Origin: Bacillota bacterium
GTDB lineage: Bacteria; Bacillota; SHA-98; UBA4971
Assembly (NCBI GenBank): GCA_030024085.1
Contig: JASEJE010000006.1
Location: forward strand, 1-64,000
DNA: 64,000 nt
Reading direction: 5' to 3'
Part shown: positions 1 to 64,000 of the stretch, piece after piece
How the letters are laid out: each line of letters begins with the position of its first letter
Position numbering within the stretch: position 1 is the first letter of the stretch
Program-made: the position numbers and the translations under genes
The notes under the pieces: generated by a model
Seen by the model: the letters and a program-made list of their open reading frames with translations, nothing else
What the model was told of the DNA's origin: nothing
Database searches by the model: none

Positions 1-61
1 GGCAACCCTGGAGATCCCCTGCACGCTGAAAAGCAGCGCGGATTTCTGGCGATCTGCCTAG
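1..61 (+). repeat. Right arm of CTAAGT palindromic element (copy A)
   Basis: The window opens inside a dispersed repeat. Bases 1-61 (GGCAACCCT at the left, CCTAG at the right) align over their full length with the right arm of the complete copy at 20377-20587. The rest of the element lies outside the window. Confidence 0.75.
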
Positions 62-216
62 AGTCTGGATGAACGGCGTAAGCTTCCAGATGGGATCACG
101 GAACTCTTGCCCCGGGATGACCCGAGGAGAGGCGACGCACTCTGTCCACCCCGCTTCCTCACCAGATGATACCACGAGATGGCAAGACGAGACAGGGTAC
201 GGCCGCGGCTGCCTGG

Positions 217-1587
217 TCACGACGCGGCATGTACATCTCGCAGGACCTGCACAGCCAGCGCGCACTCGATGCGCTTCTTCTGGATGGCGCACGCGACGGG
301 GTCAGGGGTGAGGATGTCGCCGGAAAACGCGCGGGCGCTCGCGTGGCACCCGCCGCTGCAGATGAACCGCGCCCAGCACTCGGCGCAGCCGCGCTTCGTG
401 TAGACGTGCGCGCCCCGGAACCTCTCCACGAGCGCGCGGTCCACTTCACCCTTGAACACGTCGCCCATGAGAAACTCCCGCCGCCCCACGAACTGATGGC
501 ACGGGTAGATGCTGCCATCGGGCGCCACAGCAAGGTAGTCCACGCCCGCGCCGCACCCGGCAAGGCGCCGTGCAAGGCACGGTCCGCCGTCCAGGTCCAC
601 GTTGAAGTGGTAGAACGAAAACCCCTCTCCCCGGGCATGTCGCTCGAGGAAGAGCGTGGCCAGACGCTCGTACTCCCTCCCGATGGCGTCGAGGTCGTCG
701 GCACGGATCCCATACGACGTATCGCGCGCTCCGACCACGGGCTCCACGGATATGCTGCGGCAGCCAAGGTCCGCAAGGTGCATGACGTCGGACGCGAAGT
801 CCAGGTTCGCCCTGGTATAGGTGCCCCGCACGAAGTACGACTCGGGCGGGCGGCTGGCGATAAAGCGCCTCACCCTGGGGACGACCTCATCGTAGCTCCC
901 GCCGCCCCCGGGCGCAACTCGCATCCTGTCGTGCGTCTCCTTGCGGCCGTCGAGGCTGAGCACCACGAGCATGTCGTTGTCGTTGAGGAACCGGGCCACG
1001 TCATCGTCGAGGAGGACGGCGTTGGTGGTCAGAGTGAACTCAATACGTTTCCCGAGCCGCGCCGCTTCTGCCCGCCCGTGCTCGACGGCAGACCTCACCA
1101 CGCCGAAGTTGAGGAGCGGCTCACCTCCGAAGAAGTCCACGTTGAGGTTGCGACGCCCACCTGACCTCGCAAGCAGGAAGTCTATCGCCGCCTTCGCCAC
1201 CCGCTCCGGCATGAGTTCCCTTGTCATGCCGAAGCTCCCGGTTTTGCCGAAACAATACCGGCACCGGAGGTTGCAGTCGTGCGCGACGTGAAGGCAGAGC
1301 GCCTTGACGAGCACCTCGCCGGCGGGTTCGTATGGCTCGTCGGGAGCGAAAGGATGAGAAAGGCGGCCGTCGGCCACCATCTCGTCGACCTCGTCGTAAG
1401 CTTCGGCTACAGCCTCGTCCGTGTGAACCGGCCCGAGCCTTAGGATGACCTCGTCCCTCGGCTCTCCGTAAGCAACAATCACATCGCGGGCCACCTCGTC
1501 GAGCTCATGAAGCCCGCCTGTCTTCACGTCGAGGAGAAGGTTCGTCCCGAGTGCGGAGAATACGTGCCAGTTAGCTTCCTTCTGCAT
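217..1587 (-). CDS. scfB: SCIFF peptide radical SAM maturase (thioether-forming)
   Basis: Radical S-adenosylmethionine enzyme of 456 residues that, in this family, installs a Cys-to-Thr thioether bridge in the SCIFF peptide. The radical SAM cluster motif CNLRCRYC (CxxxCxxC) lies in the first third. The C-terminal SPASM region carries many cysteines, including YPCHQF and CAECWARFICSGGC, expected to hold auxiliary 4Fe-4S clusters. I start it at the ATG of MQKEANWH rather than the longer frame, because the upstream extension is low complexity and overlaps the end of the SCIFF gene. The substrate peptide gene lies 122 bp upstream on the same strand, which fixes the assignment. Function is known from the family; the pairing is seen directly. 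Confidence 0.93.
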   Translation of the reverse strand: MQKEANWHVFSALGTNLLLDVKTGGLHELDEVARDVIVAYGEPRDEVILRLGPVHTDEAVAEAYDEVDEMVADGRLSHPFAPDEPYEPAGEVLVKALCLHVAHDCNLRCRYCFGKTGSFGMTRELMPERVAKAAIDFLLARSGGRRNLNVDFFGGEPLLNFGVVRSAVEHGRAEAARLGKRIEFTLTTNAVLLDDDVARFLNDNDMLVVLSLDGRKETHDRMRVAPGGGGSYDEVVPRVRRFIASRPPESYFVRGTYTRANLDFASDVMHLADLGCRSISVEPVVGARDTSYGIRADDLDAIGREYERLATLFLERHARGEGFSFYHFNVDLDGGPCLARRLAGCGAGVDYLAVAPDGSIYPCHQFVGRREFLMGDVFKGEVDRALVERFRGAHVYTKRGCAECWARFICSGGCHASARAFSGDILTPDPVACAIQKKRIECALAVQVLRDVHAAS

Positions 1588-1709
1588 TTCCTGCCAGCCT
1601 TCAGTATTCAGCCTTCCGGGCTCAGCCTCCTCAGGCTCCTCAGCCTCCCGGAGCCGGCTCTGACGCCGCCCCGCCTTGAGCGTCGCCGCCGTCTCCGGCT
1701 CGCGAGAGG

Positions 1710-1874
1710 TCACTTCCCGCGCTGCCGGCACACCTGGTTGCCGACGGTGCATGAGGTCTTGCACGCCGACTGGCATGACGCCTGGCACTCCTTGCAGCCG
1801 CCCTCGGCAAGGCCGGCTTTTGTTGAGCCCTCGCTTACGGTGCGAATGTGCTTCGTCGCGTTCTTCTGCGCCAC
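1710..1874 (-). CDS. scfA: SCIFF ribosomally synthesised peptide precursor (six Cys)
   Basis: Precursor of 54 residues with the hallmark C-terminal block CQASCQSACKTSCTVGNQVC and six cysteines in all, matching the six-cysteines-in-forty-five family. Start is a GTG (VAQKNATKHIRT), preceded by AGGAG about 11 bases upstream; an in-frame GTG nine bases earlier lies too close to the Shine-Dalgarno. The threonine in the SCTVGN segment is the expected thioether acceptor. A TATAAT box on the minus strand at 1978-1983 with a weak TTCATA at 2001-2006 (17-bp spacer) is a plausible promoter for scfA-scfB. The mature product's role is not known in general. Confidence 0.93.
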   Translation of the reverse strand: MAQKNATKHIRTVSEGSTKAGLAEGGCKECQASCQSACKTSCTVGNQVCRQRGK

Positions 1875-2133
1875 ACTTACCACGTCTCCTTTTATGTAAT
1901 GTAACGTATCCAGACTCTGATCCCGCCGCCCCGGGGATGCCGCGGCAAGCCAGGCCGGGGCAGGCATTCCAGGAAACATTATAGCATCGGCCTGGTGAAG
2001 TATGAAGACCATTGGCTCAAATTCCCCCGGCATCATCCAGGGTACTATCCGACACGAGCCCGAAACGAGCAACGACTGCGCTGCACACTCGCGATAACGC
2101 GTCCCGGTGCCCCAAGAGTTGCCCACACTGGCA

Positions 2134-2162
2134 TTGTCCGCTCTGCGTTATAAAGCTATAAT
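2134..2162 (+). promoter_or_regulatory. Sigma-A type promoter for the UbiA-family gene
   Basis: TTGTCC at 2134-2139 and TATAAT at 2157-2162 with a 17-bp spacer. It leaves a leader of about 95 bases before the ATG at 2262. Confidence 0.65.
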
Positions 2163-2261
2163 GATTGACAGGCCCGGCCCCGGGACCTGCCGCCGGGGAA
2201 CGCTGGCTTTCTTTAACCGTCCCAACCGCACATCGCAGCATCCCCAAGGAGGAAAGGACCC

Positions 2262-3206
2262 ATGTCTCTTCCGGCTTCATCAACCTCACGGCGCCTGCGC
2301 GGGCTTGTGCAGCTTGCCGACCCGAAGATATGGGTCGCATCGACGGTGCCCATGTTCGTGGCGGCGGCGCTGGCTTATCTAGACACGGGCCGCTTTGCGC
2401 CCGGGTGGTTTCTTCTCACCCTCGTCGGGATTTACGCGGTGGAAGTGGGCAAGAACGCAGCGAACGAGGTCGTTGACTGGCGCTCCGGCGCCGACAGGTT
2501 CGTCGCGCCCGAGGACGCCACCCCGTTCTCAGGAGGCAAGAAGACCATAACCGGCGGCCTGCTCTCCGAACGCGACGCCGTCTGGATAGCAGTGGGCAGC
2601 TTCGTCGTAGCGGCCGTCGCGGGCCTTCCCATCGGGATCTTCCGCACGTGGCACGCGTTCTGGATCGCGGCCCTGGGCGGGTTCCTCGCGCTCGGCTATA
2701 GCGTTCCGCCGTTCTCTCTCTGCTACAGAGGTCTCGGTGAACTCGTGGTGGGCATCACCTTCGGCCCGCTCCTTGCGCTCGGCACATACGTAGTCCAGAC
2801 GCAGGAGCTTTCCACAAGGCCGCTCGTGGTCGGCGTTCCACTTGGCATCCTCATCGCAACGGTCCTCTGGATCAACGAATTCCCCGACTATGAGGCCGAC
2901 AGGCGCGCGAACAAGCGAAACCTCGTGGTCCGTCTGGGGCGCGCCAGGGCAAGGGTGGTCTACGCATGGCTCGTGGGCCTCGCGGAGATCGCGGTCATTG
3001 CCGTGGTGGTGTACCTTCGCAGCCCCTGGATGCTGCTGGGCCTCGCGGGGAGCGTCGAGGCCTTTCGCGCCGCCAGGGTCTGCTGGCTCGCCTACGACTC
3101 GACAGCCGAGCTCATGCCGGCAAACGCCGGCACCGTAAAGACCTACGTCCTCACCGGCGCCGGACTCCTCGCCGGTGCCCTGCTGCAGCACTGGCTGCCC
3201 GTGTAG
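2262..3206 (+). CDS. UbiA-family prenyltransferase (MenA-like)
   Basis: Integral-membrane prenyltransferase of 314 residues with about eight to nine hydrophobic helices. The first Asp-rich motif reads NAANEVVDWRSGADR (NxxxDxxxGxD) near residue 70; the second, DYEADRRANKR, lies near residue 207. Both are the Mg-diphosphate binding motifs of the UbiA superfamily. The closest functional guess is 1,4-dihydroxy-2-naphthoate polyprenyltransferase of menaquinone synthesis, but no other men gene is nearby, so the aromatic acceptor is open. The ATG follows an AAGGAGG Shine-Dalgarno and a readable promoter at 2134-2162; a terminator follows at 3241. Confidence 0.85.
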   Translation: MSLPASSTSRRLRGLVQLADPKIWVASTVPMFVAAALAYLDTGRFAPGWFLLTLVGIYAVEVGKNAANEVVDWRSGADRFVAPEDATPFSGGKKTITGGLLSERDAVWIAVGSFVVAAVAGLPIGIFRTWHAFWIAALGGFLALGYSVPPFSLCYRGLGELVVGITFGPLLALGTYVVQTQELSTRPLVVGVPLGILIATVLWINEFPDYEADRRANKRNLVVRLGRARARVVYAWLVGLAEIAVIAVVVYLRSPWMLLGLAGSVEAFRAARVCWLAYDSTAELMPANAGTVKTYVLTGAGLLAGALLQHWLPV

Positions 3207-3240
3207 CCGCCGATACGCACCCGGACGGGGACCATCGGGC

Positions 3241-3282
3241 GGAAGCGTGCTCGCTCTTCAGGCGAGGGCGCTTCCGTTTTTT
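3241..3282 (+). terminator. Rho-independent terminator after the prenyltransferase
   Basis: Hairpin with outer arms GGAAGCG/CGCTTCC and inner arms CTCGC/GCGAG, followed by G and six T at 3277-3282. It sits 34 bp after the stop codon. Confidence 0.85.
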
Positions 3283-3750
3283 CTGCTCAGTGCGGTGTGC
3301 GTCTCAAACTGACACATGGAGCCTGCTCGCAGGGCGTGATTTATGGACCATACCTTGCATTTCTCGGCTGAAATACGCAGAGTAATGTGTCCAGCCGCAT
3401 GGGTCTGCGGACGTGGCAAGAATGCCTCCTTGTGGCACATCCAGGAATGGTGCATACTTCGTCCGACAACGTCATACCATGTGGGTGGCAGCAAGAGTGG
3501 CCTTCAGGGTAACCGGACTTGATTGGGATGATGAGGACGACCCGCGACGAAACGTCCAGCACATCCATCTCTGCTTTCGATGACAGCATGCACGAGGCCG
3601 GGTGCCACCATGAGATGACGCGGTCTGACGCGGGAGAGTGGAGCGAAAATGGCCACCACTCGGCGTCGCCCCGGCCATCGCGTGCCGCAGGAGGCTGCCG
3701 GGCGCATACCCCGCTCTGAAAGAACCTACACGAACTTGCGAAACACGGTA
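3283..3750. other. Intergenic, nothing recognised
   Basis: Some 470 bp between the terminator and the convergent ABC permease. Open frames here have no recognisable protein character and I see no RNA gene. Confidence 0.6.
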
Positions 3751-4455
3751 TCAGGACCAGTCTCTCGCCCGAACGCTTGCAATCGACACCGCGCAGCTCA
3801 GGGCATAGATGACAAGGCCGGCAGCGGCCACCAGCGACGGCACCCTCAAGGAGTGCTCCAGGCCGCCTATCCACGCAGGCGGCTGCACATTCAGCCTCTG
3901 GAGGACCGTGGACCCGGCCATGACCGCCGCGAACACACCGAGCATGACTACGCGGTTGTACGCAGCGGCCCTCGCATATCCCAGCCAGAAGAACATCGCG
4001 AGGTAGACACCGAGGATCACCATGAGGACACCAAAGAGCGTCGCAACGCTGATGAGGGGTTCGAGAAGGGCGCCGGCGTCGGTGCCGCCACGAGGTGGGC
4101 CCGACATCCCGAGGCCGCTCCGCGGTCCGATGATCCCCTGGCCGATCGCCGCGACCCCGCCGAAGAACACCGCGAACCCGATCGCCACGGCTAACGTCGA
4201 GAGGAACTTGCTCGCAACTATGGCAGCATCGGAAAGGGGCAACCCCTTCAGGAACAGGAGCGCGCCGTTCTTGTCCTCGTCGTAGGTCGACCTGATGGCA
4301 AACCCGTATGCGGAGACGGTCATCTGCAAGGCGATCACCGCGCCCACGTTCTCAAGGGCAAATGCGAGACCGGTCCCGATGACCGCCCCCACCGCAAGAT
4401 AGAACGCCAGCATTTTCCTGCCCTGGACGATATCCTTCCATACGAGGTCTAGCAT
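3751..4455 (-). CDS. ABC-2 type transporter permease
   Basis: Membrane protein of 234 residues with about six hydrophobic segments (e.g. MLAFYLAVGAVIGTGLAFAL near the N terminus and SLVAAAGLVIYALSCAVSIA at the C terminus). It overlaps the preceding ATPase gene by 7 bp, so the two are translationally coupled and form one exporter. The cytosolic stretch near residue 60 (YDEDKNGALLFLKGLPLSD) is typical of ABC-2 permeases of the YtrC/D or lantibiotic-exporter kind. The third gene of the operon is a YtrA-like GntR repressor, which suggests a cell-envelope-stress-inducible exporter; the substrate is unknown. Confidence 0.85.
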   Translation of the reverse strand: MLDLVWKDIVQGRKMLAFYLAVGAVIGTGLAFALENVGAVIALQMTVSAYGFAIRSTYDEDKNGALLFLKGLPLSDAAIVASKFLSTLAVAIGFAVFFGGVAAIGQGIIGPRSGLGMSGPPRGGTDAGALLEPLISVATLFGVLMVILGVYLAMFFWLGYARAAAYNRVVMLGVFAAVMAGSTVLQRLNVQPPAWIGGLEHSLRVPSLVAAAGLVIYALSCAVSIASVRARDWS

Positions 4456-5513
4456 GCTTCACTCCCCCTCACGATCGCCACCAGGATGTCATCGAGGGAC
4501 ACCGGGAGCACCCGGGGCCTGGTTCCTGCGATACGTGCAATCCTTTCAGCAACATCCTCCGCAAACGCGTTCGTGATGCCAGTAAAGGTGACGCCGTCGA
4601 TACTGTACGCGGCAAACACCCTTTCCAGGCCGTCTCTCATCGCCTGCTCCACCCTGGCCCTGGCCTCGGCGATGCCCGCCTCGAGGCCGGCGGGGTCGGA
4701 CGGCGCGCCCGCCTCGCGCCGCACGGGGAGTGGGAACGAGATCCTCTTCCACCTGCCAAGCACGTCGTCTTTCACGTCGGACATCACGATCCGTCCGTCA
4801 TTGATGAACGTGACGTAGTCCGCGACCTTCTCCACGTCCTGGGTGATGTGGGTCGAGAAGAACACACTGCGCCGCTCGTCCTGGATGACCGACATCAGTT
4901 CTGCCAGGACGTCGTGGCGGATGACCGGGTCCAGCCCGCTCGTGGGCTCGTCGAGTATCAGGAGCTCCGGCCTGTGCGAGAGGGCGAGCGCCAGGCCCAG
5001 CTTCACCTTCATGCCCTTGGAGAGGGTCTTGACACGCTTCGACTGATCTATCCCGAATCTTCCGAGGGTTGCCTGGTAGAGCGGCGCGTCCCACGTCGGG
5101 TAGTACTTGCCCACGAACCCGCCAAGCCAGGCCGGGGTCACCTCACCGTAGAAGTGGGGTTCTTCCCCCAGGTAGCCAACGTGGCGCTTGACCTCGGTCT
5201 CGCAGGCCACGTGGTCGAGGCCCAGCACCTTCACGCTACCCGCGGACTTCCTTACCATGTTCATGATGATCTTGATGGTCGTGCTCTTGCCCGCCCCGTT
5301 CGGCCCGATGAACCCCATGATGTAGCCCCTCGGCAGCGTAAAGGACACATCCTTCAGCTGGAACCTCGGGTACCGCTTGCCCACACCTGACAGCATCAGT
5401 GCCGGGTCGCCGCGATCACCGGTGCCTTTCGCCTTTGACCCCGCTGCCGCGCTCGCGCTCGCGCTCGCGCTCGCGGTCGCCGTCGCCGTCGCCGCCATCG
5501 TTGCCATCGCCAT
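4449..5513 (-). CDS. ABC transporter ATP-binding protein
   Basis: ATPase of 354 residues. Walker A is GPNGAGKST (near residue 74), the signature LSKGMKVKLGLALALS, Walker B LLILDEPTSGLD, and the switch His is in STHITQD. About 30 residues at the N terminus are a repetitive Met/Ala/Thr/Ser tract encoded by GCGAGC-type repeats, absent from normal family members, so the real start may be internal or the tract a recent expansion. The ATG overlaps the GntR stop as TAATG, indicating coupling. With the permease at 3751-4455 it forms an exporter controlled by the upstream GntR gene. Confidence 0.9.
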   Translation of the reverse strand: MAMATMAATATATASASASASAAAGSKAKGTGDRGDPALMLSGVGKRYPRFQLKDVSFTLPRGYIMGFIGPNGAGKSTTIKIIMNMVRKSAGSVKVLGLDHVACETEVKRHVGYLGEEPHFYGEVTPAWLGGFVGKYYPTWDAPLYQATLGRFGIDQSKRVKTLSKGMKVKLGLALALSHRPELLILDEPTSGLDPVIRHDVLAELMSVIQDERRSVFFSTHITQDVEKVADYVTFINDGRIVMSDVKDDVLGRWKRISFPLPVRREAGAPSDPAGLEAGIAEARARVEQAMRDGLERVFAAYSIDGVTFTGITNAFAEDVAERIARIAGTRPRVLPVSLDDILVAIVRGSEAC

Positions 5514-5896
5514 TACCTCATCGCCTCCCTGAGGAGCCGCAATAGCTCCTCGTCGGTTACGCCGCTTGCCCGCGCGTCCGCCACTATCTCCGAGAGCCGC
5601 TCGCCGAGCACCCGCATCCTGATGGCCTTCATGCGCTCGGCGTCGAGATCCGCCACGAACGACCCCAGCCCCGCCCTTGTCACGATGATCCCCTCGGCCT
5701 CCAGTTCCGAGTAAGCCCTCTTCGTTGTGATAACGCTGGTGCCGGCATCCTCGGCAAGCTGGCGGATGGAAGGCAGGCTCTCGCCTGGCGCAAGCTCGCC
5801 GGACAGCACCTTCTCCCTGATCTGGTCCACTATCTGCCTGTAAAGTGGCACGGGGTTACTATATGACACGTGGACCTGCACGGCATCACCGCTCAC
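5513..5896 (-). CDS. GntR-family regulator, YtrA subfamily
   Basis: Repressor of 127 residues with an N-terminal winged helix (VPLYRQIVDQIREKVLSGEL, then SIRQLAEDAGTSVITTKRAYSELEAEGII) and only a short C-terminal tail, the hallmark of the YtrA subfamily, which represses adjacent ABC exporters in Bacillus. It is the first gene of the operon with the ATPase and permease. The start is GTG at 5896; no Shine-Dalgarno is visible because the palindromic operator lies directly upstream, so the message is nearly leaderless. Autoregulation through that operator is inferred. Confidence 0.9.
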   Translation of the reverse strand: MSGDAVQVHVSYSNPVPLYRQIVDQIREKVLSGELAPGESLPSIRQLAEDAGTSVITTKRAYSELEAEGIIVTRAGLGSFVADLDAERMKAIRMRVLGERLSEIVADARASGVTDEELLRLLREAMR

Positions 5897-5945
5897 TGTG
5901 TATACGTTATATACACAGTATAGACGCCGTTTATGGATCTGTCAA
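5896..5945 (-). promoter_or_regulatory. Promoter and palindromic operator of the GntR-ABC operon
   Basis: On the minus strand, TTGACA (5940-5945), 17-bp spacer, TATACT (5917-5922). Immediately downstream and overlapping the -10 box is a 23-bp inverted repeat with arms CTGTGTATA and TATACACAG (5896-5918) that runs into the GTG start codon. The arrangement fits a GntR operator blocking RNA polymerase at its own promoter. Confidence 0.85.
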
Positions 5946-6201
5946 GCGGTTGTAGTCGGAACCTTCCCATGGTCTGATTTGGGTAGATGATCGGCAGCCG
6001 TATCGCCCGATGGAACCGGGCACGGACGCACCGAAGAAGCGGCATCAAGGGAGGGAGAACGGGTGGCCCGAAGGCGTGCCATCTCCTCCATGGTACAGTG
6101 GCACACCCTCCCACGGAGGGACCTTGCAGATCCGGGAAGGCCGGGTGGGCACGGCATCCGCACCCTCTCCCGGCCGACGATATCAGGTCAGCGCAGTTCG
6201 T

Positions 6202-7878
6202 TCAGTAGCTCCTGATCTCGAATACCCTCACGCCGTAGGGCTCCAACACAGGCTCGACCGAGGCGAGGTCTCTGCCGCGCAGGCACGCCGGCCACGGAGA
6301 TGCCTGGCCCCTCAGGGCTCGCACGCCATATACGGCATCCGGCTCAACGCCTGCAAGTGCACCCGCAGACGGAGCGAGTCTCGCACGAACCACATCGGCC
6401 GAGAAGTTCAGCACCACGAGCACGCGGCTGCGCCCGTGCTCCCTGAAGTAAGCAAGCACTGCATCTTCCCTGGTGACGTCAAGGAAAGCGAGCGACCCGC
6501 GTCGCAGGGCAGGGGTGTCGCGCCGCATGCGACAGAGATCGCGGTAGATGGCCCTGACAACGGGGTCCCCCGCGTCCCATCGGATCTTGAACGGGTCGAA
6601 GAGCGACGGACGCTCCTCCTCGCCTATCTCCTGGCCGTTGTAAATGAGTGGGACCCCATCGAGAGTGAACAGGAGCGTCACCGCGGCCTCATAGCCCCGG
6701 CGCCCGATAGCGCGCATCGCGCGGAGCTGGTCGTGGTTTTCGAGGTAGCGCAGCCTCAGCGACCCCACCGGGAACACGCACCTGTCGCGCTCGATCATGT
6801 CCCTGACCGCCCTCGCCGGCAGTTCGCCCGCCAGCACCTGCCCCAGGATCTTGGGGAGCGTCTCCTCGTATGTGACATCGAACGCAGTCGCGTTGTGGGA
6901 CGGCTCGTGCGACTCCGCCAGCAGCAGCGCGTCGGGCCTGGTTTTCTTGAGCTCACGCCTCGCGGCCCGCCAGAAGTCAACAGGCACCAGCGCCGCCACG
7001 TCGCAGCGGTAGCCGTCGATGTCGAACTCCTCCACGTAATGGCGCATCACGCCCATCATGTAATCACGTAGTTCGGCGCTGGAGTAGTCGAACGCCACCA
7101 CGTCATCCCACCCGAACCCCGCGCACTGGATGTTGCCGCAAGCATCTCTCCGGTACCAACCCGGGTGCGCCACGGTGAGAGGTGAGTCGCACGCGCTGTG
7201 ATTCGCCACGAAATCCATGATGACACGCAGGCCGTGGTCATGGGCTGCGCGCACCAGCCGCCGAAGGTCGTCGGCCGTCCCCAGGTCAGGATGTATGCTG
7301 AGGTAATCGTAGATCGCGTAGGGGCTGCCCAGGCTCCCTTTCCGCCCTCGCCTGCCGATGTCGTGAATGGGCATGAGCCAGATGCAGGTGGCGCCCAGAT
7401 CCGCGATCTCGGGGACTCGGCGCGTCACGCCCTCGAGGGTCCCCTCGTTACTGAATACGCGCGGAAAAACCTCGTAGATGACGGCATCGCAGACCCAGTC
7501 AGGGCTCGGGACTGCCCTCAGTCTGCCGAGATCACGCGCCTCGACTGGTGGCGCCGGCGCGCGGACATCGCCGTCCGGCGCGACTTCCACGACGGAGTTC
7601 ACCGTCCCGTGCTCGTTCAGCATGACACAGGGGTTATACGGATCGCGCGTCCATTCACCGTCAACGATAAACTTGTACTCGTGCACGCCCTTCCCAAGAG
7701 GGACTACGGCCTCCCACACTCCACACGGATACCTTTGCATCTCGCAATCCGCCGCGCGCCATCCGTTGAACTCGCCGGCGACGTATGCCTGCGAGGCGCG
7801 CGGGTCGAAATAGCGAAACTTGACCCCACGGCTTGAGCGCGCGGGGCCCAGTGCTCCACCAACCTCGCCCAACACCAT
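6202..7878 (-). CDS. CBM48-GH13 alpha-amylase family glycosidase
   Basis: Protein of 558 residues with an N-terminal CBM48/E-set glycogen-binding domain (FRYFDPRASQAYVAGEFNGW onwards, about residues 18-100) and a GH13 barrel. The catalytic triad is visible: nucleophile D293 in YRCDVAAL, acid E322 in LLAESHEP, and D383 in YLENHDQ. No signal peptide, so it probably acts on intracellular or imported alpha-glucans (amylase, neopullulanase or cyclomaltodextrinase-like). I place the start at the ATG at 7878, although GGAGG is very close to it and a GTG or TTG a few codons later is possible. It stands alone with its own promoter at 7935-7964. Confidence 0.85.
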   Translation of the reverse strand: MVLGEVGGALGPARSSRGVKFRYFDPRASQAYVAGEFNGWRAADCEMQRYPCGVWEAVVPLGKGVHEYKFIVDGEWTRDPYNPCVMLNEHGTVNSVVEVAPDGDVRAPAPPVEARDLGRLRAVPSPDWVCDAVIYEVFPRVFSNEGTLEGVTRRVPEIADLGATCIWLMPIHDIGRRGRKGSLGSPYAIYDYLSIHPDLGTADDLRRLVRAAHDHGLRVIMDFVANHSACDSPLTVAHPGWYRRDACGNIQCAGFGWDDVVAFDYSSAELRDYMMGVMRHYVEEFDIDGYRCDVAALVPVDFWRAARRELKKTRPDALLLAESHEPSHNATAFDVTYEETLPKILGQVLAGELPARAVRDMIERDRCVFPVGSLRLRYLENHDQLRAMRAIGRRGYEAAVTLLFTLDGVPLIYNGQEIGEEERPSLFDPFKIRWDAGDPVVRAIYRDLCRMRRDTPALRRGSLAFLDVTREDAVLAYFREHGRSRVLVVLNFSADVVRARLAPSAGALAGVEPDAVYGVRALRGQASPWPACLRGRDLASVEPVLEPYGVRVFEIRSY

Positions 7879-7934
7879 GCCTCCCCCCACAACACGGGCC
7901 GGAGCGTCAAGGCATAGGCCGCTCCGGCATTTCC

Positions 7935-7964
7935 ATTATAGCGGCATATCTAGAGGGTAGGCAA
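7935..7964 (-). promoter_or_regulatory. Promoter of the GH13 gene
   Basis: Minus-strand TTGCCT (7959-7964) and TATAAT (7935-7940) with an 18-bp spacer, about 55 bp upstream of the start codon. Confidence 0.65.
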
Positions 7965-8170
7965 AAGAACTTTCTTCCTCGGTTTCCGAGGGGGCGGGAC
8001 TCCCAGCGTCCCACTGGGCGACCTACCGGCCTGGGTCAGCCCCCCTCTCCCCCGGTGACGTGAGCTCTGCCGCGGCGTTCAGCAGCATTGCAGGGCTAAA
8101 GCGGAAAAGCCCGCTGCCTCTTGCCAGAAAGGCCGCGGGCTTGTGCCCCCGGGGGCGCAGCCAGAGATTG

Positions 8171-9256
8171 CTACTCCCACCGCCAGAACCTCGCGGCAAC
8201 GACGAACGAGGCCATCGCCCACCCCCCGAGCACGGCGATGTCTGTGGCGATGCTGTACTCCGGAGGCGCGGCCACCATGATCTGGCGCAGCAGGTCCGCG
8301 AGGTAGCTCAGCGGCATCGCGTTCACCACCGGCCGCAAGAACGACGGCATTATCTCAACAGGGAAGAAGATGCCGGACAGGAACATCATCGGGAACTGCA
8401 CCATCTGGACCAGCCCTATCCCGGCCTCCTCCGTCCTGGGAAACGCCGCCAGCATGTAGCCCATGCTGACAAACGTCAGCGCTCCAAGCAGCACGGCACC
8501 GAGGAGAGCCAGCCAGCTGCCGAGGATCTTGACGTGGAACACGGCGTATCCTATCAGCACGATGAGGAAGGTCTGGATGAGCGCCATCCCGATGCGGACC
8601 ACCACCTCCGACACTAGCAGCAGGCTCCTTCGGAGCGGCGTCGCGCCCAGGCTCTTCAGGATCTTCTGCTCGCGCAGGCTTACAGCGCGCATTGCGCCGA
8701 AGAGGCCCAGTTGCATGAGGGCCATCGCCAGTATCCCCGCGAGCAGGAAGTCCACCATGCGAAGGTCGGAGCTCTGGACAGGCTCGGCCACGAGGTCGAA
8801 AACCTTCGGCCTTCCGGTCATGCGTCTTTCAGCCTCGCTCAGGAGTTGCTCCATGACGGGCAGGAGGACCTGGCGGGCCGTGGGCTGGGTTTCATTGTAG
8901 TAGACCTGCACCTTCAGGGGATCACCCCCGGCCATCGTGGCGAACGACGGCGAGAGGGCCTCCACCACGAGGCTTCTCTTGCCCTTCTTGAGAGCCTGGA
9001 GCTCACCCTCCCTGTCGCCGGTATGGACCTTGAACACCGGCACGGCGCTGACCCCCTTGACCAGCCCATCGGCGAGCGGATTGCCCGAGTTGTACACGAT
9101 GCCCACATCGTACGTGGGAGTCCCCTCGTTCGAGAATATGAACCCGAACAGCAGTATGAACAGCACCGGAAAGGCCAGGAACCAGAACAGGCTCATCTTG
9201 TCGCGCCCGATGTCGCGGGCGTTCGCAAGCACAAGCTGCCAGAAGGTCCTCATCAC
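8171..9256 (-). CDS. ABC-2 family exporter permease
   Basis: Permease of 361 residues with one N-terminal membrane helix (FWFLAFPVLFILLFGFIF), a large extracytoplasmic domain (about residues 40-160) and five or so C-terminal helices, the architecture of the DrrB/YhgE-like ABC-2 group. The motif IFFPVEIMPSFLRPVVNAMP resembles the conserved ABC-2 signature. It overlaps the upstream ATPase gene by 4 bp. Substrate unknown; drug, lipid or polysaccharide export are all possible. Confidence 0.88.
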   Translation of the reverse strand: MMRTFWQLVLANARDIGRDKMSLFWFLAFPVLFILLFGFIFSNEGTPTYDVGIVYNSGNPLADGLVKGVSAVPVFKVHTGDREGELQALKKGKRSLVVEALSPSFATMAGGDPLKVQVYYNETQPTARQVLLPVMEQLLSEAERRMTGRPKVFDLVAEPVQSSDLRMVDFLLAGILAMALMQLGLFGAMRAVSLREQKILKSLGATPLRRSLLLVSEVVVRIGMALIQTFLIVLIGYAVFHVKILGSWLALLGAVLLGALTFVSMGYMLAAFPRTEEAGIGLVQMVQFPMMFLSGIFFPVEIMPSFLRPVVNAMPLSYLADLLRQIMVAAPPEYSIATDIAVLGGWAMASFVVAARFWRWE

Positions 9257-10167
9257 TCGCGAATCCTCCTTCCCGTGAGCTTGAGGAAGACGTCCTCCAG
9301 GGTCGCCCGCCTGACGACCACGTCATCGATGTGGATGTCGTCGCCCGTCGCAAGCTGCATCAGGGCTGTCATGGTGGCGGGCACGTCGCGCGTGTAAAGC
9401 GTCGCCGCGTTTTCGCTCAACCTGGCCCGCGTCACGCCCGGCAGCTTCTCGAACTTCTCCCTATCCCTCGAGACCGAGTTCGAGAACTCGATAGCCTGCT
9501 CCTCAAAGTGCTCGGAGATAAGGTCCGACGGGGACCCGAACGCTATGATCTTGCCGTGGTCCACCACCGCCACGTTGTCGCACAGCCGCTCAGCCTCATC
9601 CATGTAGTGCGTGGTGAGGAAGACCGTTTTGCCGCGGCTCCGGATTCCCCGGATGACGTCCCAGAGGCCGCGCCTGGCCTGAGGGTCGAGGCCGGTCGTG
9701 GGTTCGTCCAGGAACACGAGGTCGGCGTCGTTTATCATTGCCAGGGCCACGCCGAGCCTCTGCGCCTGACCACCCGAAAGCGCCCGCACAACGGTCCTCG
9801 CCTTGGCGGTGAGGCCTACTTGCTCGATGACCTCGTCGACGGGCAGGGCCCGGTCGTAGAAACTCGCGAACAGCGTAACGATCTCCTTCACGGTGAGCCG
9901 CGGGTAGAGGCCGCGTGCCTGCAGCTGCACGCCTATGCGCGACCGAACCTCCCTGCCCTCCCTCGCAGGGTCCATCCCAAGCACTGACACCTCACCGGCA
10001 TCGCGGGTGCGCAGGCCAACCAGGATCTCCACGGTGGTGGTCTTCCCCGCCCCGTTCGGTCCCAGCATGCCGAAGACCTGGCCAGCCTTCACGCGAAGGT
10101 CCAGGCCGTCCACGGCCACGGTCTTGCCGTAGGTCTTGCGCAAGCCGGACACAGTGACCGCATCCAT
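9253..10167 (-). CDS. ABC exporter ATP-binding protein (DrrA-like)
   Basis: ATPase of 304 residues with Walker A GPNGAGKTT, signature LSGGQAQRLGVALAMI, Walker B DLVFLDEPTTGLD and switch His in TTHYMDEAE, followed by a C-terminal DrrA-type domain. I choose the ATG of MDAVTVSGL at 10167, with AAGGGG nine bases upstream, rather than a long frame that extends over a low-complexity leader. Coupled to the permease by a 4-bp overlap, it should energise efflux of an unknown substrate. Confidence 0.9.
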   Translation of the reverse strand: MDAVTVSGLRKTYGKTVAVDGLDLRVKAGQVFGMLGPNGAGKTTTVEILVGLRTRDAGEVSVLGMDPAREGREVRSRIGVQLQARGLYPRLTVKEIVTLFASFYDRALPVDEVIEQVGLTAKARTVVRALSGGQAQRLGVALAMINDADLVFLDEPTTGLDPQARRGLWDVIRGIRSRGKTVFLTTHYMDEAERLCDNVAVVDHGKIIAFGSPSDLISEHFEEQAIEFSNSVSRDREKFEKLPGVTRARLSENAATLYTRDVPATMTALMQLATGDDIHIDDVVVRRATLEDVFLKLTGRRIRE

Positions 10168-10405
10168 CCTTCTCATCCCCTTCCCCCGATGCGTATACAG
10201 GCGCACACGTCCGACACGTCCATTATGTGGTGTCATGTGGCGCTGCGCGACGCAGGTTCCGCTGGGCACCGGCAGCGCCGTCCGGCGGGGCTTCAGCCTG
10301 CCTGAGTACACCCGTCCGAGTACACCCTGCGCCCATCACACATTGATTCTACCCGGGTACTACAAGAAGAGTGTAAACATCTCCTGAACATTCGATGAAC
10401 GGGTC

Positions 10406-10987
10406 CTAAACCCCATCGTCACCGCATTGCGCAGGCTGCTCCCCGCCTCGCCGGAACTCGTCCCCGGTCATCCCCATGATGATTTCGTCCCAGTAACGGC
10501 CGTCGTAGAAACGCTGCTCGCGAATTCGACCTTCCTCCCTGAAACCGCACTTGAGGTAGCAGCGCCGCCCGCGCTCGTTGTACTCGAAGACACGAAGGTT
10601 CACCTTGTGCATGTTGAGGAAGTTGAAGGCGAAGCCCAGGGCCAGCTGAATGGCTTCCCTGCCTATGCCCTTCCCTAGGAGGTCTTCCCGGCCGATGACG
10701 ATGCCGAGCTCACAGTGTCGGTTCCTGTAGTCGATGTTGTGAAGCCCGACAGCTCCTATGTACTCGAGCTTCGGGTCGTCTTTCAAGGCGATGACGAAGA
10801 TCCCTTCATCCGGCGCGCCGCGCCGGTGAAGCTGCCTGTCGGGGAATTCCGCTGTCTGCTCTGCCGATTGCGGAAAGAGAGGAAAGGACAAGTACCGGGT
10901 TATGTTCTCGTTGTTCACCCAGCGCTGGATGGGCTCCTGGTCATCGCGCCTGAACTCGCGGAGCACGATCCTGTCGCCACATAGCAT
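10406..10987 (-). CDS. GNAT-family N-acetyltransferase (RimJ/RimL type)
   Basis: Acetyltransferase of 193 residues. The acetyl-CoA loop appears as GREDLLGKGIGREAIQLALG (Q/RxxGxG/A type), and the C-terminal YNERGRRCYLKCGFREEG matches the RimJ/RimL fold's strand-helix end. ATG at 10987 with AAAGGAG 10 bases upstream. RimJ/RimL relatives acetylate protein N-termini, aminoglycosides or small amines; no neighbour indicates the substrate. Confidence 0.88.
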   Translation of the reverse strand: MLCGDRIVLREFRRDDQEPIQRWVNNENITRYLSFPLFPQSAEQTAEFPDRQLHRRGAPDEGIFVIALKDDPKLEYIGAVGLHNIDYRNRHCELGIVIGREDLLGKGIGREAIQLALGFAFNFLNMHKVNLRVFEYNERGRRCYLKCGFREEGRIREQRFYDGRYWDEIIMGMTGDEFRRGGEQPAQCGDDGV

Positions 10988-11218
10988 CGGCCTTCGCTCC
11001 TTTCAGCGTATTGACCATAATGGTATCACAGGCAATTCCGCCCGGCAAGCGGCATTCGCGGCGAGATTCGCGGCCGTGATTTGTGGCCGGAAGTGCGACC
11101 GCGTCTGCACACAGGTCCTGGTCCCCATCCTGTCGTGGCTCTTCCGGAAAGACACCGGTGCCGCAGTCCTCCTCCCGGTGGACGCCAGAGACTATCCACG
11201 TGGATGCGGCGCCGAGGG

Positions 11219-11470
11219 GTATCCGAGCTGAGCGTCGAGAACGTCCGCGGCAATACGACCATCATCGGGTCATCGTCCGAGAAAGTGAAGGTGGGGTATT
11301 CGGTGACTGTATCCGCCGACTCCGAAGAAGCTGCCGAGGAGTATACGAAGAGCGTTATGGTGAGGCTGCAGAAGAACGGAGAGGCTCTCGCGGTCGCAGC
11401 GGACCTGCCGGTCTCCTCGTCGGCCGGCCTCAGGGGAATGCAGGTGGACTATACCATTCGATCGCAGCAA
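11219..11470 (+). pseudogene. DUF4097-like adhesin-domain remnant
   Basis: An 84-codon stretch starting SELSVENVRGNTTIIGSSS reads like the repeated strands of DUF4097 (putative adhesin) proteins. It has no plausible start codon or Shine-Dalgarno. The upstream frame is not protein-like, and it ends near VDYTIRSQQ before running into unrelated sequence. I read it as an internal fragment of a lost gene. The family assignment is from pattern memory only. Confidence 0.45.
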
Positions 11471-11576
11471 GGTAGGCCCCCTGCGCCGCCCTTGCCCTGC
11501 GGGCGGCACCATCAAAGCATCGAAACGCGCCGCCCCGTTGCAGGGCAAGAAGCCTCGAAGCAGGCGCTGGATGAGA

Positions 11577-11609
11577 GCCGGTGCCCGCGCCATAGTTGCG
11601 GGCACCGGC
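11577..11609. terminator. Strong hairpin after the amidase gene
   Basis: Perfect 12-bp arms GCCGGTGCCCGC/GCGGGCACCGGC with a 9-base loop, 20 bp beyond the amidase stop. There is no T-run on either strand, so it may be a weak terminator or a 3' end stabiliser. Confidence 0.55.
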
Positions 11610-11628
11610 TTCCGGCATGACGATCAAC

Positions 11629-12297
11629 TCAGGGCGTCACGCCGAAGTGATCGGCGACGCCGAGGTAGATGTAGTAACCCTCGCGCCAGGTATAACCCAT
11701 GTCCTTCAGCCGTGCTTCCTGGTACGGGTTGCTGATGTACGACGCCTCCGTTAGAATCGCAGGCATCCAGGTGTTTCTGAGGACGTAGAAGTTCGCGGTG
11801 CGCGCTCCGCCGTCGGGGAGCCCGAGGCCTGCCACGAGCCTCCGGTGAACCTTGTTGCGAAGGTCGAGCGCGGTCCAGTCCGCATACGTGTACGCGTACA
11901 CCTCGGTCGCGTTGTAGCCCTGATTGTACGATGCGTTGTGGTGGACCGAGAGGAACCTGTCGGCACCCCAGTAGTTCGCCGCCGCGGTTCTCTCGCCGAG
12001 GCTCACGTCAACATCACCCGTGCGGGACATCTTCACCGTGGCGCCGCCGTACTCGACGAGGCAGTTCCGAAGGGCCGTGGCCACCCGCAGGTTCACATCT
12101 GCTTCGCGAAGCCCCGACGGTCCGATGGCGCCGGGCTCAGGCCCGCCGTGGCCAGGGTCAATGAAGATCTTGACCCCCTGCAACTCCCCACGCGCAAGCG
12201 CCGCGGGCGATGCGGCTGCAACAGTGGTCGCCGCAATCGCACACAGAACCAGGACCCTCATGATGCTCTTCATGCTCTTCATGCTCGTCTTTCTCAC
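11629..12297 (-). CDS. Secreted N-acetylmuramoyl-L-alanine amidase (Amidase_3)
   Basis: Peptidoglycan amidase of the zinc-dependent AmiC/CwlD fold: zinc ligands are seen in FIDPGHGGPEPGA, READVNL (Glu), SVHHNA (His), and the catalytic Glu in ILTEASYISNP. A signal peptide (MRVLVLCAIAATTVAAAS, cleavage near ALARG) precedes the domain. I start at the GTG at 12297, 11 bases after GGAGGG; ATG codons at 12282 and 12273 are alternatives. The repeated MKSMKS start segment comes from a short DNA duplication. It cleaves the bond between muramic acid and the stem peptide; neighbouring cell-envelope genes agree with this. Confidence 0.9.
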   Translation of the reverse strand: MRKTSMKSMKSIMRVLVLCAIAATTVAAASPAALARGELQGVKIFIDPGHGGPEPGAIGPSGLREADVNLRVATALRNCLVEYGGATVKMSRTGDVDVSLGERTAAANYWGADRFLSVHHNASYNQGYNATEVYAYTYADWTALDLRNKVHRRLVAGLGLPDGGARTANFYVLRNTWMPAILTEASYISNPYQEARLKDMGYTWREGYYIYLGVADHFGVTP

Positions 12298-12371
12298 TCG
12301 TCTTTCGTCCCTCCTTGCCCTCGCGCTCCTTCCGTTGATTGGGCTTCGTCGCCCCGGCGCTGCAAGCACAC

Positions 12372-13853
12372 TCAGAAGTTGACTGCCAGGCCCGCCGTGA
12401 GCCTCCCGTAACTTCTGCCGCCCTCCATCCACCAGTGCTCATACCCCACACGAGCGCTGGTGTTGGGGCCGAGATCCCTCGTCACCTGCACAGACGCCGT
12501 GAGCGTGGGCGTGATCTCGGCCTGGGCCAGGGTCTGGTTCTGCCCCTCGACGCCTGGTGCACCGTGCGCCGCTGTATCGTCCAGAAATCGCAGCCAGGTT
12601 GCGTGGAGGCTCAGTTCGGTGTCGGCCGAAAGCCGCCTGTCGTAGTTCGCGGCCACGCCCTCGGTGTTCTGGTCGAAGGGGATCCCCTGCCCGCCGGAAC
12701 GCGACGCGACACTCGAGTAGTAAGGCGCGAAGCCCCGGGCGATCCTGCCGTACGAGACTCCCAGCCTGTGGACGGGCGTGTTGATGGGCTCAACCCTGGC
12801 CAGGATGGCCGGCACCCACCCGTCCGTGCGAAACTCAGAGTACAGTGTGGAGCTCGACCTGAAGAACGCAACCTCAGCGGCGACGTTGCGTCCGAACACA
12901 CTGCCGGCAAGGTCCAGGGAGTAGCCGGACTCATCTCCAAGGCCGCTCGCGAGGTAGTTCCAGCCTGCGGCTACGTCCCTCCACGACTTCTCGACCCTTA
13001 GCGCGAAAAGGTCGTCGGCCCGCGTCACAAAGGAGCTGCTGTAGTAATACCCTGAACTCAGGCGCGACCACACACCTGTCACACACCACATTCCGAGGCC
13101 TGCGTCTGCATATACCCCCTCAGGCGCCTCAAGGTCGGTGCAGCCGAGAAGGCCGATGGGGCCGAGGGAGAACCTGCGCTTTCCGGCGGATACGTGAAAA
13201 CGCTTTCCCGAGTATCGGGCCCAGGCCTCGTCCACGAAGAGCGGGCGCGCCACGGCCGGCATCCAGGGGCTTGCATCGCTCGGGCTGCCGACCCCCCAGA
13301 ACCCCTGTGTCGAAAGGCGCGTGAATGCCTGGACGGCGTCGCCGAACCTCGCGTCCACCACGAGATCGAGGTTTTGCCTGATGCCCGGGAGGATGATCCC
13401 CGACGGCTTTGGGGGCAGGAAGCTGTCTCCGCCGGCTCCGCTCTCGTTCGACTGCAAGGTGTCGTCGCGCCGGGCGCTGCCGGCACCGCCGGGGCCGGAG
13501 GCGCTGCTGTCGGCCGTCACATAGGCCCCGTCTGCTCCACCCGGTTCGCGCACCGGATCGGTGGCGCCGTTGCTCCCGTTGCCTCCCCCGCCGTTCGTCG
13601 CGCCGCCTGTTCCGTCGCCAGGCTCGTCCGATCCAACGGGGATGTCCCCGAGGAACACCTCCGCGGTGATCCCGAGAGTGCCGCCTATATAGAGGAGCGG
13701 GCTGCCCTCGCCGCGCACCACGACACGGCCGGGGGTCGTCTTGACTCCCTCATAGCGTGCGCCCCCGGCGCCACCTGCGTTTCCTGCAACCGCCGCCGGC
13801 GTGGCCCCAAGCAGGCATATAGCCAGAAGTGTCAGAGCCTTCTCGATGAGCAA
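12372..13853 (-). CDS. Putative outer-membrane beta-barrel protein
   Basis: Secreted protein of about 490 residues: a hydrophobic signal segment (KALTLLAICLLGATPAAVA), a Gly/Ser-rich spacer (about residues 60-120), then many alternating amphipathic strands (FHVSAGKRRFSLGP, SGYYYSSSFVTRADDLFALRV, TELSLHATWLRF) and a final strand ending RLTAGLAVNF. A terminal Phe is the classic BAM recognition signal of Gram-negative barrels. I choose the TTG at 13853, just before the signal sequence; the frame is open to an ATG at 13976, but that segment is Arg-rich and lacks a Shine-Dalgarno. The function (porin, exopolysaccharide pore) cannot be told. Confidence 0.7.
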   Translation of the reverse strand: MLIEKALTLLAICLLGATPAAVAGNAGGAGGARYEGVKTTPGRVVVRGEGSPLLYIGGTLGITAEVFLGDIPVGSDEPGDGTGGATNGGGGNGSNGATDPVREPGGADGAYVTADSSASGPGGAGSARRDDTLQSNESGAGGDSFLPPKPSGIILPGIRQNLDLVVDARFGDAVQAFTRLSTQGFWGVGSPSDASPWMPAVARPLFVDEAWARYSGKRFHVSAGKRRFSLGPIGLLGCTDLEAPEGVYADAGLGMWCVTGVWSRLSSGYYYSSSFVTRADDLFALRVEKSWRDVAAGWNYLASGLGDESGYSLDLAGSVFGRNVAAEVAFFRSSSTLYSEFRTDGWVPAILARVEPINTPVHRLGVSYGRIARGFAPYYSSVASRSGGQGIPFDQNTEGVAANYDRRLSADTELSLHATWLRFLDDTAAHGAPGVEGQNQTLAQAEITPTLTASVQVTRDLGPNTSARVGYEHWWMEGGRSYGRLTAGLAVNF

Positions 13854-14282
13854 GGTGAGTCGCGAGCAGGAGGGCGTAACCGGCGCCGCCCGCCGGACAG
13901 CTCGCCCTCTTTCACCACGGCTGGGCTCCTCCCTGCAGTCGAGCCGGGGTCTTCTTTGTCCTGGTTCCCGCCTCATAATGGCACAATCATCCTTTTCCCT
14001 CGTATGATGCGTTCGCCTTCCGATCCTGCGCCGGCGTGAGGCCGCGCAGTCCCGGAAGGCGCCTGTCTATCCGCTATTTCGCTACGTGTCTCTGAATATC
14101 CTGCTAGACGTGCACTTCTGCGGTCAGGAAATGACAGGAAGAACCCCTGGGCGCGGGCGTAAGACGCAGGGCGAAGGACTTCATAACATGGGCCCCTGCG
14201 GGGCAGAATAGACGCGAAACAGCCGTCTGGGCCACGGGACAGGCCAGTGCCGGATCTCACTCGCAAAAGGAGGGTTCATCAC

Positions 14283-14528
14283 GTGGACAACAGGATAATG
14301 TGCAGCGTGAGCAACTGCCACTACTGGAAAAACGGGAACATCTGTAGCGCGTCGCAGATCATGGTCACTTCTGACCAGCTCGCCCAGGAGAAGCCCGACA
14401 GCTTCGATGCGCCGCAGGCATCGACGGCGCCCCCCACCCCGGCAGGACGGAGTGAGGAGACTTGCTGCAAGACGTTCGTCCAGAAGGGCTCAAACCAGAC
14501 GCACGCCGATAACGTCCAGCGAATGTGA
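14283..14528 (+). CDS. DUF1540 domain protein
   Basis: Cys-rich protein of 81 residues starting at a GTG (VDNRIMCSVSNCHYW), nine bases after AAGGAGG. The pattern CSVSNCHYWKNGNICSA plus a later CCKTF matches DUF1540, a small metal-binding-looking domain common in clostridia. The middle is a Pro/Ser/Thr linker. Family function is unknown. It appears monocistronic. Confidence 0.85.
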   Translation: MDNRIMCSVSNCHYWKNGNICSASQIMVTSDQLAQEKPDSFDAPQASTAPPTPAGRSEETCCKTFVQKGSNQTHADNVQRM

Positions 14529-14819
14529 GTGAGCATCTGGAGCCACTCATAACCACAACCGCCGGGGTTCCCACGCCCCACCCGCGCCCCCGGCACGGCG
14601 GGCCAGGCGAGGCGGAGCGCTCCGGCGGTGTCTCGTGCATCTGCCAGGTGCGAGTTCAAGAGTCACTGCCATTGTTGCAGGGGTTGCCGGCGTTGCGCTC
14701 CCCTATCAACTGTCAAGAGCCCCGTCGCGCAAGCACGGCCTACCCGGAAGCTTCGGGCAAACCGGCACAGACAGAATGAACCCACACCTGGGGCATAGTC
14801 CCGTCTGGCGTAAAGGAGA

Positions 14820-15029
14820 TTACAGCTTCCTGGACCCGATGATGAAGCAGAAGTACCAGTCCTCGGCAGGGCTGGCCCCCTCATCAAGCGACTCGGCGCT
14901 GAGCTGAATGTAGAACGGGCCGTCCCACTCCGGGGCGACGTCCGCCTCGGGCACGTCGTCACCCAGGGTGTCTGCGGCGACGAGGTTCTTGTTCTCGTCA
15001 TAGACGTGCACGTCGAGATCGCGGATCTG
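14820..15029 (-). pseudogene. C-terminal fragment of a pre-peptidase-like secreted protein
   Basis: The frame reads DLDVHVYDENKNLVAADTLG and on to PEWDGPFYIQL, ending WYFCFIIGSRKL. This resembles the beta-sandwich repeats (DLDLYVYDENGNLV type) at the ends of secreted peptidases. Stop codons lie directly upstream and no start is credible, so this is the tail of a lost gene. Confidence 0.5.
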
Positions 15030-15183
15030 TTATCAGATAGGCTCTATGGAAGGTGTGGCAACTCCAAGGCTTTGAGTTTGGCGGGCACTCGGTAGCGCAA
15101 GGATAAACCAGGTTGGAAACCGCTGTCTCGGGTGACGCCGAACCTACCGGCGGTCAGACGGTCGGAGTCTCCGGTAATACTGC

Positions 15184-15360
15184 CTACGGCGGGGGAGCAA
15201 GACCATCTCTTGCGGCCTTTTGCTTGCAGAGACATGCGATTCTATCGAAGATGTATTCCAGCACGCTGAGCGGCACGTTGTGCCGCTCCACACACTTCAG
15301 CGAGGTTGAAAGGCTCTCGACGGTTACAGCCTCCCTTCGTCTATGATATACTAATGTTGG
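15184..15360 (-). pseudogene. Possible C-terminal fragment of an unknown gene
   Basis: The minus-strand frame reads VESLSTSLKCVERHN then PLSVLEYIFDRIACLCKQKA and ends in PPP-stop. It has the amphipathic helical look of real protein, but no start codon or Shine-Dalgarno fits. It lies at the left edge of the restriction-modification island and may be debris from its arrival. Confidence 0.3.
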
Positions 15361-15424
15361 TACTCTTGCCTGACGCCGCTCCTGTTGATTGATTGGACAG
15401 GCTAGTGGCCCAAGGGAGGAAGCA

Positions 15425-16444
15425 ATGGCGAAATCTGCTCGAGCGCCACGGAACAGGACAATGAGGCTTACACCTGAGGAAGAAGACTCCCTCAGTCGGC
15501 GGTTGCTTTACCTCGAGAGGCCCGCAACTGTGGCCGATGTTGAGAACCGCACCATATGCCAGGATGCCTTTCAGGCTGTAGAGTTCCTGCCAGACCAGTT
15601 CGTCGATCTTCTATTCTTAGATCCGCCGTATAACCTCAATAAGAGCTTCAACGGAAGAGCGTTTAGGGCAACTCCCGTTACGGACTACCAGAACTGGCTT
15701 GACTCCTGGCTCCCCAAGTTTAGGAGGCTGCTCAAGCCCGCTGCGTCGATATACATCTGTGGTGACTGGCGTTCCTCTGCCGCCATCCATGTAGTTGCTG
15801 CGAAGTACTTTACGGTCCGAAACCGCATCACATGGGAACGCGAGAAAGGCCGAGGCGCAACAGCTAACTGGAAGAATTGCTCTGAAGACATCTGGTTTTG
15901 CACGGTCTCAGAGGATTATACCTTCAACCTGGACGCAGTGAAAACAAGGAGAAGAGTAATTGCACCTTACACCGATGAGAACGGCGACCCTAGGGATTGG
16001 GAACGCGCCGGGGACGGTAACTATCGCCTCACGCATCCATCTAATCTATGGACCGACGTCACGGTACCGTTCTGGTCCATGCCGGAAAACACCGTGCACC
16101 CAACTCAGAAACCAGAGAAGCTGCTCGCAAAGATCATTCTCGCGAGCAGTAACCCTCAGGATTTAGTGCTGGATCCCTTTTTGGGTTCCGGGACAACTTC
16201 TGTTGTGGCGAAGAAGCTGCAACGGAAGTTTGTCGGGATAGAAATCGACAGGTTCTATTGCTGCCTGGCGGAGAAGCGACTCCAGATCGCCTGTACCGAC
16301 AACACGATTCAAGGTTACCAGGATGGTGTCTTTTGGGAGCGCAATAGCTACCTAGAACGGCACCGTCGAAACCGCCGCCTGAGGCTATCCCAGTCCTCAC
16401 TATTTGAGGATGCGGCCCGAACGGGGGTTACATATGAAGAGTAG
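15425..16444 (+). CDS. Type II DNA adenine-N6 methyltransferase (beta class)
   Basis: Methyltransferase of 339 residues with motif IV DPPYNLNKSF (near residue 65) preceding the AdoMet-binding motif DPFLGSGTTS (near residue 245), the beta-class order. The target-recognition region lies between them. The ATG at 15425 follows AAGGGAGGA by a proper gap. It overlaps the downstream endonuclease gene by 11 bp, so the two form a restriction-modification pair; this enzyme should protect the host site. Codon usage is visibly less GC-rich than the flanking housekeeping genes, suggesting transfer. The recognition sequence cannot be read, though the partner's HincII-like look suggests a GTYRAC-like site as a guess. 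Confidence 0.9.
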   Translation: MAKSARAPRNRTMRLTPEEEDSLSRRLLYLERPATVADVENRTICQDAFQAVEFLPDQFVDLLFLDPPYNLNKSFNGRAFRATPVTDYQNWLDSWLPKFRRLLKPAASIYICGDWRSSAAIHVVAAKYFTVRNRITWEREKGRGATANWKNCSEDIWFCTVSEDYTFNLDAVKTRRRVIAPYTDENGDPRDWERAGDGNYRLTHPSNLWTDVTVPFWSMPENTVHPTQKPEKLLAKIILASSNPQDLVLDPFLGSGTTSVVAKKLQRKFVGIEIDRFYCCLAEKRLQIACTDNTIQGYQDGVFWERNSYLERHRRNRRLRLSQSSLFEDAARTGVTYEE

Positions 16445-17096
16445 CCTATTCTTTACCGGAAAACACAAGGAGATCGAGCTAAGAATCCTGGAGTTCCTGA
16501 ACAGCAGACAGGATTACCTGTCAGCAAGTACTGTGGAAAGCACCCGAGCTGTCGGAGACGCCATGCAGGACATCCTAGCAGAGAACTTCGCATCCATACT
16601 GGGTGAATTGTGCGGTCGGTACTCGGCGCAGTTCGCGCGGCGGTCGATGGCAGACCTCGCTTTTGAGGACCAAGATGGTTTTTACTACGTCGTCGATGTA
16701 AAATCCCATAGGCTTGATACAAGCTTTAACATGCCTAACCTAACCTCTGTTGACCGAATTGCGCGGTTGTACGAGGATGACAGGAGTTACTTTGCCGTTC
16801 TGTTCATTGACTATCGCATTAGAGGTATAACGGCTGTTGTAGAGACGGTTCGCTTTGCACCCATTGAGTTTCTGAGCTGGAATTGCCTCACCATAGGAGC
16901 ACTAGGGTGGGGTCAGATTCAGGTGGCGAACTCAAACATGATCGAGATACGGCCCGGTTATTCGCGCAAGAAATGGATGATAGAGTTGTGTGACACTCTG
17001 CTTGAATTCTACCCAAGAGAGATCGAGAAGATAGGCCACCGTATTGCGAGATTTGAGGAACTAAGACAGCACTGGTTGCAGAAGCCAGACCTGTGA
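16434..17096 (+). CDS. Type II restriction endonuclease (PD-D/EXK, HincII/EcoRV-like guess)
   Basis: Protein of 220 residues, start ATG at 16434 with GGGGG six bases upstream, overlapping the methyltransferase end. A catalytic core is visible: ADLAFEDQDGFYYVVDVKSH gives an acidic residue followed by D-V-K, the PD-(D/E)XK signature. The following FNMPNLTSVDRIARLY and later WGQIQV resemble HincII/HpaI-type arrangements by eye. As the partner of a beta-class methyltransferase it should cut the unmethylated site. The specific family is an inference; the nuclease call rests on motif plus position. Confidence 0.75.
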   Translation: MKSSLFFTGKHKEIELRILEFLNSRQDYLSASTVESTRAVGDAMQDILAENFASILGELCGRYSAQFARRSMADLAFEDQDGFYYVVDVKSHRLDTSFNMPNLTSVDRIARLYEDDRSYFAVLFIDYRIRGITAVVETVRFAPIEFLSWNCLTIGALGWGQIQVANSNMIEIRPGYSRKKWMIELCDTLLEFYPREIEKIGHRIARFEELRQHWLQKPDL

Positions 17097-17496
17097 TTGG
17101 AAACCGGCGTCTTCCTCGACAGAAGTGGGTACGGTGGGTCACGGTTCAGTCAACGCCAGGCTAAGTATCAGCAGGCACTTGCTAAGGGTGGCGGTCGCAC
17201 CCGGCGCAGACCAGCGCCTCAGGAAGCCGTCGGGTATCACACAGCTGACTTCCCAGCTAGGAACACGGAATGGGTCGAAACCAGCCCGCCCTCGGTCGGG
17301 GCGCCGGATCAGGCGGTAGCTCATTCCCTCCACCAGATACAGTGAGAGCTATTGATGAGACGCTAAGGACGAATTCGAGGACGCGCATGAGTTGAGAAAG
17401 CGAGGGCGGTTCGGTTCGTCGACCCGTCGCTTGGTCGCGGTCCGTCGGCTAAAGAAGCCGCTGGTAGTAGCTTACGTACGGTCGTCTTCCAAACAT
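17097..17496. other. Intergenic inside the restriction-modification island
   Basis: About 400 bp between the endonuclease stop and the 3' end of tRNA-Leu. Short frames here have no protein character. No terminator with a T-run follows the tRNA; a weak stem GCGGC/GCCG is the only hairpin I see. Confidence 0.5.
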
Positions 17497-17582
17497 TGGT
17501 GCCCGGGACGAGACTTGAACTCGTACGGGGGTTACCCACACGCCCCTCAAACGTGCGCGTCTGCCATTTCCGCCACCCGGGC
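17497..17582 (-). tRNA. tRNA-Leu (GAG)
   Basis: Minus strand, 86 nt: acceptor GCCCGGG pairs with CCCGGGC, followed by A and an encoded CCA (17497-17499). The anticodon stem CACGT/GCGTG encloses TTGAGGG, giving anticodon GAG, a long variable arm (class II) is present, and the T-arm GTTCAAGTC is canonical. An insertion sequence begins 74 bp away on its 5' side. Confidence 0.95.
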
Positions 17583-17656
17583 ACAAAGCTTAAACGTATT
17601 CTGCTATCTACGTAAGTGATTATACGGCGTCACAGCCCAAATGTCAACACATCGAC

Positions 17657-19162
17657 TTGCCTCATCAAAAAAGTACTCGAAATGGATTCGTTGCCTCATA
17701 TCAAAAATGTATCTGAAGGGAGTGAGCGGAACATGCCCAAGACTCTAGCATACCTGTTGGGAAAGGGTGGACAAGACATGCCGCTCACTCTGCGCGAGAG
17801 ACAGTCCGTGATAAGGGAACTTGCCGCCAGGTATGCGTGCGCTTCCAGGAAGGAAAAGAGCCAGCTCATAGTACAACTGACGGAGCTCACTGGCTACGTA
17901 CGCTCCTATGCAGCCAGGGTCCTCAGGAAGCCGCCGAGACTCGGTCAGCCGCGTCGCCCCCACGGTAAGCGTGGGCTCGTGTATGGCCCACCGGTTATCG
18001 AGGCGTTGAGGAAAGTCTGGCTCATCTTAGACTGCATCTCCGGAAAGCGTCTGGCGCCGTTCTTGGCCGAGATCGTCCCCATCCTCGAGCGCCACGGTGA
18101 ACTACGTCTTGACGACGATACGAGAAAGAAGCTGCTATCCATGAGCGCAGCCACCATCGACAGAAGGCTGGCTCAGGACCGCCGGAGACTGGATATCAAG
18201 GGACGATCCGGCACTAAGCCCGGCACCCTGTTGAAGCATAATATCCCCATCAAGACTTTCTCCGAGTGGTCCGACACAGAGCCCGGATTCGTCGAGATAG
18301 ATCTCGTCGGCCACGACGGCGGAAATACCCGAGGCGAGTATGCTCAGACCCTCGACGTGGTAGACGTGGCGACCAGATGGACAGAAACCCGGGCCGTGAA
18401 AAACAAGGCTCAGAAATGGGTCTTTGAAGCCCTTAAGCATATCATCGCCAGGATTCCCTTCCCCGTCCGGGGGATAGACTCGGACAACGGCGCTGAGTTC
18501 ATCAACGACCACCTCATCAGGTTCTGTGCCCAGAACAGAATAACGTTCACCAGGTCAAGGGCTTACAACAAGAACGACAGCTGCTACGTTGAACAGAAGA
18601 ATTGGTCGGTCGTACGTAGGACGGTCGGGTATGCGCGATACACCACCGACGCACAGGTCCTGCTCTTGAACGAGATCTATGAAACCCTGCGCCTCTACAC
18701 GAACTACTTCCAGCCGGTGATGGTGCTTACCGCGAAGGAGCGCAAGGGAAGCAAGGTCACCAAACACTATGATGCACCCAAGACCCCTTACCAGCGGGTC
18801 ATGGCCTCTGCGTGCGTCTCACAAGAGGTCAAAGACCGCCTCACAACAGAATATCAAACCCTCAACCCCGCCCGTCTCAAGCGCAGGCTCCTGGCCCTGA
18901 CAAGGCTACTACTGAAATCGTGTTCACCTGATGTGGAAGCAAGGTCCGCATCGGAAAAGCACCCGTCGTCCGAGGAAGGAGGAATGCCCCATGCGGCGAA
19001 CTACACCACATGACGCGGCCCCCGTCGGCTGCCGGGCCCCCCTCGGCCCCACGGAGGCCTCCACCTACCCGCTACCCCCCTCACGGGAGCCGGTCGCCAT
19101 TACGAGTACATCTTCCCGTGAGGCAACGATTCCTCGTTCGAGTACTTTTTCATGTGAGGCAA
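17657..19162 (+). mobile_element. Insertion sequence with DDE transposase
   Basis: Imperfect terminal inverted repeats frame the transposase gene: left 17657-17698, right 19119-19162. Each arm carries TTGCCTCA twice, 34-36 bp apart, with AAAAAGTACTCGAA in between. ATCGAC occurs just outside the left end (17651-17656) and again at 19173-19178, a possible 6-bp target duplication if the right end extends about 10 bp further. The element looks intact. Confidence 0.85.
17733..19013 (+). CDS. DDE transposase, integrase-core (rve) type
   Basis: Transposase of 426 residues beginning at ATG 17733, ten bases after AAGGGAG. An N-terminal helix-turn-helix region (LRERQSVIRELAARY to LTELTGYVRSYAARVL) is followed by a retroviral integrase-type core: first Asp in FVEIDLVGHDGG, second in GIDSDNGAEFIN, Glu in SCYVEQKNW. 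The spacing fits the D-D-35-E arrangement. A basic C-terminal tail follows. The IS family is not certain (IS481-like or unclassified integrase-core type). It lies inside matching inverted repeats. Confidence 0.9.
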   Translation: MPKTLAYLLGKGGQDMPLTLRERQSVIRELAARYACASRKEKSQLIVQLTELTGYVRSYAARVLRKPPRLGQPRRPHGKRGLVYGPPVIEALRKVWLILDCISGKRLAPFLAEIVPILERHGELRLDDDTRKKLLSMSAATIDRRLAQDRRRLDIKGRSGTKPGTLLKHNIPIKTFSEWSDTEPGFVEIDLVGHDGGNTRGEYAQTLDVVDVATRWTETRAVKNKAQKWVFEALKHIIARIPFPVRGIDSDNGAEFINDHLIRFCAQNRITFTRSRAYNKNDSCYVEQKNWSVVRRTVGYARYTTDAQVLLLNEIYETLRLYTNYFQPVMVLTAKERKGSKVTKHYDAPKTPYQRVMASACVSQEVKDRLTTEYQTLNPARLKRRLLALTRLLLKSCSPDVEARSASEKHPSSEEGGMPHAANYTT

Positions 19163-19337
19163 CGGGCACATGATCGACCCATCCTCCTTGTCTGCCTCAC
19201 CGCGCTCCAGGTCACGCCGCCAAGCGGGCCAAGGGTCGAACCTGCGGGGGGAGGACCAAAGTCGTCCGGGCGTCGGGGGGGCTGGCGTCAACCTGCGCCA
19301 CGCGAAACCATGCCCCCGTAGTAGCGCCTCCAGTCCT

Positions 19338-20339
19338 TCAGTGCACCGTCGCCTTCCTGTTCCCCAGAGACTTTCTGAAGTGGCACGCGACGAAATGGTC
19401 GTCGCCGATGTCGATGAAGGCCGGGTCCTCCTCTGAGCAGATGTCCTGGGCGTACCTGCACCTCGTGTGGAACCTGCACCCGCTCGGCGGGTTTATCGGG
19501 CTTGGCACGTCCCCCTCCAGGATGATACGCTGCTTCTTCTTGGTCGGGTCGGGTATCGGCACCGCCGAAAGAAGCGCCTCGGTGTATGGGTGCTGGGGGT
19601 TACTGTATAGCTCGTGCTTCGCTGCAAGCTCCACTATCTTACCGAGGTACATCACGGCAACCCGGTCGGATATGTGCTTCACCACGCTGAGGTCATGGGC
19701 GATGAAAAGATACGTGAGCCCGAATTCCCTCTGCAGGTCCTGCAGCAAGTTGATGACCTGCGCCTGGATGGACACGTCGAGCGCCGACACGGGCTCGTCG
19801 CATATGATGAGCTTCGGGTTCACGGCAAGCGCCCGCGCCACACCGATTCTCTGCCTCTGCCCACCCGAGAACTCGTGCGGATACCGCCTCGCGTGAAGCG
19901 GCGAAAGGCCCACCACCTCGAGAAGCTCGCGCACTCTCTTATCCTTCTCCTTGCCCCGCGCTATCCTGTGGATCTCCATGGGCTCCCCGACGATGTCGCC
20001 CACGGTCATCCGGGGGTTCAGCGATGCATACGGATCCTGGAAGATTATCTGCATGTCCTTACGAAGCTCGCGCATCTCCTCGCGACCGAGCTTGAGAACG
20101 CTCCTGCCCTCGAACGTTATCTCGCCCGACGTGGCCTCGATGAGCCTCAATATGAGCCTGCCGGTGGTCGATTTGCCGCAGCCGCTCTCTCCAACGAGAC
20201 CGAGCGTCTCGCCGTGCTTTATGAAGAAGCTCACGCCGTCAACGGCCTTGACCGCCCCGACCTTCTTAGAGATGACTATCCCCTTCGTTATCGGGAAGTG
20301 TTTCACCAGGTCCCTTACCTCAAGAAGCACCTCTCCCAT
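19338..20339 (-). CDS. Oligopeptide ABC importer ATP-binding protein, OppF type
   Basis: ATPase of 333 residues: Walker [11 protein letters not shown]-loop [12 protein letters not shown] (the ASLNPR sequence typifies Opp/Dpp F subunits), signature [15 protein letters not shown], Walker [13 protein letters not shown], and the C-terminal oligopeptide/dipeptide domain with the cysteine pattern [14 protein letters not shown] that may hold an Fe-S cluster. Start ATG at 20339 follows AGGAG. Its partner OppD lies directly upstream in the same direction, but a palindromic repeat occupies the space between. Permeases and binding protein are not in the window. Confidence 0.92.
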
Positions 20340-20376
20340 GACGCTCTCCTGCCTCCTCGAGTTCTCGAGTTCTCGA

Positions 20377-20587
20377 CTAAGTATGGCGCCATAAGTTTGC
20401 GCCATCTTCCCTGACGGCGTCCGGGTTGCCGGTGCTTGCACGACGGGGCGTCGAGAATTTGGCTTGCCCGCGCGCCAAATTCGAACGAGGCGCGCCGCAA
20501 GCGCGCCGTCCCCGGAGGGCAACACCGGCAACCCTAGACAGGACTCACCCGCTGAAGAGTAGCGCGAACTTGTGACGATCTACCTAG
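20377..20587 (+). repeat. CTAAGT palindromic element, complete copy B
   Basis: A 211-bp imperfect palindrome running from CTAAGTATGGCGCCA to CTACCTAG. Core stem GGGTTGCCGGTG (20423-20434) pairs with CACCGGCAACCC (20523-20534). Inside are hairpins GAATTTGGC/GCCAAATTC (20455-20482) and GGCGCGC/GCGCGCC (20489-20507). It fills the gap between oppD and oppF and its right end coincides with the oppD TAG stop. Confidence 0.85.
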
Positions 20588-21567
20588 TTCTTGTGGTAGC
20601 CGAGGAACTTCCAGCACCTGACCTGGTGACCGTCCTCGACATCGACCAGCCCCGGCTCCTCTTCCTTGCAGATGTCCCGCACATACGCGCATCTTGGATG
20701 GAACCTGCACCCCGTCGGCATGTTGAACGGGTTCGGCACGACGCCCTCGATGACCTGCAGGCGTTCGCGATCCTCGTTCACCTTGGGGATGGATCCGAGA
20801 AGTCCCAGCGTATACGGGTGCTCGGGCTTCTTGAAGATGCTCACCACGTCGGCGCTTTCCACGATCTTCCCGGCATACATGACCACGACCTTGTTCACCG
20901 TCTCGGCGATGACCCCGAGGTCGTGCGTGATGAGCATGATCGCAGTCCCCAGGTCTTGCTTGAGCTTGACCATGAGATCGAGGATCTGCGCCTGGATCGT
21001 CACGTCGAGCGCCGTGGTGGGCTCGTCAGCGATGAGCAGCTTCGGGTTGCACGACAGCGCCATGGCGATCATGACCCTCTGCCTCATCCCGCCGCTCATC
21101 TGGTGCGGATACTCGTCAACGCGCCTGTCGGCGGACGGGATCCCCACGAGTTTCAGCATCTCGATGGTCTTCTTGCGGGCTTCCTTCTTGCCCACCTTCT
21201 GGTGGAGCATGATGGCCTCCATCACCTGGTCGCCGATGGTGAACACCGGGTTCAGGCTGGTCATGGGCTCCTGGAAAATCATCGAAATCTCGTTGCCCCG
21301 GATATGCCTCATCTCGGCTTCGCTCTTCTCGAGGATGTTCTCACCCTCGAAGACTATGTCGCCGCCGATGATCTTCCCGGGCGGGTTCGGGATGAGCCGC
21401 ATCACCGAGAGCGACGTGACGCTCTTGCCACACCCGCTTTCCCCCACGATTCCGATGGTCTCACCCTTCTCCACTGAGAACGTGACCCCGTCTACCGCCG
21501 GCACGACGCCGTCCTCGGTGTAGAAGTATGTCTTGAGGTCCCTTACCTCCAGAAGGGTCTCGTTCAT
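20584..21567 (-). CDS. Oligopeptide ABC importer ATP-binding protein, OppD type
   Basis: ATPase of 327 residues with Walker [11 protein letters not shown]-loop [12 protein letters not shown] (MTSLNP typifies D subunits), signature [15 protein letters not shown], Walker [13 protein letters not shown], and the C-terminal peptide-transporter domain with [14 protein letters not shown]. Start ATG at 21567 lies about 11 bases after GGAGG. It heads a pair with OppF. Together they would energise peptide or nickel import through permeases encoded elsewhere. Confidence 0.92.
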
Positions 21568-21697
21568 GGCCTCGCAACTCCTCCCTACCACACTACGGTT
21601 CTTCTGGGCCTCTAACTAATATTCTAGGCCGGGACTCTCTTTCCTGCTCTACTGCAACGCGAACTTGGCGCGTAAACCGCAGTCTGTCTACCCGGCT

Positions 21698-22786
21698 TCA
21701 CCCCATGACCAGCTCAAGTTTGTCATTGGGGATACGCCCGGGTATCCTTCCTCTCTTGGCGATGGGCTTCCCCGCCACCTCCTTGAGATCAAGGGTCATG
21801 TCGATCGGGGGTGCCTGTGAGATGAAGCTGCCGACTCCGAAGGCATGCGCCCCTGCTGCAGAAAGCTCACGGATCTTGTCAGGATACAGACCGCCGGAGA
21901 CGAAGATCTTAACGTGGTTGTATCCGGCCTGGTCGAGGCGGGCGCGGACCTCCGCCACAAGGTCGGCGGTCACCCCGCCACGCTCGCCCGGAGTATCGAG
22001 GCGGACTCCCCCGAGGCGCTTGCCAAGAGCTTGCGCGACCCGGAGAGCCTCCTCCGCCTCGTCCTTGAACGTGTCAACCAGGATGATCCGTGCAGCATCG
22101 GGCGGCATCAGTTCGTCGTACGCCTGGGCTACCTTCACCGTGTCTCCCACTATGAGGAAAACCGCATGCGGGACTGTGCCAGATGGCTCGCGGCCGAGGA
22201 GTTTCGCAGCAAGGATGCAGCTTGCCCCGTCGACGCCGCCGATGACCGCGGCGCGCTCCATGACAGGCGCCACAGCCGGGTGCACGTGCCGTGCGCCGAA
22301 ACATATGACCTGCCTTTCGCCGGCGGCCTCCTTCACCTGGCGCGCAGCGGTGGCCCACCCACTCGAGCTTGCGAGGAACCCGAGCATCGTGGTCTCGAAC
22401 ATCCCGAACTCCTCGTAGGGGCCCTCGATACGCATCACGACATCCTTGGGCGCGAATTCCCCGCCCTCCGGGAGAGCCCATACCTTGACCTCTCTCCCCT
22501 CGAGAAGGTGAAGCACTTCTCCGACGCCTGCAAGGATGCCGGGTTTGCGAGGGAAGATCTCGCCAACCACGGGTGTGCGGCCGAGGTGCAGCTTGTCCAG
22601 GATCTCTCGCGTCCTCACGAAGTAGATGTCCGTTGTGAGGCCCCGGCGGATCTCGTCGTGCTGCGCGGAGTAGAACCTGGCCCTTGGATCTACCTGCATA
22701 GCCCGGACGTCATCGAGCGTGTGGATCTCGCGAGCTTCACCCGGGACTTCGGGAGCGGGTCTTCGGCCAGTATCGTTTTCAGGCAT
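21698..22786 (-). CDS. Nicotinate phosphoribosyltransferase family protein
   Basis: Protein of 362 residues of the type II phosphoribosyltransferase fold: LTTDIYFVRTREIL (substrate Tyr), then FGARHVHPAVAPVMERAA and IGGVDGASCILAA, HAVFLIVGDT, and the phosphate-binding end FVSGGLYPDKIRELSAAGAHAFGVGSFI. It joins nicotinate to PRPP in NAD salvage; archaeal-like shorter members of the family look like this one. Start ATG at 22786, 12 bases from AAAGGAG; an upstream ATG at 22810 is an alternative without a ribosome site. Confidence 0.88.
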   Translation of the reverse strand: MPENDTGRRPAPEVPGEAREIHTLDDVRAMQVDPRARFYSAQHDEIRRGLTTDIYFVRTREILDKLHLGRTPVVGEIFPRKPGILAGVGEVLHLLEGREVKVWALPEGGEFAPKDVVMRIEGPYEEFGMFETTMLGFLASSSGWATAARQVKEAAGERQVICFGARHVHPAVAPVMERAAVIGGVDGASCILAAKLLGREPSGTVPHAVFLIVGDTVKVAQAYDELMPPDAARIILVDTFKDEAEEALRVAQALGKRLGGVRLDTPGERGGVTADLVAEVRARLDQAGYNHVKIFVSGGLYPDKIRELSAAGAHAFGVGSFISQAPPIDMTLDLKEVAGKPIAKRGRIPGRIPNDKLELVMG

Positions 22787-23011
22787 GGCAGGACATTCTC
22801 CTTTCATCACCGACCCCAGCTACTAAAGCGAACTAAAACGCGCGCAACGTGGGAACGCGCCCCAATTCAAGCACGATTATACCACGGACAGCCTCCGAGT
22901 GGAACTGGGCATCAGTGCCGCACGGCGCGGCGGCGCACCGGCGTAGCTGCCAGGTCGCCCGGGAGCGCGGGAGCGCGGGAGCGTAGGAACGCAGAAGCGC
23001 TGCGGCCCGGG

Positions 23012-23629
23012 TCAGCAGCGACGAGGCGCCTCTATCCTGTCGCTCTGTGCGGACCATCGGCCGTCATAGACGCGGACGTACGCCTCGTAAAGTCTGAGCA
23101 CTCTCCTCACATAGTCCCTGGTCTCAGGGAACGGGATGCAGTCGATCTCCTCCACCCGCCCGGTCCAGCGCGAGGTGTCGAGCCACTTACGGACGTTCCC
23201 GCGCCCCGCGTTGTAGGCAGCGAGGATGACGACCCTGTCGTCCCCGAACTCGCGCTTGAGCGACGCCAGGTACCAGGTGCCGATGCGGAGGTTGACCCCA
23301 GGGTCGTGGAGCATCTTGGGGTCGAACCGGTCCATACCGAGTTCCTGGGCCACCCATCTGCCGGTGTCGGGCATCACCTGCATGAGGCCGCGCGCGCCCT
23401 TCTCGGATACCACGTGCGGGCGGAACCTGCTCTCCACGCGCATGAGCGCGGTCACGAGAAACGGGTCCACGTCGTGCTCAGCACAGTACTGCGTCACAAG
23501 GTCCCTGTATGGGGTCGGATACGCCCGCTCCACGTACCACCTGGAATGAAAGAAGAGGTAAATGCCGAGGAGCACGCCGAGAAAAGTGAGCGCCCACCAC
23601 GCCGCCCTGCGAAGACTGACTACTACCAC
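23012..23629 (-). CDS. Membrane-anchored lytic transglycosylase (SLT)
   Basis: Protein of 205 residues with an N-terminal membrane anchor (WWALTFLGVLLGIYLFF) and an SLT domain: catalytic Glu in ALMRVESRF, then ARGLMQVMP (GLMQxxP signature), NLRIGTWYLASLKREF and AAYNAGRGNVRKW. It cleaves the MurNAc-GlcNAc bond to leave anhydro-muramyl ends. It precedes the next gene downstream with a 255-bp gap on its 5' side towards coaE, and is likely co-transcribed with coaE. Confidence 0.92.
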   Translation of the reverse strand: MVVVSLRRAAWWALTFLGVLLGIYLFFHSRWYVERAYPTPYRDLVTQYCAEHDVDPFLVTALMRVESRFRPHVVSEKGARGLMQVMPDTGRWVAQELGMDRFDPKMLHDPGVNLRIGTWYLASLKREFGDDRVVILAAYNAGRGNVRKWLDTSRWTGRVEEIDCIPFPETRDYVRRVLRLYEAYVRVYDGRWSAQSDRIEAPRRC

Positions 23630-23826
23630 GGTCTCACCGTCCTGGGGTCGCGTTCGTTACTATTCGATATACATCGCGGCGGCGATCTATTCACATGACT
23701 GCAAACGAGCGCATCGCCGACGGGCACGACGCTGCGTATCGGCCCCGGACTGCATTTACTGCCCGCTCTCGCCCGATATGGCCCGCCATCGCTCGCTTTC
23801 ATGGGCGCGCCCGGCCTCGTTCCGCT

Positions 23827-23856
23827 TCGTCTCGTCTCGTCTCGTCTCGTCTCGTA
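23827..23856. repeat. Pentanucleotide microsatellite (TCTCG)n beyond coaE
   Basis: Five to six direct copies of TCTCG/CGTCT just beyond the 3' end of coaE. The surrounding bases are degenerate copies of the same pentamer. Confidence 0.8.
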
Positions 23857-23884
23857 GCGGTCCGTCGCGCCACGTGGCGTCACG

Positions 23885-24487
23885 TCACGCCCGTCGTGGG
23901 CTCGCATCGAGCCGGTCCAGGATTAGTTCCACCTGCCGCGCGACAGCTTCGGGCGCGCCCGAGTTGTCCACGACGAAGTCGGCACGGCCGGCCTGCTCCT
24001 CGAGGCCTGCCTGCGCCTTTACGCGGTCGATGGCCTCCTCGCGCGAAAGGCCGTTTCGCGCCATGATCCTCTCGACCCGCGTGGTCTCGTCAGCCGTGAC
24101 GCAGATGACGCAGTCAACCAGCGCGTCGAGCCCGGCCTCGTACAGGACCGCGGCGTCCACCACGACAAGGGAATGGTCGCGGGCGGCTTCGCGCACGCGG
24201 TCCTGGGCGGCTTCGCGTAGCCGCGGAAACATGATGCCGTTCAGGCGCGCGAGAGCATCGGGGTTGCCGAACACGAGTCTCCCGAGAGATCTGCGGTCCA
24301 GGGCGCCGTCGTCGCGGAGAAAGCCGGCACCGAACTCGTCGATTATCGCCTCGAGCGCCGGCTCGCCGGGTTCCACGAGGTCGCGTGCCACCTGGTCCAC
24401 GTCTATAACGAAAGCCCCACGACGTGCGAGCTCCGATGCGACGAGGCTCTTGCCGCTTGCGATGCCGCCTGTCACGCCGATGACCAC
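23885..24487 (-). CDS. coaE: Dephospho-CoA kinase
   Basis: Kinase of 200 residues catalysing the last step of coenzyme A synthesis. P-loop GVTGGIASGKS at the N terminus, then FVIDVDQVARDLV (the D of the DxD substrate motif), and the CoA-binding segment LGRLVFGNPDALARLNGIMFP. Length and order match the family. Start GTG at 24487, eight bases after GGAGG. Pentanucleotide repeat tracts lie on both sides of this gene. Confidence 0.95.
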   Translation of the reverse strand: MVIGVTGGIASGKSLVASELARRGAFVIDVDQVARDLVEPGEPALEAIIDEFGAGFLRDDGALDRRSLGRLVFGNPDALARLNGIMFPRLREAAQDRVREAARDHSLVVVDAAVLYEAGLDALVDCVICVTADETTRVERIMARNGLSREEAIDRVKAQAGLEEQAGRADFVVDNSGAPEAVARQVELILDRLDASPRRA

Positions 24488-24645
24488 TGCTCGTGCCTCC
24501 GGATGTCCCGAAAGTTACGGATTGAGAAGTTCGAGAGAAGCCCGGGAATTCCTTCAGCGGCAGGCGCGGGACGGGCAGGAACTAACTGGTAGGACAGGGC
24601 GGGCGTTCACTACCAGCCACCGGGACGCAATTGCCGCTGCACCCT

Positions 24646-24762
24646 CGCCTCGCCCCTCGTCACCTCACTTCGCCTCAGCTCACCTCGACTCACCTCGCCA
24701 CGCCGCGCCACGCCGCACCACGCCACACCACGCCGCACCGCATCACATCACATCACACCATG
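24646..24762. repeat. Degenerate pentanucleotide tract upstream of coaE
   Basis: From about 24646 the sequence can be cut into 5-mers such as CCTCG, CCTCA, CCACG, CCGCA and TCACA for well over 100 bp with no phase slip that I can see. Nothing coding is apparent. The intergenic space 24488-24849 holds only this. Confidence 0.7.
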
Positions 24763-24849
24763 CCGGGCTTCAGTTCTGACCGTCCCGAATGCCCGTTGAT
24801 GGCCGAAGTCCCGGTAGCCCAGCGGGCTCCCCCGCCAGATCCGTCGCTT

Positions 24850-25890
24850 CTATCTGAGCCTCATGAGCCCCAGAAGAATGAGGATGCCGCCGGGCACCTT
24901 CTCGAGGTTCGGGGCGAGGACGCTCGTCTTCATTCTGCGCCCGACCACGATGCCCGTGCTCACAAACACGAACTGGGTGACTCCGGCGGTGAGCGGCGTG
25001 AGGGCACCCGAAAGCCCCGCCATCCCAGCCCCGAATCCCACACCGAGGGCATCCATGGCGAGGGCCAGCCCGAGAAGAAGTGCCTCACCTGCTGTGAGAA
25101 TGCCGGACGAGTCGAGGTCTGCGCGTGCAGGCTCGTCGAGGAGCCCCGGCACTATCGCAAGGGATCTCATGAGTCGCCCGAGCGGGCCGGGCCGAGAAGG
25201 CGCCCTGCGCGCGCAGCGGCTTCCGACCTCCTGCAGACATCGTGCCCCCGGGTCGCCCTTGGGGCGGCGCCCGATCCCTCCTTCAAGGGCCCGCATGTCT
25301 TCAGATGTACCATGGGTTCTCCGTTCCGCCTGACCGCAGGGTGTATGGGTGCGACCACTCAAGCCCACCGCGTCAGTAACGCCGTTGCCCGCGCCCTTGG
25401 GCCACCTGTCTGGAATTCTGTCTGGAATTCCGTCAACCCGGCAGGCTTCCCAGGGATGATGCGTGTCCCGCCTCCCTGATTCTGAGCCTGGCCCTGACCG
25501 CGACCCTGACCCTGCGCCTGCCCCTGTCGCATCCCCGGACGCGAGTCCTGGGCCTGCCACCCGGGCCCTCTCCTCTCGACCGCGCCAGAGCATCCAGCCC
25601 CCGAGCGCCATGAGGATGCCGCCACCTACCAGTCTCCCCACAAGAGGTGCCATAAGCCCCGCCAGCATCCGCCCGCTCCCGAGCGATAGAAAGACCACGA
25701 CCGCCGACACCACGTTCATCGCGAGAAGCGATCCGATGGGCACCCTTATGCCGCGTAAACCCTCGGCCACTCCCGCGGCAAACCCGTCGATGCTGACAGC
25801 AATCGCAAACAGGAGAACCCCGAGCACCTGCCAGTCGCCCCTTCCACCCGTGGCTATCGCCGCTTTCGCCATGGTCCCGGTTGTTACCAT
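24850..25890 (-). CDS. ytaF: Sporulation membrane protein YtaF-like, with large central insert
   Basis: MntP/YtaF-type protein of 346 residues. The N-terminal half has helices around FAIAVSIDGFAAGVAEGLRG and LLAMNVVSAVVVFLSL. The C-terminal half mirrors it with LLLGLALAMDALGVGFGAGM and ends ILILLGLMRLR. The paired Asp in SIDGFAAG and AMDALGVG is the family signature. Usual members are about 210 residues; here roughly residues 115-265 are a low-complexity hydrophilic insert rich in Gly, Ser, Arg and Pro encoded by near-repeats (CCTGACCGCGACC type). The role is inferred as a sporulation or cation-export-like membrane protein. Confidence 0.8.
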   Translation of the reverse strand: MVTTGTMAKAAIATGGRGDWQVLGVLLFAIAVSIDGFAAGVAEGLRGIRVPIGSLLAMNVVSAVVVFLSLGSGRMLAGLMAPLVGRLVGGGILMALGGWMLWRGREERARVAGPGLASGDATGAGAGSGSRSGPGSESGRRDTHHPWEACRVDGIPDRIPDRWPKGAGNGVTDAVGLSGRTHTPCGQAERRTHGTSEDMRALEGGIGRRPKGDPGARCLQEVGSRCARRAPSRPGPLGRLMRSLAIVPGLLDEPARADLDSSGILTAGEALLLGLALAMDALGVGFGAGMAGLSGALTPLTAGVTQFVFVSTGIVVGRRMKTSVLAPNLEKVPGGILILLGLMRLR

Positions 25891-26123
25891 ACGGGGGACG
25901 CAGGCGAAGGGTGCGTGTACGCAGGGGGATCAGGTCCAGATGCGCGGCCTGGAGATGGTCATCGACCCTCACCAGTATTGTCGGCGCGGTTTGAACATGG
26001 GTTCGTCAGTCCCGACGGGTCTACGGGTGCGCGGCAGCCCCTCTCGAATTCCCGCTCGCCATCCGGTGCTGCGCTGCCGCGGTTACGGGGTCGCTGGCGG
26101 TGTCGGCTGTGTACGTCCAATGA

Positions 26124-26155
26124 AGCAGGCCCTGGGGACATCCCCAGGGCCTGCT
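26124..26155 (-). terminator. Hairpin after the porin gene
   Basis: Arms AGCAGGCCCTGGGGA/TCCCCAGGGCCTGCT around a 2-base centre, 23 bp beyond the stop. Very stable but without a long T-run. Confidence 0.65.
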
Positions 26156-26177
26156 GGAAGTCAGCTTGCACTTCCCG

Positions 26178-28130
26178 CTAGAACGGGATCGTTATCTTCA
26201 GCTTGTAGTAGTCCGTGTCCGGAGACACTGCCGCGTTGCACAGCCACGACCACGGTCTATCCTCGTCGAAAGCATCAGTGCACGACGAGGACTGGAGAGC
26301 GCCCTTCCCGTAGCTGAGCACTATCGTGCTGTCGCCAAGCTTCACCGTATACGCGATGTCGAGCGTACCCTTCTTGGCCACGGTGGCGTCATACGTATAG
26401 CCGAGCGCGAGGGTGCTATTGGACGACACGGTGTAGGTGAACTTGTCGTGCACGAGGGTCCTGTAGTGGTCGACGCCCTGGTACTCCGTGCTCTTGCCGC
26501 CCATCACGGCTATCCTGTTGGAGAACAGGTCGTTCAGGGTCATGTTAGCCTCGGCGTAGCCGATGTACGTGGTCTGGGCATCAGCTGAGGACAGCCACAC
26601 GCCCCTTGCGAGGCCCGCCAGCAGCGTATCGACCTGCTTGATACCTGCGGGAACGAACGTCTGCTTGGCTTCGGCGTACACCTGGCCATCGAGCCTCGTG
26701 TGCTCGGCGCCGAGCTTGCCTGCCGGCACGATGTCGGTACCCGCCTCATCTTCCCAGACCTTAAAGCAGTACTCGCCTGCTTCATACTGGGCCTCGCCCT
26801 CGACGACCACGCCTGCCACCGGCTTCACTGTCGCGGAACCCTTGAGCTGGATGCCAGACCCTTCCTTGTCCGCAAGGTTGGCACCCATCCACTGCGCCTC
26901 GCCGGTCACGCTGAGGTTCTCGGCCGGATTGTACTCGACTTTGCCGGAGATGTTCTTCCGGTAGTCGTCATTCACAGGAGCATCCTTCGTCAGGAAGTCC
27001 TGGTACGAACCGCTGAGAGTCACCTTCACGGGCTCGGACGGGTTGAACTCGGCCTTTCCGTAGACCTTGTTGAAGGCAGTCGCATCCAGCTCCCCGTCAT
27101 ACGCCACGCGATAGTCGTCGCCCAGAGTGAGCTTGACGGCCTGGCCGCCAACGTTGACGTTGGTGACCGCTTCACCTTGCAGCTGACGCCTTCCGTCGTA
27201 GGTGCTGATATCGGTCGGAGCCCACGACGGACCAGGCGCGACTGCGTCGAAGTCTCCATCGACAGCCCGCAGGTTGCCGCTCAGGGTGAAGTTGCCAGCG
27301 GCGATACCAGCGACGTTGACCTCGTATGCGTTCGCCGGGGGTGCCCACACGCCGGCTGTCTGAACCTTGGACAGTGCGAGCGCCGCAGTGAACGTAGCAC
27401 CCTCAGAGATGGGAAGGGGACCGGTAACGTCGCCTTCAACGTTCACCGTTACAGAGTTGCCCGTATCCTCCTCCCGCGCCGCGTAGATGGCACCCACGGT
27501 ATGGCCGGAAGCGAGCCCGTAGGTCGCGCGTCCGAGAGCATACCTGGGGTAAGTCGCGTTGGCATCCGCAGTCGGCTCGGTCGCTATGAAGTAGCTGGTG
27601 AACCCGATCCCAAACGGCTGGCCAGCCGCCTTGAACGTGGCATAGCCGTAGTTATCGGTGTCGAGCCATTTCACAAGGCCGAGCGGATCGTTGAAGCTGG
27701 CGAAGAAGTACTCGCCATCGGTCGCATCCGTCAGGCTGAGAGCAAGCGGAGCGCCCTTGAAGACGAACAGATAGTTGTCGGCAGGGTTCTGCTGGACCTC
27801 GAGTACTCTGCCTGAAGCCACGACCTCGGCCTCACCGTCCGTGATGTCGAAGTAGCTCACGGGTCGAGTATAGAGGCGAAGCGGGATATGGGCCGACATC
27901 ACTTCGCCCTCCGCGAAGTCTATGTTCAAGTACAAAGTGGAGAAGTTGAGCAGGTCGACTCCCACATACTGCCCAACGCCTGCCGACGGGTTCTTCGAGT
28001 AGATGTACCCGCCGTCATACACAACCTCGCTCACGTACTTGCCGCTCACCTTGAGCGTCGCGCCCATGGCCGGGACGGACATGGCCGCCACCAGGAGAAC
28101 AGCGAGGACTATTCCCAGGCTTTTCCTCAT
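26178..28130 (-). CDS. Putative outer-membrane porin-like beta-barrel
   Basis: Secreted protein of 650 residues: signal peptide MRKSLGIVLAVLLVAAMSVP with cleavage near AMGA, then a long series of amphipathic strands (e.g. LKVSGKYVSEVVYDGGYIYS, VKVTLSGSYQDFL, GVVVEGEAQYEAGEYCFKV, STLALGYTYDATVAKKGTLDIAYTVKL) ending YYKLKITIPF with terminal Phe. No SLH domain is present, unlike OmpM. ATG at 28130 with AGGGGG upstream. It has its own strong promoter and a roughly 275-base structured leader, so it may be abundant and post-transcriptionally controlled. Barrel type and function are inferred from composition. Confidence 0.75.
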   Translation of the reverse strand: MRKSLGIVLAVLLVAAMSVPAMGATLKVSGKYVSEVVYDGGYIYSKNPSAGVGQYVGVDLLNFSTLYLNIDFAEGEVMSAHIPLRLYTRPVSYFDITDGEAEVVASGRVLEVQQNPADNYLFVFKGAPLALSLTDATDGEYFFASFNDPLGLVKWLDTDNYGYATFKAAGQPFGIGFTSYFIATEPTADANATYPRYALGRATYGLASGHTVGAIYAAREEDTGNSVTVNVEGDVTGPLPISEGATFTAALALSKVQTAGVWAPPANAYEVNVAGIAAGNFTLSGNLRAVDGDFDAVAPGPSWAPTDISTYDGRRQLQGEAVTNVNVGGQAVKLTLGDDYRVAYDGELDATAFNKVYGKAEFNPSEPVKVTLSGSYQDFLTKDAPVNDDYRKNISGKVEYNPAENLSVTGEAQWMGANLADKEGSGIQLKGSATVKPVAGVVVEGEAQYEAGEYCFKVWEDEAGTDIVPAGKLGAEHTRLDGQVYAEAKQTFVPAGIKQVDTLLAGLARGVWLSSADAQTTYIGYAEANMTLNDLFSNRIAVMGGKSTEYQGVDHYRTLVHDKFTYTVSSNSTLALGYTYDATVAKKGTLDIAYTVKLGDSTIVLSYGKGALQSSSCTDAFDEDRPWSWLCNAAVSPDTDYYKLKITIPF

Positions 28131-28258
28131 TTTCTTTCCCCCTTACTGGTTATTCGTTTGTCTCTCGTTGAGACCCCGGGGGAAACCTCCGTCATGAGTC
28201 ACCTTGTTTCCTCACGACTTCGCGCGTTCCCCGAAGGCCTCTGGTCCGTAACTTGCTC

Positions 28259-28361
28259 CGGTGTATGCTGCGATGAAGCTGCATCGTATGCACCCATGTT
28301 CGTTTACTTAGCCCCGTAGCTAACCTTGGGGTTTCACCTCCTTTCCGGCTACGCGGCTAAA
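28259..28361 (-). promoter_or_regulatory. Structured 5' leader of the porin mRNA (unassigned)
   Basis: Two nested or adjacent stems in the transcript: TTAGCC...GGGCTAA enclosing CGTAGC...GCTACG around an AGGAGGTGAAACCCC centre (28307-28361), then a bulged hairpin GGTGCATACGATG/CATCGCAGCATACACC (28260-28294). It could be an ORF-independent regulatory RNA. I could not match it to a known riboswitch class. Confidence 0.5.
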
Positions 28362-28412
28362 CTTGAACACAAAGGCAAAGCTCGTAGACCAGGAGATCAG
28401 GCTTCTTTTCCA

Positions 28413-28441
28413 ATAATACCGGGGCCTTGCTGGGATGTCAA
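28413..28441 (-). promoter_or_regulatory. Promoter of the porin-like gene
   Basis: Consensus TTGACA (28436-28441), a 17-bp spacer, and TATTAT (28413-28418) on the minus strand, about 275 bp upstream of the start codon. Confidence 0.8.
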
Positions 28442-28516
28442 TGATTTCTTTCGGCTCCACCCTGCCCCTATTATTCTACATGATGCCAGATTCTCCTTCT
28501 GCACTCTAGGCCCAAT

Positions 28517-31414
28517 TTAGACATTTGCTGTGTGAATCCGGACAAGCTCCAGCCAGTTGGGACCTGACTTGACGTCCACCTTCAGTGGAACGTCAAGGAT
28601 CACAGCCTCCTCCATCGTCTTTCGCGCCAGCGCAGCCATGTCGTAAAGTTCGCCCTCCGGCACCTCAAACACAAGCTCGTCGTGGACCTGAAGGATCATC
28701 TTGCTCGCAAGGCCGCGCCTTTCGATCTCGCGGTGCACGTTCACCATGGCAAGCTTTATGATGTCCGCCGCGGTGCCCTGGATGGGCGTGTTCATGGCCA
28801 TCCTCTCGGCGAATTTCCTCGCAGGCACATTCTTGCTGTCAAGGTCCGGCAGGTAGCGGCGCCTGTTCAGGAGGGTCGTAACGTAGCCGTCGCGCCGCGC
28901 CGCCTCCACCACCTCGTCCAGGTATCTCTTCACTCCGCGGTAGTGCCGGAAGTACGCCTCGATGAACTTGCCCGCCTCTTTCCTGGAGATCCCCACGCCT
29001 TTCGCCAGGCCGAAGTCGCTGATACCATAGACTATGCCGAAGTTTACGGCCTTGGCCCTGGTCCTCATCTCCGGGGTCACGTCCCGGATGTCCACCCCGA
29101 AGACAGACGCGGCCGTGCGGGCGTGGATGTCCTCATCGCGACGGAACGACTCCACGAGCGCCTCATCGCGCGAGAAGTGCGCCAGCACGCGGAGCTCGAT
29201 CTGGGAGTAGTCGGCGCTCACTATAAGACTATGCGCCTTGCCCGGAACGAACACCGCGCGGATGCGGCGCCCCTCCTCCTTTCTGATGGGTATGTTCTGA
29301 AGGTTTGGGTCGCTGCTCGAAAGCCTGCCTGTCGCCGTCACGGTCTGGTTGAACGTCGTGTGGATGCGCCCTGTACCAGGGTTTATCAAGGACGCCAGCG
29401 CGTCGGCGTAAGTCCCTTTCAGCTTGGCTATCTCACGATACTCCACGATCTTCGCGGCGATGCGGTGGTGCGAGGAAAGCTCCTCGAGCACCTCGGCGTC
29501 GGTCGAATACCCGGTCTTCGTCTTCTTGACAGCCGGCAGGCCCAGCTTCTCGAATAGCACATGGCCAAGCTGCCTTGGGGAGTTGATGTTGAATTCCTCG
29601 CCGGCGAGCTGATATATCTCCTGCTCGAGTTCGGCCATGCGCCCGGCCATGTCGCGAGAGAGCCGGCCGAGGCTCTCCGGGTCCACCGCTACGCCCGCCA
29701 TCTCCATGTCCGCGAGGACCGCCACGAGCGGCATCTCCACGGAACAGAAGAGCTTGTGCATCCCGAAGTCCACGAGCTTCCTCGTAAGCATCTCGCGAAG
29801 ACGCGGAAGCAGAACGAGACCTTGGCAGACTGCGTCGCGCACCACGTTGGCCTGCACCTCGGCGATGGACCTCGGAAGCCCGCCGCGCCCCGCTCGCGAG
29901 AAGAGCGCGTCTACCGACGGCACGTCCTCTGCGAGCTGGTCGCGGATCACGTGCTCCAGGTCGCTCCTGCGCTCGGGGTTGACGAGGTAGGCGCCGATCA
30001 TCGTGTCGAAGTACAGGCCGGCAAGCCCAACGCCTCGCCTGCGAAGGTGGATCATCTTGGGCTTCGCGTCGTGGCATGCTTTCGAAACACCGTTATCCTC
30101 GAAGACTGGCTTGAGGATCTCGAGAACCGCCCTCTCCTCAAGGCCGGGCGCCCCGAGATAAGAGTGGACGAAGGGCAGGTAGAACGCCCTGCCGTCAGGG
30201 AGGGCGAACGCCATGCCGACGAGGCCCGCGCGCATCGAGTCGGGGCCGTCGGCGACCACGTCAAACGTAAAATCCTTCGCGGCGGCGAGGTCGCGCGCAA
30301 GCGCCCGGACGCCTTCGAGGTCGGCCACGGTCACGCACCGGCCCCCGTGCGCTGCTACCCCAACTCCAACAGCGGCCGCGGCGGCCGGACGCTCCCCGGC
30401 CCCCTCGCAGGCCGCGCCCTCTCCCGTCTTGCCCGCCTCGCCCGGTCGCACCTCCCCCTCGCCGAACAGGCTCCCCATGGACGGCGCGCCCGGTCTGCCA
30501 GGCCGCGCTTCCGCTCCCGCCTCGGCACCCGCCCCGCGAGGGATCTTCGACTCGAAGCGTCTCAGCAGGCTGCGGAATTCAAGACGCCTGAATAAGGCCG
30601 CCAGCTTCGCGTAATCGGGCTCCTCCAGCCGGCACCGCTCCAGATCGAACTCGATGGGGACGTTTCGCTCTATCGTGGACAGCCTCTTCGAAAGCTCGGC
30701 CTGCTCCGCATGCTGGCGGATGAGCTCGCGGGCCCGCGCAGGCTCGACCCTGTCGATCTCACGAAGGATCTCCTCGACGCCACCGATGGTCTGGATGAGC
30801 TTGGCGGCGGTCTTCTCACCGATGCCGGGCACACCGGGGATGTTGTCGGAGGTATCACCCGCGAGGCCCTTGAGGTCAGGCACCTGGCCTGGAGCGATGC
30901 CGAACCGCTCCTTCACCGCTTCCTCGTCGAACGTCTCAATCTCGCTGATGCCCTTCTTCGTTATCATGGCGCGGGTGAGCGGCGACACGAGCTGGAGCGT
31001 GTCCCGGTCCCCCGTCACGATGACGGACTCGTAGCCCGCCTCCTCGGCCTTCTTCGTCACCGTCCCGATGACGTCGTCAGCCTCGTAGCCATCGATCTCC
31101 AGGACCGGGACGCGAAAGGCCTCCACGAGTTCCTTGATGAGAGGCATCTGGGACGCAAGCTCGTCGGGCATGCCCTTCCGGTTGGCCTTGTATCCGTCGA
31201 ACTCTAGATGTCTGAAAGTGGGCGCCGCCTTGTCGAAAGCGACGGCGAGAAAGTCAGGCTTTTCCTCGTCAACGAGGCGGAGCAGCATGTTGGCGAAGCC
31301 GTATACGGCGTTCGTGCGCTCGCCGCTCTTCGTGCTGAGATCGGCCTGGATGGCGTAGAATGCGCGGTTCGCGAGGCTGTTACCGTCTATGACGATGAGC
31401 TTCTTCCGTGCCAT
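28517..31414 (-). CDS. polA: DNA polymerase I
   Basis: Protein of 965 residues. The N-terminal 5' nuclease domain shows VIDGNSLANRAFYA and YEADDVIGT. The middle 3'-5' exonuclease-like domain has lost its DxE pair (FTFDVVADGPDSM), so proofreading should be absent, as in Bacillus and Thermus enzymes. Polymerase motif A is SADYSQIELRVLAHFS, motif B RAKAVNFGIVYGISDFG, motif C MILQVHDELVFEVP. A low-complexity Ala/Gly/Glu insert (about residues 290-360) separates nuclease and exonuclease-like domains. Start ATG at 31414 (MARKK), seven bases after a G-run; an ATG two codons earlier is possible. Confidence 0.97.
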   Translation of the reverse strand: MARKKLIVIDGNSLANRAFYAIQADLSTKSGERTNAVYGFANMLLRLVDEEKPDFLAVAFDKAAPTFRHLEFDGYKANRKGMPDELASQMPLIKELVEAFRVPVLEIDGYEADDVIGTVTKKAEEAGYESVIVTGDRDTLQLVSPLTRAMITKKGISEIETFDEEAVKERFGIAPGQVPDLKGLAGDTSDNIPGVPGIGEKTAAKLIQTIGGVEEILREIDRVEPARARELIRQHAEQAELSKRLSTIERNVPIEFDLERCRLEEPDYAKLAALFRRLEFRSLLRRFESKIPRGAGAEAGAEARPGRPGAPSMGSLFGEGEVRPGEAGKTGEGAACEGAGERPAAAAAVGVGVAAHGGRCVTVADLEGVRALARDLAAAKDFTFDVVADGPDSMRAGLVGMAFALPDGRAFYLPFVHSYLGAPGLEERAVLEILKPVFEDNGVSKACHDAKPKMIHLRRRGVGLAGLYFDTMIGAYLVNPERRSDLEHVIRDQLAEDVPSVDALFSRAGRGGLPRSIAEVQANVVRDAVCQGLVLLPRLREMLTRKLVDFGMHKLFCSVEMPLVAVLADMEMAGVAVDPESLGRLSRDMAGRMAELEQEIYQLAGEEFNINSPRQLGHVLFEKLGLPAVKKTKTGYSTDAEVLEELSSHHRIAAKIVEYREIAKLKGTYADALASLINPGTGRIHTTFNQTVTATGRLSSSDPNLQNIPIRKEEGRRIRAVFVPGKAHSLIVSADYSQIELRVLAHFSRDEALVESFRRDEDIHARTAASVFGVDIRDVTPEMRTRAKAVNFGIVYGISDFGLAKGVGISRKEAGKFIEAYFRHYRGVKRYLDEVVEAARRDGYVTTLLNRRRYLPDLDSKNVPARKFAERMAMNTPIQGTAADIIKLAMVNVHREIERRGLASKMILQVHDELVFEVPEGELYDMAALARKTMEEAVILDVPLKVDVKSGPNWLELVRIHTANV

Positions 31415-31708
31415 GTTCATGCCCCCCGCCCGGCCCGGACGGGCCTGGACCGGCCTGGATTAGTATGCGCCCGCTTTACAAGGACCATCAGTTTCTTCCT
31501 CATATGCCGCGAGATTCCTTCAGGTCCCGGGAGAAAACGGCACGTTTCGCGCATGAAAGGCCAATTGGGGGCTGAGAGGCGCAACTGGAGGGCTGATAGC
31601 ACTATGTTAGATACGAAACGTCATCCGGTCTGGCGGGCGTGGCGGGCTTCTCTGGCAGGGCGACTCCTGGCCCTGGTGGCCCTTGACCGTGCAGTCCCTG
31701 CAGGACTC

Positions 31709-32162
31709 GTGATGTGCGGAACGGGTAAGGCGGGGAGAGTGATATACGTCAGCGACTGGATTCGACGCGTGACGCAGAGAACGGGTAAGGCTCGGACCCG
31801 TGATGTGCATCACTGGACGGCTCTCAATGGTGACGTGCGGAACGGTTGAGGAGGAACCCGTGATGTACGGCACTGGTCCCGCTTCGACGAGTGACGTATG
31901 GAACGATTCATGGAGAACCCGTGACAGAGGGAACGGGTAAGGCGGCAACGATGATGTACGTCACCGATTGGCTCCCGATGAGTGACGTGCGGAACGGGAA
32001 GAGCCTGACGAGTGACGTAGGTCACGCGTCCCCTGGTACGTGTGACGTCGGGAACGGGTAGGGCCGTGACCAGTGATGCACGTCACTCGATAGCCCTCAA
32101 GGATGACGTGCGGAACGCTTAATGAAGAACCCGTGACGTGCGTCAGCCGTCAGCTCGAGTGA
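31709..32162. repeat. 15-unit helically phased array, period 30/30/31 bp
   Basis: Unit starts: 31709, 31739, 31769, 31800, 31830, 31860, 31891, 31921, 31951, 31982, 32012, 32042, 32073, 32103, 32133. Every unit begins with a variant of GTGACGT or GTGATGT. Type A units continue GCGGAACGGG (8 copies); type B units continue into the palindrome GTGATGTACGTCAC (7 copies). Types alternate except two adjacent A units at 31891 and 31921. A last half-site GTGACGG is at 32159. The array lies between the polA start and palindromic element E. It is not coding, since the extra base every third unit breaks any frame. Confidence 0.9.
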
Positions 32163-32197
32163 CGGCACTCCCGGGCGCTGCATACGTAACAGAGCAA

Positions 32198-32544
32198 CTA
32201 AGTGAGGGTGCGGGAATCTTCCCGACTTTGAGACGGGTTGCCAGTGCTTGCACAAGGGGTGTCGAAATCCGGCTATTCGGCCGACTGGCCCTACTTGCCC
32301 TACGGGCCCGACGCGCCCGTAGGGCAAGACCTTGGCGAAGCGCTCCCCGTCTGGGGCGCCGTCCCCGAGTGCGACACCGGCAACCCGACACTCGCTGGAA
32401 AACGGGGAGGAATCGACGAACAAGGCCGTTGATCCCCCCAGTAGCTGCCAGTTCAGGCGTGCACGGCGACCGGTTTCGGGCGTTCCACCGAGCTGCGCTG
32501 CCATAAACGGGAGAAAATCAACAGTCTCGCGGACCCCCACTTAG
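32198..32544 (-). repeat. CTAAGT palindromic element, variant copy E
   Basis: A 347-bp element with ends CTAAGTGAGGGTGCG and, inverted, CTAAGTGGGGGTCCG. It keeps the core stem GGGTTGCCAGTG/CACCGGCAACCC of copy B and contains a perfect 13-bp-arm hairpin TTGCCCTACGGGC/GCCCGTAGGGCAA (32295-32327). Its right end overlaps the TAA stop of the SLH gene. Confidence 0.8.
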
Positions 32545-33848
32545 AGGTTGAGCATCCGGGCGAGCAGGTACTGCGCCACCTCGATCTCACCGTAGGTCTT
32601 TGCAAGCTTCCAGTCCTGGTTGAGGACGGCCGTGACGAGGTCGGACGATATGCCAAGCTCGGCCGAGAGCGCGTCGGCGAGCCGCTTCTTCGTAAGGTCC
32701 CCGAGCTCGTTCCAGTTCTGGTTGAGCAGGCTCGTTGCCTCTTCTTCTGTGAGGCCGCGCTCAACGAGCCGCTCTATGAGCCTGGGCTGCAGGCCGTCCT
32801 TGACCGAGTTCCAGTCTCCGCGCGCGAGGGCCTCGACATCGGAAGGAGCGAGCGTGCCCTTGGAGAGGATGCTCACCTTGGTTGTCACGTCGTCCTTTGT
32901 GACCAGGCCCTTCGCCTTGATGAATTTGGGTTCACCCGTCGCATCGGCCACCACGTACACGTCATCGCCACGCAGGAGCTTGTCCAGGCCGGTGGCAACG
33001 CTGTTTCTGTAGACCTGCGTGTCAAGCCCCACAGTCAGAGTCTGCTCCGTGTTCCCCTGCGTGGTCACCGTGAGCGTGCCTTCGCGTGCGTCCACGCGGG
33101 CCAGCCTGCCCTCGGTAATCCTTACGTCGATCAGAGACTTCACCATCCACGCCGTCTCCGCCCTCGTGGTGGCGGCGTCAGGCTCGAACACCACGCCGAA
33201 GTGGACGGGAAGGATGCCGAGCGTATGCGCAGTCTCAACGGCGCGGAACGCCCAGTGCTCGGGACCTACATCAGTGAAGCTGGGTTCAGGCTGCTCGAGC
33301 GAGTCCAGCTTGTCGGCGAGCTTCACAACGCGCACGAGCATGGTCACCATCTCCGCGCGGGTGATGTGCCTGTCCGGCTTGAACGTGCCGTCAGGGTAGC
33401 CTGAAACGATCCCGGTCTCGGCGAGAGCCGTGATGTACGCTTTCGCCCAGTTGGCCTCGATGTCGCGGAACTTTGGTTCGCCCGTCGGGCGTATCGCGAA
33501 GGCCCTCGCCACCATCTTCGCGAATTCGGCGCGCGTGACGGGATTCTCGGGCTTGAAGGTCCCGTCAGGGTAGCCTGCGATTATCCCCTCGTCCACGAGG
33601 AACACGATGGCGTCCTGTGCCCATGAGAGATCGACATCCTTCAACCGGGCCGCTGCGCCGGAGGCCGGCGCCGCCGGCGCGGCAGCGGCGCCAAAAACCG
33701 GAAGCGCCGAAAGCACCAGGAGTGCCACGAACGCCAGCCCGACTGCGGTGACTAGCTGCGCTGCCCCGTGCTGGGGCGCACCAGGGGCGGGCTTCGCGCG
33801 ATGCGTAGTGCTCCGTATCACAACCATGCCGTCCTGAGCGTGTTTCAA
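32541..33848 (-). CDS. S-layer homology (SLH) domain envelope protein
   Basis: Protein of 435 residues starting at a TTG (33848) nine bases after AAGGAGG. A signal/anchor segment (AQLVTAVGLAFVALLVLSAL, then FGAAAAPAAPAS) leads into three SLH repeats: WAQDAIVFLVDEGIIAGYPD, WAKAYITALAETGIVSGYPD and HWAFRAVETAHTLGIL, each with an ITRAE/VTRAE-type motif. SLH repeats bind pyruvylated wall polymers. A beta-rich middle (RLARVDAREGTLTVTTQ) and a helical C-terminal region with two copies of an LLNQNW/VLNQDW motif follow. A tether between peptidoglycan and outer layers is inferred. Confidence 0.88.
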   Translation of the reverse strand: MKHAQDGMVVIRSTTHRAKPAPGAPQHGAAQLVTAVGLAFVALLVLSALPVFGAAAAPAAPASGAAARLKDVDLSWAQDAIVFLVDEGIIAGYPDGTFKPENPVTRAEFAKMVARAFAIRPTGEPKFRDIEANWAKAYITALAETGIVSGYPDGTFKPDRHITRAEMVTMLVRVVKLADKLDSLEQPEPSFTDVGPEHWAFRAVETAHTLGILPVHFGVVFEPDAATTRAETAWMVKSLIDVRITEGRLARVDAREGTLTVTTQGNTEQTLTVGLDTQVYRNSVATGLDKLLRGDDVYVVADATGEPKFIKAKGLVTKDDVTTKVSILSKGTLAPSDVEALARGDWNSVKDGLQPRLIERLVERGLTEEEATSLLNQNWNELGDLTKKRLADALSAELGISSDLVTAVLNQDWKLAKTYGEIEVAQYLLARMLNL

Positions 33849-34093
33849 GGATAAATCCCTCCTTGGATGGATGGTCCCACGAACGGCCCTCATGGGTCAC
33901 GCCACGGAAGGTTCCCTCGGCAGAGCGGACGTCACCTGGATGGGCCGTGATCCCATTATCCTGCTACAGGTGCGAATTCAACGCAGCCTGCGCCACACCT
34001 TTATGTAATTCATGGACCCTTCGGGAGTCTGCGGTGTTTCCGGCGGTCGTTGGGCCGAATGGGTCGCACCGGAAACCCTGCCAACGAACCGTC

Positions 34094-35497
34094 CTAAAAT
34101 CCAGGCGCGTGGCCTGCAATTCGCGACCTCTGGCGCACCACCTGCCCGAAAAGTGGCCGGCCCGCCGATGTTGGTGCTGGTGCTGGCGCTGGTGCTGGCG
34201 CTGGCACTGGTGGTAGTGCTGGTGCCGGGGTTGGCGCCTGCTCGAGCGGTGTCGGCGCTGGTACCACGCCCTCCTCTTTCGGGGGCATGACCGGGCGCGT
34301 CGAAATCATGAGCATGAGGGTCTGCGGGTCCCACGTGACGAGCACCGTGGCAAAGAGCCGTCGCAGGTCGTCGAGGCTCACATAAGCCCTCCCGGATGCG
34401 ACGACGCCGCGCACCGGCACCCCGCCGACGATAGCCAGGCGCTGCACCTGGTCCCAGTGAACGTAGCACCCCAGGGCCTCGGCTATGGGCCGCAGGGCCA
34501 CCAGCACGTTCCGTGCAGCATCGATCCGCGCCGCGCCCGCGAGGAGCGGGCGACCGTCCACCTCGACACGCGGCACCCATGGCACGGGCTCTGGCTTGCC
34601 GCTGGCGGTCGCGACGATTGCTTTGAGAGCATCTTCGTCCAGGTCGGGCGCTGGCTGCGGCAGGCTCGCCGCAAGCACCGCCACAGCGGCTTCAAAGGTG
34701 TTGGCGCCACGTCCATAGATGTCCCTGTGCACCGTGATATGCGCGCCGATGAACCCGGGCCGCACCTCCCCCGGCTCGATTTCGATGGTCCGGTAGACGA
34801 ACTCCACCTGCGTTCCGACGGGCACGATGTCATAGAGTTCCCTCGCGTCCTCGTCGCGCATCCGGATGCAACCCAGGCTCACCGCCTTGCCGATGGACGC
34901 CGGGTTGTTGGTTCCGTGGATCCCGTACCCGGGCCAGCTCAGGCCCATCCACCGTGATCCGACAGGGTTGTCGGGCCCTGGCGGTACCGCCGGACGGCCG
35001 TCGGGCGGGAACCATGTCGGGTTCTTCGCCTTATGAACAATAGTACACGTCCCGATGCGGCTCGGCGAAACGGCTTTCCCTACGGCTATAGGGTACTCTT
35101 TCACCAGCTCATCGCCGCGGAAGAGGGACAGCCGGTACGCCGGGATGTTGATCACTATCCTGTACACTCCCTGGTACGTTCCCTGTCGACTGGGCACACC
35201 GCTCGTCCCAGTGGCCTGAGTCTGACCTGCGCCTGCGGCCTCAGCGTTGCCGTTGCCACCCTCGCGGCCGTCGCGGCCGTAGCCGTGCTCGTGCTCGTTC
35301 CCCTGCCCGTAGCCGTGGTCGTCGCCCCCGGCCTGCTCGGGCGCAGGATCCAGGACCTCAGCCGTGATGGAGGAGTCCCCACCCCCCTCTGCCGGGGCCG
35401 AGGCCCACGCCCCGGGACGTCCAGCTTCCCCAAAGAACACAAGAAGCGCGATGCCGAGCGCCACACATAGCCACAACGCCCGTGTTTTCCGACGCAC
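34094..35497 (-). CDS. Secreted L,D-transpeptidase with copper-amine-oxidase-like stalk domain
   Basis: Protein of 467 residues beginning at GTG 35497, nine bases after GGAGGG. Signal peptide ALWLCVALGIALLVFFGEA, an Asp/Gly/His-rich spacer, then a YkuD domain (RIVINIPAYRLSLFRGDELV to the catalytic site GIHGTNNPASIGKAVSLGCI, with His and Cys). After a linker comes a CuAO N1-type stalk domain (LVALRPIAEALGCYVHWDQ, YVSLDDLRRLF) and a Pro/Ala-rich tail. It makes or edits 3-3 peptide cross-links, or attaches proteins to peptidoglycan. Low-complexity Ala-Pro repeats at the C terminus match the compositional drift seen elsewhere here. Confidence 0.9.
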   Translation of the reverse strand: MRRKTRALWLCVALGIALLVFFGEAGRPGAWASAPAEGGGDSSITAEVLDPAPEQAGGDDHGYGQGNEHEHGYGRDGREGGNGNAEAAGAGQTQATGTSGVPSRQGTYQGVYRIVINIPAYRLSLFRGDELVKEYPIAVGKAVSPSRIGTCTIVHKAKNPTWFPPDGRPAVPPGPDNPVGSRWMGLSWPGYGIHGTNNPASIGKAVSLGCIRMRDEDARELYDIVPVGTQVEFVYRTIEIEPGEVRPGFIGAHITVHRDIYGRGANTFEAAVAVLAASLPQPAPDLDEDALKAIVATASGKPEPVPWVPRVEVDGRPLLAGAARIDAARNVLVALRPIAEALGCYVHWDQVQRLAIVGGVPVRGVVASGRAYVSLDDLRRLFATVLVTWDPQTLMLMISTRPVMPPKEEGVVPAPTPLEQAPTPAPALPPVPAPAPAPAPAPTSAGRPLFGQVVRQRSRIAGHAPGF

Positions 35498-35782
35498 TCG
35501 AAGGGTCCCTCCTGCTCCACCCGACCCGCCGCTGCAGGTAACTCGTCGCCGCCGTTACCGGCAACAGTATATTCAGGAGGTCGAGCACGTAGACCGCGCG
35601 ACGAACGAGCGTTGGTGGCTCTGGGGTGTCGGGGAGAACAGGGGGCGGGGGCATCGTTACCGCCGAGACTCGGCCAGAACTGGGACCTCTTGCGGCAACC
35701 TCCCGGTTGACCCATGTCGAAGGCCCGGCCTCGCGGCGAGGCCGGGCCTGAACGTAGCAAGGTGCAGCGGAAGGCCACGGAA

Positions 35783-36799
35783 TCAGAGTACTTTCTCCCC
35801 CAGCGGCTTCTCGAGCAGCGCCACGAAGAGCCTGACCGCGTTCTCGATGTCGCCCAGGTCTGCCATTTCGGACGGCGTGTGCACGTATCTGGTGGGGATG
35901 GAGATAGCCCCCGACGGGACGCCCTCCCGCGTGAGATGTATGGGCCCAGTGTCGGTGCCGCCGTACTCCAGCACCTCCAGCTGGTATGGGATCCCCTTCT
36001 CCTTCGCCGTCTCCACCATCACCTGGCGAACACGCGGGTGGGTCAGCACCGACGAGTCCTTCACCTTGATGGTGGGTCCCTTGCCCAGGCTGACCGCCAT
36101 CGTGCGCGCCTCCGGCGTGTCGCCGGTCCCCGTCACGTCGACCGCGATCCCGATATCAGGACTGATGCCGTACGCCGCAGTCTTCGCCCCGCGCGTGCCG
36201 AGCTCCTCCTGGACCGAGAATACCACGTACACCTGGTTCGGTATGTCCCGCCCTCTGAGTTCCTTCAGCACCTGCACGAGCACGGCGCACCCGCAGCGGT
36301 CATCGAGGGACTTCGCGATGATGCGCCCGCCATCGCTCACGCGAGCATCTCGCTGGAAGCCCGCTATGTCGCCGACCGACACCTTCTCTCTCGCGGACTT
36401 CTCGTCGGCCGCGCCGATGTCGATGAACATCTTAGAAAGCTTCAGGTCCTTGATGTCATCGAGCTTCTCGGTGCCGAACGTGCCGACTGTGCCGTTCTCG
36501 AACGCGACTCTCTCGCCGAGAAGCACGTAGGGCGAGACCCCACCGATGTTTGAGAACCTCACAAACCCCTTCTCGTCGATGTGGGTCACGATGACCCCGA
36601 TCTCGTCCATGTGCGCCGCGAGCAGCACGCGCGGGCCTGCGCCTGCTGCCTTTCGGACCACGATGAGGTTCCCGAGCGCGTCCACCTTGACCTCGTCGGC
36701 GAGGCCCTCCACCTCCTTGCGGAGGATCTCCCGCACGGGACCCTCGTTGCCTGCCGGGCCGTACGCCTCGACCAGCTTCTTCAGAAGTTCCTTCAACAC
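35783..36799 (-). CDS. M42-family metallopeptidase (third gene of operon)
   Basis: Dinuclear-metal aminopeptidase of 338 residues. Metal and catalytic residues are in place: His in LLAAHMDEIG, bridging Asp in SLDDRCGC, catalytic and ligand Glu pair in FSVQEELGTRG, Asp in GIAVDVTGTGD, His in RYVHTPSE. Members form tetrahedral dodecamers that trim peptides in the cytosol. Its start overlaps the end of the preceding M42 gene by 7 bp. Together with the two upstream paralogues it suggests division of labour in peptide degradation, perhaps fed by the Opp importer, which is inference. Confidence 0.93.
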   Translation of the reverse strand: MLKELLKKLVEAYGPAGNEGPVREILRKEVEGLADEVKVDALGNLIVVRKAAGAGPRVLLAAHMDEIGVIVTHIDEKGFVRFSNIGGVSPYVLLGERVAFENGTVGTFGTEKLDDIKDLKLSKMFIDIGAADEKSAREKVSVGDIAGFQRDARVSDGGRIIAKSLDDRCGCAVLVQVLKELRGRDIPNQVYVVFSVQEELGTRGAKTAAYGISPDIGIAVDVTGTGDTPEARTMAVSLGKGPTIKVKDSSVLTHPRVRQVMVETAKEKGIPYQLEVLEYGGTDTGPIHLTREGVPSGAISIPTRYVHTPSEMADLGDIENAVRLFVALLEKPLGEKVL

Positions 36800-37836
36800 G
36801 GCAGCCCCCTCTCGTCGATGCTATCAAGAAACGCCCCTACAAGCGCAAGCGTGTGCTCGAAGTCTTTCTTGTCGATGACCGCCACTGGAGAATGGATGTA
36901 CCTTGTCGGCACGGACACCACCGCAGCGGGGATACCCTCCCTGATGAGGTGTATCCTGCCCGCGTCCGTGCCGCCTCCAGTGAGTTCCCTCATCTGGAAC
37001 GGGATGCCGCGCGCCTCCGCGACCTCCATGAGGCGCCGCACGATACGCATGTCGGCTACGAGGCTTGCGTCTGTGCGCGTGAGCGCCGGACCCCTGCCCA
37101 GGCGGGTGGAGTACTGGTGTTCCTTTGAGCCGGGGACATCGGACGCCGTCGTGCCCTCGAGCACAATGGCAAGATCCGGCTCGAGCCGGTATGCCGCTAC
37201 CTGCGCGCCGCGCGCTCCTACCTCCTCCTGAACAGTGAATGTGGCCTGCAGCGTGAAGCTCCAGCCCTTGTCCTGAGCGAGGAGTTCCGCGATTATGGCG
37301 CACCCGACCCTGTCGTCGAAGGCCTTGGCCTTGGCGCGCCCCGACCCGATCTCCGCGTACTGCGTCGCGAACACCACGCCGTCCCCGAGCTTGACTAGTT
37401 TCTCCGCCTCGTCCTTGTCCTTGGCGCCGATGTCGATGTACAGGCCCTCGAGTTCGAAGGGCTTGTCAGCCTCCTCGCGCTTCTGGAGATGGATGGGTTT
37501 CGCCCCGATGACTCCCGGGATGCGGTCTCTGCCGACCAGGACCTGCTTGGACACGAGGACGCGCGGATCAACGCCGCCGACGGGGTAGAAGCGCAGCATC
37601 CCGGACTTCTCGATGTAAGTAATCATCAGGCCGATCTCGTCCATGTGCGCTGCGAGCATGACCTTCGGGCCATCCTTGCCGTCCTTCGCAGTTGGGCGCT
37701 TTATGGCGATGAGGTTCCCGATGGAGTCAGTCTCTATTTCGTCGCAGTGGGAACGGACGTGGTCGCGCAGGATGTTGCGGACCTCGTGTTCCTGTCCCGA
37801 CACGCCGAAAGCCTCAGTGAGGGCCTTTAGAAGCAT
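36793..37836 (-). CDS. M42-family metallopeptidase (second gene of operon)
   Basis: Paralogue of 347 residues with the same residues: AHMDEIG, FDDRVGC, FTVQEEVGARG, IVLEGTTASD (Glu in place of the Asp ligand, as in many M42 enzymes) and RYIHSPV. It overlaps both neighbours (10 bp upstream, 7 bp downstream), so the three are one translation-coupled operon. The sequence is clearly diverged from the other two, which points to an old duplication with different substrate preference. Confidence 0.93.
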   Translation of the reverse strand: MLLKALTEAFGVSGQEHEVRNILRDHVRSHCDEIETDSIGNLIAIKRPTAKDGKDGPKVMLAAHMDEIGLMITYIEKSGMLRFYPVGGVDPRVLVSKQVLVGRDRIPGVIGAKPIHLQKREEADKPFELEGLYIDIGAKDKDEAEKLVKLGDGVVFATQYAEIGSGRAKAKAFDDRVGCAIIAELLAQDKGWSFTLQATFTVQEEVGARGAQVAAYRLEPDLAIVLEGTTASDVPGSKEHQYSTRLGRGPALTRTDASLVADMRIVRRLMEVAEARGIPFQMRELTGGGTDAGRIHLIREGIPAAVVSVPTRYIHSPVAVIDKKDFEHTLALVGAFLDSIDERGLPC

Positions 37837-38891
37837 GTCAATCCCTCCACAAACTTCTTGTCGAGCCGCACGATGAACTCCGCCAGCAGCCTCCCCGCTT
37901 TCCTTATGTCGGCGAGCGAGACGGTTTCGACGGCGGTGTGCATGTAGCGAAGCGGGATGGAGATGAGGGCGCTCGGGATGCCCCCGCGGGTGACCTGGAT
38001 CGCGAAGGCGTCGGTGCCTCCGGGGTGCGGGCTTGGCTCCACCTGCACGTCGATGTCCAGGTCATCGGCGATCTCCTTGAGCCTCGCGTAGATGGCCGCG
38101 TGGACCTGCGGCCCGAAAGCTATCGCTGGGCCTTTCCCGAGGGTAAGCGTGTCGTATTCTGGGACCCCGAGCATGTCGCCGTGCCCGACGTCGATGGCGA
38201 TGCCGATGTCGGGGACGATGCCGTAGGTGCTCGTGATGGCGCCGCGGAGGCCAACTTCCTCCTGGACGGTCGCGACGCAATAGACGTCCGCATGGTGACG
38301 CGCGTTCGCCAGCACCTTCAAGCACTCAAACATCACGGCGACGCCGGCCCTGTCGTCCATGGCCTTTCCCGCCATTAGCTGGCCCTTGAGGCGCGCGGGG
38401 TGCGTGGCGAAGGTGGCGGTGTCGCCGACTTCCACGAGTTCCCGCGCCTCCTCGCCGGTGAGGCCGACGTCGATGAAGAGGTCCTCCCACTTCACGGACT
38501 TCTTGCGCTCGTCGGGCTCCTGCACGTGGGGCGGCTTGGCGCCGATCACCCCGGGGAGGTCGCGGCGGCCGTGGACGACGACCTCGAGGCCGGGGAGGAT
38601 GCGCCTGTCGATGCCGCCGACCTCCGTGACTCGCAGGCACCCCTCGTCCTCGATCTTGGTGACCATGAGGCCGATCTCGTCCATGTGGGCGGCAAGCATC
38701 ACTCGGGGGTGCGGGGCACGCCCCATGCCGCGCTTCAGCACGATGAGGTTCCCGAGGGCGTCGCGGCGGGCCTCGTCGAAAAGCCCGGACATCTGCCCCT
38801 TCGCAACCTCGGCAACCTCGTGCTCGTGGCCCGAGACGCCGGCCTCAGAGATTAGGCCGGCCAGAAAGTCAGCCAGATCCCGTGTTGCCAT
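37827..38891 (-). CDS. M42-family metallopeptidase (first gene of operon)
   Basis: Paralogue of 354 residues starting at ATG 38891 (MATRDLADFL) with AGGAG five bases upstream. Residues: AHMDEIG, MDDRAGV, ATVQEEVGLRG, IAIDVGHGD and RYMHTAVE. It heads the three-gene M42 operon. A complete palindromic element (38951-39163) sits 60 bp upstream, in the promoter region, and could influence expression. Confidence 0.93.
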   Translation of the reverse strand: MATRDLADFLAGLISEAGVSGHEHEVAEVAKGQMSGLFDEARRDALGNLIVLKRGMGRAPHPRVMLAAHMDEIGLMVTKIEDEGCLRVTEVGGIDRRILPGLEVVVHGRRDLPGVIGAKPPHVQEPDERKKSVKWEDLFIDVGLTGEEARELVEVGDTATFATHPARLKGQLMAGKAMDDRAGVAVMFECLKVLANARHHADVYCVATVQEEVGLRGAITSTYGIVPDIGIAIDVGHGDMLGVPEYDTLTLGKGPAIAFGPQVHAAIYARLKEIADDLDIDVQVEPSPHPGGTDAFAIQVTRGGIPSALISIPLRYMHTAVETVSLADIRKAGRLLAEFIVRLDKKFVEGLTCF

Positions 38892-38950
38892 GACCACTCC
38901 TCCAATCGCGTAACCTGGACATCCTGTACATCCTGCGTAGCATGCCTGGG

Positions 38951-39163
38951 CTAAGTAGATCGCCACAAATTCACGCCGCTTTTCAGGGCGCGAGCCCTAC
39001 CCAGGATTGCCGGTGTCGCCCTCCGGAGGCCACGCGCTTGCGGCGCGTCTCCTTCGAATCTGGCGCTTAGAACCAGCCAGATTCCAGGCGCCCCGCCCTG
39101 GCAGGCACCGGTAGCCCCAACACTGTCAGGAGAAGTGGCCCAAACTTGTGGCGCCATACTTAG
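38951..39163 (-). repeat. CTAAGT palindromic element, complete copy C
   Basis: A 213-bp copy inverted relative to B, ends CTAAGTAGATCGCCA and CTAAGTATGGCGCCA. Internal hairpins match B's, with paired changes: AATCTGGC/GCCAGATT instead of AATTTGGC/GCCAAATT, and ACGCGC/GCGCGT instead of GGCGCGC/GCGCGCC. The compensatory substitutions support a folded RNA or cruciform. Confidence 0.85.
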
Positions 39164-39397
39164 GCCGAGCTAGACCCATATGGCTAGGCCTTCCAGCCAT
39201 TCCTTGTTCGCCAGAGGCGGCGAAATTCCTGCTATGAGTGCTGAGATTCTACGAACATCGTAAGCCCCGATTTGCCTCACCTGAGGTGACCGCTCGGCGA
39301 CGTGCGCGCGCCCCCTGCACCGTTGATGTGCAAGCGCTGGCACCAGCGCCCGCTCTGGCGTCGGCGCCACGGATCGCTGTGGGTCCGAACCTCCGCA

Positions 39398-39454
39398 TGG
39401 CCCCCACCCTGGCGGCCCTGAAGGCCCTGGCAACCCTGGCTCCCCCGGCGACCC
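39398..39454 (-). pseudogene. Collagen-like Gly-X-Y remnant
   Basis: One minus-strand frame reads GSPGEPGLPGPSGPPGWGP, six perfect Gly-X-Y triplets, with ggn codons in phase in DNA that otherwise has no gene (39164-39810). Collagen-like proteins decorate spores of many Firmicutes. No start or anchor domain is found, so at most this is a fragment. It may be chance in GC-rich DNA. Confidence 0.3.
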
Positions 39455-39691
39455 TGTCGACGCCAGGGGCTTCGCTGGCGCACTGTGGTTGCGGGCCAAA
39501 GGTAGTGTGCTTCCAGCGGCCACGACGCATACCGGACGTTCAGGCTAGCACTGCTCCGTCGCATATGCAGTCCCTGGCAATTCTATCGCCCAAGCGGCCG
39601 CCTGGGGCCCTTCGAATACGAATCACAGACGGGTTAACCGCGCGGACGACCGCCCGACTGGAGTGCGGCTGCCTACCTGGCAAAGTAGCAC

Positions 39692-39735
39692 CAAGTATGG
39701 CGCCATAAGTTTTCGCCACTTTTCTTGAGGGTGTG
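39692..39735 (+). repeat. Solo left arm of CTAAGT element (copy D)
   Basis: CAAGTATGGCGCCATAAGTT followed by a match to the next 20 bases of copy B's left arm; no right arm is found nearby. It lies about 75 bp beyond the pheA stop. Confidence 0.65.
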
Positions 39736-39810
39736 GCCTCTGCAATGGGGGTGGTCATGGGCAAGGCGTCAGGTGCGGCAGGCCTCATCGACTTGCTCAA
39801 GGCGACGATA

Positions 39811-40707
39811 CTACTCGCAGCGCGTGTCCGCCTGGCGGCCACGGCCGCCGTTTTCATGGTAACGACCGTCGCCCTCGCCAGTGGCGGCCGGAAAGGAACC
39901 GAGGACTTTCATAAAGAGCGTCTTTGTCTCCAGCTCCCTTATGGCCTCCCGGCAGGAGGGGTCCGAGATGTGGGTTTCGAGATCCAGGTAGAATATGTAC
40001 TCCCACGGCTGGCCGCGGCTGGGTCGAGACTCGAGCCGCGTCATGTTGATCTGACGGCACACGATCGCCCCGAGGCACCAGTACAGTGCCCCCGGCTTGT
40101 TCTCCGTGGCGAAAACGATTACGGTCTTGTTCCTCTTGCCTTTCGCGGCCAGTCCTCGCCCGACCGCATAGAACCTCGTGGAGTTGGACTTGTTCGTTTG
40201 AATCCCCTCTGCAATCACCTCGAGGCCGTATAGCTCGGCCGCCCGCCTGCTGGCTATGGCAGCGGCACCCTGCATGTTCGTCTCCTTGAGCATCTTGGCG
40301 CTGCCCGCCGTGTCGTACACGGCGATCGTCTCAACGCCGCGCCTCTCGAGGAACTCGTCGCACTGCGCGAGTGCCTGTGGATGCGAGTAGACCTTCCGGA
40401 TGTCCTGCAAAGTCTGCCCTTCCAGGGCGAGCAGACAGTGGCTGATCGGCAGGATGACCTCCCCGTGAATTACGAGATCGTTCTTCAGGAGAAGGTCGTA
40501 ACTCTCGTTGATGCTCCCCGCCAGGGAGTTCTCGATGGGTATCAGGCCGTCCGTGGCCGCGCCTTCATTGACGGCTCTGAACACTTCAGATAGGCTGCGG
40601 CACGGTAACACGTCCAGCCGGCCCCGGACGATCTCGCCAAAGAACCTCACGACCGCCTCCTCGCTATACGCGCCCCTTTCCCCTTGAAACGCAACAACCC
40701 GACGCAC
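39811..40707 (-). CDS. pheA: Prephenate dehydratase
   Basis: Enzyme of 298 residues converting prephenate to phenylpyruvate in phenylalanine synthesis. The catalytic domain starts VVAFQGERGAYSEEAV and includes GLIPIENSLAGSINESYDLL, YSHPQALAQCDEFL and the conserved NSTRFYAVGR (Thr-Arg-Phe). A C-terminal ACT domain has KPGALYWCLG and the Phe-binding ESRPSRGQPWEYIFYLDLE, so feedback inhibition is expected. The last 25 residues are a disordered tail. The GTG start follows AGGGAG. It stands alone. Confidence 0.95.
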   Translation of the reverse strand: MRRVVAFQGERGAYSEEAVVRFFGEIVRGRLDVLPCRSLSEVFRAVNEGAATDGLIPIENSLAGSINESYDLLLKNDLVIHGEVILPISHCLLALEGQTLQDIRKVYSHPQALAQCDEFLERRGVETIAVYDTAGSAKMLKETNMQGAAAIASRRAAELYGLEVIAEGIQTNKSNSTRFYAVGRGLAAKGKRNKTVIVFATENKPGALYWCLGAIVCRQINMTRLESRPSRGQPWEYIFYLDLETHISDPSCREAIRELETKTLFMKVLGSFPAATGEGDGRYHENGGRGRQADTRCE

Positions 40708-40817
40708 CGCATAAGCTCCCTTCGGACCGGCCTGTTCGCCTTTTCAGGAATTATACCACCCCGAGACACCTCGTGAAAGTGCTTGTTTGCCCCTGTTCTC
40801 CCCGCGGTTGAAGCGTG

Positions 40818-40846
40818 TTGTTGGCAGCAACCTGCCGTGATATAGT
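40818..40846 (+). promoter_or_regulatory. Promoter of the mntA-hepT pair
   Basis: TTGTTG (40818-40823), 17-bp spacer, TATAGT (40841-40846), about 80 bp before the start codon. Confidence 0.55.
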
Positions 40847-40927
40847 AGATGTGAACGACGAGTCCATCCGCACAGGAGTAGCCTCAGTAAACCCGAGCGC
40901 GAGTATCGCAAGGAGGCGCTTACGGGC

Positions 40928-41344
40928 ATGGCCTGGGATGCCTGGGAACACGAGATCGCCGATTACCTGACGGCCCATCCCAAAGTTGTTCTGGCCTTTC
41001 TATTCGGGTCGTTCTCGAAGGGCAAGTCCAAGGCTGGCTCGGACGTGGACGTGGCTGTCTACCTTGCGCCGCCCTATTCAGCTGACGACGTTTCCGACGT
41101 CTGGAGCCATCTCGAGGATCTCACCCATCGCGACGTTGATCTGCTGGTGCTCAACACGGCTCCCCCGATCATATCGTGGACCGCGATGAAGGGGAAGGTC
41201 CTTGTCAACAAAGACCGAAAGCTACACCTGGAACTGATGCTCGAAAGGTCGCGGGAGGCTGAAGATTTCCGCGGGTTCCTGATGGACTTCTGGCGCGAAA
41301 GAAGGCGTCGCTGGGGGGATGAAGGTGCTCAGTCTCTCGGTTGA
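40928..41344 (+). CDS. mntA: MNT-domain nucleotidyltransferase antitoxin
   Basis: Minimal nucleotidyltransferase of 138 residues with the signature FGSFSKGKSKAGSDVDVAVY and a third acidic residue in RDVDLLVLN. MntA proteins neutralise the partner HEPN toxin by adding AMP units to a tyrosine near its active site. AGGAGG lies 11 bases before the ATG. The gene overlaps hepT by 26 bp, the usual coupled order. Confidence 0.92.
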   Translation: MAWDAWEHEIADYLTAHPKVVLAFLFGSFSKGKSKAGSDVDVAVYLAPPYSADDVSDVWSHLEDLTHRDVDLLVLNTAPPIISWTAMKGKVLVNKDRKLHLELMLERSREAEDFRGFLMDFWRERRRRWGDEGAQSLG

Positions 41345-41774
41345 ACAGGTAGAGAGCATCGTGCGGAGACTGGACTTCATGAGGGTTGAAGCAGGCGATA
41401 TCAGTCGCTTCACCAGCATGACCCAGGCCGAATACATGCTGGACCGAGATCGCAGGCGAAGCCTGGAACGGCTGGTCGAAAACGTGGTGAATGCGAGCAT
41501 CGATGTTGTCAAGATCGTCCTGTCCGCGGGTGACCTTCCTATCCCGGATACCTATCGCGACCTTATGTTACAGGCGGGCATGGCGGGATTCATCGAAGGC
41601 GGTCTGGCCGAGAGACTGGCAGAGATGACACGTTTACGCAACATCCTTGCTCACCAGTACCTTGATATCCGGTGGGTGGGGTTGCGCGCTTTTATCGATG
41701 AGGCGCCCACCCTTGTAAAGGAGTTCATTCGTAGCATAGAGGACCTACTGAATGAAGCAGGCGGCTCACGGTAA
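41319..41774 (+). CDS. hepT: HEPN-domain RNase toxin
   Basis: Protein of 151 residues of the DUF86/HepT family. The catalytic Rx4-6H motif is RNILAHQY (near residue 107), with the tyrosine two residues after His being the site AMPylated by MntA. It cleaves RNA (tRNA in characterised systems) when freed from MntA. It is intact, so this looks like a working type VII toxin-antitoxin system. Confidence 0.93.
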   Translation: MKVLSLSVEQVESIVRRLDFMRVEAGDISRFTSMTQAEYMLDRDRRRSLERLVENVVNASIDVVKIVLSAGDLPIPDTYRDLMLQAGMAGFIEGGLAERLAEMTRLRNILAHQYLDIRWVGLRAFIDEAPTLVKEFIRSIEDLLNEAGGSR

Positions 41775-42037
41775 GCGACCGAGACGAGGCGCGAGGGGTC
41801 TCTCCGCAGCTGCTGGCGGTCGACGGACTGAAATTGCGACGACCGCACACCGCAACCCCTGAGGCTCATCCCTGACATTGAGGCTGACCCCCACCTGGGC
41901 CGAGGCTACCCCCACTTGCCCTCAGGCCCGCACGTGATGTATAATGCAAGGCGGGCGAAGGTCCAGGGGCGTGCGGGCCCGGGCCCGACGCACTGGCAGC
42001 CTCGCCGTCACGAACCGCAAACGAACCAACCTTTGGT

Positions 42038-42125
42038 GCCGAAGTGGCGGAACTGGCAGACGCACGCGACTCAAAATCGCGCGGAGTGACCCTCCATGGG
42101 GGTTCGATTCCCCCCTTCGGCACCA
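42038..42125 (+). tRNA. tRNA-Leu (CAA)
   Basis: 88 nt, class II: acceptor GCCGAAG/CTTCGGC, encoded CCA at 42123-42125, anticodon stem CGCGA/TCGCG enclosing CTCAAAA (anticodon CAA), long variable arm, T-arm GGTTCGATTCC. Accessory debris follows downstream. Confidence 0.96.
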
Positions 42126-42342
42126 GCGTTTTGAGCAGAATTGGTCAGACAGGCATTGAGGCAGTGAGCAGGACTTTCGTGTCCCGCTCACTGTCGTTTA
42201 TGTCGCCGTTGTCCCCCTCGGAAATGGAAACTGGACAATGATTGGACAATAACCGTCTAGCTGGGCGAAAGGAGAAGCCCGGCCTCCGAAGGGACCGGGC
42301 TACAGGAGGAGCCGGCTCAGACAGTAAGTGCGTGGAGGTTGG

Positions 42343-42468
42343 TTACTTGCTGAAAATGGGGAAGAAGAGGCAACATATGGGGATGAATATGATGATTATG
42401 ATTATGATTATGATTATGATCCACCACCATGAGCCTCCGCCCCAATCCGGCTTAGTGATCTCGGCCAT
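42343..42468 (-). CDS. Small single-pass membrane peptide with 11 consecutive isoleucines
   Basis: A 41-residue product: MAEITKPDWGGGSWWW, then eleven Ile, then FIPICCLFFPIFSK. ATG at 42468 has GGGAGG eight bases upstream, a proper ribosome site. The Ile run is encoded by a hexanucleotide repeat alternating ATC and ATA, so its length could change by slippage. It is too hydrophobic to be soluble and should form one membrane helix, with a Gly-Trp-rich head and two Cys at the far side. It resembles in style the tiny YjcZ-type sporulation membrane proteins, but I cannot assign it to a family. Confidence 0.65.
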   Translation of the reverse strand: MAEITKPDWGGGSWWWIIIIIIIIIIIFIPICCLFFPIFSK

Positions 42469-42596
42469 ATTACCCACCTCCCTCGAAAAGTCCTCGACAG
42501 GGGGTCGTCCGCCGCATGGTTCCCTGCGGCCGTGATATCATATGCCCATCTGGACGAGGATGACACAAGGACTCCACGCCAGCGAGAACCTCACGC

Positions 42597-42797
42597 CTGA
42601 CTCAAGGACTCCACTATCGGAGGATTCGGGAATGGGTCTGCACTCATGTGAGGGACGAGGACCTCGCCGATCTCTATTCGGACACGGGCCGCAAGTCCGT
42701 TCCGCCCACAAGGATACTCGCAGCCATCATGCTCCAGCTCACGCTGGGCCTGTCTGACCGTAAACTCGAGGAGGGGTCCAATTGCGACGACCGGTAG
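42597..42797 (+). pseudogene. Truncated transposase (IS1182/IS5-like N terminus)
   Basis: The frame reads REWVCTHVRDEDLADLYSDT, then GRKSVPPTRILAAIMLQLTL and GLSDRKLEE before a stop. This is the typical N-terminal region of IS1182-type transposases (DLYSDTGRPSVPP). The catalytic part is missing. Upstream, GACACAAGGACTCCAC is duplicated as GACTCAAGGACTCCAC, possibly a scar. Confidence 0.75.
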
Positions 42798-42863
42798 GCA
42801 AAGAGATCTCTTGCCGAGTCCCTGGTCAAGAACGCCCGGGCAAGACTCGCAGGGCCAGGGACC

Positions 42864-43193
42864 TCAAGGATCGGCGCTTGAAGGGTTATCCACAACTATG
42901 AGCTGCCACCCTTGAGCGGCCATGGCGTCGTTGAATGCCGTGAAGTCATTGGTCTCCGTGAACGTGTATCCGAGGTTCGTCAGCGCTTCCGTTGCGAAAT
43001 GGTGCTGGCCATCATCGTAGACCAGTATCTTCGCCTCTCTCAGGCTGAAGTCGACCTGAGTGGTCTTGCCGGACGTCACAACAACACCGGATTTCACCTG
43101 GGGAACGTAGCCCTCCTTCTGAACACCCACGGTATATGTCCCGGGAGCGAGGGTCACCGTGTATGCTCCGGTTGAACCTGAGAAGCCGGGCAT
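42864..43193 (-). pseudogene. Fragment of a secreted protein with carboxypeptidase-regulatory-like domain
   Basis: Minus-strand frame: YTVTLAPGTYTVGVQKEGYV then GVVVTSGKTTQVDFSL is a beta-sandwich of the CarboxypepD_reg/PEGA kind. ILVYDDGQHHFATEALTNLG and LIVVDNPSSADP begin a second domain that stops abruptly. There is no signal peptide and no start region, so both ends are lost. Confidence 0.6.
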
Positions 43194-43330
43194 TGATCAA
43201 GCAACAGAGCGATCTCAAGTTGGTGTCCGGCTGGGGCGACGCGTCTGGGAGTCCGCACAGCAGGGGCGGGTGAGCAACGGACTTGCTGTGCGTGGTTCAA
43301 GTCCTAGGTTGGCTGTCTGCGGCAAGTCAG

Positions 43331-43480
43331 CGTGAAGGCGCGCCGGGTGAGTTCGTGCTCCTGCACGCGTACGCAAAGCAGAGCAACAAGACGCCGAGAA
43401 GAGAGCTAGGAATCGCCGAGTCACGCATGAGAGAGCGGGTTGCCCGGAAAGGACGCGCAGGCCGCGGGCGCCAACGGTGA
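43331..43480 (+). pseudogene. HigB/RelE-type toxin, C-terminal remnant
   Basis: The frame reads GEFVLLHAYAKQSNKTPRRE and continues ELGIAESRMRERV. This matches the end of phage-derived Gp49/HigB toxins (FVLLHGFxKKTxKTPxxEIxxAxxRxxD). The catalytic N-terminal half is absent. It directly precedes the HigA-like gene, as in reversed higBA operons. Confidence 0.7.
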
Positions 43481-43522
43481 CTGGCGTAGTGCATTATGTC
43501 TCGTTCTGAGAGGTGGTGAAAG

Positions 43523-43852
43523 GTGGACTGGAAGGAGCTTCGGGTGAGGCTTCTACGCGATCCTGAGGTGCGGCGGCACTACGAGGAGTTAGCCCCGGCG
43601 TACCAGCTGGTGGCTGCAATGGTCGAACAGCGTAGGAGGCTCGGCATCACGCAGGAAGATCTGGCCAAGCGTATGGGGACTTCGCAATCCGTCGTGTCCA
43701 GGCTGGAATCGGGGAGGTTCGTCAACGTGACTCTACGGACTCTGGAGCGGATGGCGCGAGTTCTGGACTGCTCGCTTCAGATAGACCTCGTTCCGGCGAC
43801 CGGAGACAAGAGCGAGCGAGATCACGACGGGATTGCCCCGGTCAAGGCGTGA
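43523..43852 (+). CDS. XRE-family HTH antitoxin (HigA-like)
   Basis: Protein of 109 residues with a Cro/C1 helix-turn-helix: VEQRRRLGITQEDLAKRMGT followed by SQSVVSRLESGR and ITLRTLERMARVLDCSLQI-like sequence. ATG at 43523 after AGGTGGTGAAAGG. The toxin partner upstream is truncated, so this is probably an orphan antitoxin kept as a repressor. Confidence 0.85.
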   Translation: MDWKELRVRLLRDPEVRRHYEELAPAYQLVAAMVEQRRRLGITQEDLAKRMGTSQSVVSRLESGRFVNVTLRTLERMARVLDCSLQIDLVPATGDKSERDHDGIAPVKA

Positions 43853-43978
43853 CCAAAACCGGCCGCCGCAAGCCCCGAGCTTTAGCTCTGGGGAGGTTCA
43901 GCCGTCCCGTGGAGCACCGCGCCAAGAGCGGCATACCATCCTCGTAACGGCTGCGCACCCTCGTGGTCTTCCAGGCCT

Positions 43979-44512
43979 TCACTCAACTACGGTCACAACT
44001 TCCTCCCATGGCCGTTGAGGACGCGGGCGCTTGCCGGCAGGGTCCCGCTTCGGGTAGCCTATGGGAATCATGGCGACCGGCCGCACATCCTCTGGCAGGC
44101 CGAGAGCACGCCTCGCGGCATCCTCGTCGAACGCCCCGACCCAGCAGGCCCCAAGTCCGTAAGCGACCACCGAAAGGAGGATGTTTTCGACGGCGGCGGC
44201 GGTGTCCTGGACGCAGTACAGCTCGGACCCACGCTTTCCGTACTGCGCCGCGCTACGGTCAGGCTCGGCCGCCACCACCACGACGACCGGGGCCTCTTCG
44301 ACGAACTTCTGGCCGAAGGCGGCCCGGGCGAGAGCAGCCTTGGTCTCAGCCCGCTTTACCACCCAGAACCGCCACGGCTGAACGTTGCCCGCCGTCGGCG
44401 CCATAAGGCCTAGGCCGACAATACGGCTTATCGTCGCATCAGGGACTGGGTCGGGCTTGAACTCCCTCACGCTCCTGCGCTGTTCGATGGCCTCGACAAG
44501 GTCCTTCGTCAA
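43979..44512 (-). CDS. Nitroreductase family flavoprotein
   Basis: FMN-dependent oxidoreductase of 177 residues. The FMN-binding signature RRSVREFKPDPVP is at the N terminus, then GLMAPTAGNVQPWRFWVV, the dimer segment DTAAAVENILLSVVAYGLGACWVGAF, and GYPKRDPAGKRPR near the end. It has the length and order of small clostridial nitroreductases. Start TTG at 44512 with AAGGTGAT nearby. Substrate is unknown (quinones or nitro-compounds are typical). Confidence 0.9.
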   Translation of the reverse strand: MTKDLVEAIEQRRSVREFKPDPVPDATISRIVGLGLMAPTAGNVQPWRFWVVKRAETKAALARAAFGQKFVEEAPVVVVVAAEPDRSAAQYGKRGSELYCVQDTAAAVENILLSVVAYGLGACWVGAFDEDAARRALGLPEDVRPVAMIPIGYPKRDPAGKRPRPQRPWEEVVTVVE

Positions 44513-44803
44513 TCTGGATCACCTTCCATGCGTAGTGTGTGGTCGCGAGCCTGGGGCCGCTCCGCGTTGCCGACCGCCCTGAGCTTGCCGGCGCTTGCGG
44601 AAGCCGGCGCTTCCGATCAGGCAGGCTCAGGCGCCCCTTCCCGCGACGCGGTCAATGCTCGCCGGGAACGTCCCTCGTCATGGCACTGGTCTACTTGCCC
44701 AAGCTGGACGGCACCGTCGCTCCTGTGGTCCCCGGTAGCGCCCCGGCATCCGGTTCCACGCCGCCCACAGATACCTCTAGCTCGCCGATGATACCACCCT
44801 TGC

Positions 44804-45670
44804 TCACGACGCACGGCCGAAGCCCGCCCTGGCCGTCGGCGCAGGCGGCCCAGGAGCACGGGTCTCCTGGTGTCGGCGCTGGGCCACATCGTGCTCGACC
44901 CACAGGTAGCTGAGCAGCCTGTGGGCCGCCGCCGCGCCCGAGACGGCAGCCCGTCTCGTCGTCGCGCCATCGCCCCGTCGGACGTCCAGCCAAAGGCGGC
45001 GCAGGGCCCCGTCCTCGATGCTCATGGGGATGTGCGGCCTCACCGCAAGGCCCAAGCAGCGTTCGGCAACGCGGTCCACGAGGTCCTTGACCTGCGGTAG
45101 GCCCTCCGGCGGGACGAACGCCGGGCTTGTGGCCACCGTCACCAGGGCTGCCCGGCTATTTGGCATGAAGAAACGATCGTGCGGGACGATCTCGACCTCC
45201 ACCTCGCGCCCCGCGCGGCACCGTCCCTGTTCATGATAGGACGGCGTTTTCCTGTGCCTGTGCAGGCGAACGCCAGGAGTGTCCCATGGCTCCCATTCGC
45301 CGCTGTCATAGAGCCACCGGGGAACGACCCACACGATCTTTGAGAACAGGCCGTCCTCGACGGCCTTCCTTACAAAGTTGCCGCAGTGGACGAGCCAGGT
45401 GAAGGTATCGTAGAAGTCGGAATGGGCGTCCACGTGGACCAGGGTGGCCGACCGGGCGCCCCACTCCTTCCAGACGAAGTATGCTTCCTTGTGGTCGGTG
45501 AACACGGCGGCCGGCCTTGCGTCCCAGCCCACTCCCGCATGCTGCAGCCACCCTACGATCTCGCCAGGAGCCATCCACAGCTCCTGCCGGACCCCGGAGT
45601 TGCCGTTCGTCCTGGGCCGAAACATGAAGTCCGCATCGATATCCAGGTATACCCCCATAATCTGTACCAC
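44804..45670 (-). CDS. UPF0489-family protein (arginase-like fold)
   Basis: Protein of 288 residues. LDIDADFMFRP at the start, DHKEAYFVWKEW, LVHVDAHSDFYDTF (an HxDAHxD metal-site motif like that of arginases and deacetylases) and HCGNFVRKAVEDG match the UPF0489/C5orf22 pattern. No function is established for the family. The last 30 residues are a low-complexity Ala/Pro/Arg tail. Start GTG at 45670 or ATG at 45658 (MGVYLDIDAD). Confidence 0.75.
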   Translation of the reverse strand: MVQIMGVYLDIDADFMFRPRTNGNSGVRQELWMAPGEIVGWLQHAGVGWDARPAAVFTDHKEAYFVWKEWGARSATLVHVDAHSDFYDTFTWLVHCGNFVRKAVEDGLFSKIVWVVPRWLYDSGEWEPWDTPGVRLHRHRKTPSYHEQGRCRAGREVEVEIVPHDRFFMPNSRAALVTVATSPAFVPPEGLPQVKDLVDRVAERCLGLAVRPHIPMSIEDGALRRLWLDVRRGDGATTRRAAVSGAAAAHRLLSYLWVEHDVAQRRHQETRAPGPPAPTARAGFGRAS

Positions 45671-45745
45671 AACCCCGTCATTGAAGGGCCATGTGCCGTC
45701 CGCACCGCGCGGCGGCGCTCCTTAACCAAAGTGTACACTCACGCG

Positions 45746-45783
45746 CGCAGAATTCAAGCCCCATCGCAGAATTCAAGCCCCAT
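45746..45783. repeat. Perfect tandem duplication of 19 bp
   Basis: CGCAGAATTCAAGCCCCAT occurs twice head to tail. It lies in a 424-bp gene-free stretch (45671-46094) that otherwise holds palindromic element G. Confidence 0.9.
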
Positions 45784-45973
45784 GACCGGGCGGCAGGGTT
45801 GGGAGGGGAAGATGCACGAGGGTTTGGCAAGCCCAAATGCTGCCAGATTCTGCGTAGGCGCGCGAGAGGCGCACCGTCCGCCCGCCCCCTGACCCGAACA
45901 CAGCAACGTGCACCGCCGCGAGCGTGCGACACCGCGAGCCTCCGGCAAAACGCGGCGTCCCGTGAACCCAGCC

Positions 45974-46098
45974 CTCTGTGAGGGTGAAGAAATGCTTCCG
46001 ACTTTCGGAGGGGCTGCCGGTGACGCTAAGAGAGAGTGCAGCACCGGCAACCCAGCGACTGATGGTGAGTCGGCAAGAACCGACGGACCCTCACTTAG
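45974..46098 (-). repeat. CTAAGT palindromic element, short copy G
   Basis: A 125-bp copy; on the minus strand it starts CTAAGTGAGGGTCCG and keeps the core stem GGGTTGCCGGTG/CACCGGCAGCCCC with a much reduced interior. The start CTAAGTG contains the TAA stop of hsp20. Confidence 0.8.
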
Positions 46099-46541
46099 TG
46101 TATGTCGAGCCGGTATGTCCTGCCCTTCGCCTCCTCGGCCTTGGGGATCACCACCTCGAGGACGCCGTTCTTGAAGCTGGCCCTCGCCTGGTCGGCCTTC
46201 ACCTTCGTCGTGATCGGCAGCGTCCGGGCAAAGGAGCCGTAGGCGCGCTCGCGCCGGTATACGTTCCTGTCCTCGACTTCTTTCTCGTACTTCGACTCGC
46301 CCTTTATCGTCAGGGCGGTGTCGGTGAGCGTGACCTCGACGTCCTTCTGGTCCACACCCGGTAGATCCGCCCTCACCACGAGGTCGCTCTCGGTCTCGTA
46401 CATGTCCACCGACGGCTGCCACATGCGCCCGGGCAAGATCCCGCCCACACCGCGCCTTGCGAACGTCTCGTCGACCACCCTGTTCATCGCGTCGCGAATC
46501 GTTGCAAGCTCATCAAAAGGATCCCATCTGATAAGGCTCAC
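46095..46541 (-). CDS. Hsp20 small heat-shock protein
   Basis: Alpha-crystallin-family chaperone of 148 residues from GTG 46541, ten bases after AAGGAGG. An N-terminal SLIRWDPFDELATIRDAMNR leads into the crystallin domain (VDMYETESDLVVRADLPGV, LTIKGES, YGSFARTLPIT) with the closing GVLEVVIPKAEE motif (GVLxxxxPK). It holds unfolding proteins. Its stop codon lies in the terminal CTAAGTG of element G. Confidence 0.94.
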   Translation of the reverse strand: MSLIRWDPFDELATIRDAMNRVVDETFARRGVGGILPGRMWQPSVDMYETESDLVVRADLPGVDQKDVEVTLTDTALTIKGESKYEKEVEDRNVYRRERAYGSFARTLPITTKVKADQARASFKNGVLEVVIPKAEEAKGRTYRLDIH

Positions 46542-46680
46542 CTGCCACGCACCTCCTTCCGCCTTCGTGCCCGTGCTCCTGCCCGAAGGGGCACACGAAG
46601 TAGCATGCGTAGTATTCCACGTGTGCACAGGCACTAAACGGCGTCGGGGGCTTTGACGCTCTCTGCGGGCCAGGCCGCCC

Positions 46681-47388
46681 TTAAGAACGGTCGATCACGG
46701 TGTCCATGCGCTCATCGGCAAAGGACTTCCGGACGGCGAGGAACTCGAGCGTGCCTTCTTGCCCGAACCTCAGCGGGTAACATCCAACTATCTCGTCATA
46801 CTCGGACGATTCCATGCCGTCGAGCACCACGCGCTGTCCTGAGCCGCCATTACTGTCGCTCTTTCTGACGATATGGGCCAGGTGGCTGCCATCGGCGCTG
46901 AAGGCAGGACACAGAGCCCCTTCGTACTCGCGGTCCCCACGCACCATGACATACTTGCAGTCGGCTGACCTCTTGAAGGCCGTCCCGTGTTGAAGGCCGT
47001 CCCGTGTCTTGCCCTTCCAACTGACGAACGCCACCTTGCGGGCATCCGGAGAGAACGTCACCTGTTCGATGCCCTGGTATGGCGGGCCTTCCTTTCCATC
47101 CAGCACAAGGTGGTTGTTCTTGCCCTTGATGGCCACGTATGCAAAGTGCATCCCGTCTGAACTGAAGGCAAGGCTTCCGGTCTGGGAGGAGAATCTCCCC
47201 GCCCCTATCTCGTCGTATGCAGGTCCCTCCTTGCCGTCCACGACAACAATCCATTTTGTCCCCTTTCGTGCTGCGTAGGCAAGTCGTTCTCCGTCGGGGC
47301 TGAACACGATATCGGTAGACACATAAACCCCCTTGACGATGTGGCCGATCTGGTCGTATTCAGGGCCACATTTGCCGTCCAGCCACAT
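46681..47388 (-). CDS. PD40/WD40-like beta-propeller protein
   Basis: Protein of 235 residues made of repeated units such as WIVVVDGKEGPAYDEIGAG, NHLVLDGKEGPPYQGI, FSPDGERLAYAARKGTKW and FSSDGMHFAYVAIKGK, the TolB-like PD40 propeller motif. It lacks a signal peptide, and its first unit overlaps the end of the preceding frame by 28 bp, so it is probably the frameshifted continuation of the secreted product at 47360-47779. A 17-bp tandem duplication around 46973-47006 disturbs one repeat (TRDGLQHGTAFKRS). Confidence 0.6.
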   Translation of the reverse strand: MWLDGKCGPEYDQIGHIVKGVYVSTDIVFSPDGERLAYAARKGTKWIVVVDGKEGPAYDEIGAGRFSSQTGSLAFSSDGMHFAYVAIKGKNNHLVLDGKEGPPYQGIEQVTFSPDARKVAFVSWKGKTRDGLQHGTAFKRSADCKYVMVRGDREYEGALCPAFSADGSHLAHIVRKSDSNGGSGQRVVLDGMESSEYDEIVGCYPLRFGQEGTLEFLAVRKSFADERMDTVIDRS

Positions 47389-47779
47389 GTTTTGGATCTT
47401 CCCTCAGATGAATCGCCTGAGGAACATCCATCGGTTCGTATTGAAGCTCGAGCTCGACGTGGTAGCCGAAGGCCAGCAGCACGCTATGCGCTGCGTCCAG
47501 GACATTCAATGCGGTGTTTGCAGCGCCGGCCGCTGTGCCTGCCGCCCCTTCCATCTGGCTTACGGTATTCAGGCCGGTGTCGATTCCCATCTGCTTTAGA
47601 GTGCCCCCGAGGGACGGCACGCCGCCATCATCGCCGGCCAGGGCGCTACCGACTGTGAAGGCGACCACAAGGAGGACAAGGGTTATAGCGGTTGCAGGGA
47701 AGCGCGCGGCGCTCCACGCCCGCGAATGCGTGCGAGAAGTCCAGACACCTCCATATATGGCTTCGCAATGATACCTCAT
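47360..47779 (-). CDS. Secreted N-terminal portion, possibly of the propeller gene
   Basis: Product of 139 residues: basic start, hydrophobic signal segment (ATAITLVLLVVAFTVGSALA), then an Ala/Gly-rich helical stretch and HVELELQYEPMDVPQAIHL. Its ATG overlaps the upstream gene's TGA (ATGA). The frame ends in DPKHVAGRQMWP, where a one-base shift would give NMWLDGKCGPEYDQIG, the first propeller repeat. So either a frameshifted gene or two overlapping genes. Confidence 0.5.
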   Translation of the reverse strand: MRYHCEAIYGGVWTSRTHSRAWSAARFPATAITLVLLVVAFTVGSALAGDDGGVPSLGGTLKQMGIDTGLNTVSQMEGAAGTAAGAANTALNVLDAAHSVLLAFGYHVELELQYEPMDVPQAIHLREDPKHVAGRQMWP

Positions 47780-48303
47780 TGGACGTCACCGCCAAGCAGC
47801 GCCGGGTTGATCCTGGTCGCGCCCAAGAGGTCGATGGTCACCAGCATCGCCTGCACAGGATCGAGCACGAGGTTACTTGTCTCGCGTTCTTCTGATTCAA
47901 AGAGAAGCCCTAGTCTCTTTGGGTTTTCCATCTCTTGAGCGTCCTCTCGTTCTCTCTCGGTGATCTCCAGAAACTCGTTGAGGGAATCATAGTCTTGATC
48001 GCAGGCGTACACATAACAGTCAGCGTCGATTACGTCCGCTGCGGCCTTGATGACATCGTGTATGTCACCATCCTGGCTTATTGTGTCATTATAGGCTTTG
48101 AAGGCCTCTTGACGTTCCTCTCTGCCCAACCTCGCATTCATCCTATATAGGTCTATATATGCTCTCTGCTGCTCGAGGGAAGTGTCAGCCATATTGAAGA
48201 TATCGCCGGACTTCAGGGCTTGATAGCTCTGCCGGCCTGCCTTCATAAGTTTAACCACCTCGGGAGGAGTGTCCGCAGGTAATCTCCCTTCCGATGCGTT
48301 CAT
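47776..48303 (-). CDS. Hypothetical acidic helical protein
   Basis: Unrecognised protein of 175 residues, mostly charged and helical (RAYIDLYRMNARLGREERQE, EFLEITEREREDAQEMENP). No signal peptide or membrane segment. It lies between the VWA-domain gene and the secreted frame, overlapping the latter by ATGA, so it belongs to the same unit. AGGTGATACC-like bases precede the ATG weakly. Confidence 0.6.
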   Translation of the reverse strand: MNASEGRLPADTPPEVVKLMKAGRQSYQALKSGDIFNMADTSLEQQRAYIDLYRMNARLGREERQEAFKAYNDTISQDGDIHDVIKAAADVIDADCYVYACDQDYDSLNEFLEITEREREDAQEMENPKRLGLLFESEERETSNLVLDPVQAMLVTIDLLGATRINPALLGGDVQ

Positions 48304-48313
48304 ATAAGGTATC

Positions 48314-48387
48314 CCGGGGCACCTGTTGACCAGGTGCCCCGGAATGCCTAATCATGTTCCGGGGCGCTCGCAAAGCGGGCGCCCCGG
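48314..48387 (-). terminator. Twin GC hairpins after the VWA gene
   Basis: CCGGGGCACCTG/CAGGTGCCCCGG (48314-48342) and CCGGGGCGC/GCGCCCCGG (48359-48387) share the CCGGGGC base. No T-run follows. They may attenuate transcription between the VWA gene and the next gene. Confidence 0.5.
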
Positions 48388-48412
48388 TCAGTCCCGTTAT
48401 CCTGTCTCGTTA

Positions 48413-50995
48413 TCACTTTTCGAGCGTGATCTCGACATCCTGCTCCAGCGTGCCGCCAGAAGTTACCACGAGCCCGCGCACCCACTGGCTGCTGAAGCCA
48501 TCGGTTATTTCAACGTCGTATTCGCCTTCGGCAAGTTTGGCCTCAAATACGCCTTCCCTGACCATCTCAAGGTCGCAGACGTAGTCATCGGTGCCTGCAA
48601 AGTTGACCATCAACCTGACGTCCTCGTCTGTGCACGCCTTGCCGTCCCAGGTCACGCGAAGGCGGAGCTTGCCAATGCCGCCGAGGTTTATTGACTTCTC
48701 CAGCGTGCCGCCACCCTGTATTTCAAGTTGACGCAGGCTTCTATCCTGGAACCCTTCACCGAGGTTATAGGCCAAAAGATCGTAGACACCTTCCTTGACC
48801 TTCGCCTCAAAGAGGCCTTTCTCGACCTCCTCCAGGTGACAGACCCATTCTTCACTCCCAACATCGCGATTTTCAGGATCGTATTCGTAGAGGCTGAGTC
48901 CCATGTCCTCTGAGGAATATGGCTTGCCGCCCGAGGTCACTTTCACTATGATTCTCCCCATGCCGCCGATCTCAAGCGACTTCTCCAGGGTCTCTCCAGG
49001 CTTTATCTCCAGCTTGCGAATGGTCTTGTCTGCATACCCTGTGCCCAGGTTGACGGCCAGGAGATCGTAGACACCTTCCTTGATCTTCACCTCAAAGAGA
49101 CCCTTTTCCACCATCTCTATATCGCAGACATACTCTTCTGAACCGACCTGGGAGTCGCGTTTCTCCGGATCATGCTCGTACAACATCAGCCTCATGCCGC
49201 CTACGGAATATGGCTTGCCGCCTGACGTCACTTTCACTGTGACTTTGCCCATGCCGCCGATCTCAAGCGACTTCTCCAGGGTCTCTCCAGGCTTTATCTC
49301 CAGCTTGCGAATGGTCTTGTCTGCATACCCTGTGCCCAGGTTGACGGCCAGGAGATCGTAGACACCTTCCTTGATCTTCACCTCAAAGAGACCCTTTTCC
49401 ACCATCTCTATATCGCAGACATACTCTTCTGAACCGACCTGGGAGTCGCGTTTCTCCGGATCATGCTCGTACAACATCAGCCTCATGTCTTCGACAAAGA
49501 AAGGCTTGCCCTCAGCAGTCACCTTCACCCTGATCTTGCTGGGGTTGAACGCCACCTGCTTCTCCACGGTCTGGCCGGCTTTGACTTTCACATCGCGCAC
49601 CCATTGCTCGGTGAACCCGGCAACGGACGGGGTGACCTGAATGTCGTACGCCCCCTCCAGGACGCCGCACTCGAACACGCCCCGCTCGCCCGGAAGCGGG
49701 CTCAGGGTGCGGTAGAGCTTCTGATTCTGGTGCACGCTGACCCTGGCCTCGTTGGAAGGCTTGTTGTCAACAAGGACCTTCAGGCGGAGCTTTCCCGGCT
49801 GGTCGAACGTGACCGCGACTTCCTTCGTCTCGCCCGCCTTGACCTCTACGTTCTCCACCGTGCGGTTCTGCTGCGGGTCGCCTGTATAGGTGCACTGGAC
49901 GCTGTATTTGCCCGGCGCCACCGCCACAGCCATCCTGTCCCCTTGGACCCCGAAGTCCTTGCGGCCCTTCTCCTCGCTGTAGGCCGACGCCTTCAGGCTG
50001 GATGCCGGTACCACCCGGTCGCCCATTCGCGCCACCAGCACGATCTTCCCCGGCAGCCCGGCGAAGTCCAGGCGGACCTTCGTGGTCTCTCCCTTTTTAA
50101 GCGTCACGTTGGGCTGGCTTGCGGAAAGGGTCTCGCCCTCCACCGTCAGGGTGCCCTTCACGGCGTAGACGCCTTCCGCGGGGAGCGCTAGCTTCAGCAC
50201 CTGGCCGGCCGGTCCCTGGGGCGTGGCCTTCACGGGCTTGCCGTCCGCATCAAGCACCTCGATGTTCGTGCGGGCTGTGACGTTCGTCTCGCCTGCCCAT
50301 GCCTCCACCTCGAGCAAAGGCGGCGAGACGACCTCCACCACGATGGACTTGAGCGCCGCGCTCAGGCCCGCCCTGTCCTTTGCCGAATAGTAGTTGCCGA
50401 TGCACTTGACCTTCTCCTCGGCAGCCGCGGAAAGCCCGAACCCCACGACGTACGGCTTCAGGATGAGGCCGGCGTCCTGCAGCTTGCGCGAGGTGATGCA
50501 GGGGTTCGCGCCGCAGCTCTCCTCGCCGTCGGTGACGAGGACGATGACCTTCCTCCCCGCCTTCGGGAAGTCCTTCGCGGCCTCCTCAAGCGAGTAAGTT
50601 ATGGGCGTCATGCCGCCCGGGTTGAGCGATGCAACGATCTTGAGTATGGCCGCTCGGACCTTCCCCACAGGTCCGAACGGCTGCAGCAGGCCCGAATCCT
50701 GGCAGGAGGGCTTGCCCGGCAACATGGACCCATACACGCGCAGGGCGATCTCCATGTCAGGCCGGTCCTCGAGGCTCTCCACCAGCTCCTTGATGACCTC
50801 CTTGGCCACCTCGATTCGGGTCTTGCCGCCGTCCACCTTCTCCTTCATGCTACCCGACGCGTCGAAGATGAACTCGATGTATGTCTTCTCCTCTGCAGCG
50901 CCTGCGTGCGTGGACCCTGCGGCGAGGAACCATAGCCCCGCCATGAGGATCGCGAGCACGCACAGGCACGCCACCGCGTGTGCTGGCCTCCTCAC
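48413..50995 (-). CDS. Secreted VWA-domain protein with tandem beta-sandwich repeats
   Basis: Protein of 860 residues. A signal peptide (CLCVLAILMAGLWFLAAGS) precedes a von Willebrand A domain with MIDAS residues DASGSM (46-51) and VLVTDGEESCG. The rest is a chain of about seven carboxypeptidase-regulatory-like/PEGA-type repeats (pattern IRVKVTAEGKPFFVEDM, YDLLAVNLGTGYADKTIRKL, EIKPGETLEKSL). Two adjacent repeats of 97 residues are nearly identical in DNA (48957-49197 and 49248-49488). Such proteins usually bind ligands or metals at the cell surface. It begins a set with the three following genes. Confidence 0.85.
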   Translation of the reverse strand: MRRPAHAVACLCVLAILMAGLWFLAAGSTHAGAAEEKTYIEFIFDASGSMKEKVDGGKTRIEVAKEVIKELVESLEDRPDMEIALRVYGSMLPGKPSCQDSGLLQPFGPVGKVRAAILKIVASLNPGGMTPITYSLEEAAKDFPKAGRKVIVLVTDGEESCGANPCITSRKLQDAGLILKPYVVGFGLSAAAEEKVKCIGNYYSAKDRAGLSAALKSIVVEVVSPPLLEVEAWAGETNVTARTNIEVLDADGKPVKATPQGPAGQVLKLALPAEGVYAVKGTLTVEGETLSASQPNVTLKKGETTKVRLDFAGLPGKIVLVARMGDRVVPASSLKASAYSEEKGRKDFGVQGDRMAVAVAPGKYSVQCTYTGDPQQNRTVENVEVKAGETKEVAVTFDQPGKLRLKVLVDNKPSNEARVSVHQNQKLYRTLSPLPGERGVFECGVLEGAYDIQVTPSVAGFTEQWVRDVKVKAGQTVEKQVAFNPSKIRVKVTAEGKPFFVEDMRLMLYEHDPEKRDSQVGSEEYVCDIEMVEKGLFEVKIKEGVYDLLAVNLGTGYADKTIRKLEIKPGETLEKSLEIGGMGKVTVKVTSGGKPYSVGGMRLMLYEHDPEKRDSQVGSEEYVCDIEMVEKGLFEVKIKEGVYDLLAVNLGTGYADKTIRKLEIKPGETLEKSLEIGGMGRIIVKVTSGGKPYSSEDMGLSLYEYDPENRDVGSEEWVCHLEEVEKGLFEAKVKEGVYDLLAYNLGEGFQDRSLRQLEIQGGGTLEKSINLGGIGKLRLRVTWDGKACTDEDVRLMVNFAGTDDYVCDLEMVREGVFEAKLAEGEYDVEITDGFSSQWVRGLVVTSGGTLEQDVEITLEK

Positions 50996-51266
50996 GTGAC
51001 TTCCCCCTTCTTCGTGGTATCATGCAGGACGCTCCGCCGATTCACGATGCCGCTCGGCGAACTCACATACGTATCTTACCGACGAATCCCTGACCAAAAA
51101 CTGACCGAAAGGCAACCCGATGGTGACCGGAGAGGTAGGAGAGAACGGTCTGGTGTCGAATATGCCAGGTGAGTAGAGGCTGGACAGTGCAACCCTGCCT
51201 CTACCAGGCCGAAGGAAACATGTCTTCACATCGCAGGTAGCCAAGGTCCACCCAGGGCAGAGGCGG

Positions 51267-54200
51267 GTGCTGCCGTTGACAGAGATGATCCTGACCAAGC
51301 TGATGCCGCCGCGGGCCATGCCCGGCCTGGTATGGCGTCCCAGGCTCATCGAGGTGCTCTCGAACATCGAAGGCCGAAAGCTGACGGTCGTGGCGGCTCC
51401 GGCCGGGTACGGAAAGACAGTGCTCATGTTGCAGCTTGCAGGCGCGTTGGGATGCCCGCTCGTCTGGTACCAGCTCGATCCATCAGACAACGACCCGGCA
51501 GCTTTCATCCAGTATCTGGTCACCGGAGTCCAGAGGCACTTCCCGGACGTCGGCCGCGAGGTGCTCGGCCTTCTCGAGCAAGGCGGCGTCGCGTCGAGAC
51601 AACGCCTGATCGTGGCAGCGCTCGTGAACGGCCTCGCTGAAGCAGTGTCCGGCGCCGGCCTCCTCGTGGTTTTCGACGACTACCATGCCGTCACCGACCC
51701 TTCAGTCCATTCTCTCGTTCAGGATTTCGTGCAGCGCGTTCCGGCAGGAGTGCACGTCATCATCGCGAGCCGCGCGAGGCCCCCGCTGGCGTTATCGCGC
51801 ATGCTTATCACCGGCGAGGCCATCATGATCGGCGTGGACGATCTCAAGTTCACCAGGCCGGAGATCGGGGCATTTCTGGGCCGCAGCTCCAAGGAGGGAG
51901 ATGACGACCGATTCCTGGAGGCAATCGAACGCTGGACCGCCGGGTGGGCTGCGGCGCTGCGCCTCGCGAGGGAGGCCGGGCCCATACCCCTGGACCGCGG
52001 CGGGATGGCGCCACCCTCGGGAACCGGAACGACGACTGAAACGGGGGCTGAACCCAGGACTGAAACAAGGACTGAAACGAGGACCGAGACCAGGGCACTC
52101 TTTGCATACATGGCTTCCGAGGTGCTCGAACAGCAACCCGAGGATGTGCGCGAGTTCCTGGTGTCCACGTCGGTTCTCGACGTCCTCACGTCGGAGATGT
52201 GCGACCTGCTCCTCGGCCGGTGCGATTCCCGCCGGATTCTGGATTTCCTGGAGAGCCGGGAGCTATTCATCATTCCCCTGGCCGGGCGCGGCAGAGCATA
52301 TCGTTACCACGATCTCTTCCGGAACTTCCTCCAGAACCGCCTGGGCCCGGCGCGGGGCGAGCTTCTTCGCCGGGCGGGGATCATCGCCGAACAGACGGGG
52401 GAGTTCGAGCGGGCCGTGGACTATTTCCTTGCAGCGGGATCAGATGCAGACGCGCTGCGGGCCATCAAGGAGGCAGGAAAGGAAGCGCTGCGGTGCGGGC
52501 GCTGGCAGACATGCAGGCGCTGGCTCGAGCGCCTGACGTCCGAGGAGTTGTCGGGCGAGCCGTGGCTCGCCCTGTATCGAGCGGAGATCGAGGCTTACAG
52601 CGGGCGCCTCGACGAGGCCGACGCGTGGGTGAAGACGGCATCCGCGGGATTCGCTGCAAGGGGCGAGGACACGGGCCTTGCCGAAAGCCGGGTGCTCCAG
52701 GCGAGGCTCCTGCGCTGCCATGGTCGGTACATCGAGAGCATGGCCGTGCTGGACCAGGCCTATCCCAAGCTGGCGGCAGCCGCCGCGGCCGGAAGGCGGT
52801 TCGACCTCCCCATGGAGAGATCGCTGAACCTCGTCATGACTGGGCAGCTCGAGGAAGCGGAGGCTCTGCTTCGCAGCGCGCTGGAAGCAGCATGGAGGGG
52901 AGACGACCGCCTCATCGCATGTCGCCTCGCCGAGGGTCTCGGCAACGTTCTGTACATACGGTGCAAATACCGGGAAGCTTTGAAGATGTTCAGGAGGGCC
53001 GCGGAGCTATCGAACGAGTCGCTGCTGCCCGGCTATTACATGCAGGACAGCGCCTGCTGCATCTACTCCGACTGGGGCGAACTCGACCGCGCCCTCGGTC
53101 TCGCCAGGCGCGCCGCGGAGACGAGAGAGGCCCTTGGCCTGGTGGAGGCGCTCCCTTCCGCGTACAACTACCTGGCATGCATCTACATCGAGCTCGGCAG
53201 GTTCGAGCTTGCTGAGGAATACCATCGACGCGCAATCGAGGCCGGCGGGGAGCATTTCTTCCGCACCCTGAATCGCGCCTACCTCGCCCGGTGCATCGGG
53301 CTCCAGGGCCGGTGGTCGGAGGCTGCTGCCATGGCTGAGGAGATACTCGGAGAGGTCCATGGCCAGCAGATCCTGTGCGGCATCTGCCAGGTAGTCAGCG
53401 CGCCGGTCTTCATTCACACCGGTGGCATCAGGAGAGCCGAGACCCTCCTCCAGGAGGCAGTATCAGGACTGGAGCCAGCCGGCAAGAGCCCCCCGTTGTG
53501 CAATGCGTACGGCTTCCTCGGAGGCGTCCTCCTCGCCCAGGGACGAAATGCGGAAGCGCGGCGGTACGTGGAATTGTACATGAACCTTGCCGCCAGGATG
53601 AACTACCTGCAAAGCCTGCTCATGACCTCCCCCGACCTGTACCTCTTGCTCCTCGGGGAAGCCATCAAGCTCGGGATCGAGGTGCCTTTCGCCCAGCGGG
53701 TGCTCGTACGCCTCGGCCCGCGTTCCATCGGACTCCTTGCTGATCTCGCGAGCCACGACGAGCCAGAGCTGCGCGCGCGGGCGGTCACGCCCCTTGCCGA
53801 AATCGGCGGGCCCCGCGCCGAGGAGATCCTCAGATCGCTCGCAGGTGATACTGCACACCCCGAGGTAAAACAGCTTGCCCTGGCGGCCGTGAGGAGGCGC
53901 TGCGGCGAGTCGTCCGGCGCGTCCGCAGCGGCTCGCCATGGCGCCCCTGCGGACCGGGCCGTCCTCAGCACTCTGCCCGCTACCAGCGCCGCGTCAACAG
54001 CCAGGGCGGGCTCTATCGACGCCACTGCGGGGACAGACACCCCGCTTCACCTGCTCATGCTTGGCCCGTTCCGCGTTATCCGGGATGGCGTGGAGGTTAC
54101 TGCCTCACGCTGGCGCACGACGAAAGCCCGCGACCTCCTGGCCTACCTCGCCCACCGCGCAGGGCCGGTCACAGCCGACAGGATCATCGAGGATCTCTGG

Positions 54201-54797
54201 CCGACCAGCCCCCGTGACAGGGCCGCGACCTCGCTCCACAGCACGCTCTACCGCCTGAGGCGCGCTCTGGACCAGGGACCAGTGCCCCGAGGTGAACTCA
54301 TCCTCCGCGGGGGGAGGCGCTACCAACTGCATTCCGGGGGCTTTTCCACCGACAGGCAACGCTTCGAGGACCTCGCAGCCGCATGCCTGGGCGATCAGGG
54401 CGAAACATCCGAGGAGATCGTGGCCGGCCTCGATGAGATGGTTGCGCTCTATCGCGGCGACTACCTGGAGGACCTGGATTACACGTGGGTGGCGGCGGAT
54501 CAGGAGCGCCTGAGGAGGCTATGCACGGACGCAAGGGTGCGGCTCGGCCGCCATTACCTGAGTCAGCGGGACTGGTCCAAAGCCATAAGGCACCTGGAGG
54601 CCGCGGCCGACTCGAACCCGCTCTCCGAGGAGATATGCTGCCTGCTGATGCGCGCCCATGCGGGCGCGGGAGACCAGCTCGCGGTGCTGAAGTGCTATGC
54701 GACCCTCCAGGCGACGATGGCCGAGGAGCTCGGCCTCGCCCCCTCGCCAGGCGCCAGGGCGCTCGTGTACGAGCTTTGCGGAGGCGAGCCCACGTGA
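51267..54797 (+). CDS. MalT/LuxR-like STAND ATPase regulator with C-terminal BTAD (SARP-type)
   Basis: Regulator of 1176 residues. MalT-like N terminus (LTKLMPPRAMPGLVWRPRL) and P-loop AAPAGYGKT; Walker B LLVVFDDYHAV; a middle of TPR-like helical repeats (ALEAAWRGDDRLIACRLAEG); a short HEAT-like patch (LAEIGGPRAEEILRSL). The C terminus is an OmpR-like DNA-binding domain plus BTAD (PFRVIRDGVEVTASRWRTTK, then ATSLHSTLYRLRRAL, EEICCLLMRAHAGAGDQLAV). Thr/Glu/Arg repeats near residue 260 come from a hexanucleotide expansion. The start is unclear: GTG 51267 or ATG 51285. The divergent VWA gene is a candidate target. Confidence 0.88.
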   Translation: MLPLTEMILTKLMPPRAMPGLVWRPRLIEVLSNIEGRKLTVVAAPAGYGKTVLMLQLAGALGCPLVWYQLDPSDNDPAAFIQYLVTGVQRHFPDVGREVLGLLEQGGVASRQRLIVAALVNGLAEAVSGAGLLVVFDDYHAVTDPSVHSLVQDFVQRVPAGVHVIIASRARPPLALSRMLITGEAIMIGVDDLKFTRPEIGAFLGRSSKEGDDDRFLEAIERWTAGWAAALRLAREAGPIPLDRGGMAPPSGTGTTTETGAEPRTETRTETRTETRALFAYMASEVLEQQPEDVREFLVSTSVLDVLTSEMCDLLLGRCDSRRILDFLESRELFIIPLAGRGRAYRYHDLFRNFLQNRLGPARGELLRRAGIIAEQTGEFERAVDYFLAAGSDADALRAIKEAGKEALRCGRWQTCRRWLERLTSEELSGEPWLALYRAEIEAYSGRLDEADAWVKTASAGFAARGEDTGLAESRVLQARLLRCHGRYIESMAVLDQAYPKLAAAAAAGRRFDLPMERSLNLVMTGQLEEAEALLRSALEAAWRGDDRLIACRLAEGLGNVLYIRCKYREALKMFRRAAELSNESLLPGYYMQDSACCIYSDWGELDRALGLARRAAETREALGLVEALPSAYNYLACIYIELGRFELAEEYHRRAIEAGGEHFFRTLNRAYLARCIGLQGRWSEAAAMAEEILGEVHGQQILCGICQVVSAPVFIHTGGIRRAETLLQEAVSGLEPAGKSPPLCNAYGFLGGVLLAQGRNAEARRYVELYMNLAARMNYLQSLLMTSPDLYLLLLGEAIKLGIEVPFAQRVLVRLGPRSIGLLADLASHDEPELRARAVTPLAEIGGPRAEEILRSLAGDTAHPEVKQLALAAVRRRCGESSGASAAARHGAPADRAVLSTLPATSAASTARAGSIDATAGTDTPLHLLMLGPFRVIRDGVEVTASRWRTTKARDLLAYLAHRAGPVTADRIIEDLWPTSPRDRAATSLHSTLYRLRRALDQGPVPRGELILRGGRRYQLHSGGFSTDRQRFEDLAAACLGDQGETSEEIVAGLDEMVALYRGDYLEDLDYTWVAADQERLRRLCTDARVRLGRHYLSQRDWSKAIRHLEAAADSNPLSEEICCLLMRAHAGAGDQLAVLKCYATLQATMAEELGLAPSPGARALVYELCGGEPT

Positions 54798-54908
54798 CCA
54801 CCGCGCGGCCGGCACCCCTGCGGCTTCGTGGCGGCCCGAACAGTGGGATCTGTCATGGTATACCCTCCCGCATGTCCTGATCGTCACGCGCGCCAGCAGC
54901 GCCCGGCG

Positions 54909-55775
54909 TCAGTATTCCTGCGGCATGTCCAGAAGCTGCTTGTGGGTGAACACCGGGCCGTCGCGGCAGACGTACTTGCCGCCGATGTTGCACCGGCCGC
55001 ACTTCCCGACGCCGCATTTCATGCGCATCTCGAGGGTGGTGACCACTTGCTCGGGTGCGAATCCGAGCTCAGTCAGGGTGGAGAGGACGAACTTGATCAT
55101 GATGGGCGGCCCGCACGTCACTGCAATCGCACCCTCCGGGCGGGGAGCGACCTCCTTCAGCACAGCCGGCACGAACCCGACGCGGCCGGACCACGCTGCC
55201 TCAGGGCGGTCGATGGTGACGACCTGGTCGATGTCGGCCCTTGCGCCCCACCGCTCGAGCTCGGCTTTGAAGACCAGGTCGCCGGAGCTTCTCGCGCCGT
55301 AGATGATCTGCACCCGCCCGAACTCGCCCCTGTGTTCGTCGGAGAGGACGTAGTTGATGAGCGAGCGGAGCGGCGCAAGCCCGATCCCGCCGCCTATGAA
55401 GATGATGTCCTTGCCCTGCATGTCGGCGACGGGGAATGTGTTGCCGTAGGGGCCTCTCACGCCAATGACGGTGCCTTCGGCTGAGTAGTGGAGGGCCGTC
55501 GTGACCCGGCCCATTTTCTTCACGCTGAACTCGAGATACCCCTGCTGGGTCGGGGACGACGTGATCGAGATTGGCGCCTCCCCCACGCCGAACACTGACA
55601 CCTCGGCGAACTGCCCGGGCATGTACCGGAACCTTTCCCACGCAGACGGGTCGCGGAACTCCACGCGGAAGGTCTTGACGTCGTTCGCCTCGGTCTCCCG
55701 TGTGATCTGCGTTATCATGGCAAGGTACGGCACGTAGGGGTTCACACCGGCATCGCGTATCGTCGCCTGGCCCAT
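54909..55775 (-). CDS. FAD/NAD(P)-binding oxidoreductase subunit (FlxA-like)
   Basis: Subunit of 288 residues of the ferredoxin-NADP reductase-like family found with Hdr complexes and sulfhydrogenases. The FAD site is PGQFAEVSVFGVGEAPISI, the NAD site IIFIGGGIGLAPLRSLINY, then TCGPPIMIKFVL, and a C-terminal 2Fe-2S loop MKCGVGKCGRCNIGGKYVC (four Cys). In Flx-Hdr complexes this subunit takes electrons from NADH. It is the last gene of the cluster running from beyond 64000. Confidence 0.88.
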   Translation of the reverse strand: MGQATIRDAGVNPYVPYLAMITQITRETEANDVKTFRVEFRDPSAWERFRYMPGQFAEVSVFGVGEAPISITSSPTQQGYLEFSVKKMGRVTTALHYSAEGTVIGVRGPYGNTFPVADMQGKDIIFIGGGIGLAPLRSLINYVLSDEHRGEFGRVQIIYGARSSGDLVFKAELERWGARADIDQVVTIDRPEAAWSGRVGFVPAVLKEVAPRPEGAIAVTCGPPIMIKFVLSTLTELGFAPEQVVTTLEMRMKCGVGKCGRCNIGGKYVCRDGPVFTHKQLLDMPQEY

Positions 55776-56043
55776 GGGTTCATCCTCCCAGATCCTCGCG
55801 TGCTGCGGCCAGACGTGCTACGATCTGGCCCGACGCGTTGTTCCTTTCCGTCGTCGCCCTGACAGACCGCCAGAACCGCTCTTCGGTTCTCTTCACTCCT
55901 CGCAGCGTTTGCACACCCGCTTGTCAACCTGCGGTTCATTAAACGCGTGAAATCCAACCATTTCCACCCTTTCCAGATCTGGGCCACGCAACCACCCTGG
56001 CCCGTATCAAAGGGGCGAGCAGCGGCACACGCGGCACGTGGCC

Positions 56044-57069
56044 TCACAGCGCAGCAAAGGTCTCAAGGACCTTGCGCACATCGAGGTTAGCAGGGCAGTT
56101 CTCGACGCAGCGACCACATCCCACGCACGCCACGCGCCCGTTGTTCTCGACGAAGTAATTGAACTTGTGCATGATCCTCTGCCTGAACCTCTCCTTGCGG
56201 GACGGGCGCGGGTTGTGGCCCGAAGCGTGCAGCGTGAAGAGGGGAAACATGCACGAGTCCCAGTTGCGCACGCGCTCCCCGCCCGCCCTCGTCGCCTCGT
56301 CGCCGATGTCGAAGCAGTGGCAGGTCGGGCAGAGATACGTGCATACCGCGCAGCCCAGGCATTTCCGGTGGATGTCGTCCCACGTGGCGTCATCGAACGC
56401 ACCTGCCAGCTTCGACGCCGCCGCGTCCACCGGAACGTCGCCGGCCATGCGCCCCACGGCCCTCGCTTCGGCCTCTCGCGCGGCCGCGAGGTCCGCATCC
56501 CCGGCCTCCCGGACAGCGTCGAAGCCGCAAAGGAGCTTCTCCCCCTTCGCAGACAGAGGCCTCACGAGATAGGCTTCGCCCGCCTCGGCAAACATGAGGT
56601 CCGACCCCGTCTCGTCGAACGGGCCACCGCCCACAGACGTGCAGAAGCATGCGACGCCCGGCTCGGAGCACCGCGGTGGTCACGTTCGCGTGCTCCGCCG
56701 CCGGCTGACGTAGTACGGGTCCTTGTAGTCGTCGGCATCGAACACGAGATCCAGAAGAGTCAGGCTCCGCGCATCGCACGGCCGCACCCCGAAGGCGACC
56801 TGCGTGACCTCGTCCGCCGGCGCAGCGCTGGCCGCGACCTCCACCTTCCCGCCCGCATCGAAGGCAAAGAGCACCTCTTCCTGCGGGAAGAACATCTCCT
56901 TCAGCGGCCTCTTCGAAAGGACCGGGACACTCTCCAGGTCCCCGGACCCCCGGATATCATCCGCGCCAGCCGCGGCGAACCGCGTCACGCCTCCCTCATC
57001 GATGGGAGCAAGGACGGTATATGAGGCCGCCAGATGCCTCATAAATGCGCCGAGGTCTCGCTTGTTCAT
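56044..57069 (-). pseudogene. 4Fe-4S dicluster subunit (FlxB/AsrA-like), broken by in-frame TGA
   Basis: Two parts of one gene. N part from ATG 57069 (MNKRDLGAFM) to TGA at 56680-56682: VAFGVRPCDARSLTLLDLVF and DDYKDPYYVSRRR. C part continues in the same frame after the stop: CSEPGVACFCTSVGGGPFDE then two Fe-S motifs, CLGCAVCTYLCPTCHC and CVGCGRCVENCPANLD. Between them, the middle frame EHANVTTAV fits the family better, so a pair of compensating single-base shifts (about 56675-56700) would restore one 340-residue protein. It would relay electrons from FlxA to FlxC/MvhD. Real decay and a base-calling error are both possible. Confidence 0.75.
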
Positions 57070-57339
57070 CACAAGGGCCTTTCCGGATCCGCGCTCTCCC
57101 ACGCCTCGTTCACCTCAGGAGCACCAGATTGCGCTCGTGGCGCTGTTTGCGCTCTGTAAGAATCCACATTGACCAAGATAGCCGACGTGCTCCGCAGCTG
57201 TTCTGCGACTGCTCCGCGATACGCCGCCGTGCATGCGTTCGGACGCCGGGTTCATGAGCTCGTCGCCGCCGCGCCGCGCCCGCAAGCGGCAGCCCCATGC
57301 TTCGCCGCCATGCGCTCAAGGAGTCGCAGCGTCGGGCGC

Positions 57340-58326
57340 CTAGAGGATGAAGTCGTCAGGATCCTCACGCCTGTATGTGGCGAGCACCGGCACGGCCTCG
57401 AGGTCCGTCCCCGGCTCGTGGCCGAAGAACTCGAGCGCATCCTTCTCCATACGCTTCGCGAGAAGCCGCAGATCGATCCCCGCTGGGCACGCCCTCCTGC
57501 ACGCGCCGCAGTCCACGCACCGCCCCGCGGTGTGCAGCACGCGGCCCAGATGGAACACCATCTTGTCCGACAGGTCCCGCCACCTGCCCACCCATTTGGG
57601 GCTCTGGCGGTCAACGAAGCACTCGGGACAGTAGCAGAGCGGGCAGGCCTGCCTGCACGCATAGCACTCGATGCAGCGCTCGATCTCGCGGGCAAAGTAC
57701 GCGGACCGCTCCTCGGCGCTCCGATCTGCGAACTCTTCCACATGGGCGAAACCCGTCTCCCGGGGGCAAGCTTCCCGCGCCCATCCGTCTTCGCCTGCCA
57801 GGAAGTCGTGAATGACCGGCACGGGATGGGTGCACGTTGCGCAGGCGGGCGACAGGACGTCCTCCACCGGGACGGCCTTCTCGAAGCCCTCGCCTCGCAC
57901 CACGATGACATCCCCGGCCGCGCCCACGACTGCGCTCCGAACGACCATCCCCTCGCCCACGGCCGCCGCCAGCCTACGGCGGTCGATCACGCCCCGGCAG
58001 GGCACGCCCACTATCTTCACCTGCTCGCGGGTTATCTGCTTCTCGATGATGAGGTTCACGAGCGTGCGCACGTCGCAGCCCTTCACCACCACGCCCACCC
58101 GGCCCTTGAACTTCGGCAGGTAGGTGGCGAGGTTGTTCTCGCACGCCCGGCCCCATACGAGGCGCGAGACATCGTCGGGCCTCGTGATGAACGCCGGAGT
58201 GGTGCGAAGGGGAAGCGACCCTTCCTCGTACCCGATGAAGACGTCCACCTCGCCCCTTTCAAGGAGGTCGCGGGCGATGTCCCTCAGACGCTGCGTTATC
58301 TCCGCTCTCGAGTCCCCGGTCACCAT
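57340..58326 (-). CDS. FrhB-like iron-sulfur subunit (FlxC-like)
   Basis: Protein of 328 residues. The N-terminal two thirds resembles coenzyme F420 hydrogenase beta/Fe-S coordinating proteins (VWGRACENNLATYLPKF, VVVKGCDVRTLVNLI, VGVPCRGVID, CATCTHPVPV). The C-terminal part carries two 4Fe-4S motifs, CIECYACRQACPLCYC and CVDCGACRRACPAGID. ATG at 58326 immediately follows the mvhD TAG. It should wire FlxA/B to MvhD and HdrA in the complex. Confidence 0.85.
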   Translation of the reverse strand: MVTGDSRAEITQRLRDIARDLLERGEVDVFIGYEEGSLPLRTTPAFITRPDDVSRLVWGRACENNLATYLPKFKGRVGVVVKGCDVRTLVNLIIEKQITREQVKIVGVPCRGVIDRRRLAAAVGEGMVVRSAVVGAAGDVIVVRGEGFEKAVPVEDVLSPACATCTHPVPVIHDFLAGEDGWAREACPRETGFAHVEEFADRSAEERSAYFAREIERCIECYACRQACPLCYCPECFVDRQSPKWVGRWRDLSDKMVFHLGRVLHTAGRCVDCGACRRACPAGIDLRLLAKRMEKDALEFFGHEPGTDLEAVPVLATYRREDPDDFIL

Positions 58327-58992
58327 CTACCTCTGCCTCTCCTTCACAAGCCTCGTGGGTTTGCCGAGCGCCCTCACGCTTTCTGTCACCCGCTTCACCA
58401 CGTCGGCAAACTTCTCACCCTCCGCGGCGGAAACCCACGAGAAATGGACGCGGCCCTTCTCGATCCCGAAGAAATCGAGGAGGTCGGCGAGGAGCGCGAA
58501 TTTCCGCCTGGCAAGGTAGTTGCCGGCTATGTAGTGACAGTCGCCGGGATGGCACCCGGAGACGAGCACGCCGTCGGCACCTCGCTGCAGGCACTTCAGG
58601 ATAAGGAGCGGGTCCACCCGGCCCGAGCAGGGCACCCGGATCACGCGCACGTTCGGCGGGTACTGGATGCGGCTCGTCCCTGCGAGGTCAGCGCCGGCAT
58701 ACGAGCACCAGTTGCATAGAAATGCCACGATCTTCGGCTCCCAGGCGCCGCCCGCCCGGTCGGCCATGACCTCAACCGCTGCTTTAGCGGGAGCGCAGGC
58801 ATCGGGCCGAGCGGCGGCACCGCCGGTCCCGACGCAGGGCCCCGCGGCACCCGCGCCGGTCTCCTCGGCCTCGGCTGCGGGCCCACCGTGCGGTCCCGCC
58901 ATGCACTGGCACGGGTTCAGTCGGTCGGGATGCTCCGGATGTTCCATGACGTGCCCGGCGGACTGCCACGTGGAATGTTCAGCCTTCAGCAC
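58327..58992 (-). CDS. mvhD: MvhD-type hydrogenase iron-sulfur subunit with N-terminal linker
   Basis: Protein of 221 residues. The MvhD domain has FLCNWCSYAGADLAGTSR, VRVIRVPCSGRVDP, GADGVLVSGCHPGDCHYIAG and FSWVSAAEGEKFADVV, with the Cys set for a 2Fe-2S cluster. I start at GTG 58992, ten bases after GGAGG and overlapping the hdrA stop. The roughly 85 residues before the domain are low complexity (Ala/Gly/Pro/Glu) and unlike family members. It links Flx subunits to HdrA. Confidence 0.85.
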   Translation of the reverse strand: MLKAEHSTWQSAGHVMEHPEHPDRLNPCQCMAGPHGGPAAEAEETGAGAAGPCVGTGGAAARPDACAPAKAAVEVMADRAGGAWEPKIVAFLCNWCSYAGADLAGTSRIQYPPNVRVIRVPCSGRVDPLLILKCLQRGADGVLVSGCHPGDCHYIAGNYLARRKFALLADLLDFFGIEKGRVHFSWVSAAEGEKFADVVKRVTESVRALGKPTRLVKERQR

Positions 58993-61900
58993 AGGGCGCT
59001 CACCTCCGCCAGGATCTCCTCCTCCGTGAACCCTTTGAGCGTGAGGGCACCGCACCGGCATGTGGCGGCGCACAGGCCGCAACCCTTGCACAGCGCGGAG
59101 TTCACCTTCGCCACGTTATCCTTGGGGTCGATGTCGAGCGCCTTGTACTGGCACGCCTCGACGCACAGCCCGCAGCCTGTGCACCTCGTCTTCATTACCT
59201 CGGACTTTATGCCCTCGGTGGCGATGGTCCCGCTCGCCAGCACAGTGCACGCCCTCGCCACCGCCGCGTGGGCCTGGGCGATGGTCTCGTCGATGGTCTT
59301 CGGGGCGTGCGCAAGCCCGGCGAGGAACACTCCCTCAGTGGCGAAGTCCACGGGGCGCAGCTTCATGTGGGCCTCCAGGAAGAACCCGGACTCATCCAGC
59401 GGCACCTTGAGCATCTGAGCGACCTTCTTGTTGCCCTCGTTCGGCGCGATCCCGGCGCTGAGCACCACGATGTCGGCAGGGATGGCGAGCCGTTCGTCGA
59501 GGAGCGTATCGGTCACTTCGACCACGAGCCATCCGCTTCCACCGTCGCCATCGTCGCTGCTGGTGCAGGCACTGTAAGCATCGGCGCAGCCGGCTCCGCG
59601 TCTTGCCCCCGCGCCATCGTCGCTCCGCGACACCACAGGCATCTGCCCCTCGGGATACCTCACGAACACGACGCCCCGGCGCCTGGCTTCCTCGAAGTAG
59701 GCCTCCCTCGCGCCGTAGGTACGGATGTCCCGGTAAAGGATGTATACGTCGGCGTCGGGGTCCGCCTCCTTCAGGCGGATGGCGTTCTTCACAGCCTCGC
59801 TGCAGCATACGCGGCTGCAGTAGTCGTGCTCATCATCGCGCGACCCGACGCACTGGATCATCACCACGGACCGGCCCCGCCGTAGGCCCGGGCCCAGGCC
59901 GCCCCGTGCTTCCGTCGCCTTCCCCTTCCCCTGCCCCCGCCTCTGCTCCTGCTCCTGCTCCTGCCCGGGCCAGACCCCGGATGCCAGACGCGCCTCCAGC
60001 TCGGACTGGGTCATCACGCCCGGATGCTCGCCGTACAGGAAGCCCGAAGGCCGGAACTCCGACGCACCCGTCGCCACGATGACCACGCCGTGCTCGAACT
60101 CCACCTCGCAGATGGCCCCGGCCTCGCCGTTTCCCCGGCTCCGGTCGAGGACGCGCGATCGGAAGTTCCCGAGGTAACCTGCGATCTCCTTCACCTCTGA
60201 TGACGTGTGCACCTCGATGAGGGGGTTCGACATAACCCGGCTCACAAGCTCCCGCAGGTATGCCTGGACGTCGTCGCCGCCCAGGGTGAAATGGATCTTG
60301 CGCAGATGCCCGCCAAGCTCCGGCCCGGCCTCCACCAGGTACGCCTGGAATCCCTGCTCTGCAAGGTCCAGCGCCGCAATCATGCCGGCAAGCCCGCCGC
60401 CGATGACAAGGCCCGATCTCTTCACCTCGATGGGCAGCCGCTCCAGCGGTTCCAATAGCGCCGCCTTGGCCACAGCCGCGCGCACCAGATCGTTCGCCTT
60501 CTCCGTGGCCTTCTCCGGCTCATACATGTGCACCCACGAGCACTGGTCGCGGATGTTCGCCATCGCGAAGAGGTAATGGTTCAGCCCGGCTTCGCGGATG
60601 GTCTCCTGGAAGAGCGGCTCGTGTGTGCGCGGCGTGCACGACGCCACCACGACCCTCGTGAGCCCGTGCTCCTCGATTTTCTCCTGGATGCGTTTCTGGG
60701 TGTCCTGTGAGCAGGTATAGAGGTTGCGCTCGGCATAGACCACGTTCGGGAGGGTCTTCGCGTACTCCACCACCGCAGGGACGTCGACGACCCCGCCGAT
60801 GTTGATGCCGCAGTGGCAGATGAACACGCCTACCCGCGGCCCGACGCCGCGAAGATCCTTCTCCGGCGGGTAGGTCTTTTCGCGGATGAGCGTCCCGCGA
60901 GCGCTCCCGAGGAGCGCCCCCGCCGCCCCCGCGGCGCCGCTCGCCTGCGTCACGGTTTCGGGGATGTCCTTCGGGCCCTGCATGGCGCCGCAAACGAAAA
61001 CCCCCGGCCGCGTCGTGGCGAGCGGGTCGAGCGTGCCCGTCCTCGCGAAACCGTTCTCGTCAAGCTGTATCCCAAGCACGTCCGCAAACCGCCCCGCGTC
61101 CTCAGGAGGCTCGAGCCCCACGGACAGCACCACGAGGTCGAACTCCTCCTTCACGACGCCGCCGTCCTCGGACTCGAACGACACGATGAGGTTGTGGGTC
61201 GCGGGCACCTCGGCGACCTCCGCCACCCGGGTGCGCACGTACCTCACGCCGTATTCCTGCTTCGCCCTCTCCACGTAGGCGTCGAAGCCCTTGCCGTAAG
61301 ACCGCATATCCATGTAGAAGATGGTCGGCTGGACACCCGGCGCGTGCTCCTTGGCGATCACGGCCTCTTTCGTTGCGTACATGCAGCATACCGACGAGCA
61401 GTAGCGCCCGCCATGCGCCCGGTCGCGCGAGCCGACGCACTGTATGAAGGCTATCTTCTGAGGGATGTCGCCGTCGGACGGGCGCAGCACGCGCCCCTCA
61501 TAAGGTCCTGACGCGCTCAGGATCCTCTCGAACTCCATGCTGGTGACAACGTTCGGGTACCTGCCGTAGCCGTACTCCCGGCGAACCGACGGGTCGAACG
61601 CCCGAAACCCCGGAGCGAGCACGACCGCGCCCACGGAGAGCTTTCGTTCGCGGGGCGTGTCGTCGTAGCGGATTGCGCCTGCAAGGCACATGTTCTCGCA
61701 CAGGCCACACCCCACGCACGTGTCGCGGTCTATGACGTAAGCAAGCGGCACCGCCTGCGGGTAGTCTATATAGATGGACGGCCGCTTGCCGAGGCCCGCG
61801 TTGAACGTATCCCGCGCCGCCCCCACCGGGCAGTGTTGCGCGCACACGCCGCACCCGGTGCACTTTTCAGGGTCCACGTAGCGTGGCCTGTTCACCACGG

Positions 61901-62207
61901 TCACCGTGAAATCGCCCGCCTCGCCCTCGACCCTCTCCACGGCGGAGTTGGTTATGACGTCGATGTTGAGGTGGCGGCCGCACTCCACCAGCTTGGGCGA
62001 CATTATGCACATCGAGCAGTCGTTCGTGGGAAACGTCTTGTCGAGCTGCGCCATGGTGCCGCCGATGGCCGGGCGCGTCTCTACCATATACACGAAGAAT
62101 CCGGAGCCCGCAAGGTCAAGAGCCGCCTGCATGCCCCCGATTCCCCCGCCCACGACGAGCACCGCTCCGACCGTCTTTCCCCCAGGACATCTCGTTTCAC
62201 AAGCCAT
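58986..62207 (-). CDS. hdrA: Double-length HdrA-type flavin/Fe-S subunit
   Basis: Protein of 1073 residues with two FAD modules: GGGIGGMQAALDLAGSG at the N terminus and IGGGLAGMIAALDLAEQG near residue 600. The first half has an inserted ferredoxin (CTGCGVCAQHCPVGA, CVGCGLCENMCL) and ends near residue 455. A canonical HdrA N terminus (RVGVFICHCGINIGG) then starts the second half, which closes with two clusters (CTGCGLCVEACQ, CKGCGLCAATCR). Two low-complexity inserts interrupt the second FAD module (Glu/Gln/Arg-rich, about residue 750; Asp/Gly/Ser-rich, about residue 865). HdrA carries the bifurcating flavin. Confidence 0.92.
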   Translation of the reverse strand: MACETRCPGGKTVGAVLVVGGGIGGMQAALDLAGSGFFVYMVETRPAIGGTMAQLDKTFPTNDCSMCIMSPKLVECGRHLNIDVITNSAVERVEGEAGDFTVTVVNRPRYVDPEKCTGCGVCAQHCPVGAARDTFNAGLGKRPSIYIDYPQAVPLAYVIDRDTCVGCGLCENMCLAGAIRYDDTPRERKLSVGAVVLAPGFRAFDPSVRREYGYGRYPNVVTSMEFERILSASGPYEGRVLRPSDGDIPQKIAFIQCVGSRDRAHGGRYCSSVCCMYATKEAVIAKEHAPGVQPTIFYMDMRSYGKGFDAYVERAKQEYGVRYVRTRVAEVAEVPATHNLIVSFESEDGGVVKEEFDLVVLSVGLEPPEDAGRFADVLGIQLDENGFARTGTLDPLATTRPGVFVCGAMQGPKDIPETVTQASGAAGAAGALLGSARGTLIREKTYPPEKDLRGVGPRVGVFICHCGINIGGVVDVPAVVEYAKTLPNVVYAERNLYTCSQDTQKRIQEKIEEHGLTRVVVASCTPRTHEPLFQETIREAGLNHYLFAMANIRDQCSWVHMYEPEKATEKANDLVRAAVAKAALLEPLERLPIEVKRSGLVIGGGLAGMIAALDLAEQGFQAYLVEAGPELGGHLRKIHFTLGGDDVQAYLRELVSRVMSNPLIEVHTSSEVKEIAGYLGNFRSRVLDRSRGNGEAGAICEVEFEHGVVIVATGASEFRPSGFLYGEHPGVMTQSELEARLASGVWPGQEQEQEQRRGQGKGKATEARGGLGPGLRRGRSVVMIQCVGSRDDEHDYCSRVCCSEAVKNAIRLKEADPDADVYILYRDIRTYGAREAYFEEARRRGVVFVRYPEGQMPVVSRSDDGAGARRGAGCADAYSACTSSDDGDGGSGWLVVEVTDTLLDERLAIPADIVVLSAGIAPNEGNKKVAQMLKVPLDESGFFLEAHMKLRPVDFATEGVFLAGLAHAPKTIDETIAQAHAAVARACTVLASGTIATEGIKSEVMKTRCTGCGLCVEACQYKALDIDPKDNVAKVNSALCKGCGLCAATCRCGALTLKGFTEEEILAEVSALC

Positions 62208-62297
62208 ATCCCGCGCCCCCGGTTAACTCCCACGTGCGTGGGGAATAGCTCAAGTTATGTCAGAATCGGCCGCCACCGCACCCTCGAGGGCGAGACC

Positions 62298-63137
62298 TTA
62301 CGCCCGCGCGCCGGCCCGCACGTACCTGGGTGAGCGGCCCGAAACATCGTAAAGCTCTATGAGCCCGCGCCGTTTGAGGTACGCGGCCTGCTCCAGGACA
62401 AGCTGCGCCGAGATGCCGAGGCGCGATGCGATGTCCCTTACGGAAACCGGCGCCTCTCCGGCCAGCACCTCTATGGCTGCGCGCACGCACTCGTCGGCGA
62501 TGACGCTCTGCATGAGGGCGGCCGCCTTGTGCGGCGAAACCTTCTCACCGTAGACGTTGCCCTCCTCGCTAAGAGCCTTGTTCCGCCCCACAAGCCACCT
62601 GAATCTCTCGCCCCCCGCCACGCGCCTTGCCACCTCGGCCCGAAACGCGAACTCACCGCGCGAGAGGCCCTCCCTCGACGCAGGCCCGCCGCCCGCAGGC
62701 CCCAGGGTGCGCACCCGCGCCACGAACTCCGATACCATGTCAGCGAACCTCGCGCCCTCTGCCGCGGAAACCCAGTCGAGATACAGCCGCTCCCGGTCTA
62801 TCCCGAGGTGGTCAAGGACCATCCAGATCGTGCGCACCCGCTGTTCCGCCTGGTAGTTGCCACTCAGGTAATGGCAGTCCCCGGGGTGGCACCCGAGCAC
62901 CATAACGGCGTCGGCGCCATGCAGGAACGGCTCTATCATGGTCTCCGGGTCCACGCGCCCCGAACACATTACGCGAATGACGCGGAGGTTCGTCGGGTAG
63001 GCCAGCCTGGACGTGCCCGCGAGGTCGGCTCCCGCGTACGAGCACCAGTTGCACAGGAACCCGACCACCTCCGGCTCGAACCCTTCTCCGTCTCGCCCCT
63101 CCACGGTCGCGCGCCCTTCCACCGCGAGATCCGCCAT
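62298..63137 (-). CDS. MvhD fused to a C-terminal winged-helix domain
   Basis: Protein of 279 residues. Residues 22-150 are an MvhD domain (FLCNWCSYAGADLAGTSR, VMCSGRVDPETM, GCHPGDCHYLSGNY, LDWVSAAEGARFADMV). After a spacer, residues about 215-275 read VSVRDIASRLGISAQLVLEQ then AAYLKRRGLIELYDVSGRSP, a winged-helix DNA-binding fold typical of transcription factors. ATG sits one base after the upstream hdrA stop, nine bases from GGAGG. A redox-linked role in gene control is a tempting inference; the helix could alternatively be structural. Confidence 0.85.
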   Translation of the reverse strand: MADLAVEGRATVEGRDGEGFEPEVVGFLCNWCSYAGADLAGTSRLAYPTNLRVIRVMCSGRVDPETMIEPFLHGADAVMVLGCHPGDCHYLSGNYQAEQRVRTIWMVLDHLGIDRERLYLDWVSAAEGARFADMVSEFVARVRTLGPAGGGPASREGLSRGEFAFRAEVARRVAGGERFRWLVGRNKALSEEGNVYGEKVSPHKAAALMQSVIADECVRAAIEVLAGEAPVSVRDIASRLGISAQLVLEQAAYLKRRGLIELYDVSGRSPRYVRAGARA

Positions 63138-63138
63138 C

Positions 63139-64000
63139 CTAACTCACCTCCAGCAGCGCCTTCGTCTGCGCGACGATCTGGTCGTTCGAGTAGTGCTTCA
63201 TCGTTATCGCCCGCGCAGAGCACGAGGCGCCGCACACGCCGCAGCCCTTGCACGCAACCTCTATCGATCTCGCCTTATAGCCCCTGTCAGTCTTCTCCAC
63301 CTTGATAGCGCCGTAAGGGCAGAGCATCTCGCAAAGCCTGCAGCCGATGCAGAGGTCCTCGTCGATGATGGGACCAAGCGGGTCCATCTCGATCTTCTGC
63401 CGCGAACATGTCGCCGCGGCAACAGCCGCCGCGCCGCCGGCCTGGGCCACGCTGTCCGGGATGTCCTTGGGGAACTGCACGCAACCCGCGAGGAAGATAC
63501 CGTCAATGGATGTCTCAAATGGGCGCAGCTTGGGGTGGCCTTCCATGAGGAACCCGTCCGCGCTGCGCGACAAGTTCAGCCGCTGGGCGAGGTCCACGAG
63601 GCCCTCCGGCGGGGTAAGCCCCACCGCCAGCACCACCATGTCAAACGAAAGGTCCAGGATGCAGCCGGAGTCTGCATCCTCAGAAGTGATCCTGAGCGAC
63701 CCGCCCTCCTCCTCGCGAACCTCGCCCGGCTTGCCCCTGACGAAGACGATGCCCTCGCCCCTTCCGCGCTGGTAGAATTCCTCGAACCCCTTTCCGGCTG
63801 TCCGCATGTCGGTGTAATAGACATAGACCTCGGAATCGGGGTATTTCTCCTTGATCATGAACGCCTGCTTCGCCGTGATCATGCAGCACACGCGGGAGCA
63901 GTACGCCCCGGCACCGTCGAGGCGGTGCTCGTCGCGGGACCCCACGCACTGTATGAACGCGATACGCTTCGGTACGGCCTGGTCGCCCGGCCTCTTGAGC
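63139..64000 (-). CDS. hdrA: HdrA-type subunit, C-terminal part (runs off the window)
   Basis: At least 286 codons visible; the frame continues past 64000 with KRIAFIQCVGSRDE. Features: YCSRVCCMITAKQAFMIKEK, FAD-domain strand MVVLAVGLTPPEGLVDLA, GIFLAGCVQFPKDIPDSVAQ, then two 4Fe-4S sites CIGCRLCEMLCPYGAI and CKGCGVCGASCSARAI. It lies directly before the MvhD-wHTH gene. Two HdrA genes in one cluster suggests two separable modules or one large complex. Confidence 0.92.
   Translation of the reverse strand, partial: LKRPGDQAVPKRIAFIQCVGSRDEHRLDGAGAYCSRVCCMITAKQAFMIKEKYPDSEVYVYYTDMRTAGKGFEEFYQRGRGEGIVFVRGKPGEVREEEGGSLRITSEDADSGCILDLSFDMVVLAVGLTPPEGLVDLAQRLNLSRSADGFLMEGHPKLRPFETSIDGIFLAGCVQFPKDIPDSVAQAGGAAAVAAATCSRQKIEMDPLGPIIDEDLCIGCRLCEMLCPYGAIKVEKTDRGYKARSIEVACKGCGVCGASCSARAITMKHYSNDQIVAQTKALLEVS

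Follow-up and report, generated by a model that had tools for sequence, protein, structure and literature searches.

Low complexity in the proteins of prokaryotes, slippage, and MITEs are all well-established topics (PMC6821194, PMC8004648, PMC11285758, PMC10969869, PMC12695832). In excerpts from this work, DNA slippage is named as a source of low complexity, with neutral interdomain linkers as the early view of such regions (PMC6821194), and alanine-rich low-complexity regions are described as the most variable between strains (PMC8004648). The excerpts of two papers also stress conserved roles of such regions (PMC6821194, PMC12695832). Among short repeated elements, the cited part of one study gives the Correia element a length of 204 bp, ERIC up to 711 copies in Photorhabdus, and the Rickettsia palindromic elements a length of approximately 150 bp, with 44 integrations in Rickettsia genes (PMC10969869). 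Among the matches listed by our literature queries, which did not name the genus studied here, there was nothing on it, and this is weak evidence.

The DNA analyzed here (the window) covers the first 64 kb of contig 62 in an assembly, which we call G000, of 3.11 Mb and 65 contigs. An earlier note on the window described low-complexity inserts within conserved proteins as a trend of the genome. All of the segments that it named are present, but its account of their DNA and of their low complexity was partly wrong. We think it likely that these inserts are disordered linkers and leaders that were lengthened by tolerated, in-frame, small tandem duplications.

Genomes and counting rules

G000 was compared with five genomes of the same genus (G001–G005), seven of a neighboring genus in the same family (G006–G012), and two of a sister genus of the class (G013 and G015, GC 57%). 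Open reading frames (ORFs) were called from the first start codon past a stop, so leader lengths can be overlong. Low complexity was scored by 12-residue entropy, as the fraction of a segment covered. Length changes were counted with strict anchors, leaving out any reciprocal-best ORF with more than 30% overlap with a better one, as well as ortholog pairs below 55% identity. Samples from Bacilli, Syntrophomonas, and the neighboring genus held only 5–18 genes per pair.

Inserts in conserved proteins

The segments under study are as follows.

5397..5513, minus strand: ABC ATPase leader, residues 1–39, a GCGCTC-type six-base repeat on the plus strand
25177..25581, minus strand: YtaF linker, residues 104–238 of ORF 24850–25890, lying by alignment between the protein's two halves
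30341..30556, minus strand: PolA linker, residues 289–360, between the 5' nuclease and Klenow-like parts
52002..52094, plus strand: Thr-Glu-Arg repeat of a MalT-like regulator, residues 246–276, with a 12-base array at 52028–52084
58744..58992, minus strand: MvhD (FlpD) leader, 83 residues counted from the GTG overlapping with the HdrA stop
59529..59630, minus strand: HdrA insert 2, residues 860–893, variable in length over 10 genomes
59871..59972, minus strand: HdrA insert 1, residues 746–779, variable in length over 10 genomes

The inserts claimed for PolA (near residues 290–360), HdrA (two), the N terminus of the ABC ATPase, and MalT were all found in place, with low-complexity scores of 0.69, 0.85 and 0.85, 0.82, and 0.90, respectively. 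Elsewhere in the same proteins the score was 0.00–0.15. The MvhD leader exists, at 83 rather than the 85 residues first given, and approximately half of it is of low complexity (0.45). The YtaF insert, in which G, R, A, P, and S abound, departs from this description, as it scored 0.19 against 0.15 in the remainder of the protein. The statement that the DNA in each insert consists of short GC-rich repeats was too strong. Tandem Repeats Finder returned 22 rows in the window, and these reached three of the six named genes, in the ABC ATPase leader, MalT, and YtaF (2.4 copies); no row in the window fell in PolA, HdrA, or the MvhD leader.

Several other repeats were seen in the window. Five-base and related GC-rich arrays (TCGTC; CCACGCCGCA) at 23827–23855 and 24660–24751 lie outside conserved genes and flank a dephospho-CoA kinase-like ORF (23885–24487). 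A six-base array at 34172–34237 encodes a Pro/Ala-rich tail in ORF 34094–35497. Two 291-bp tandem copies that are 97% alike occupy 48914–49487 inside ORF 48413–50995; they mark an in-frame duplication, of recent date, of 97 residues.

ORF 24850–25890 matches Pfam as a two-part Mntp protein. YtaF matches were found in 44 of the 61 genomes searched; a scan that used only the window protein as query did not confirm any relative. The linker does separate two conserved halves, as had been reported, but it measures 135 residues rather than approximately 150. Its length is 128 in both G003 and G004, 125 in G001, 71 in G002, and 27 in G005. Across 29 of 30 loci (L028, with a cut frame, was left out), the spacing of fixed motifs was largest in five of the six genus genomes (160–224); it was 115 in the sixth and 91–146 in the 23 remaining loci. 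GC content was rejected as a predictor of linker length in the loci measured, with a rho of 0.27 (p 0.16, n = 29), or -0.17 (p 0.42, n = 24) when one genome of the genus was retained. An AlphaFold model of modest quality (mean pLDDT 60.6, pTM 0.43) placed residues 123–146 and 148–230 below a pLDDT of 50, and the linker is accordingly predicted to be disordered; this prediction covers YtaF alone among the named proteins.

Between G003 and G004, the closest pair, dN/dS was 0.72 in the YtaF linker and 0.23 in the core, with similar dS. The PolA values were 0.55 in the linker and 0.07 in the core, again with similar dS. By its substitution pattern, the YtaF linker is coding and weakly constrained. 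Because dN/dS in both linkers is below 1, some constraint on them is possible. In ten protein-level pairs of YtaF linkers, from which the 27-residue linker of G005 was excluded, clear likeness was limited to G003–G004; the next best shuffle frequency was 0.016, and the remainder were at least 0.05. We regard it as very unlikely that selection maintains the linkers as functional domains specific to the lineage. The dN/dS values and the four of six YtaF linkers that measure 125–135 residues favor such domains, but most species pairs have no similarity above chance (0.016 being the best of the nine other pairs), the G005 linker has just 27 residues, and predicted order is low. The length of the YtaF linker could itself matter, since those four linkers are close in length despite being mutually dissimilar, except in G003–G004.

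The PolA linker is flanked by Pfam and PDB matches, and Klenow chains align from residue 362. In 13 genomes, the segment between fixed residues spans 85–111 residues in the six of the genus, 52–63 in four of the neighboring genus, and 64–89 in three of the class. PolA motif spacing had no significant link with GC in the 10 of 23 genomes where spacing could be read. In HdrA, the first and second segments span 82–125 and 42–73 residues in the genus and 77–89 and 51–85 outside it, so that G011 exceeds every genus genome in the second.

The MvhD leader begins at a GTGCTGA overlap with GGAGGTGA upstream. Its lengths in the six genus genomes are 83, 73, 74, 74, 70, and 39, and the frame is open in all six; the leader is real. 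Shorter leaders occur in G007, G013, and G015, where paralog assignment is ambiguous. A second MvhD (62298–63137) has a C-terminal stretch that resembles MarR_2, at 26.4 bits just below the 27-bit family cut-off. In the ABC ATPase, the start codon shares bases with the stop codon of the preceding gene, the leader holds a tandem array at 5448–5486, and G001, G003, and G004 have Ala/Thr-rich leaders. The MalT-like regulator (51267–54797) has no close ortholog in the sister species, where partial matches of approximately 30% occur in G001–G003, and it has 45–55% identical orthologs in three neighboring-genus genomes; this distribution suggests loss or transfer. In neighboring-genus relatives, the loop carries a different repeat at the same place.

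The proposal that inserts are tolerated in loops agrees with the comparison of sister species that had been suggested as a check. Linker lengths differ among the sisters in YtaF, PolA, HdrA, and MvhD, and identical inserts of the same length were not seen. Length variation was also observed in other genes. The product of 26178–28130, putatively porin-like, shows several internal length changes and 72–75% identity to the sisters, where PolA has 86–88%. Outside the window, the MutL frame (G000:C11 140162–141766) spans 612–725 codons in the six genus genomes and 561–613 in six neighboring-genus genomes (the seventh being a fragment). Its middle is unmatched in many of them and is probably another lengthened linker.

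Small tandem duplications

Small indels were compared in the closest pair, G003 and G004, over 186 kb at 93.5% identity. Among indels of at least 6 nt, 19 of 33 in coding DNA copy an adjacent unit where 1.5 are expected, as do 8 of 15 in non-coding DNA where 0.1 are expected. Among indels of at least 3 nt, multiples of three make up 39 of 49 in coding and 10 of 25 in non-coding DNA (Fisher p 0.0014). Repeat arrays in G000 show a similar bias, with a period divisible by three in 31 of 43 arrays within conserved genes versus 13 of 41 elsewhere (p 0.0004), and they are denser outside conserved genes (41 in 79 kb) than inside (43 in 195 kb). Copying indels inside and outside genes, together with the bias toward multiples of three in coding indels and genic arrays, support a process of small duplication that would act genome-wide and be filtered by selection. 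A further 34 indels of one or two bases were counted as coding in this pair, which suggests that the MAGs contain errors of assembly or that some ORFs are wrong.

The tandem signature is weaker in more distant pairs. It marks 12 of 18 clean in-frame indels in G003–G004 and 4 of 18 in G015–G013, and between G000 and G002, G003, and G004 it marks 0 of 4, 4 of 11, and 5 of 13, respectively. The earlier suggestion of repeat expansion holds for the small indels of the closest pair, which are mostly tandem copies, but none of the four clean indels longer than 30 nt matched its neighbor. We infer that the long inserts of the present day, that of YtaF above all, grew by many small steps.

These observations can be brought together in a single scheme. 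The inserts would occupy sites where the fold accepts extra chain (between the halves of YtaF, between the enzyme parts of PolA, and in loops of HdrA) or where extra chain is tolerated at the start of the protein (MvhD and the ABC ATPase). Replication slippage, or some comparable local error in copying, would duplicate and delete short tandem units throughout the genome. Among the events within genes, those that persist would be the in-frame ones in such linkers. Later substitutions would blur the repeats, and in this way the linker sequence would be replaced within the genus with the frame kept open. The linkers would presumably do nothing beyond spacing.

Length change across genomes

Length change of this kind was seen beyond the window, as the idea of a genome trend had anticipated, but it is not peculiar to G000. 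Internal length changes of at least 8 residues numbered 15, in 13 of 132 orthologs, between G000 and G005, and 33, in 21 of 146 orthologs, between G000 and G001; a looser earlier count had given 27 and 44. Nine within-genus pairs gave 1.7–7.9 changes per 10,000 aligned residues. The rate was 13.9 in the sister genus (G013–G015, 34 genes), 7.8–14.8 in the neighboring genus (GC 44–51%; tiny samples of 5–9 genes per pair), and 2.1–10.7 in six pairs of Azospirillum (GC 68–71%). No event was found in ten pairs from Siminovitchia, Lederbergia, and Syntrophomonas (GC 37–46%), each represented by one neighborhood of at most approximately 20 kb. Three non-overlapping low-GC pairs cover 13,170 residues, in which 6.6 events would be expected at 5 per 10,000, and the probability of finding none is 0.0014. 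Set against the genus rate, the rates in Azospirillum and in the relatives indicate that the trend in linker length is real, common to other high-GC bacteria and to moderate-GC relatives, and not special to G000.

Such figures could also reflect unusually high linker growth in the class, owing to a lineage-specific trait of replication or repair. The sister- and neighboring-genus rates, next to zero in the ten low-GC pairs, lean that way. However, the Azospirillum rates overlap, and the tandem-array density of G000 (16.5 and 12.6 per 100 kb) lies within the span of 0–22 in genomes sampled outside the genus. Loss of mismatch repair was rejected, as all 25 genomes had MutS above cut-off and 24 of them had MutL above it as well, with a fragment in the remaining one. 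We consider a class-wide trait of this type quite unlikely; turnover of tolerated disordered linkers is the ordinary explanation. In such genomes, the length of a gene or the presence of a low-complexity insert says little about function, and homology is poorly judged from how long a linker is.

An interspersed inverted-repeat element

Two inserts found only in G003 turned out to be copies of an interspersed inverted-repeat element. Its 199-bp consensus has the ends CTAAGTGAGGG...CCCTCACTTAG, and its predicted fold (-123 kcal/mol) is much more stable than those of shuffled sequences (z -9.6). Copies in the window, and one in G003, are as follows.

20377..20587, plus strand: copy, profile hit, with a CTAG empty site in G004
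32198..32421, plus strand: copy, profile hit (E 3.8e-39)
45977..46098, plus strand: shortened copy, two profile hits joined (E 9.4e-6 and 4.9e-6)
G003:C1 33873–34017: copy in G003

Merging of hits that overlapped on the two strands reduced the count in the DNA read from 154 to 128 distinct copies. By genome, with the length of DNA read in parentheses, these were 36 in G000 (274 kb), 47 in G003 (370 kb), 23 in G004 (202 kb), 17 in G001 (300 kb), 2 in G002 (99 kb), and 3 in G015 (302 kb); the profile found no copy in 390 kb of G005. By extrapolation, G000, G003, and G004, three of the six genus genomes, would each carry 365–432 copies. A whole-genome search, in which approximately 13 candidates were scored per genome and counts are therefore lower bounds, found relatives in at least 14 of 61 genomes. 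These include all six of the genus, at least five of the seven of the neighboring genus, and G013 and G015, with one weak hit outside them in G019 (E 8e-4).

The termini are CTA...TAG in 43 of 70 copies with both ends, and 22 of 70 testable copies have an empty site in another genome. Of these 22 sites, five are CTAG, several are one base off, and others are ambiguous. IS630 prefers CTAG. The CTAG-like empty sites match the expectation for TA duplication. A search for an autonomous partner with DDE_3 (PF13358) gave weak, short matches in three of six genus genomes and none in G000, G003, and G005. In G003, one pair of element ends lies 2,980 bp apart. A known RNA family was rejected for the element, as its three hits were all far below gathering scores; the RNA family search of the window gave tRNA only.

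The element bears on the inserts in that mobile copies could land in frame and be translated, as Rickettsia palindromic elements are. One case is clear: a copy sits in frame in the middle of an HdrA-like protein (an HdrA paralog) of G003 and adds 46 residues, with flanks approximately 90% identical to the proteins of G000 and G004 that are without it. Two further candidates are less certain, a 35-residue insert in another G003 gene whose start is unsure and whose surroundings are repetitive, and a 65-bp element fragment in a 1165-codon frame whose homolog is approximately 40% identical. However, the element profile matched none of the six named inserts of the window, and most G000 copies (23 of 36) lie outside conserved ORFs. 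Nine others overlap such ORFs partly and four by more than 90%; of these four, two start where the called ORF starts, one falls within an ORF of 93 codons, and one precedes the likely start. As a general origin of the inserts, mobile copies therefore seem unlikely to us, and in-frame insertion would be a rarer second source. For the YtaF insert in particular, a repeated mobile element was rejected: the insert has no further copy in the genome, where the six other matches are of 19–34 bases (E 0.1–0.7), and it does not match the element profile. Blurred copies could be hidden in long inserts that no longer align, such as the YtaF linker.

A broader possibility joins the two processes, with linker turnover in the class fed both by genome-wide tandem duplication and by an old, high-copy, folded, and occasionally translated element shared by several genera. 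We hold this to be rather unlikely. Apart from its bearing on the linkers, the inverted-repeat family provides a new means of studying how plastic the genomes of this uncultured lineage are.

Comparison with known systems

The inserts most resemble the slippage-variable, low-complexity or disordered linkers of bacteria, with which they share in-frame repeat units, fast change among relatives, and tolerance of change in linkers. The YtaF insert differs in not being of low complexity, and the conserved roles stressed in the excerpts of PMC6821194 and PMC12695832 have no apparent counterpart in the inserts described here. For the inverted-repeat element, the closest described systems are MITEs of the IS630/Tc1-mariner type. 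It differs from these in its strong nested fold, in the absence of an autonomous partner from the DDE_3 search, and in a consensus that matched nothing in plasmids and an exact 18-base core that matched nothing in viral contigs. It is like them in its length of approximately 200 bp, its terminal inverted repeats, its TA-like target duplication, and its hundreds of copies, mostly outside genes. With the Rickettsia palindromic elements it shares a short palindromic repeat inserted in frame in a conserved gene, although coding insertion is rare here (one clear and two uncertain cases among 128 distinct copies). The inverted-repeat family is more unusual than the linkers, yet it is of a known kind.

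Follow-up and report, generated by a model that had tools for sequence, protein, structure and literature searches.

The palindromic elements that end on stop codons in this genome are very probably IS630-family MITEs that target CTAG, duplicate its TA and rebuild the stop codons into which they insert, with coding insertions being lost and no function in termination being needed. According to this explanation, an IS630 (Tc1/mariner-like) transposase would insert the MITE into CTAG and duplicate the central TA; in a genome of 64% G+C, the harmless sites would be intergenic CTAGs and TAG stops preceded by a C. The first element base after TA, an A or in a minority of cases a G, would then complete a stop codon and leave the gene with its exact protein end, while loss of genic insertions would leave stop-codon copies as about one quarter of the total.

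Three stop-fused copies lie in the window, i.e., the whole 64,000-nt stretch analysed here, all on the plus strand and each joined to a minus-strand gene. Copy B (20377-20587) is palindromic, measures 211 bp including the flanking C-TA and TA-G, and carries the duplicated TA at 20378-20379 and 20585-20586; the latter, followed by the first element base G, forms the TAG stop of oppD (20584-20586; AAG AAC TAG GTA on the minus strand). Copy E (32198-32544; 347 bp), which is probably chimeric or nested, has its TA duplicated at 32199-32200 and 32542-32543, and here the first element base A completes the TAA of an SLH-domain gene (32541-32543; AAC CTC TAA GTG on the minus strand). The hsp20 stop TAA (46095-46097; ATA CAC TAA GTG on the minus strand) likewise consists of the duplicated TA and the first base of copy G (45974-46098; 125 bp). 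Pfam matches are HSP20 for hsp20, three SLH domains for the SLH gene, and ABC_tran plus oligo_HPY for oppD. The sequence-only reading had placed the two TAA stops at the ends of copies E and G and the oppD TAG at the right end of copy B, and all three are present there in the sequence. One small correction concerns copy G, where the canonical terminus is found at the right end (CACTTAG) only, the left end being degenerate (CTCTGTG; CTCTGTGAGGG from 45974). The window additionally contains a full B-type copy of 213 bp that is intergenic and unfused to any stop (38951-39163, minus strand) and an end fragment of a B-type copy (39690-39734, plus strand). Of note, a distinct intergenic repeat of about 600 bp (31601-32195) directly adjoins copy E; about 30 more copies of it, 76-90% identical and with units like GTGACGTGCGGAACGG, are found in the window's genome.

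The elements form a large family. A search of this genome (G000; 3.11 Mb, assembly 95.7% complete) with copy B as a 221-base query gave at least 43 matches, with 40 of 397 first-look candidates scored, and of the five relatives in the genus, four yielded 42-48 matches apiece and one (G005) yielded 5. A profile search over 854 kb of G000 (the window together with portions of contigs C11, C22, C33, C44, and C63) recovered 122 elements; a density of about one every 7 kb extrapolates to roughly 450 copies genome-wide; the core motif was also found in the Bacillota genome UBA6811. Most elements are 124-213 bp long, two-ended ones clustering around 126, 193-200, and 209-213 bp, and the copies read repeatedly show the core stem GGGTTGCCGGTG...CACCGGCAACCC. 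At least three subfamilies can be told apart by their termini (CTAAGTATGGCGCCA with CTAAGTAGATCGCCA; CTAAGTGTGAGTTCAG; CTAAGTGAGGGTGC), the sole common part of which is CTAAGTR. Since CTAAGT is conserved and the bases beyond the C of CTA are random, the element boundary is sharp. Directly after TA, most ends have A as the first element base and a minority have G, on both sides of the palindrome. Elements are also found nested within other copies at the apex GGCTAGCC, again at CTAG (L096, 1400-1500; L099, near 2604). At gathering score, Rfam gave no match for the elements in the window, where it recognised one tRNA only. A long multicopy IS, suspected because contigs ended inside elements, was discarded, as those contig ends are the MITEs themselves.

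Comparison with sister species reveals the target directly. Empty sites show insertion into CTAG with TA duplicated, i.e., CTAG becomes CTA/AGT...ACT/TAG (slashes mark junctions). At the SLH locus, G004 has no element (...gcagCTAGaggttc) and G002 is filled (...gcagCTA/AGTGAGGGTGC...CACCCCCACT/TAGaggttc); the SLH gene ends on TAG without any element in G001, G003, G004, and G005. At the oppD locus, the empty site of G004 (..CCCTAGTTC.. / ...TTCTCCCTAGTTCTTG...) corresponds to the filled site of G000 (...CTCGACTA/AGTATGG...GATCTACC/TAGTTCTTG...). The hsp20 locus is filled in G000, G002, and G004, and hsp20 ends without an element on CAT TAG in G001 and on CAC TGA in G003 and G005. The elements at this one stop codon (window position 46098; L109 and L114) differ among the three species, which suggests either that the codon was hit independently more than once or that a single element has diverged strongly. 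For a gene of contig C33 fused at 5205-5207, all five relatives stop at the same codon (TGA, TGA, TGA, TAA, and TAG) and none has an element terminus directly after it. A second C33 gene (stop at 15841-15843) carries an element in four species; the two species without one have their stop, TAA or TGA, at this same codon.

Across copies, 73 of 109 elements have the same dinucleotide on the left and on the right, versus 61.7 +- 2.9 after shuffling, and in 95 of 109 the TA lies between C and G. The identical pairs include six CA/CA and one TG/TG, and one copy shows an AC duplication (TAC/AGTA...TACT/ACA); the duplicated unit is two bases. Both the 2-bp TA target duplication and the CTAG preference of IS630-family MITEs are thus found. 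The proposal that the elements enter a CTAG-like target common at stop codons is borne out by these empty sites and duplicated dinucleotides.

How often this places an element on a stop codon was determined in the same 854 kb of G000 and in 400 kb each of G004 and G003, with stops located by a purpose-written codon-model gene caller rather than a standard one (700, 315, and 332 genes, respectively). Among elements of which one or both ends were recognised, 28/110 in G000, 14/61 in G004, and 8/29 in G003 are fused to a stop at the exact terminal triplet, that is 50/200 (25%) in the three species against 0.39% for random placement in non-coding DNA. This enrichment of about 65-fold, taken against random placement as the sequence-only reading had proposed, rejects chance as the cause of the fusions. 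Most of it is due to the choice of CTAG and the loss of coding insertions. Element-free CTAG sites in G000 number 27 at stops, 134 in intergenic DNA, and 151 in coding sequence, with a similar share at stops in the relatives; from the free non-coding sites, and assuming loss of coding insertions, 38.3 fusions are expected among the 200 elements. The slight excess of observed fusions (50 vs 38; P = 0.025) counts against the preferred explanation. That insertions inside genes are lost is inferred from the mere 3 of 200 elements found inside a called ORF; CTAG itself is strongly depleted in coding sequence (0.23 per kb, vs 0.83 per kb in intergenic DNA, in the 854 kb of G000).

Because the duplicated TA is followed by an A or a G from the element, an interrupted TAG becomes TAA or stays TAG. 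As read directly from the sequences, C-TAG is converted to C-TA+A or C-TA+G with the element in either orientation and the gene on either strand. Fused stops also include TGA (7/29 in G000), which requires either a CTGG/CTGA target or later mutation. Among unfused ends, the stop triplet has been lost by mutation in 53 of 245, while among genes in frame with a terminus none reads through a decayed end and 47 stop there (P about 1e-5 under equal decay); rebuilt stops are kept by selection. In two cases, at G000 C33:15840-16023 (L151) and G004 C1:310216-310409 (L176), the stops of two convergent genes are fused to the two ends of one element, as if both had once lain within a single CTAG palindrome.

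The ends of the elements also point to the enzyme that may have moved them. IS630 is described (Tenzen and Ohtsubo, 1991; cited in PMC2170065 and PMC6811581) as preferring the TA of 5'-CTAG-3'. Two relics emerged when the whole family was searched with the IS630 profile NF033545: L234 (G005, 1530-2043 or 2044) and L245 (G002, 1440-1830), both with CTAAGT at each end and flanks C-TA...TA-G. They have most of their first 130 bases in common, including the N-terminal LYRLRYVRSLS, and L245 joins this shared start to the C-terminal stretch PQLNPAEKIWWRLK, i.e., it carries an internal deletion. At its far end (CTAAGTCGAGCGCCATAAGT), L234 agrees with the terminus of B (CTAAGTATGGCGCCATAAGT) at 17 of 20 bases. 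Its ORF matches the IS630 transposase with an E value of 4.7e-21 over 110 of 299 positions; the score does not reach the curated cut-off, which is to be expected when a protein is truncated. The ORF matches HTH_32 and HTH_29 too. With L234 and L245, the MITEs have terminal inverted repeats in common with an IS630 element. These sequence likenesses strongly support the view that the MITEs were moved by an IS630 enzyme, as a claim about past mobility only, and the mobiliser would likely be an IS630-family transposase. An intact IS630 copy with CTAAGT ends was found neither in G000 nor in its relatives; G000 gave no match to DDE_3 and, in place of an autonomous transposase, only weak HTH matches to NF033545. 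Where two CTAAGTR ends were paired at a distance of 0.5-4 kb, they belonged to adjacent elements with nothing but ordinary genes in between, and none of the PF13358, PF01797, and PF01609 loci showed matching ends. A MITE need not share a genome with its autonomous transposase, as the partner can be lost.

The sequence-only reading had offered, besides insertion, a use of the elements as 3'-end processing or termination modules, and one could thus imagine domesticated terminators or mRNA-stabilising hairpins kept after stops for the benefit of the upstream gene. The elements do form strong hairpins as RNA (z about -6), and the small stop excess above the CTAG expectation would fit such a role. 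However, if they served in termination or 3' processing, one would expect them to be concentrated between convergent genes and to show T runs, and neither pattern emerges: 169 elements lie in tandem, 33 in divergent, and 17 in convergent gaps, close to the shares of these contexts in non-coding DNA (73, 20, and 7%), with no convergent enrichment, and a hairpin followed by a T-tract, as in intrinsic terminators, is absent from copies B and E, copy G giving one weak match. Moreover, the same genes do without the element in sister species, stem changes in 44 B-type copies are mostly one-sided, and RNAalifold on these copies gave a weak result, their interior aligning badly. The module proposal is therefore not sustained by gap context, terminator matches, or stem decay, and we regard it as very improbable as a general explanation; it is possible that the hairpin acts at the RNA level on some individual genes.

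It is just as improbable that insertion anywhere near 3' ends truncates genes, the register merely reflecting a stop triplet carried by the terminus. The TGA among fused stops would agree with this, as would a second stop: the termini CTAAGTAG and CTAAGTGA carry one in a different frame, at +4, and it terminates four to five genes. Against truncation, element-free species use the same stop codon at five loci (SLH, oppD, hsp20, and the two C33 genes). Palindromic, intergenic, and multicopy as they are, the elements also recall REPIN-type repeats, moved by a RAYT (Y1 HUH) through single-strand insertion without target duplication. This origin is hardly credible given the two-base duplications, the absence of Y1_Tnp (PF01797) from G000, and the presence of the same ends on IS630 relics. 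Within the preferred explanation of CTAG-targeting IS630-family MITEs, it is conceivable, although rather doubtful, that selection has preserved the A/G-first termini as a portable stop codon, with stops hit beyond the CTAG supply, in a stop-seeking, host-sparing strategy. If true, the favourite target, a CTAG stop, would be rebuilt regardless of the orientation of the element and the strand of the gene.

Several known systems resemble the present one. RUP of Streptococcus pneumoniae is an IS630-family MITE linked to IS630-Spn1. IS630 insertion sequences and MITEs such as RUP have in common with the elements described here the TA duplication, the CTAG preference, and short non-autonomous copies with IS630 ends, RUP being likened by description; here, by contrast, one quarter of the copies lie in stops, copies number several hundred, and no intact partner was found. 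TnRErm46 of Rhodococcus equi also targets CTAG, and its target repeat supplies the TAG of some target genes, which are still functional (PMC6794481). The stop codon of target genes is thus re-supplied in both cases, but TnRErm46 is a large resistance transposon that duplicates NCTAGN, whereas the present elements duplicate TA only and supply the third stop base themselves. The BOX elements of S. pneumoniae, which encode the stop of 36 genes with no strong evidence of truncation (PMC3049150), are likewise mobile repeats that supply gene stop codons; they differ in being modular boxA-B-C repeats, and PMC3049150 does not invoke a CTAG target for the stops. To the searches made here the family is new and the principle, CTAG targeting that re-supplies stops, is already known from TnRErm46; the present case is unusually clear, quantified, and genome-scale.

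Repeats adjoining stop codons, as this case warns, need not be terminators. Across transposon families, elements that insert at TA and begin with A or G are predicted to accumulate at TAG stops. For this genome, where the rare CTAG target persists for the most part between genes and at stop codons, the combination of a rare target with a stop-rebuilding end would offer a transposon a route to hundreds of copies with little damage.
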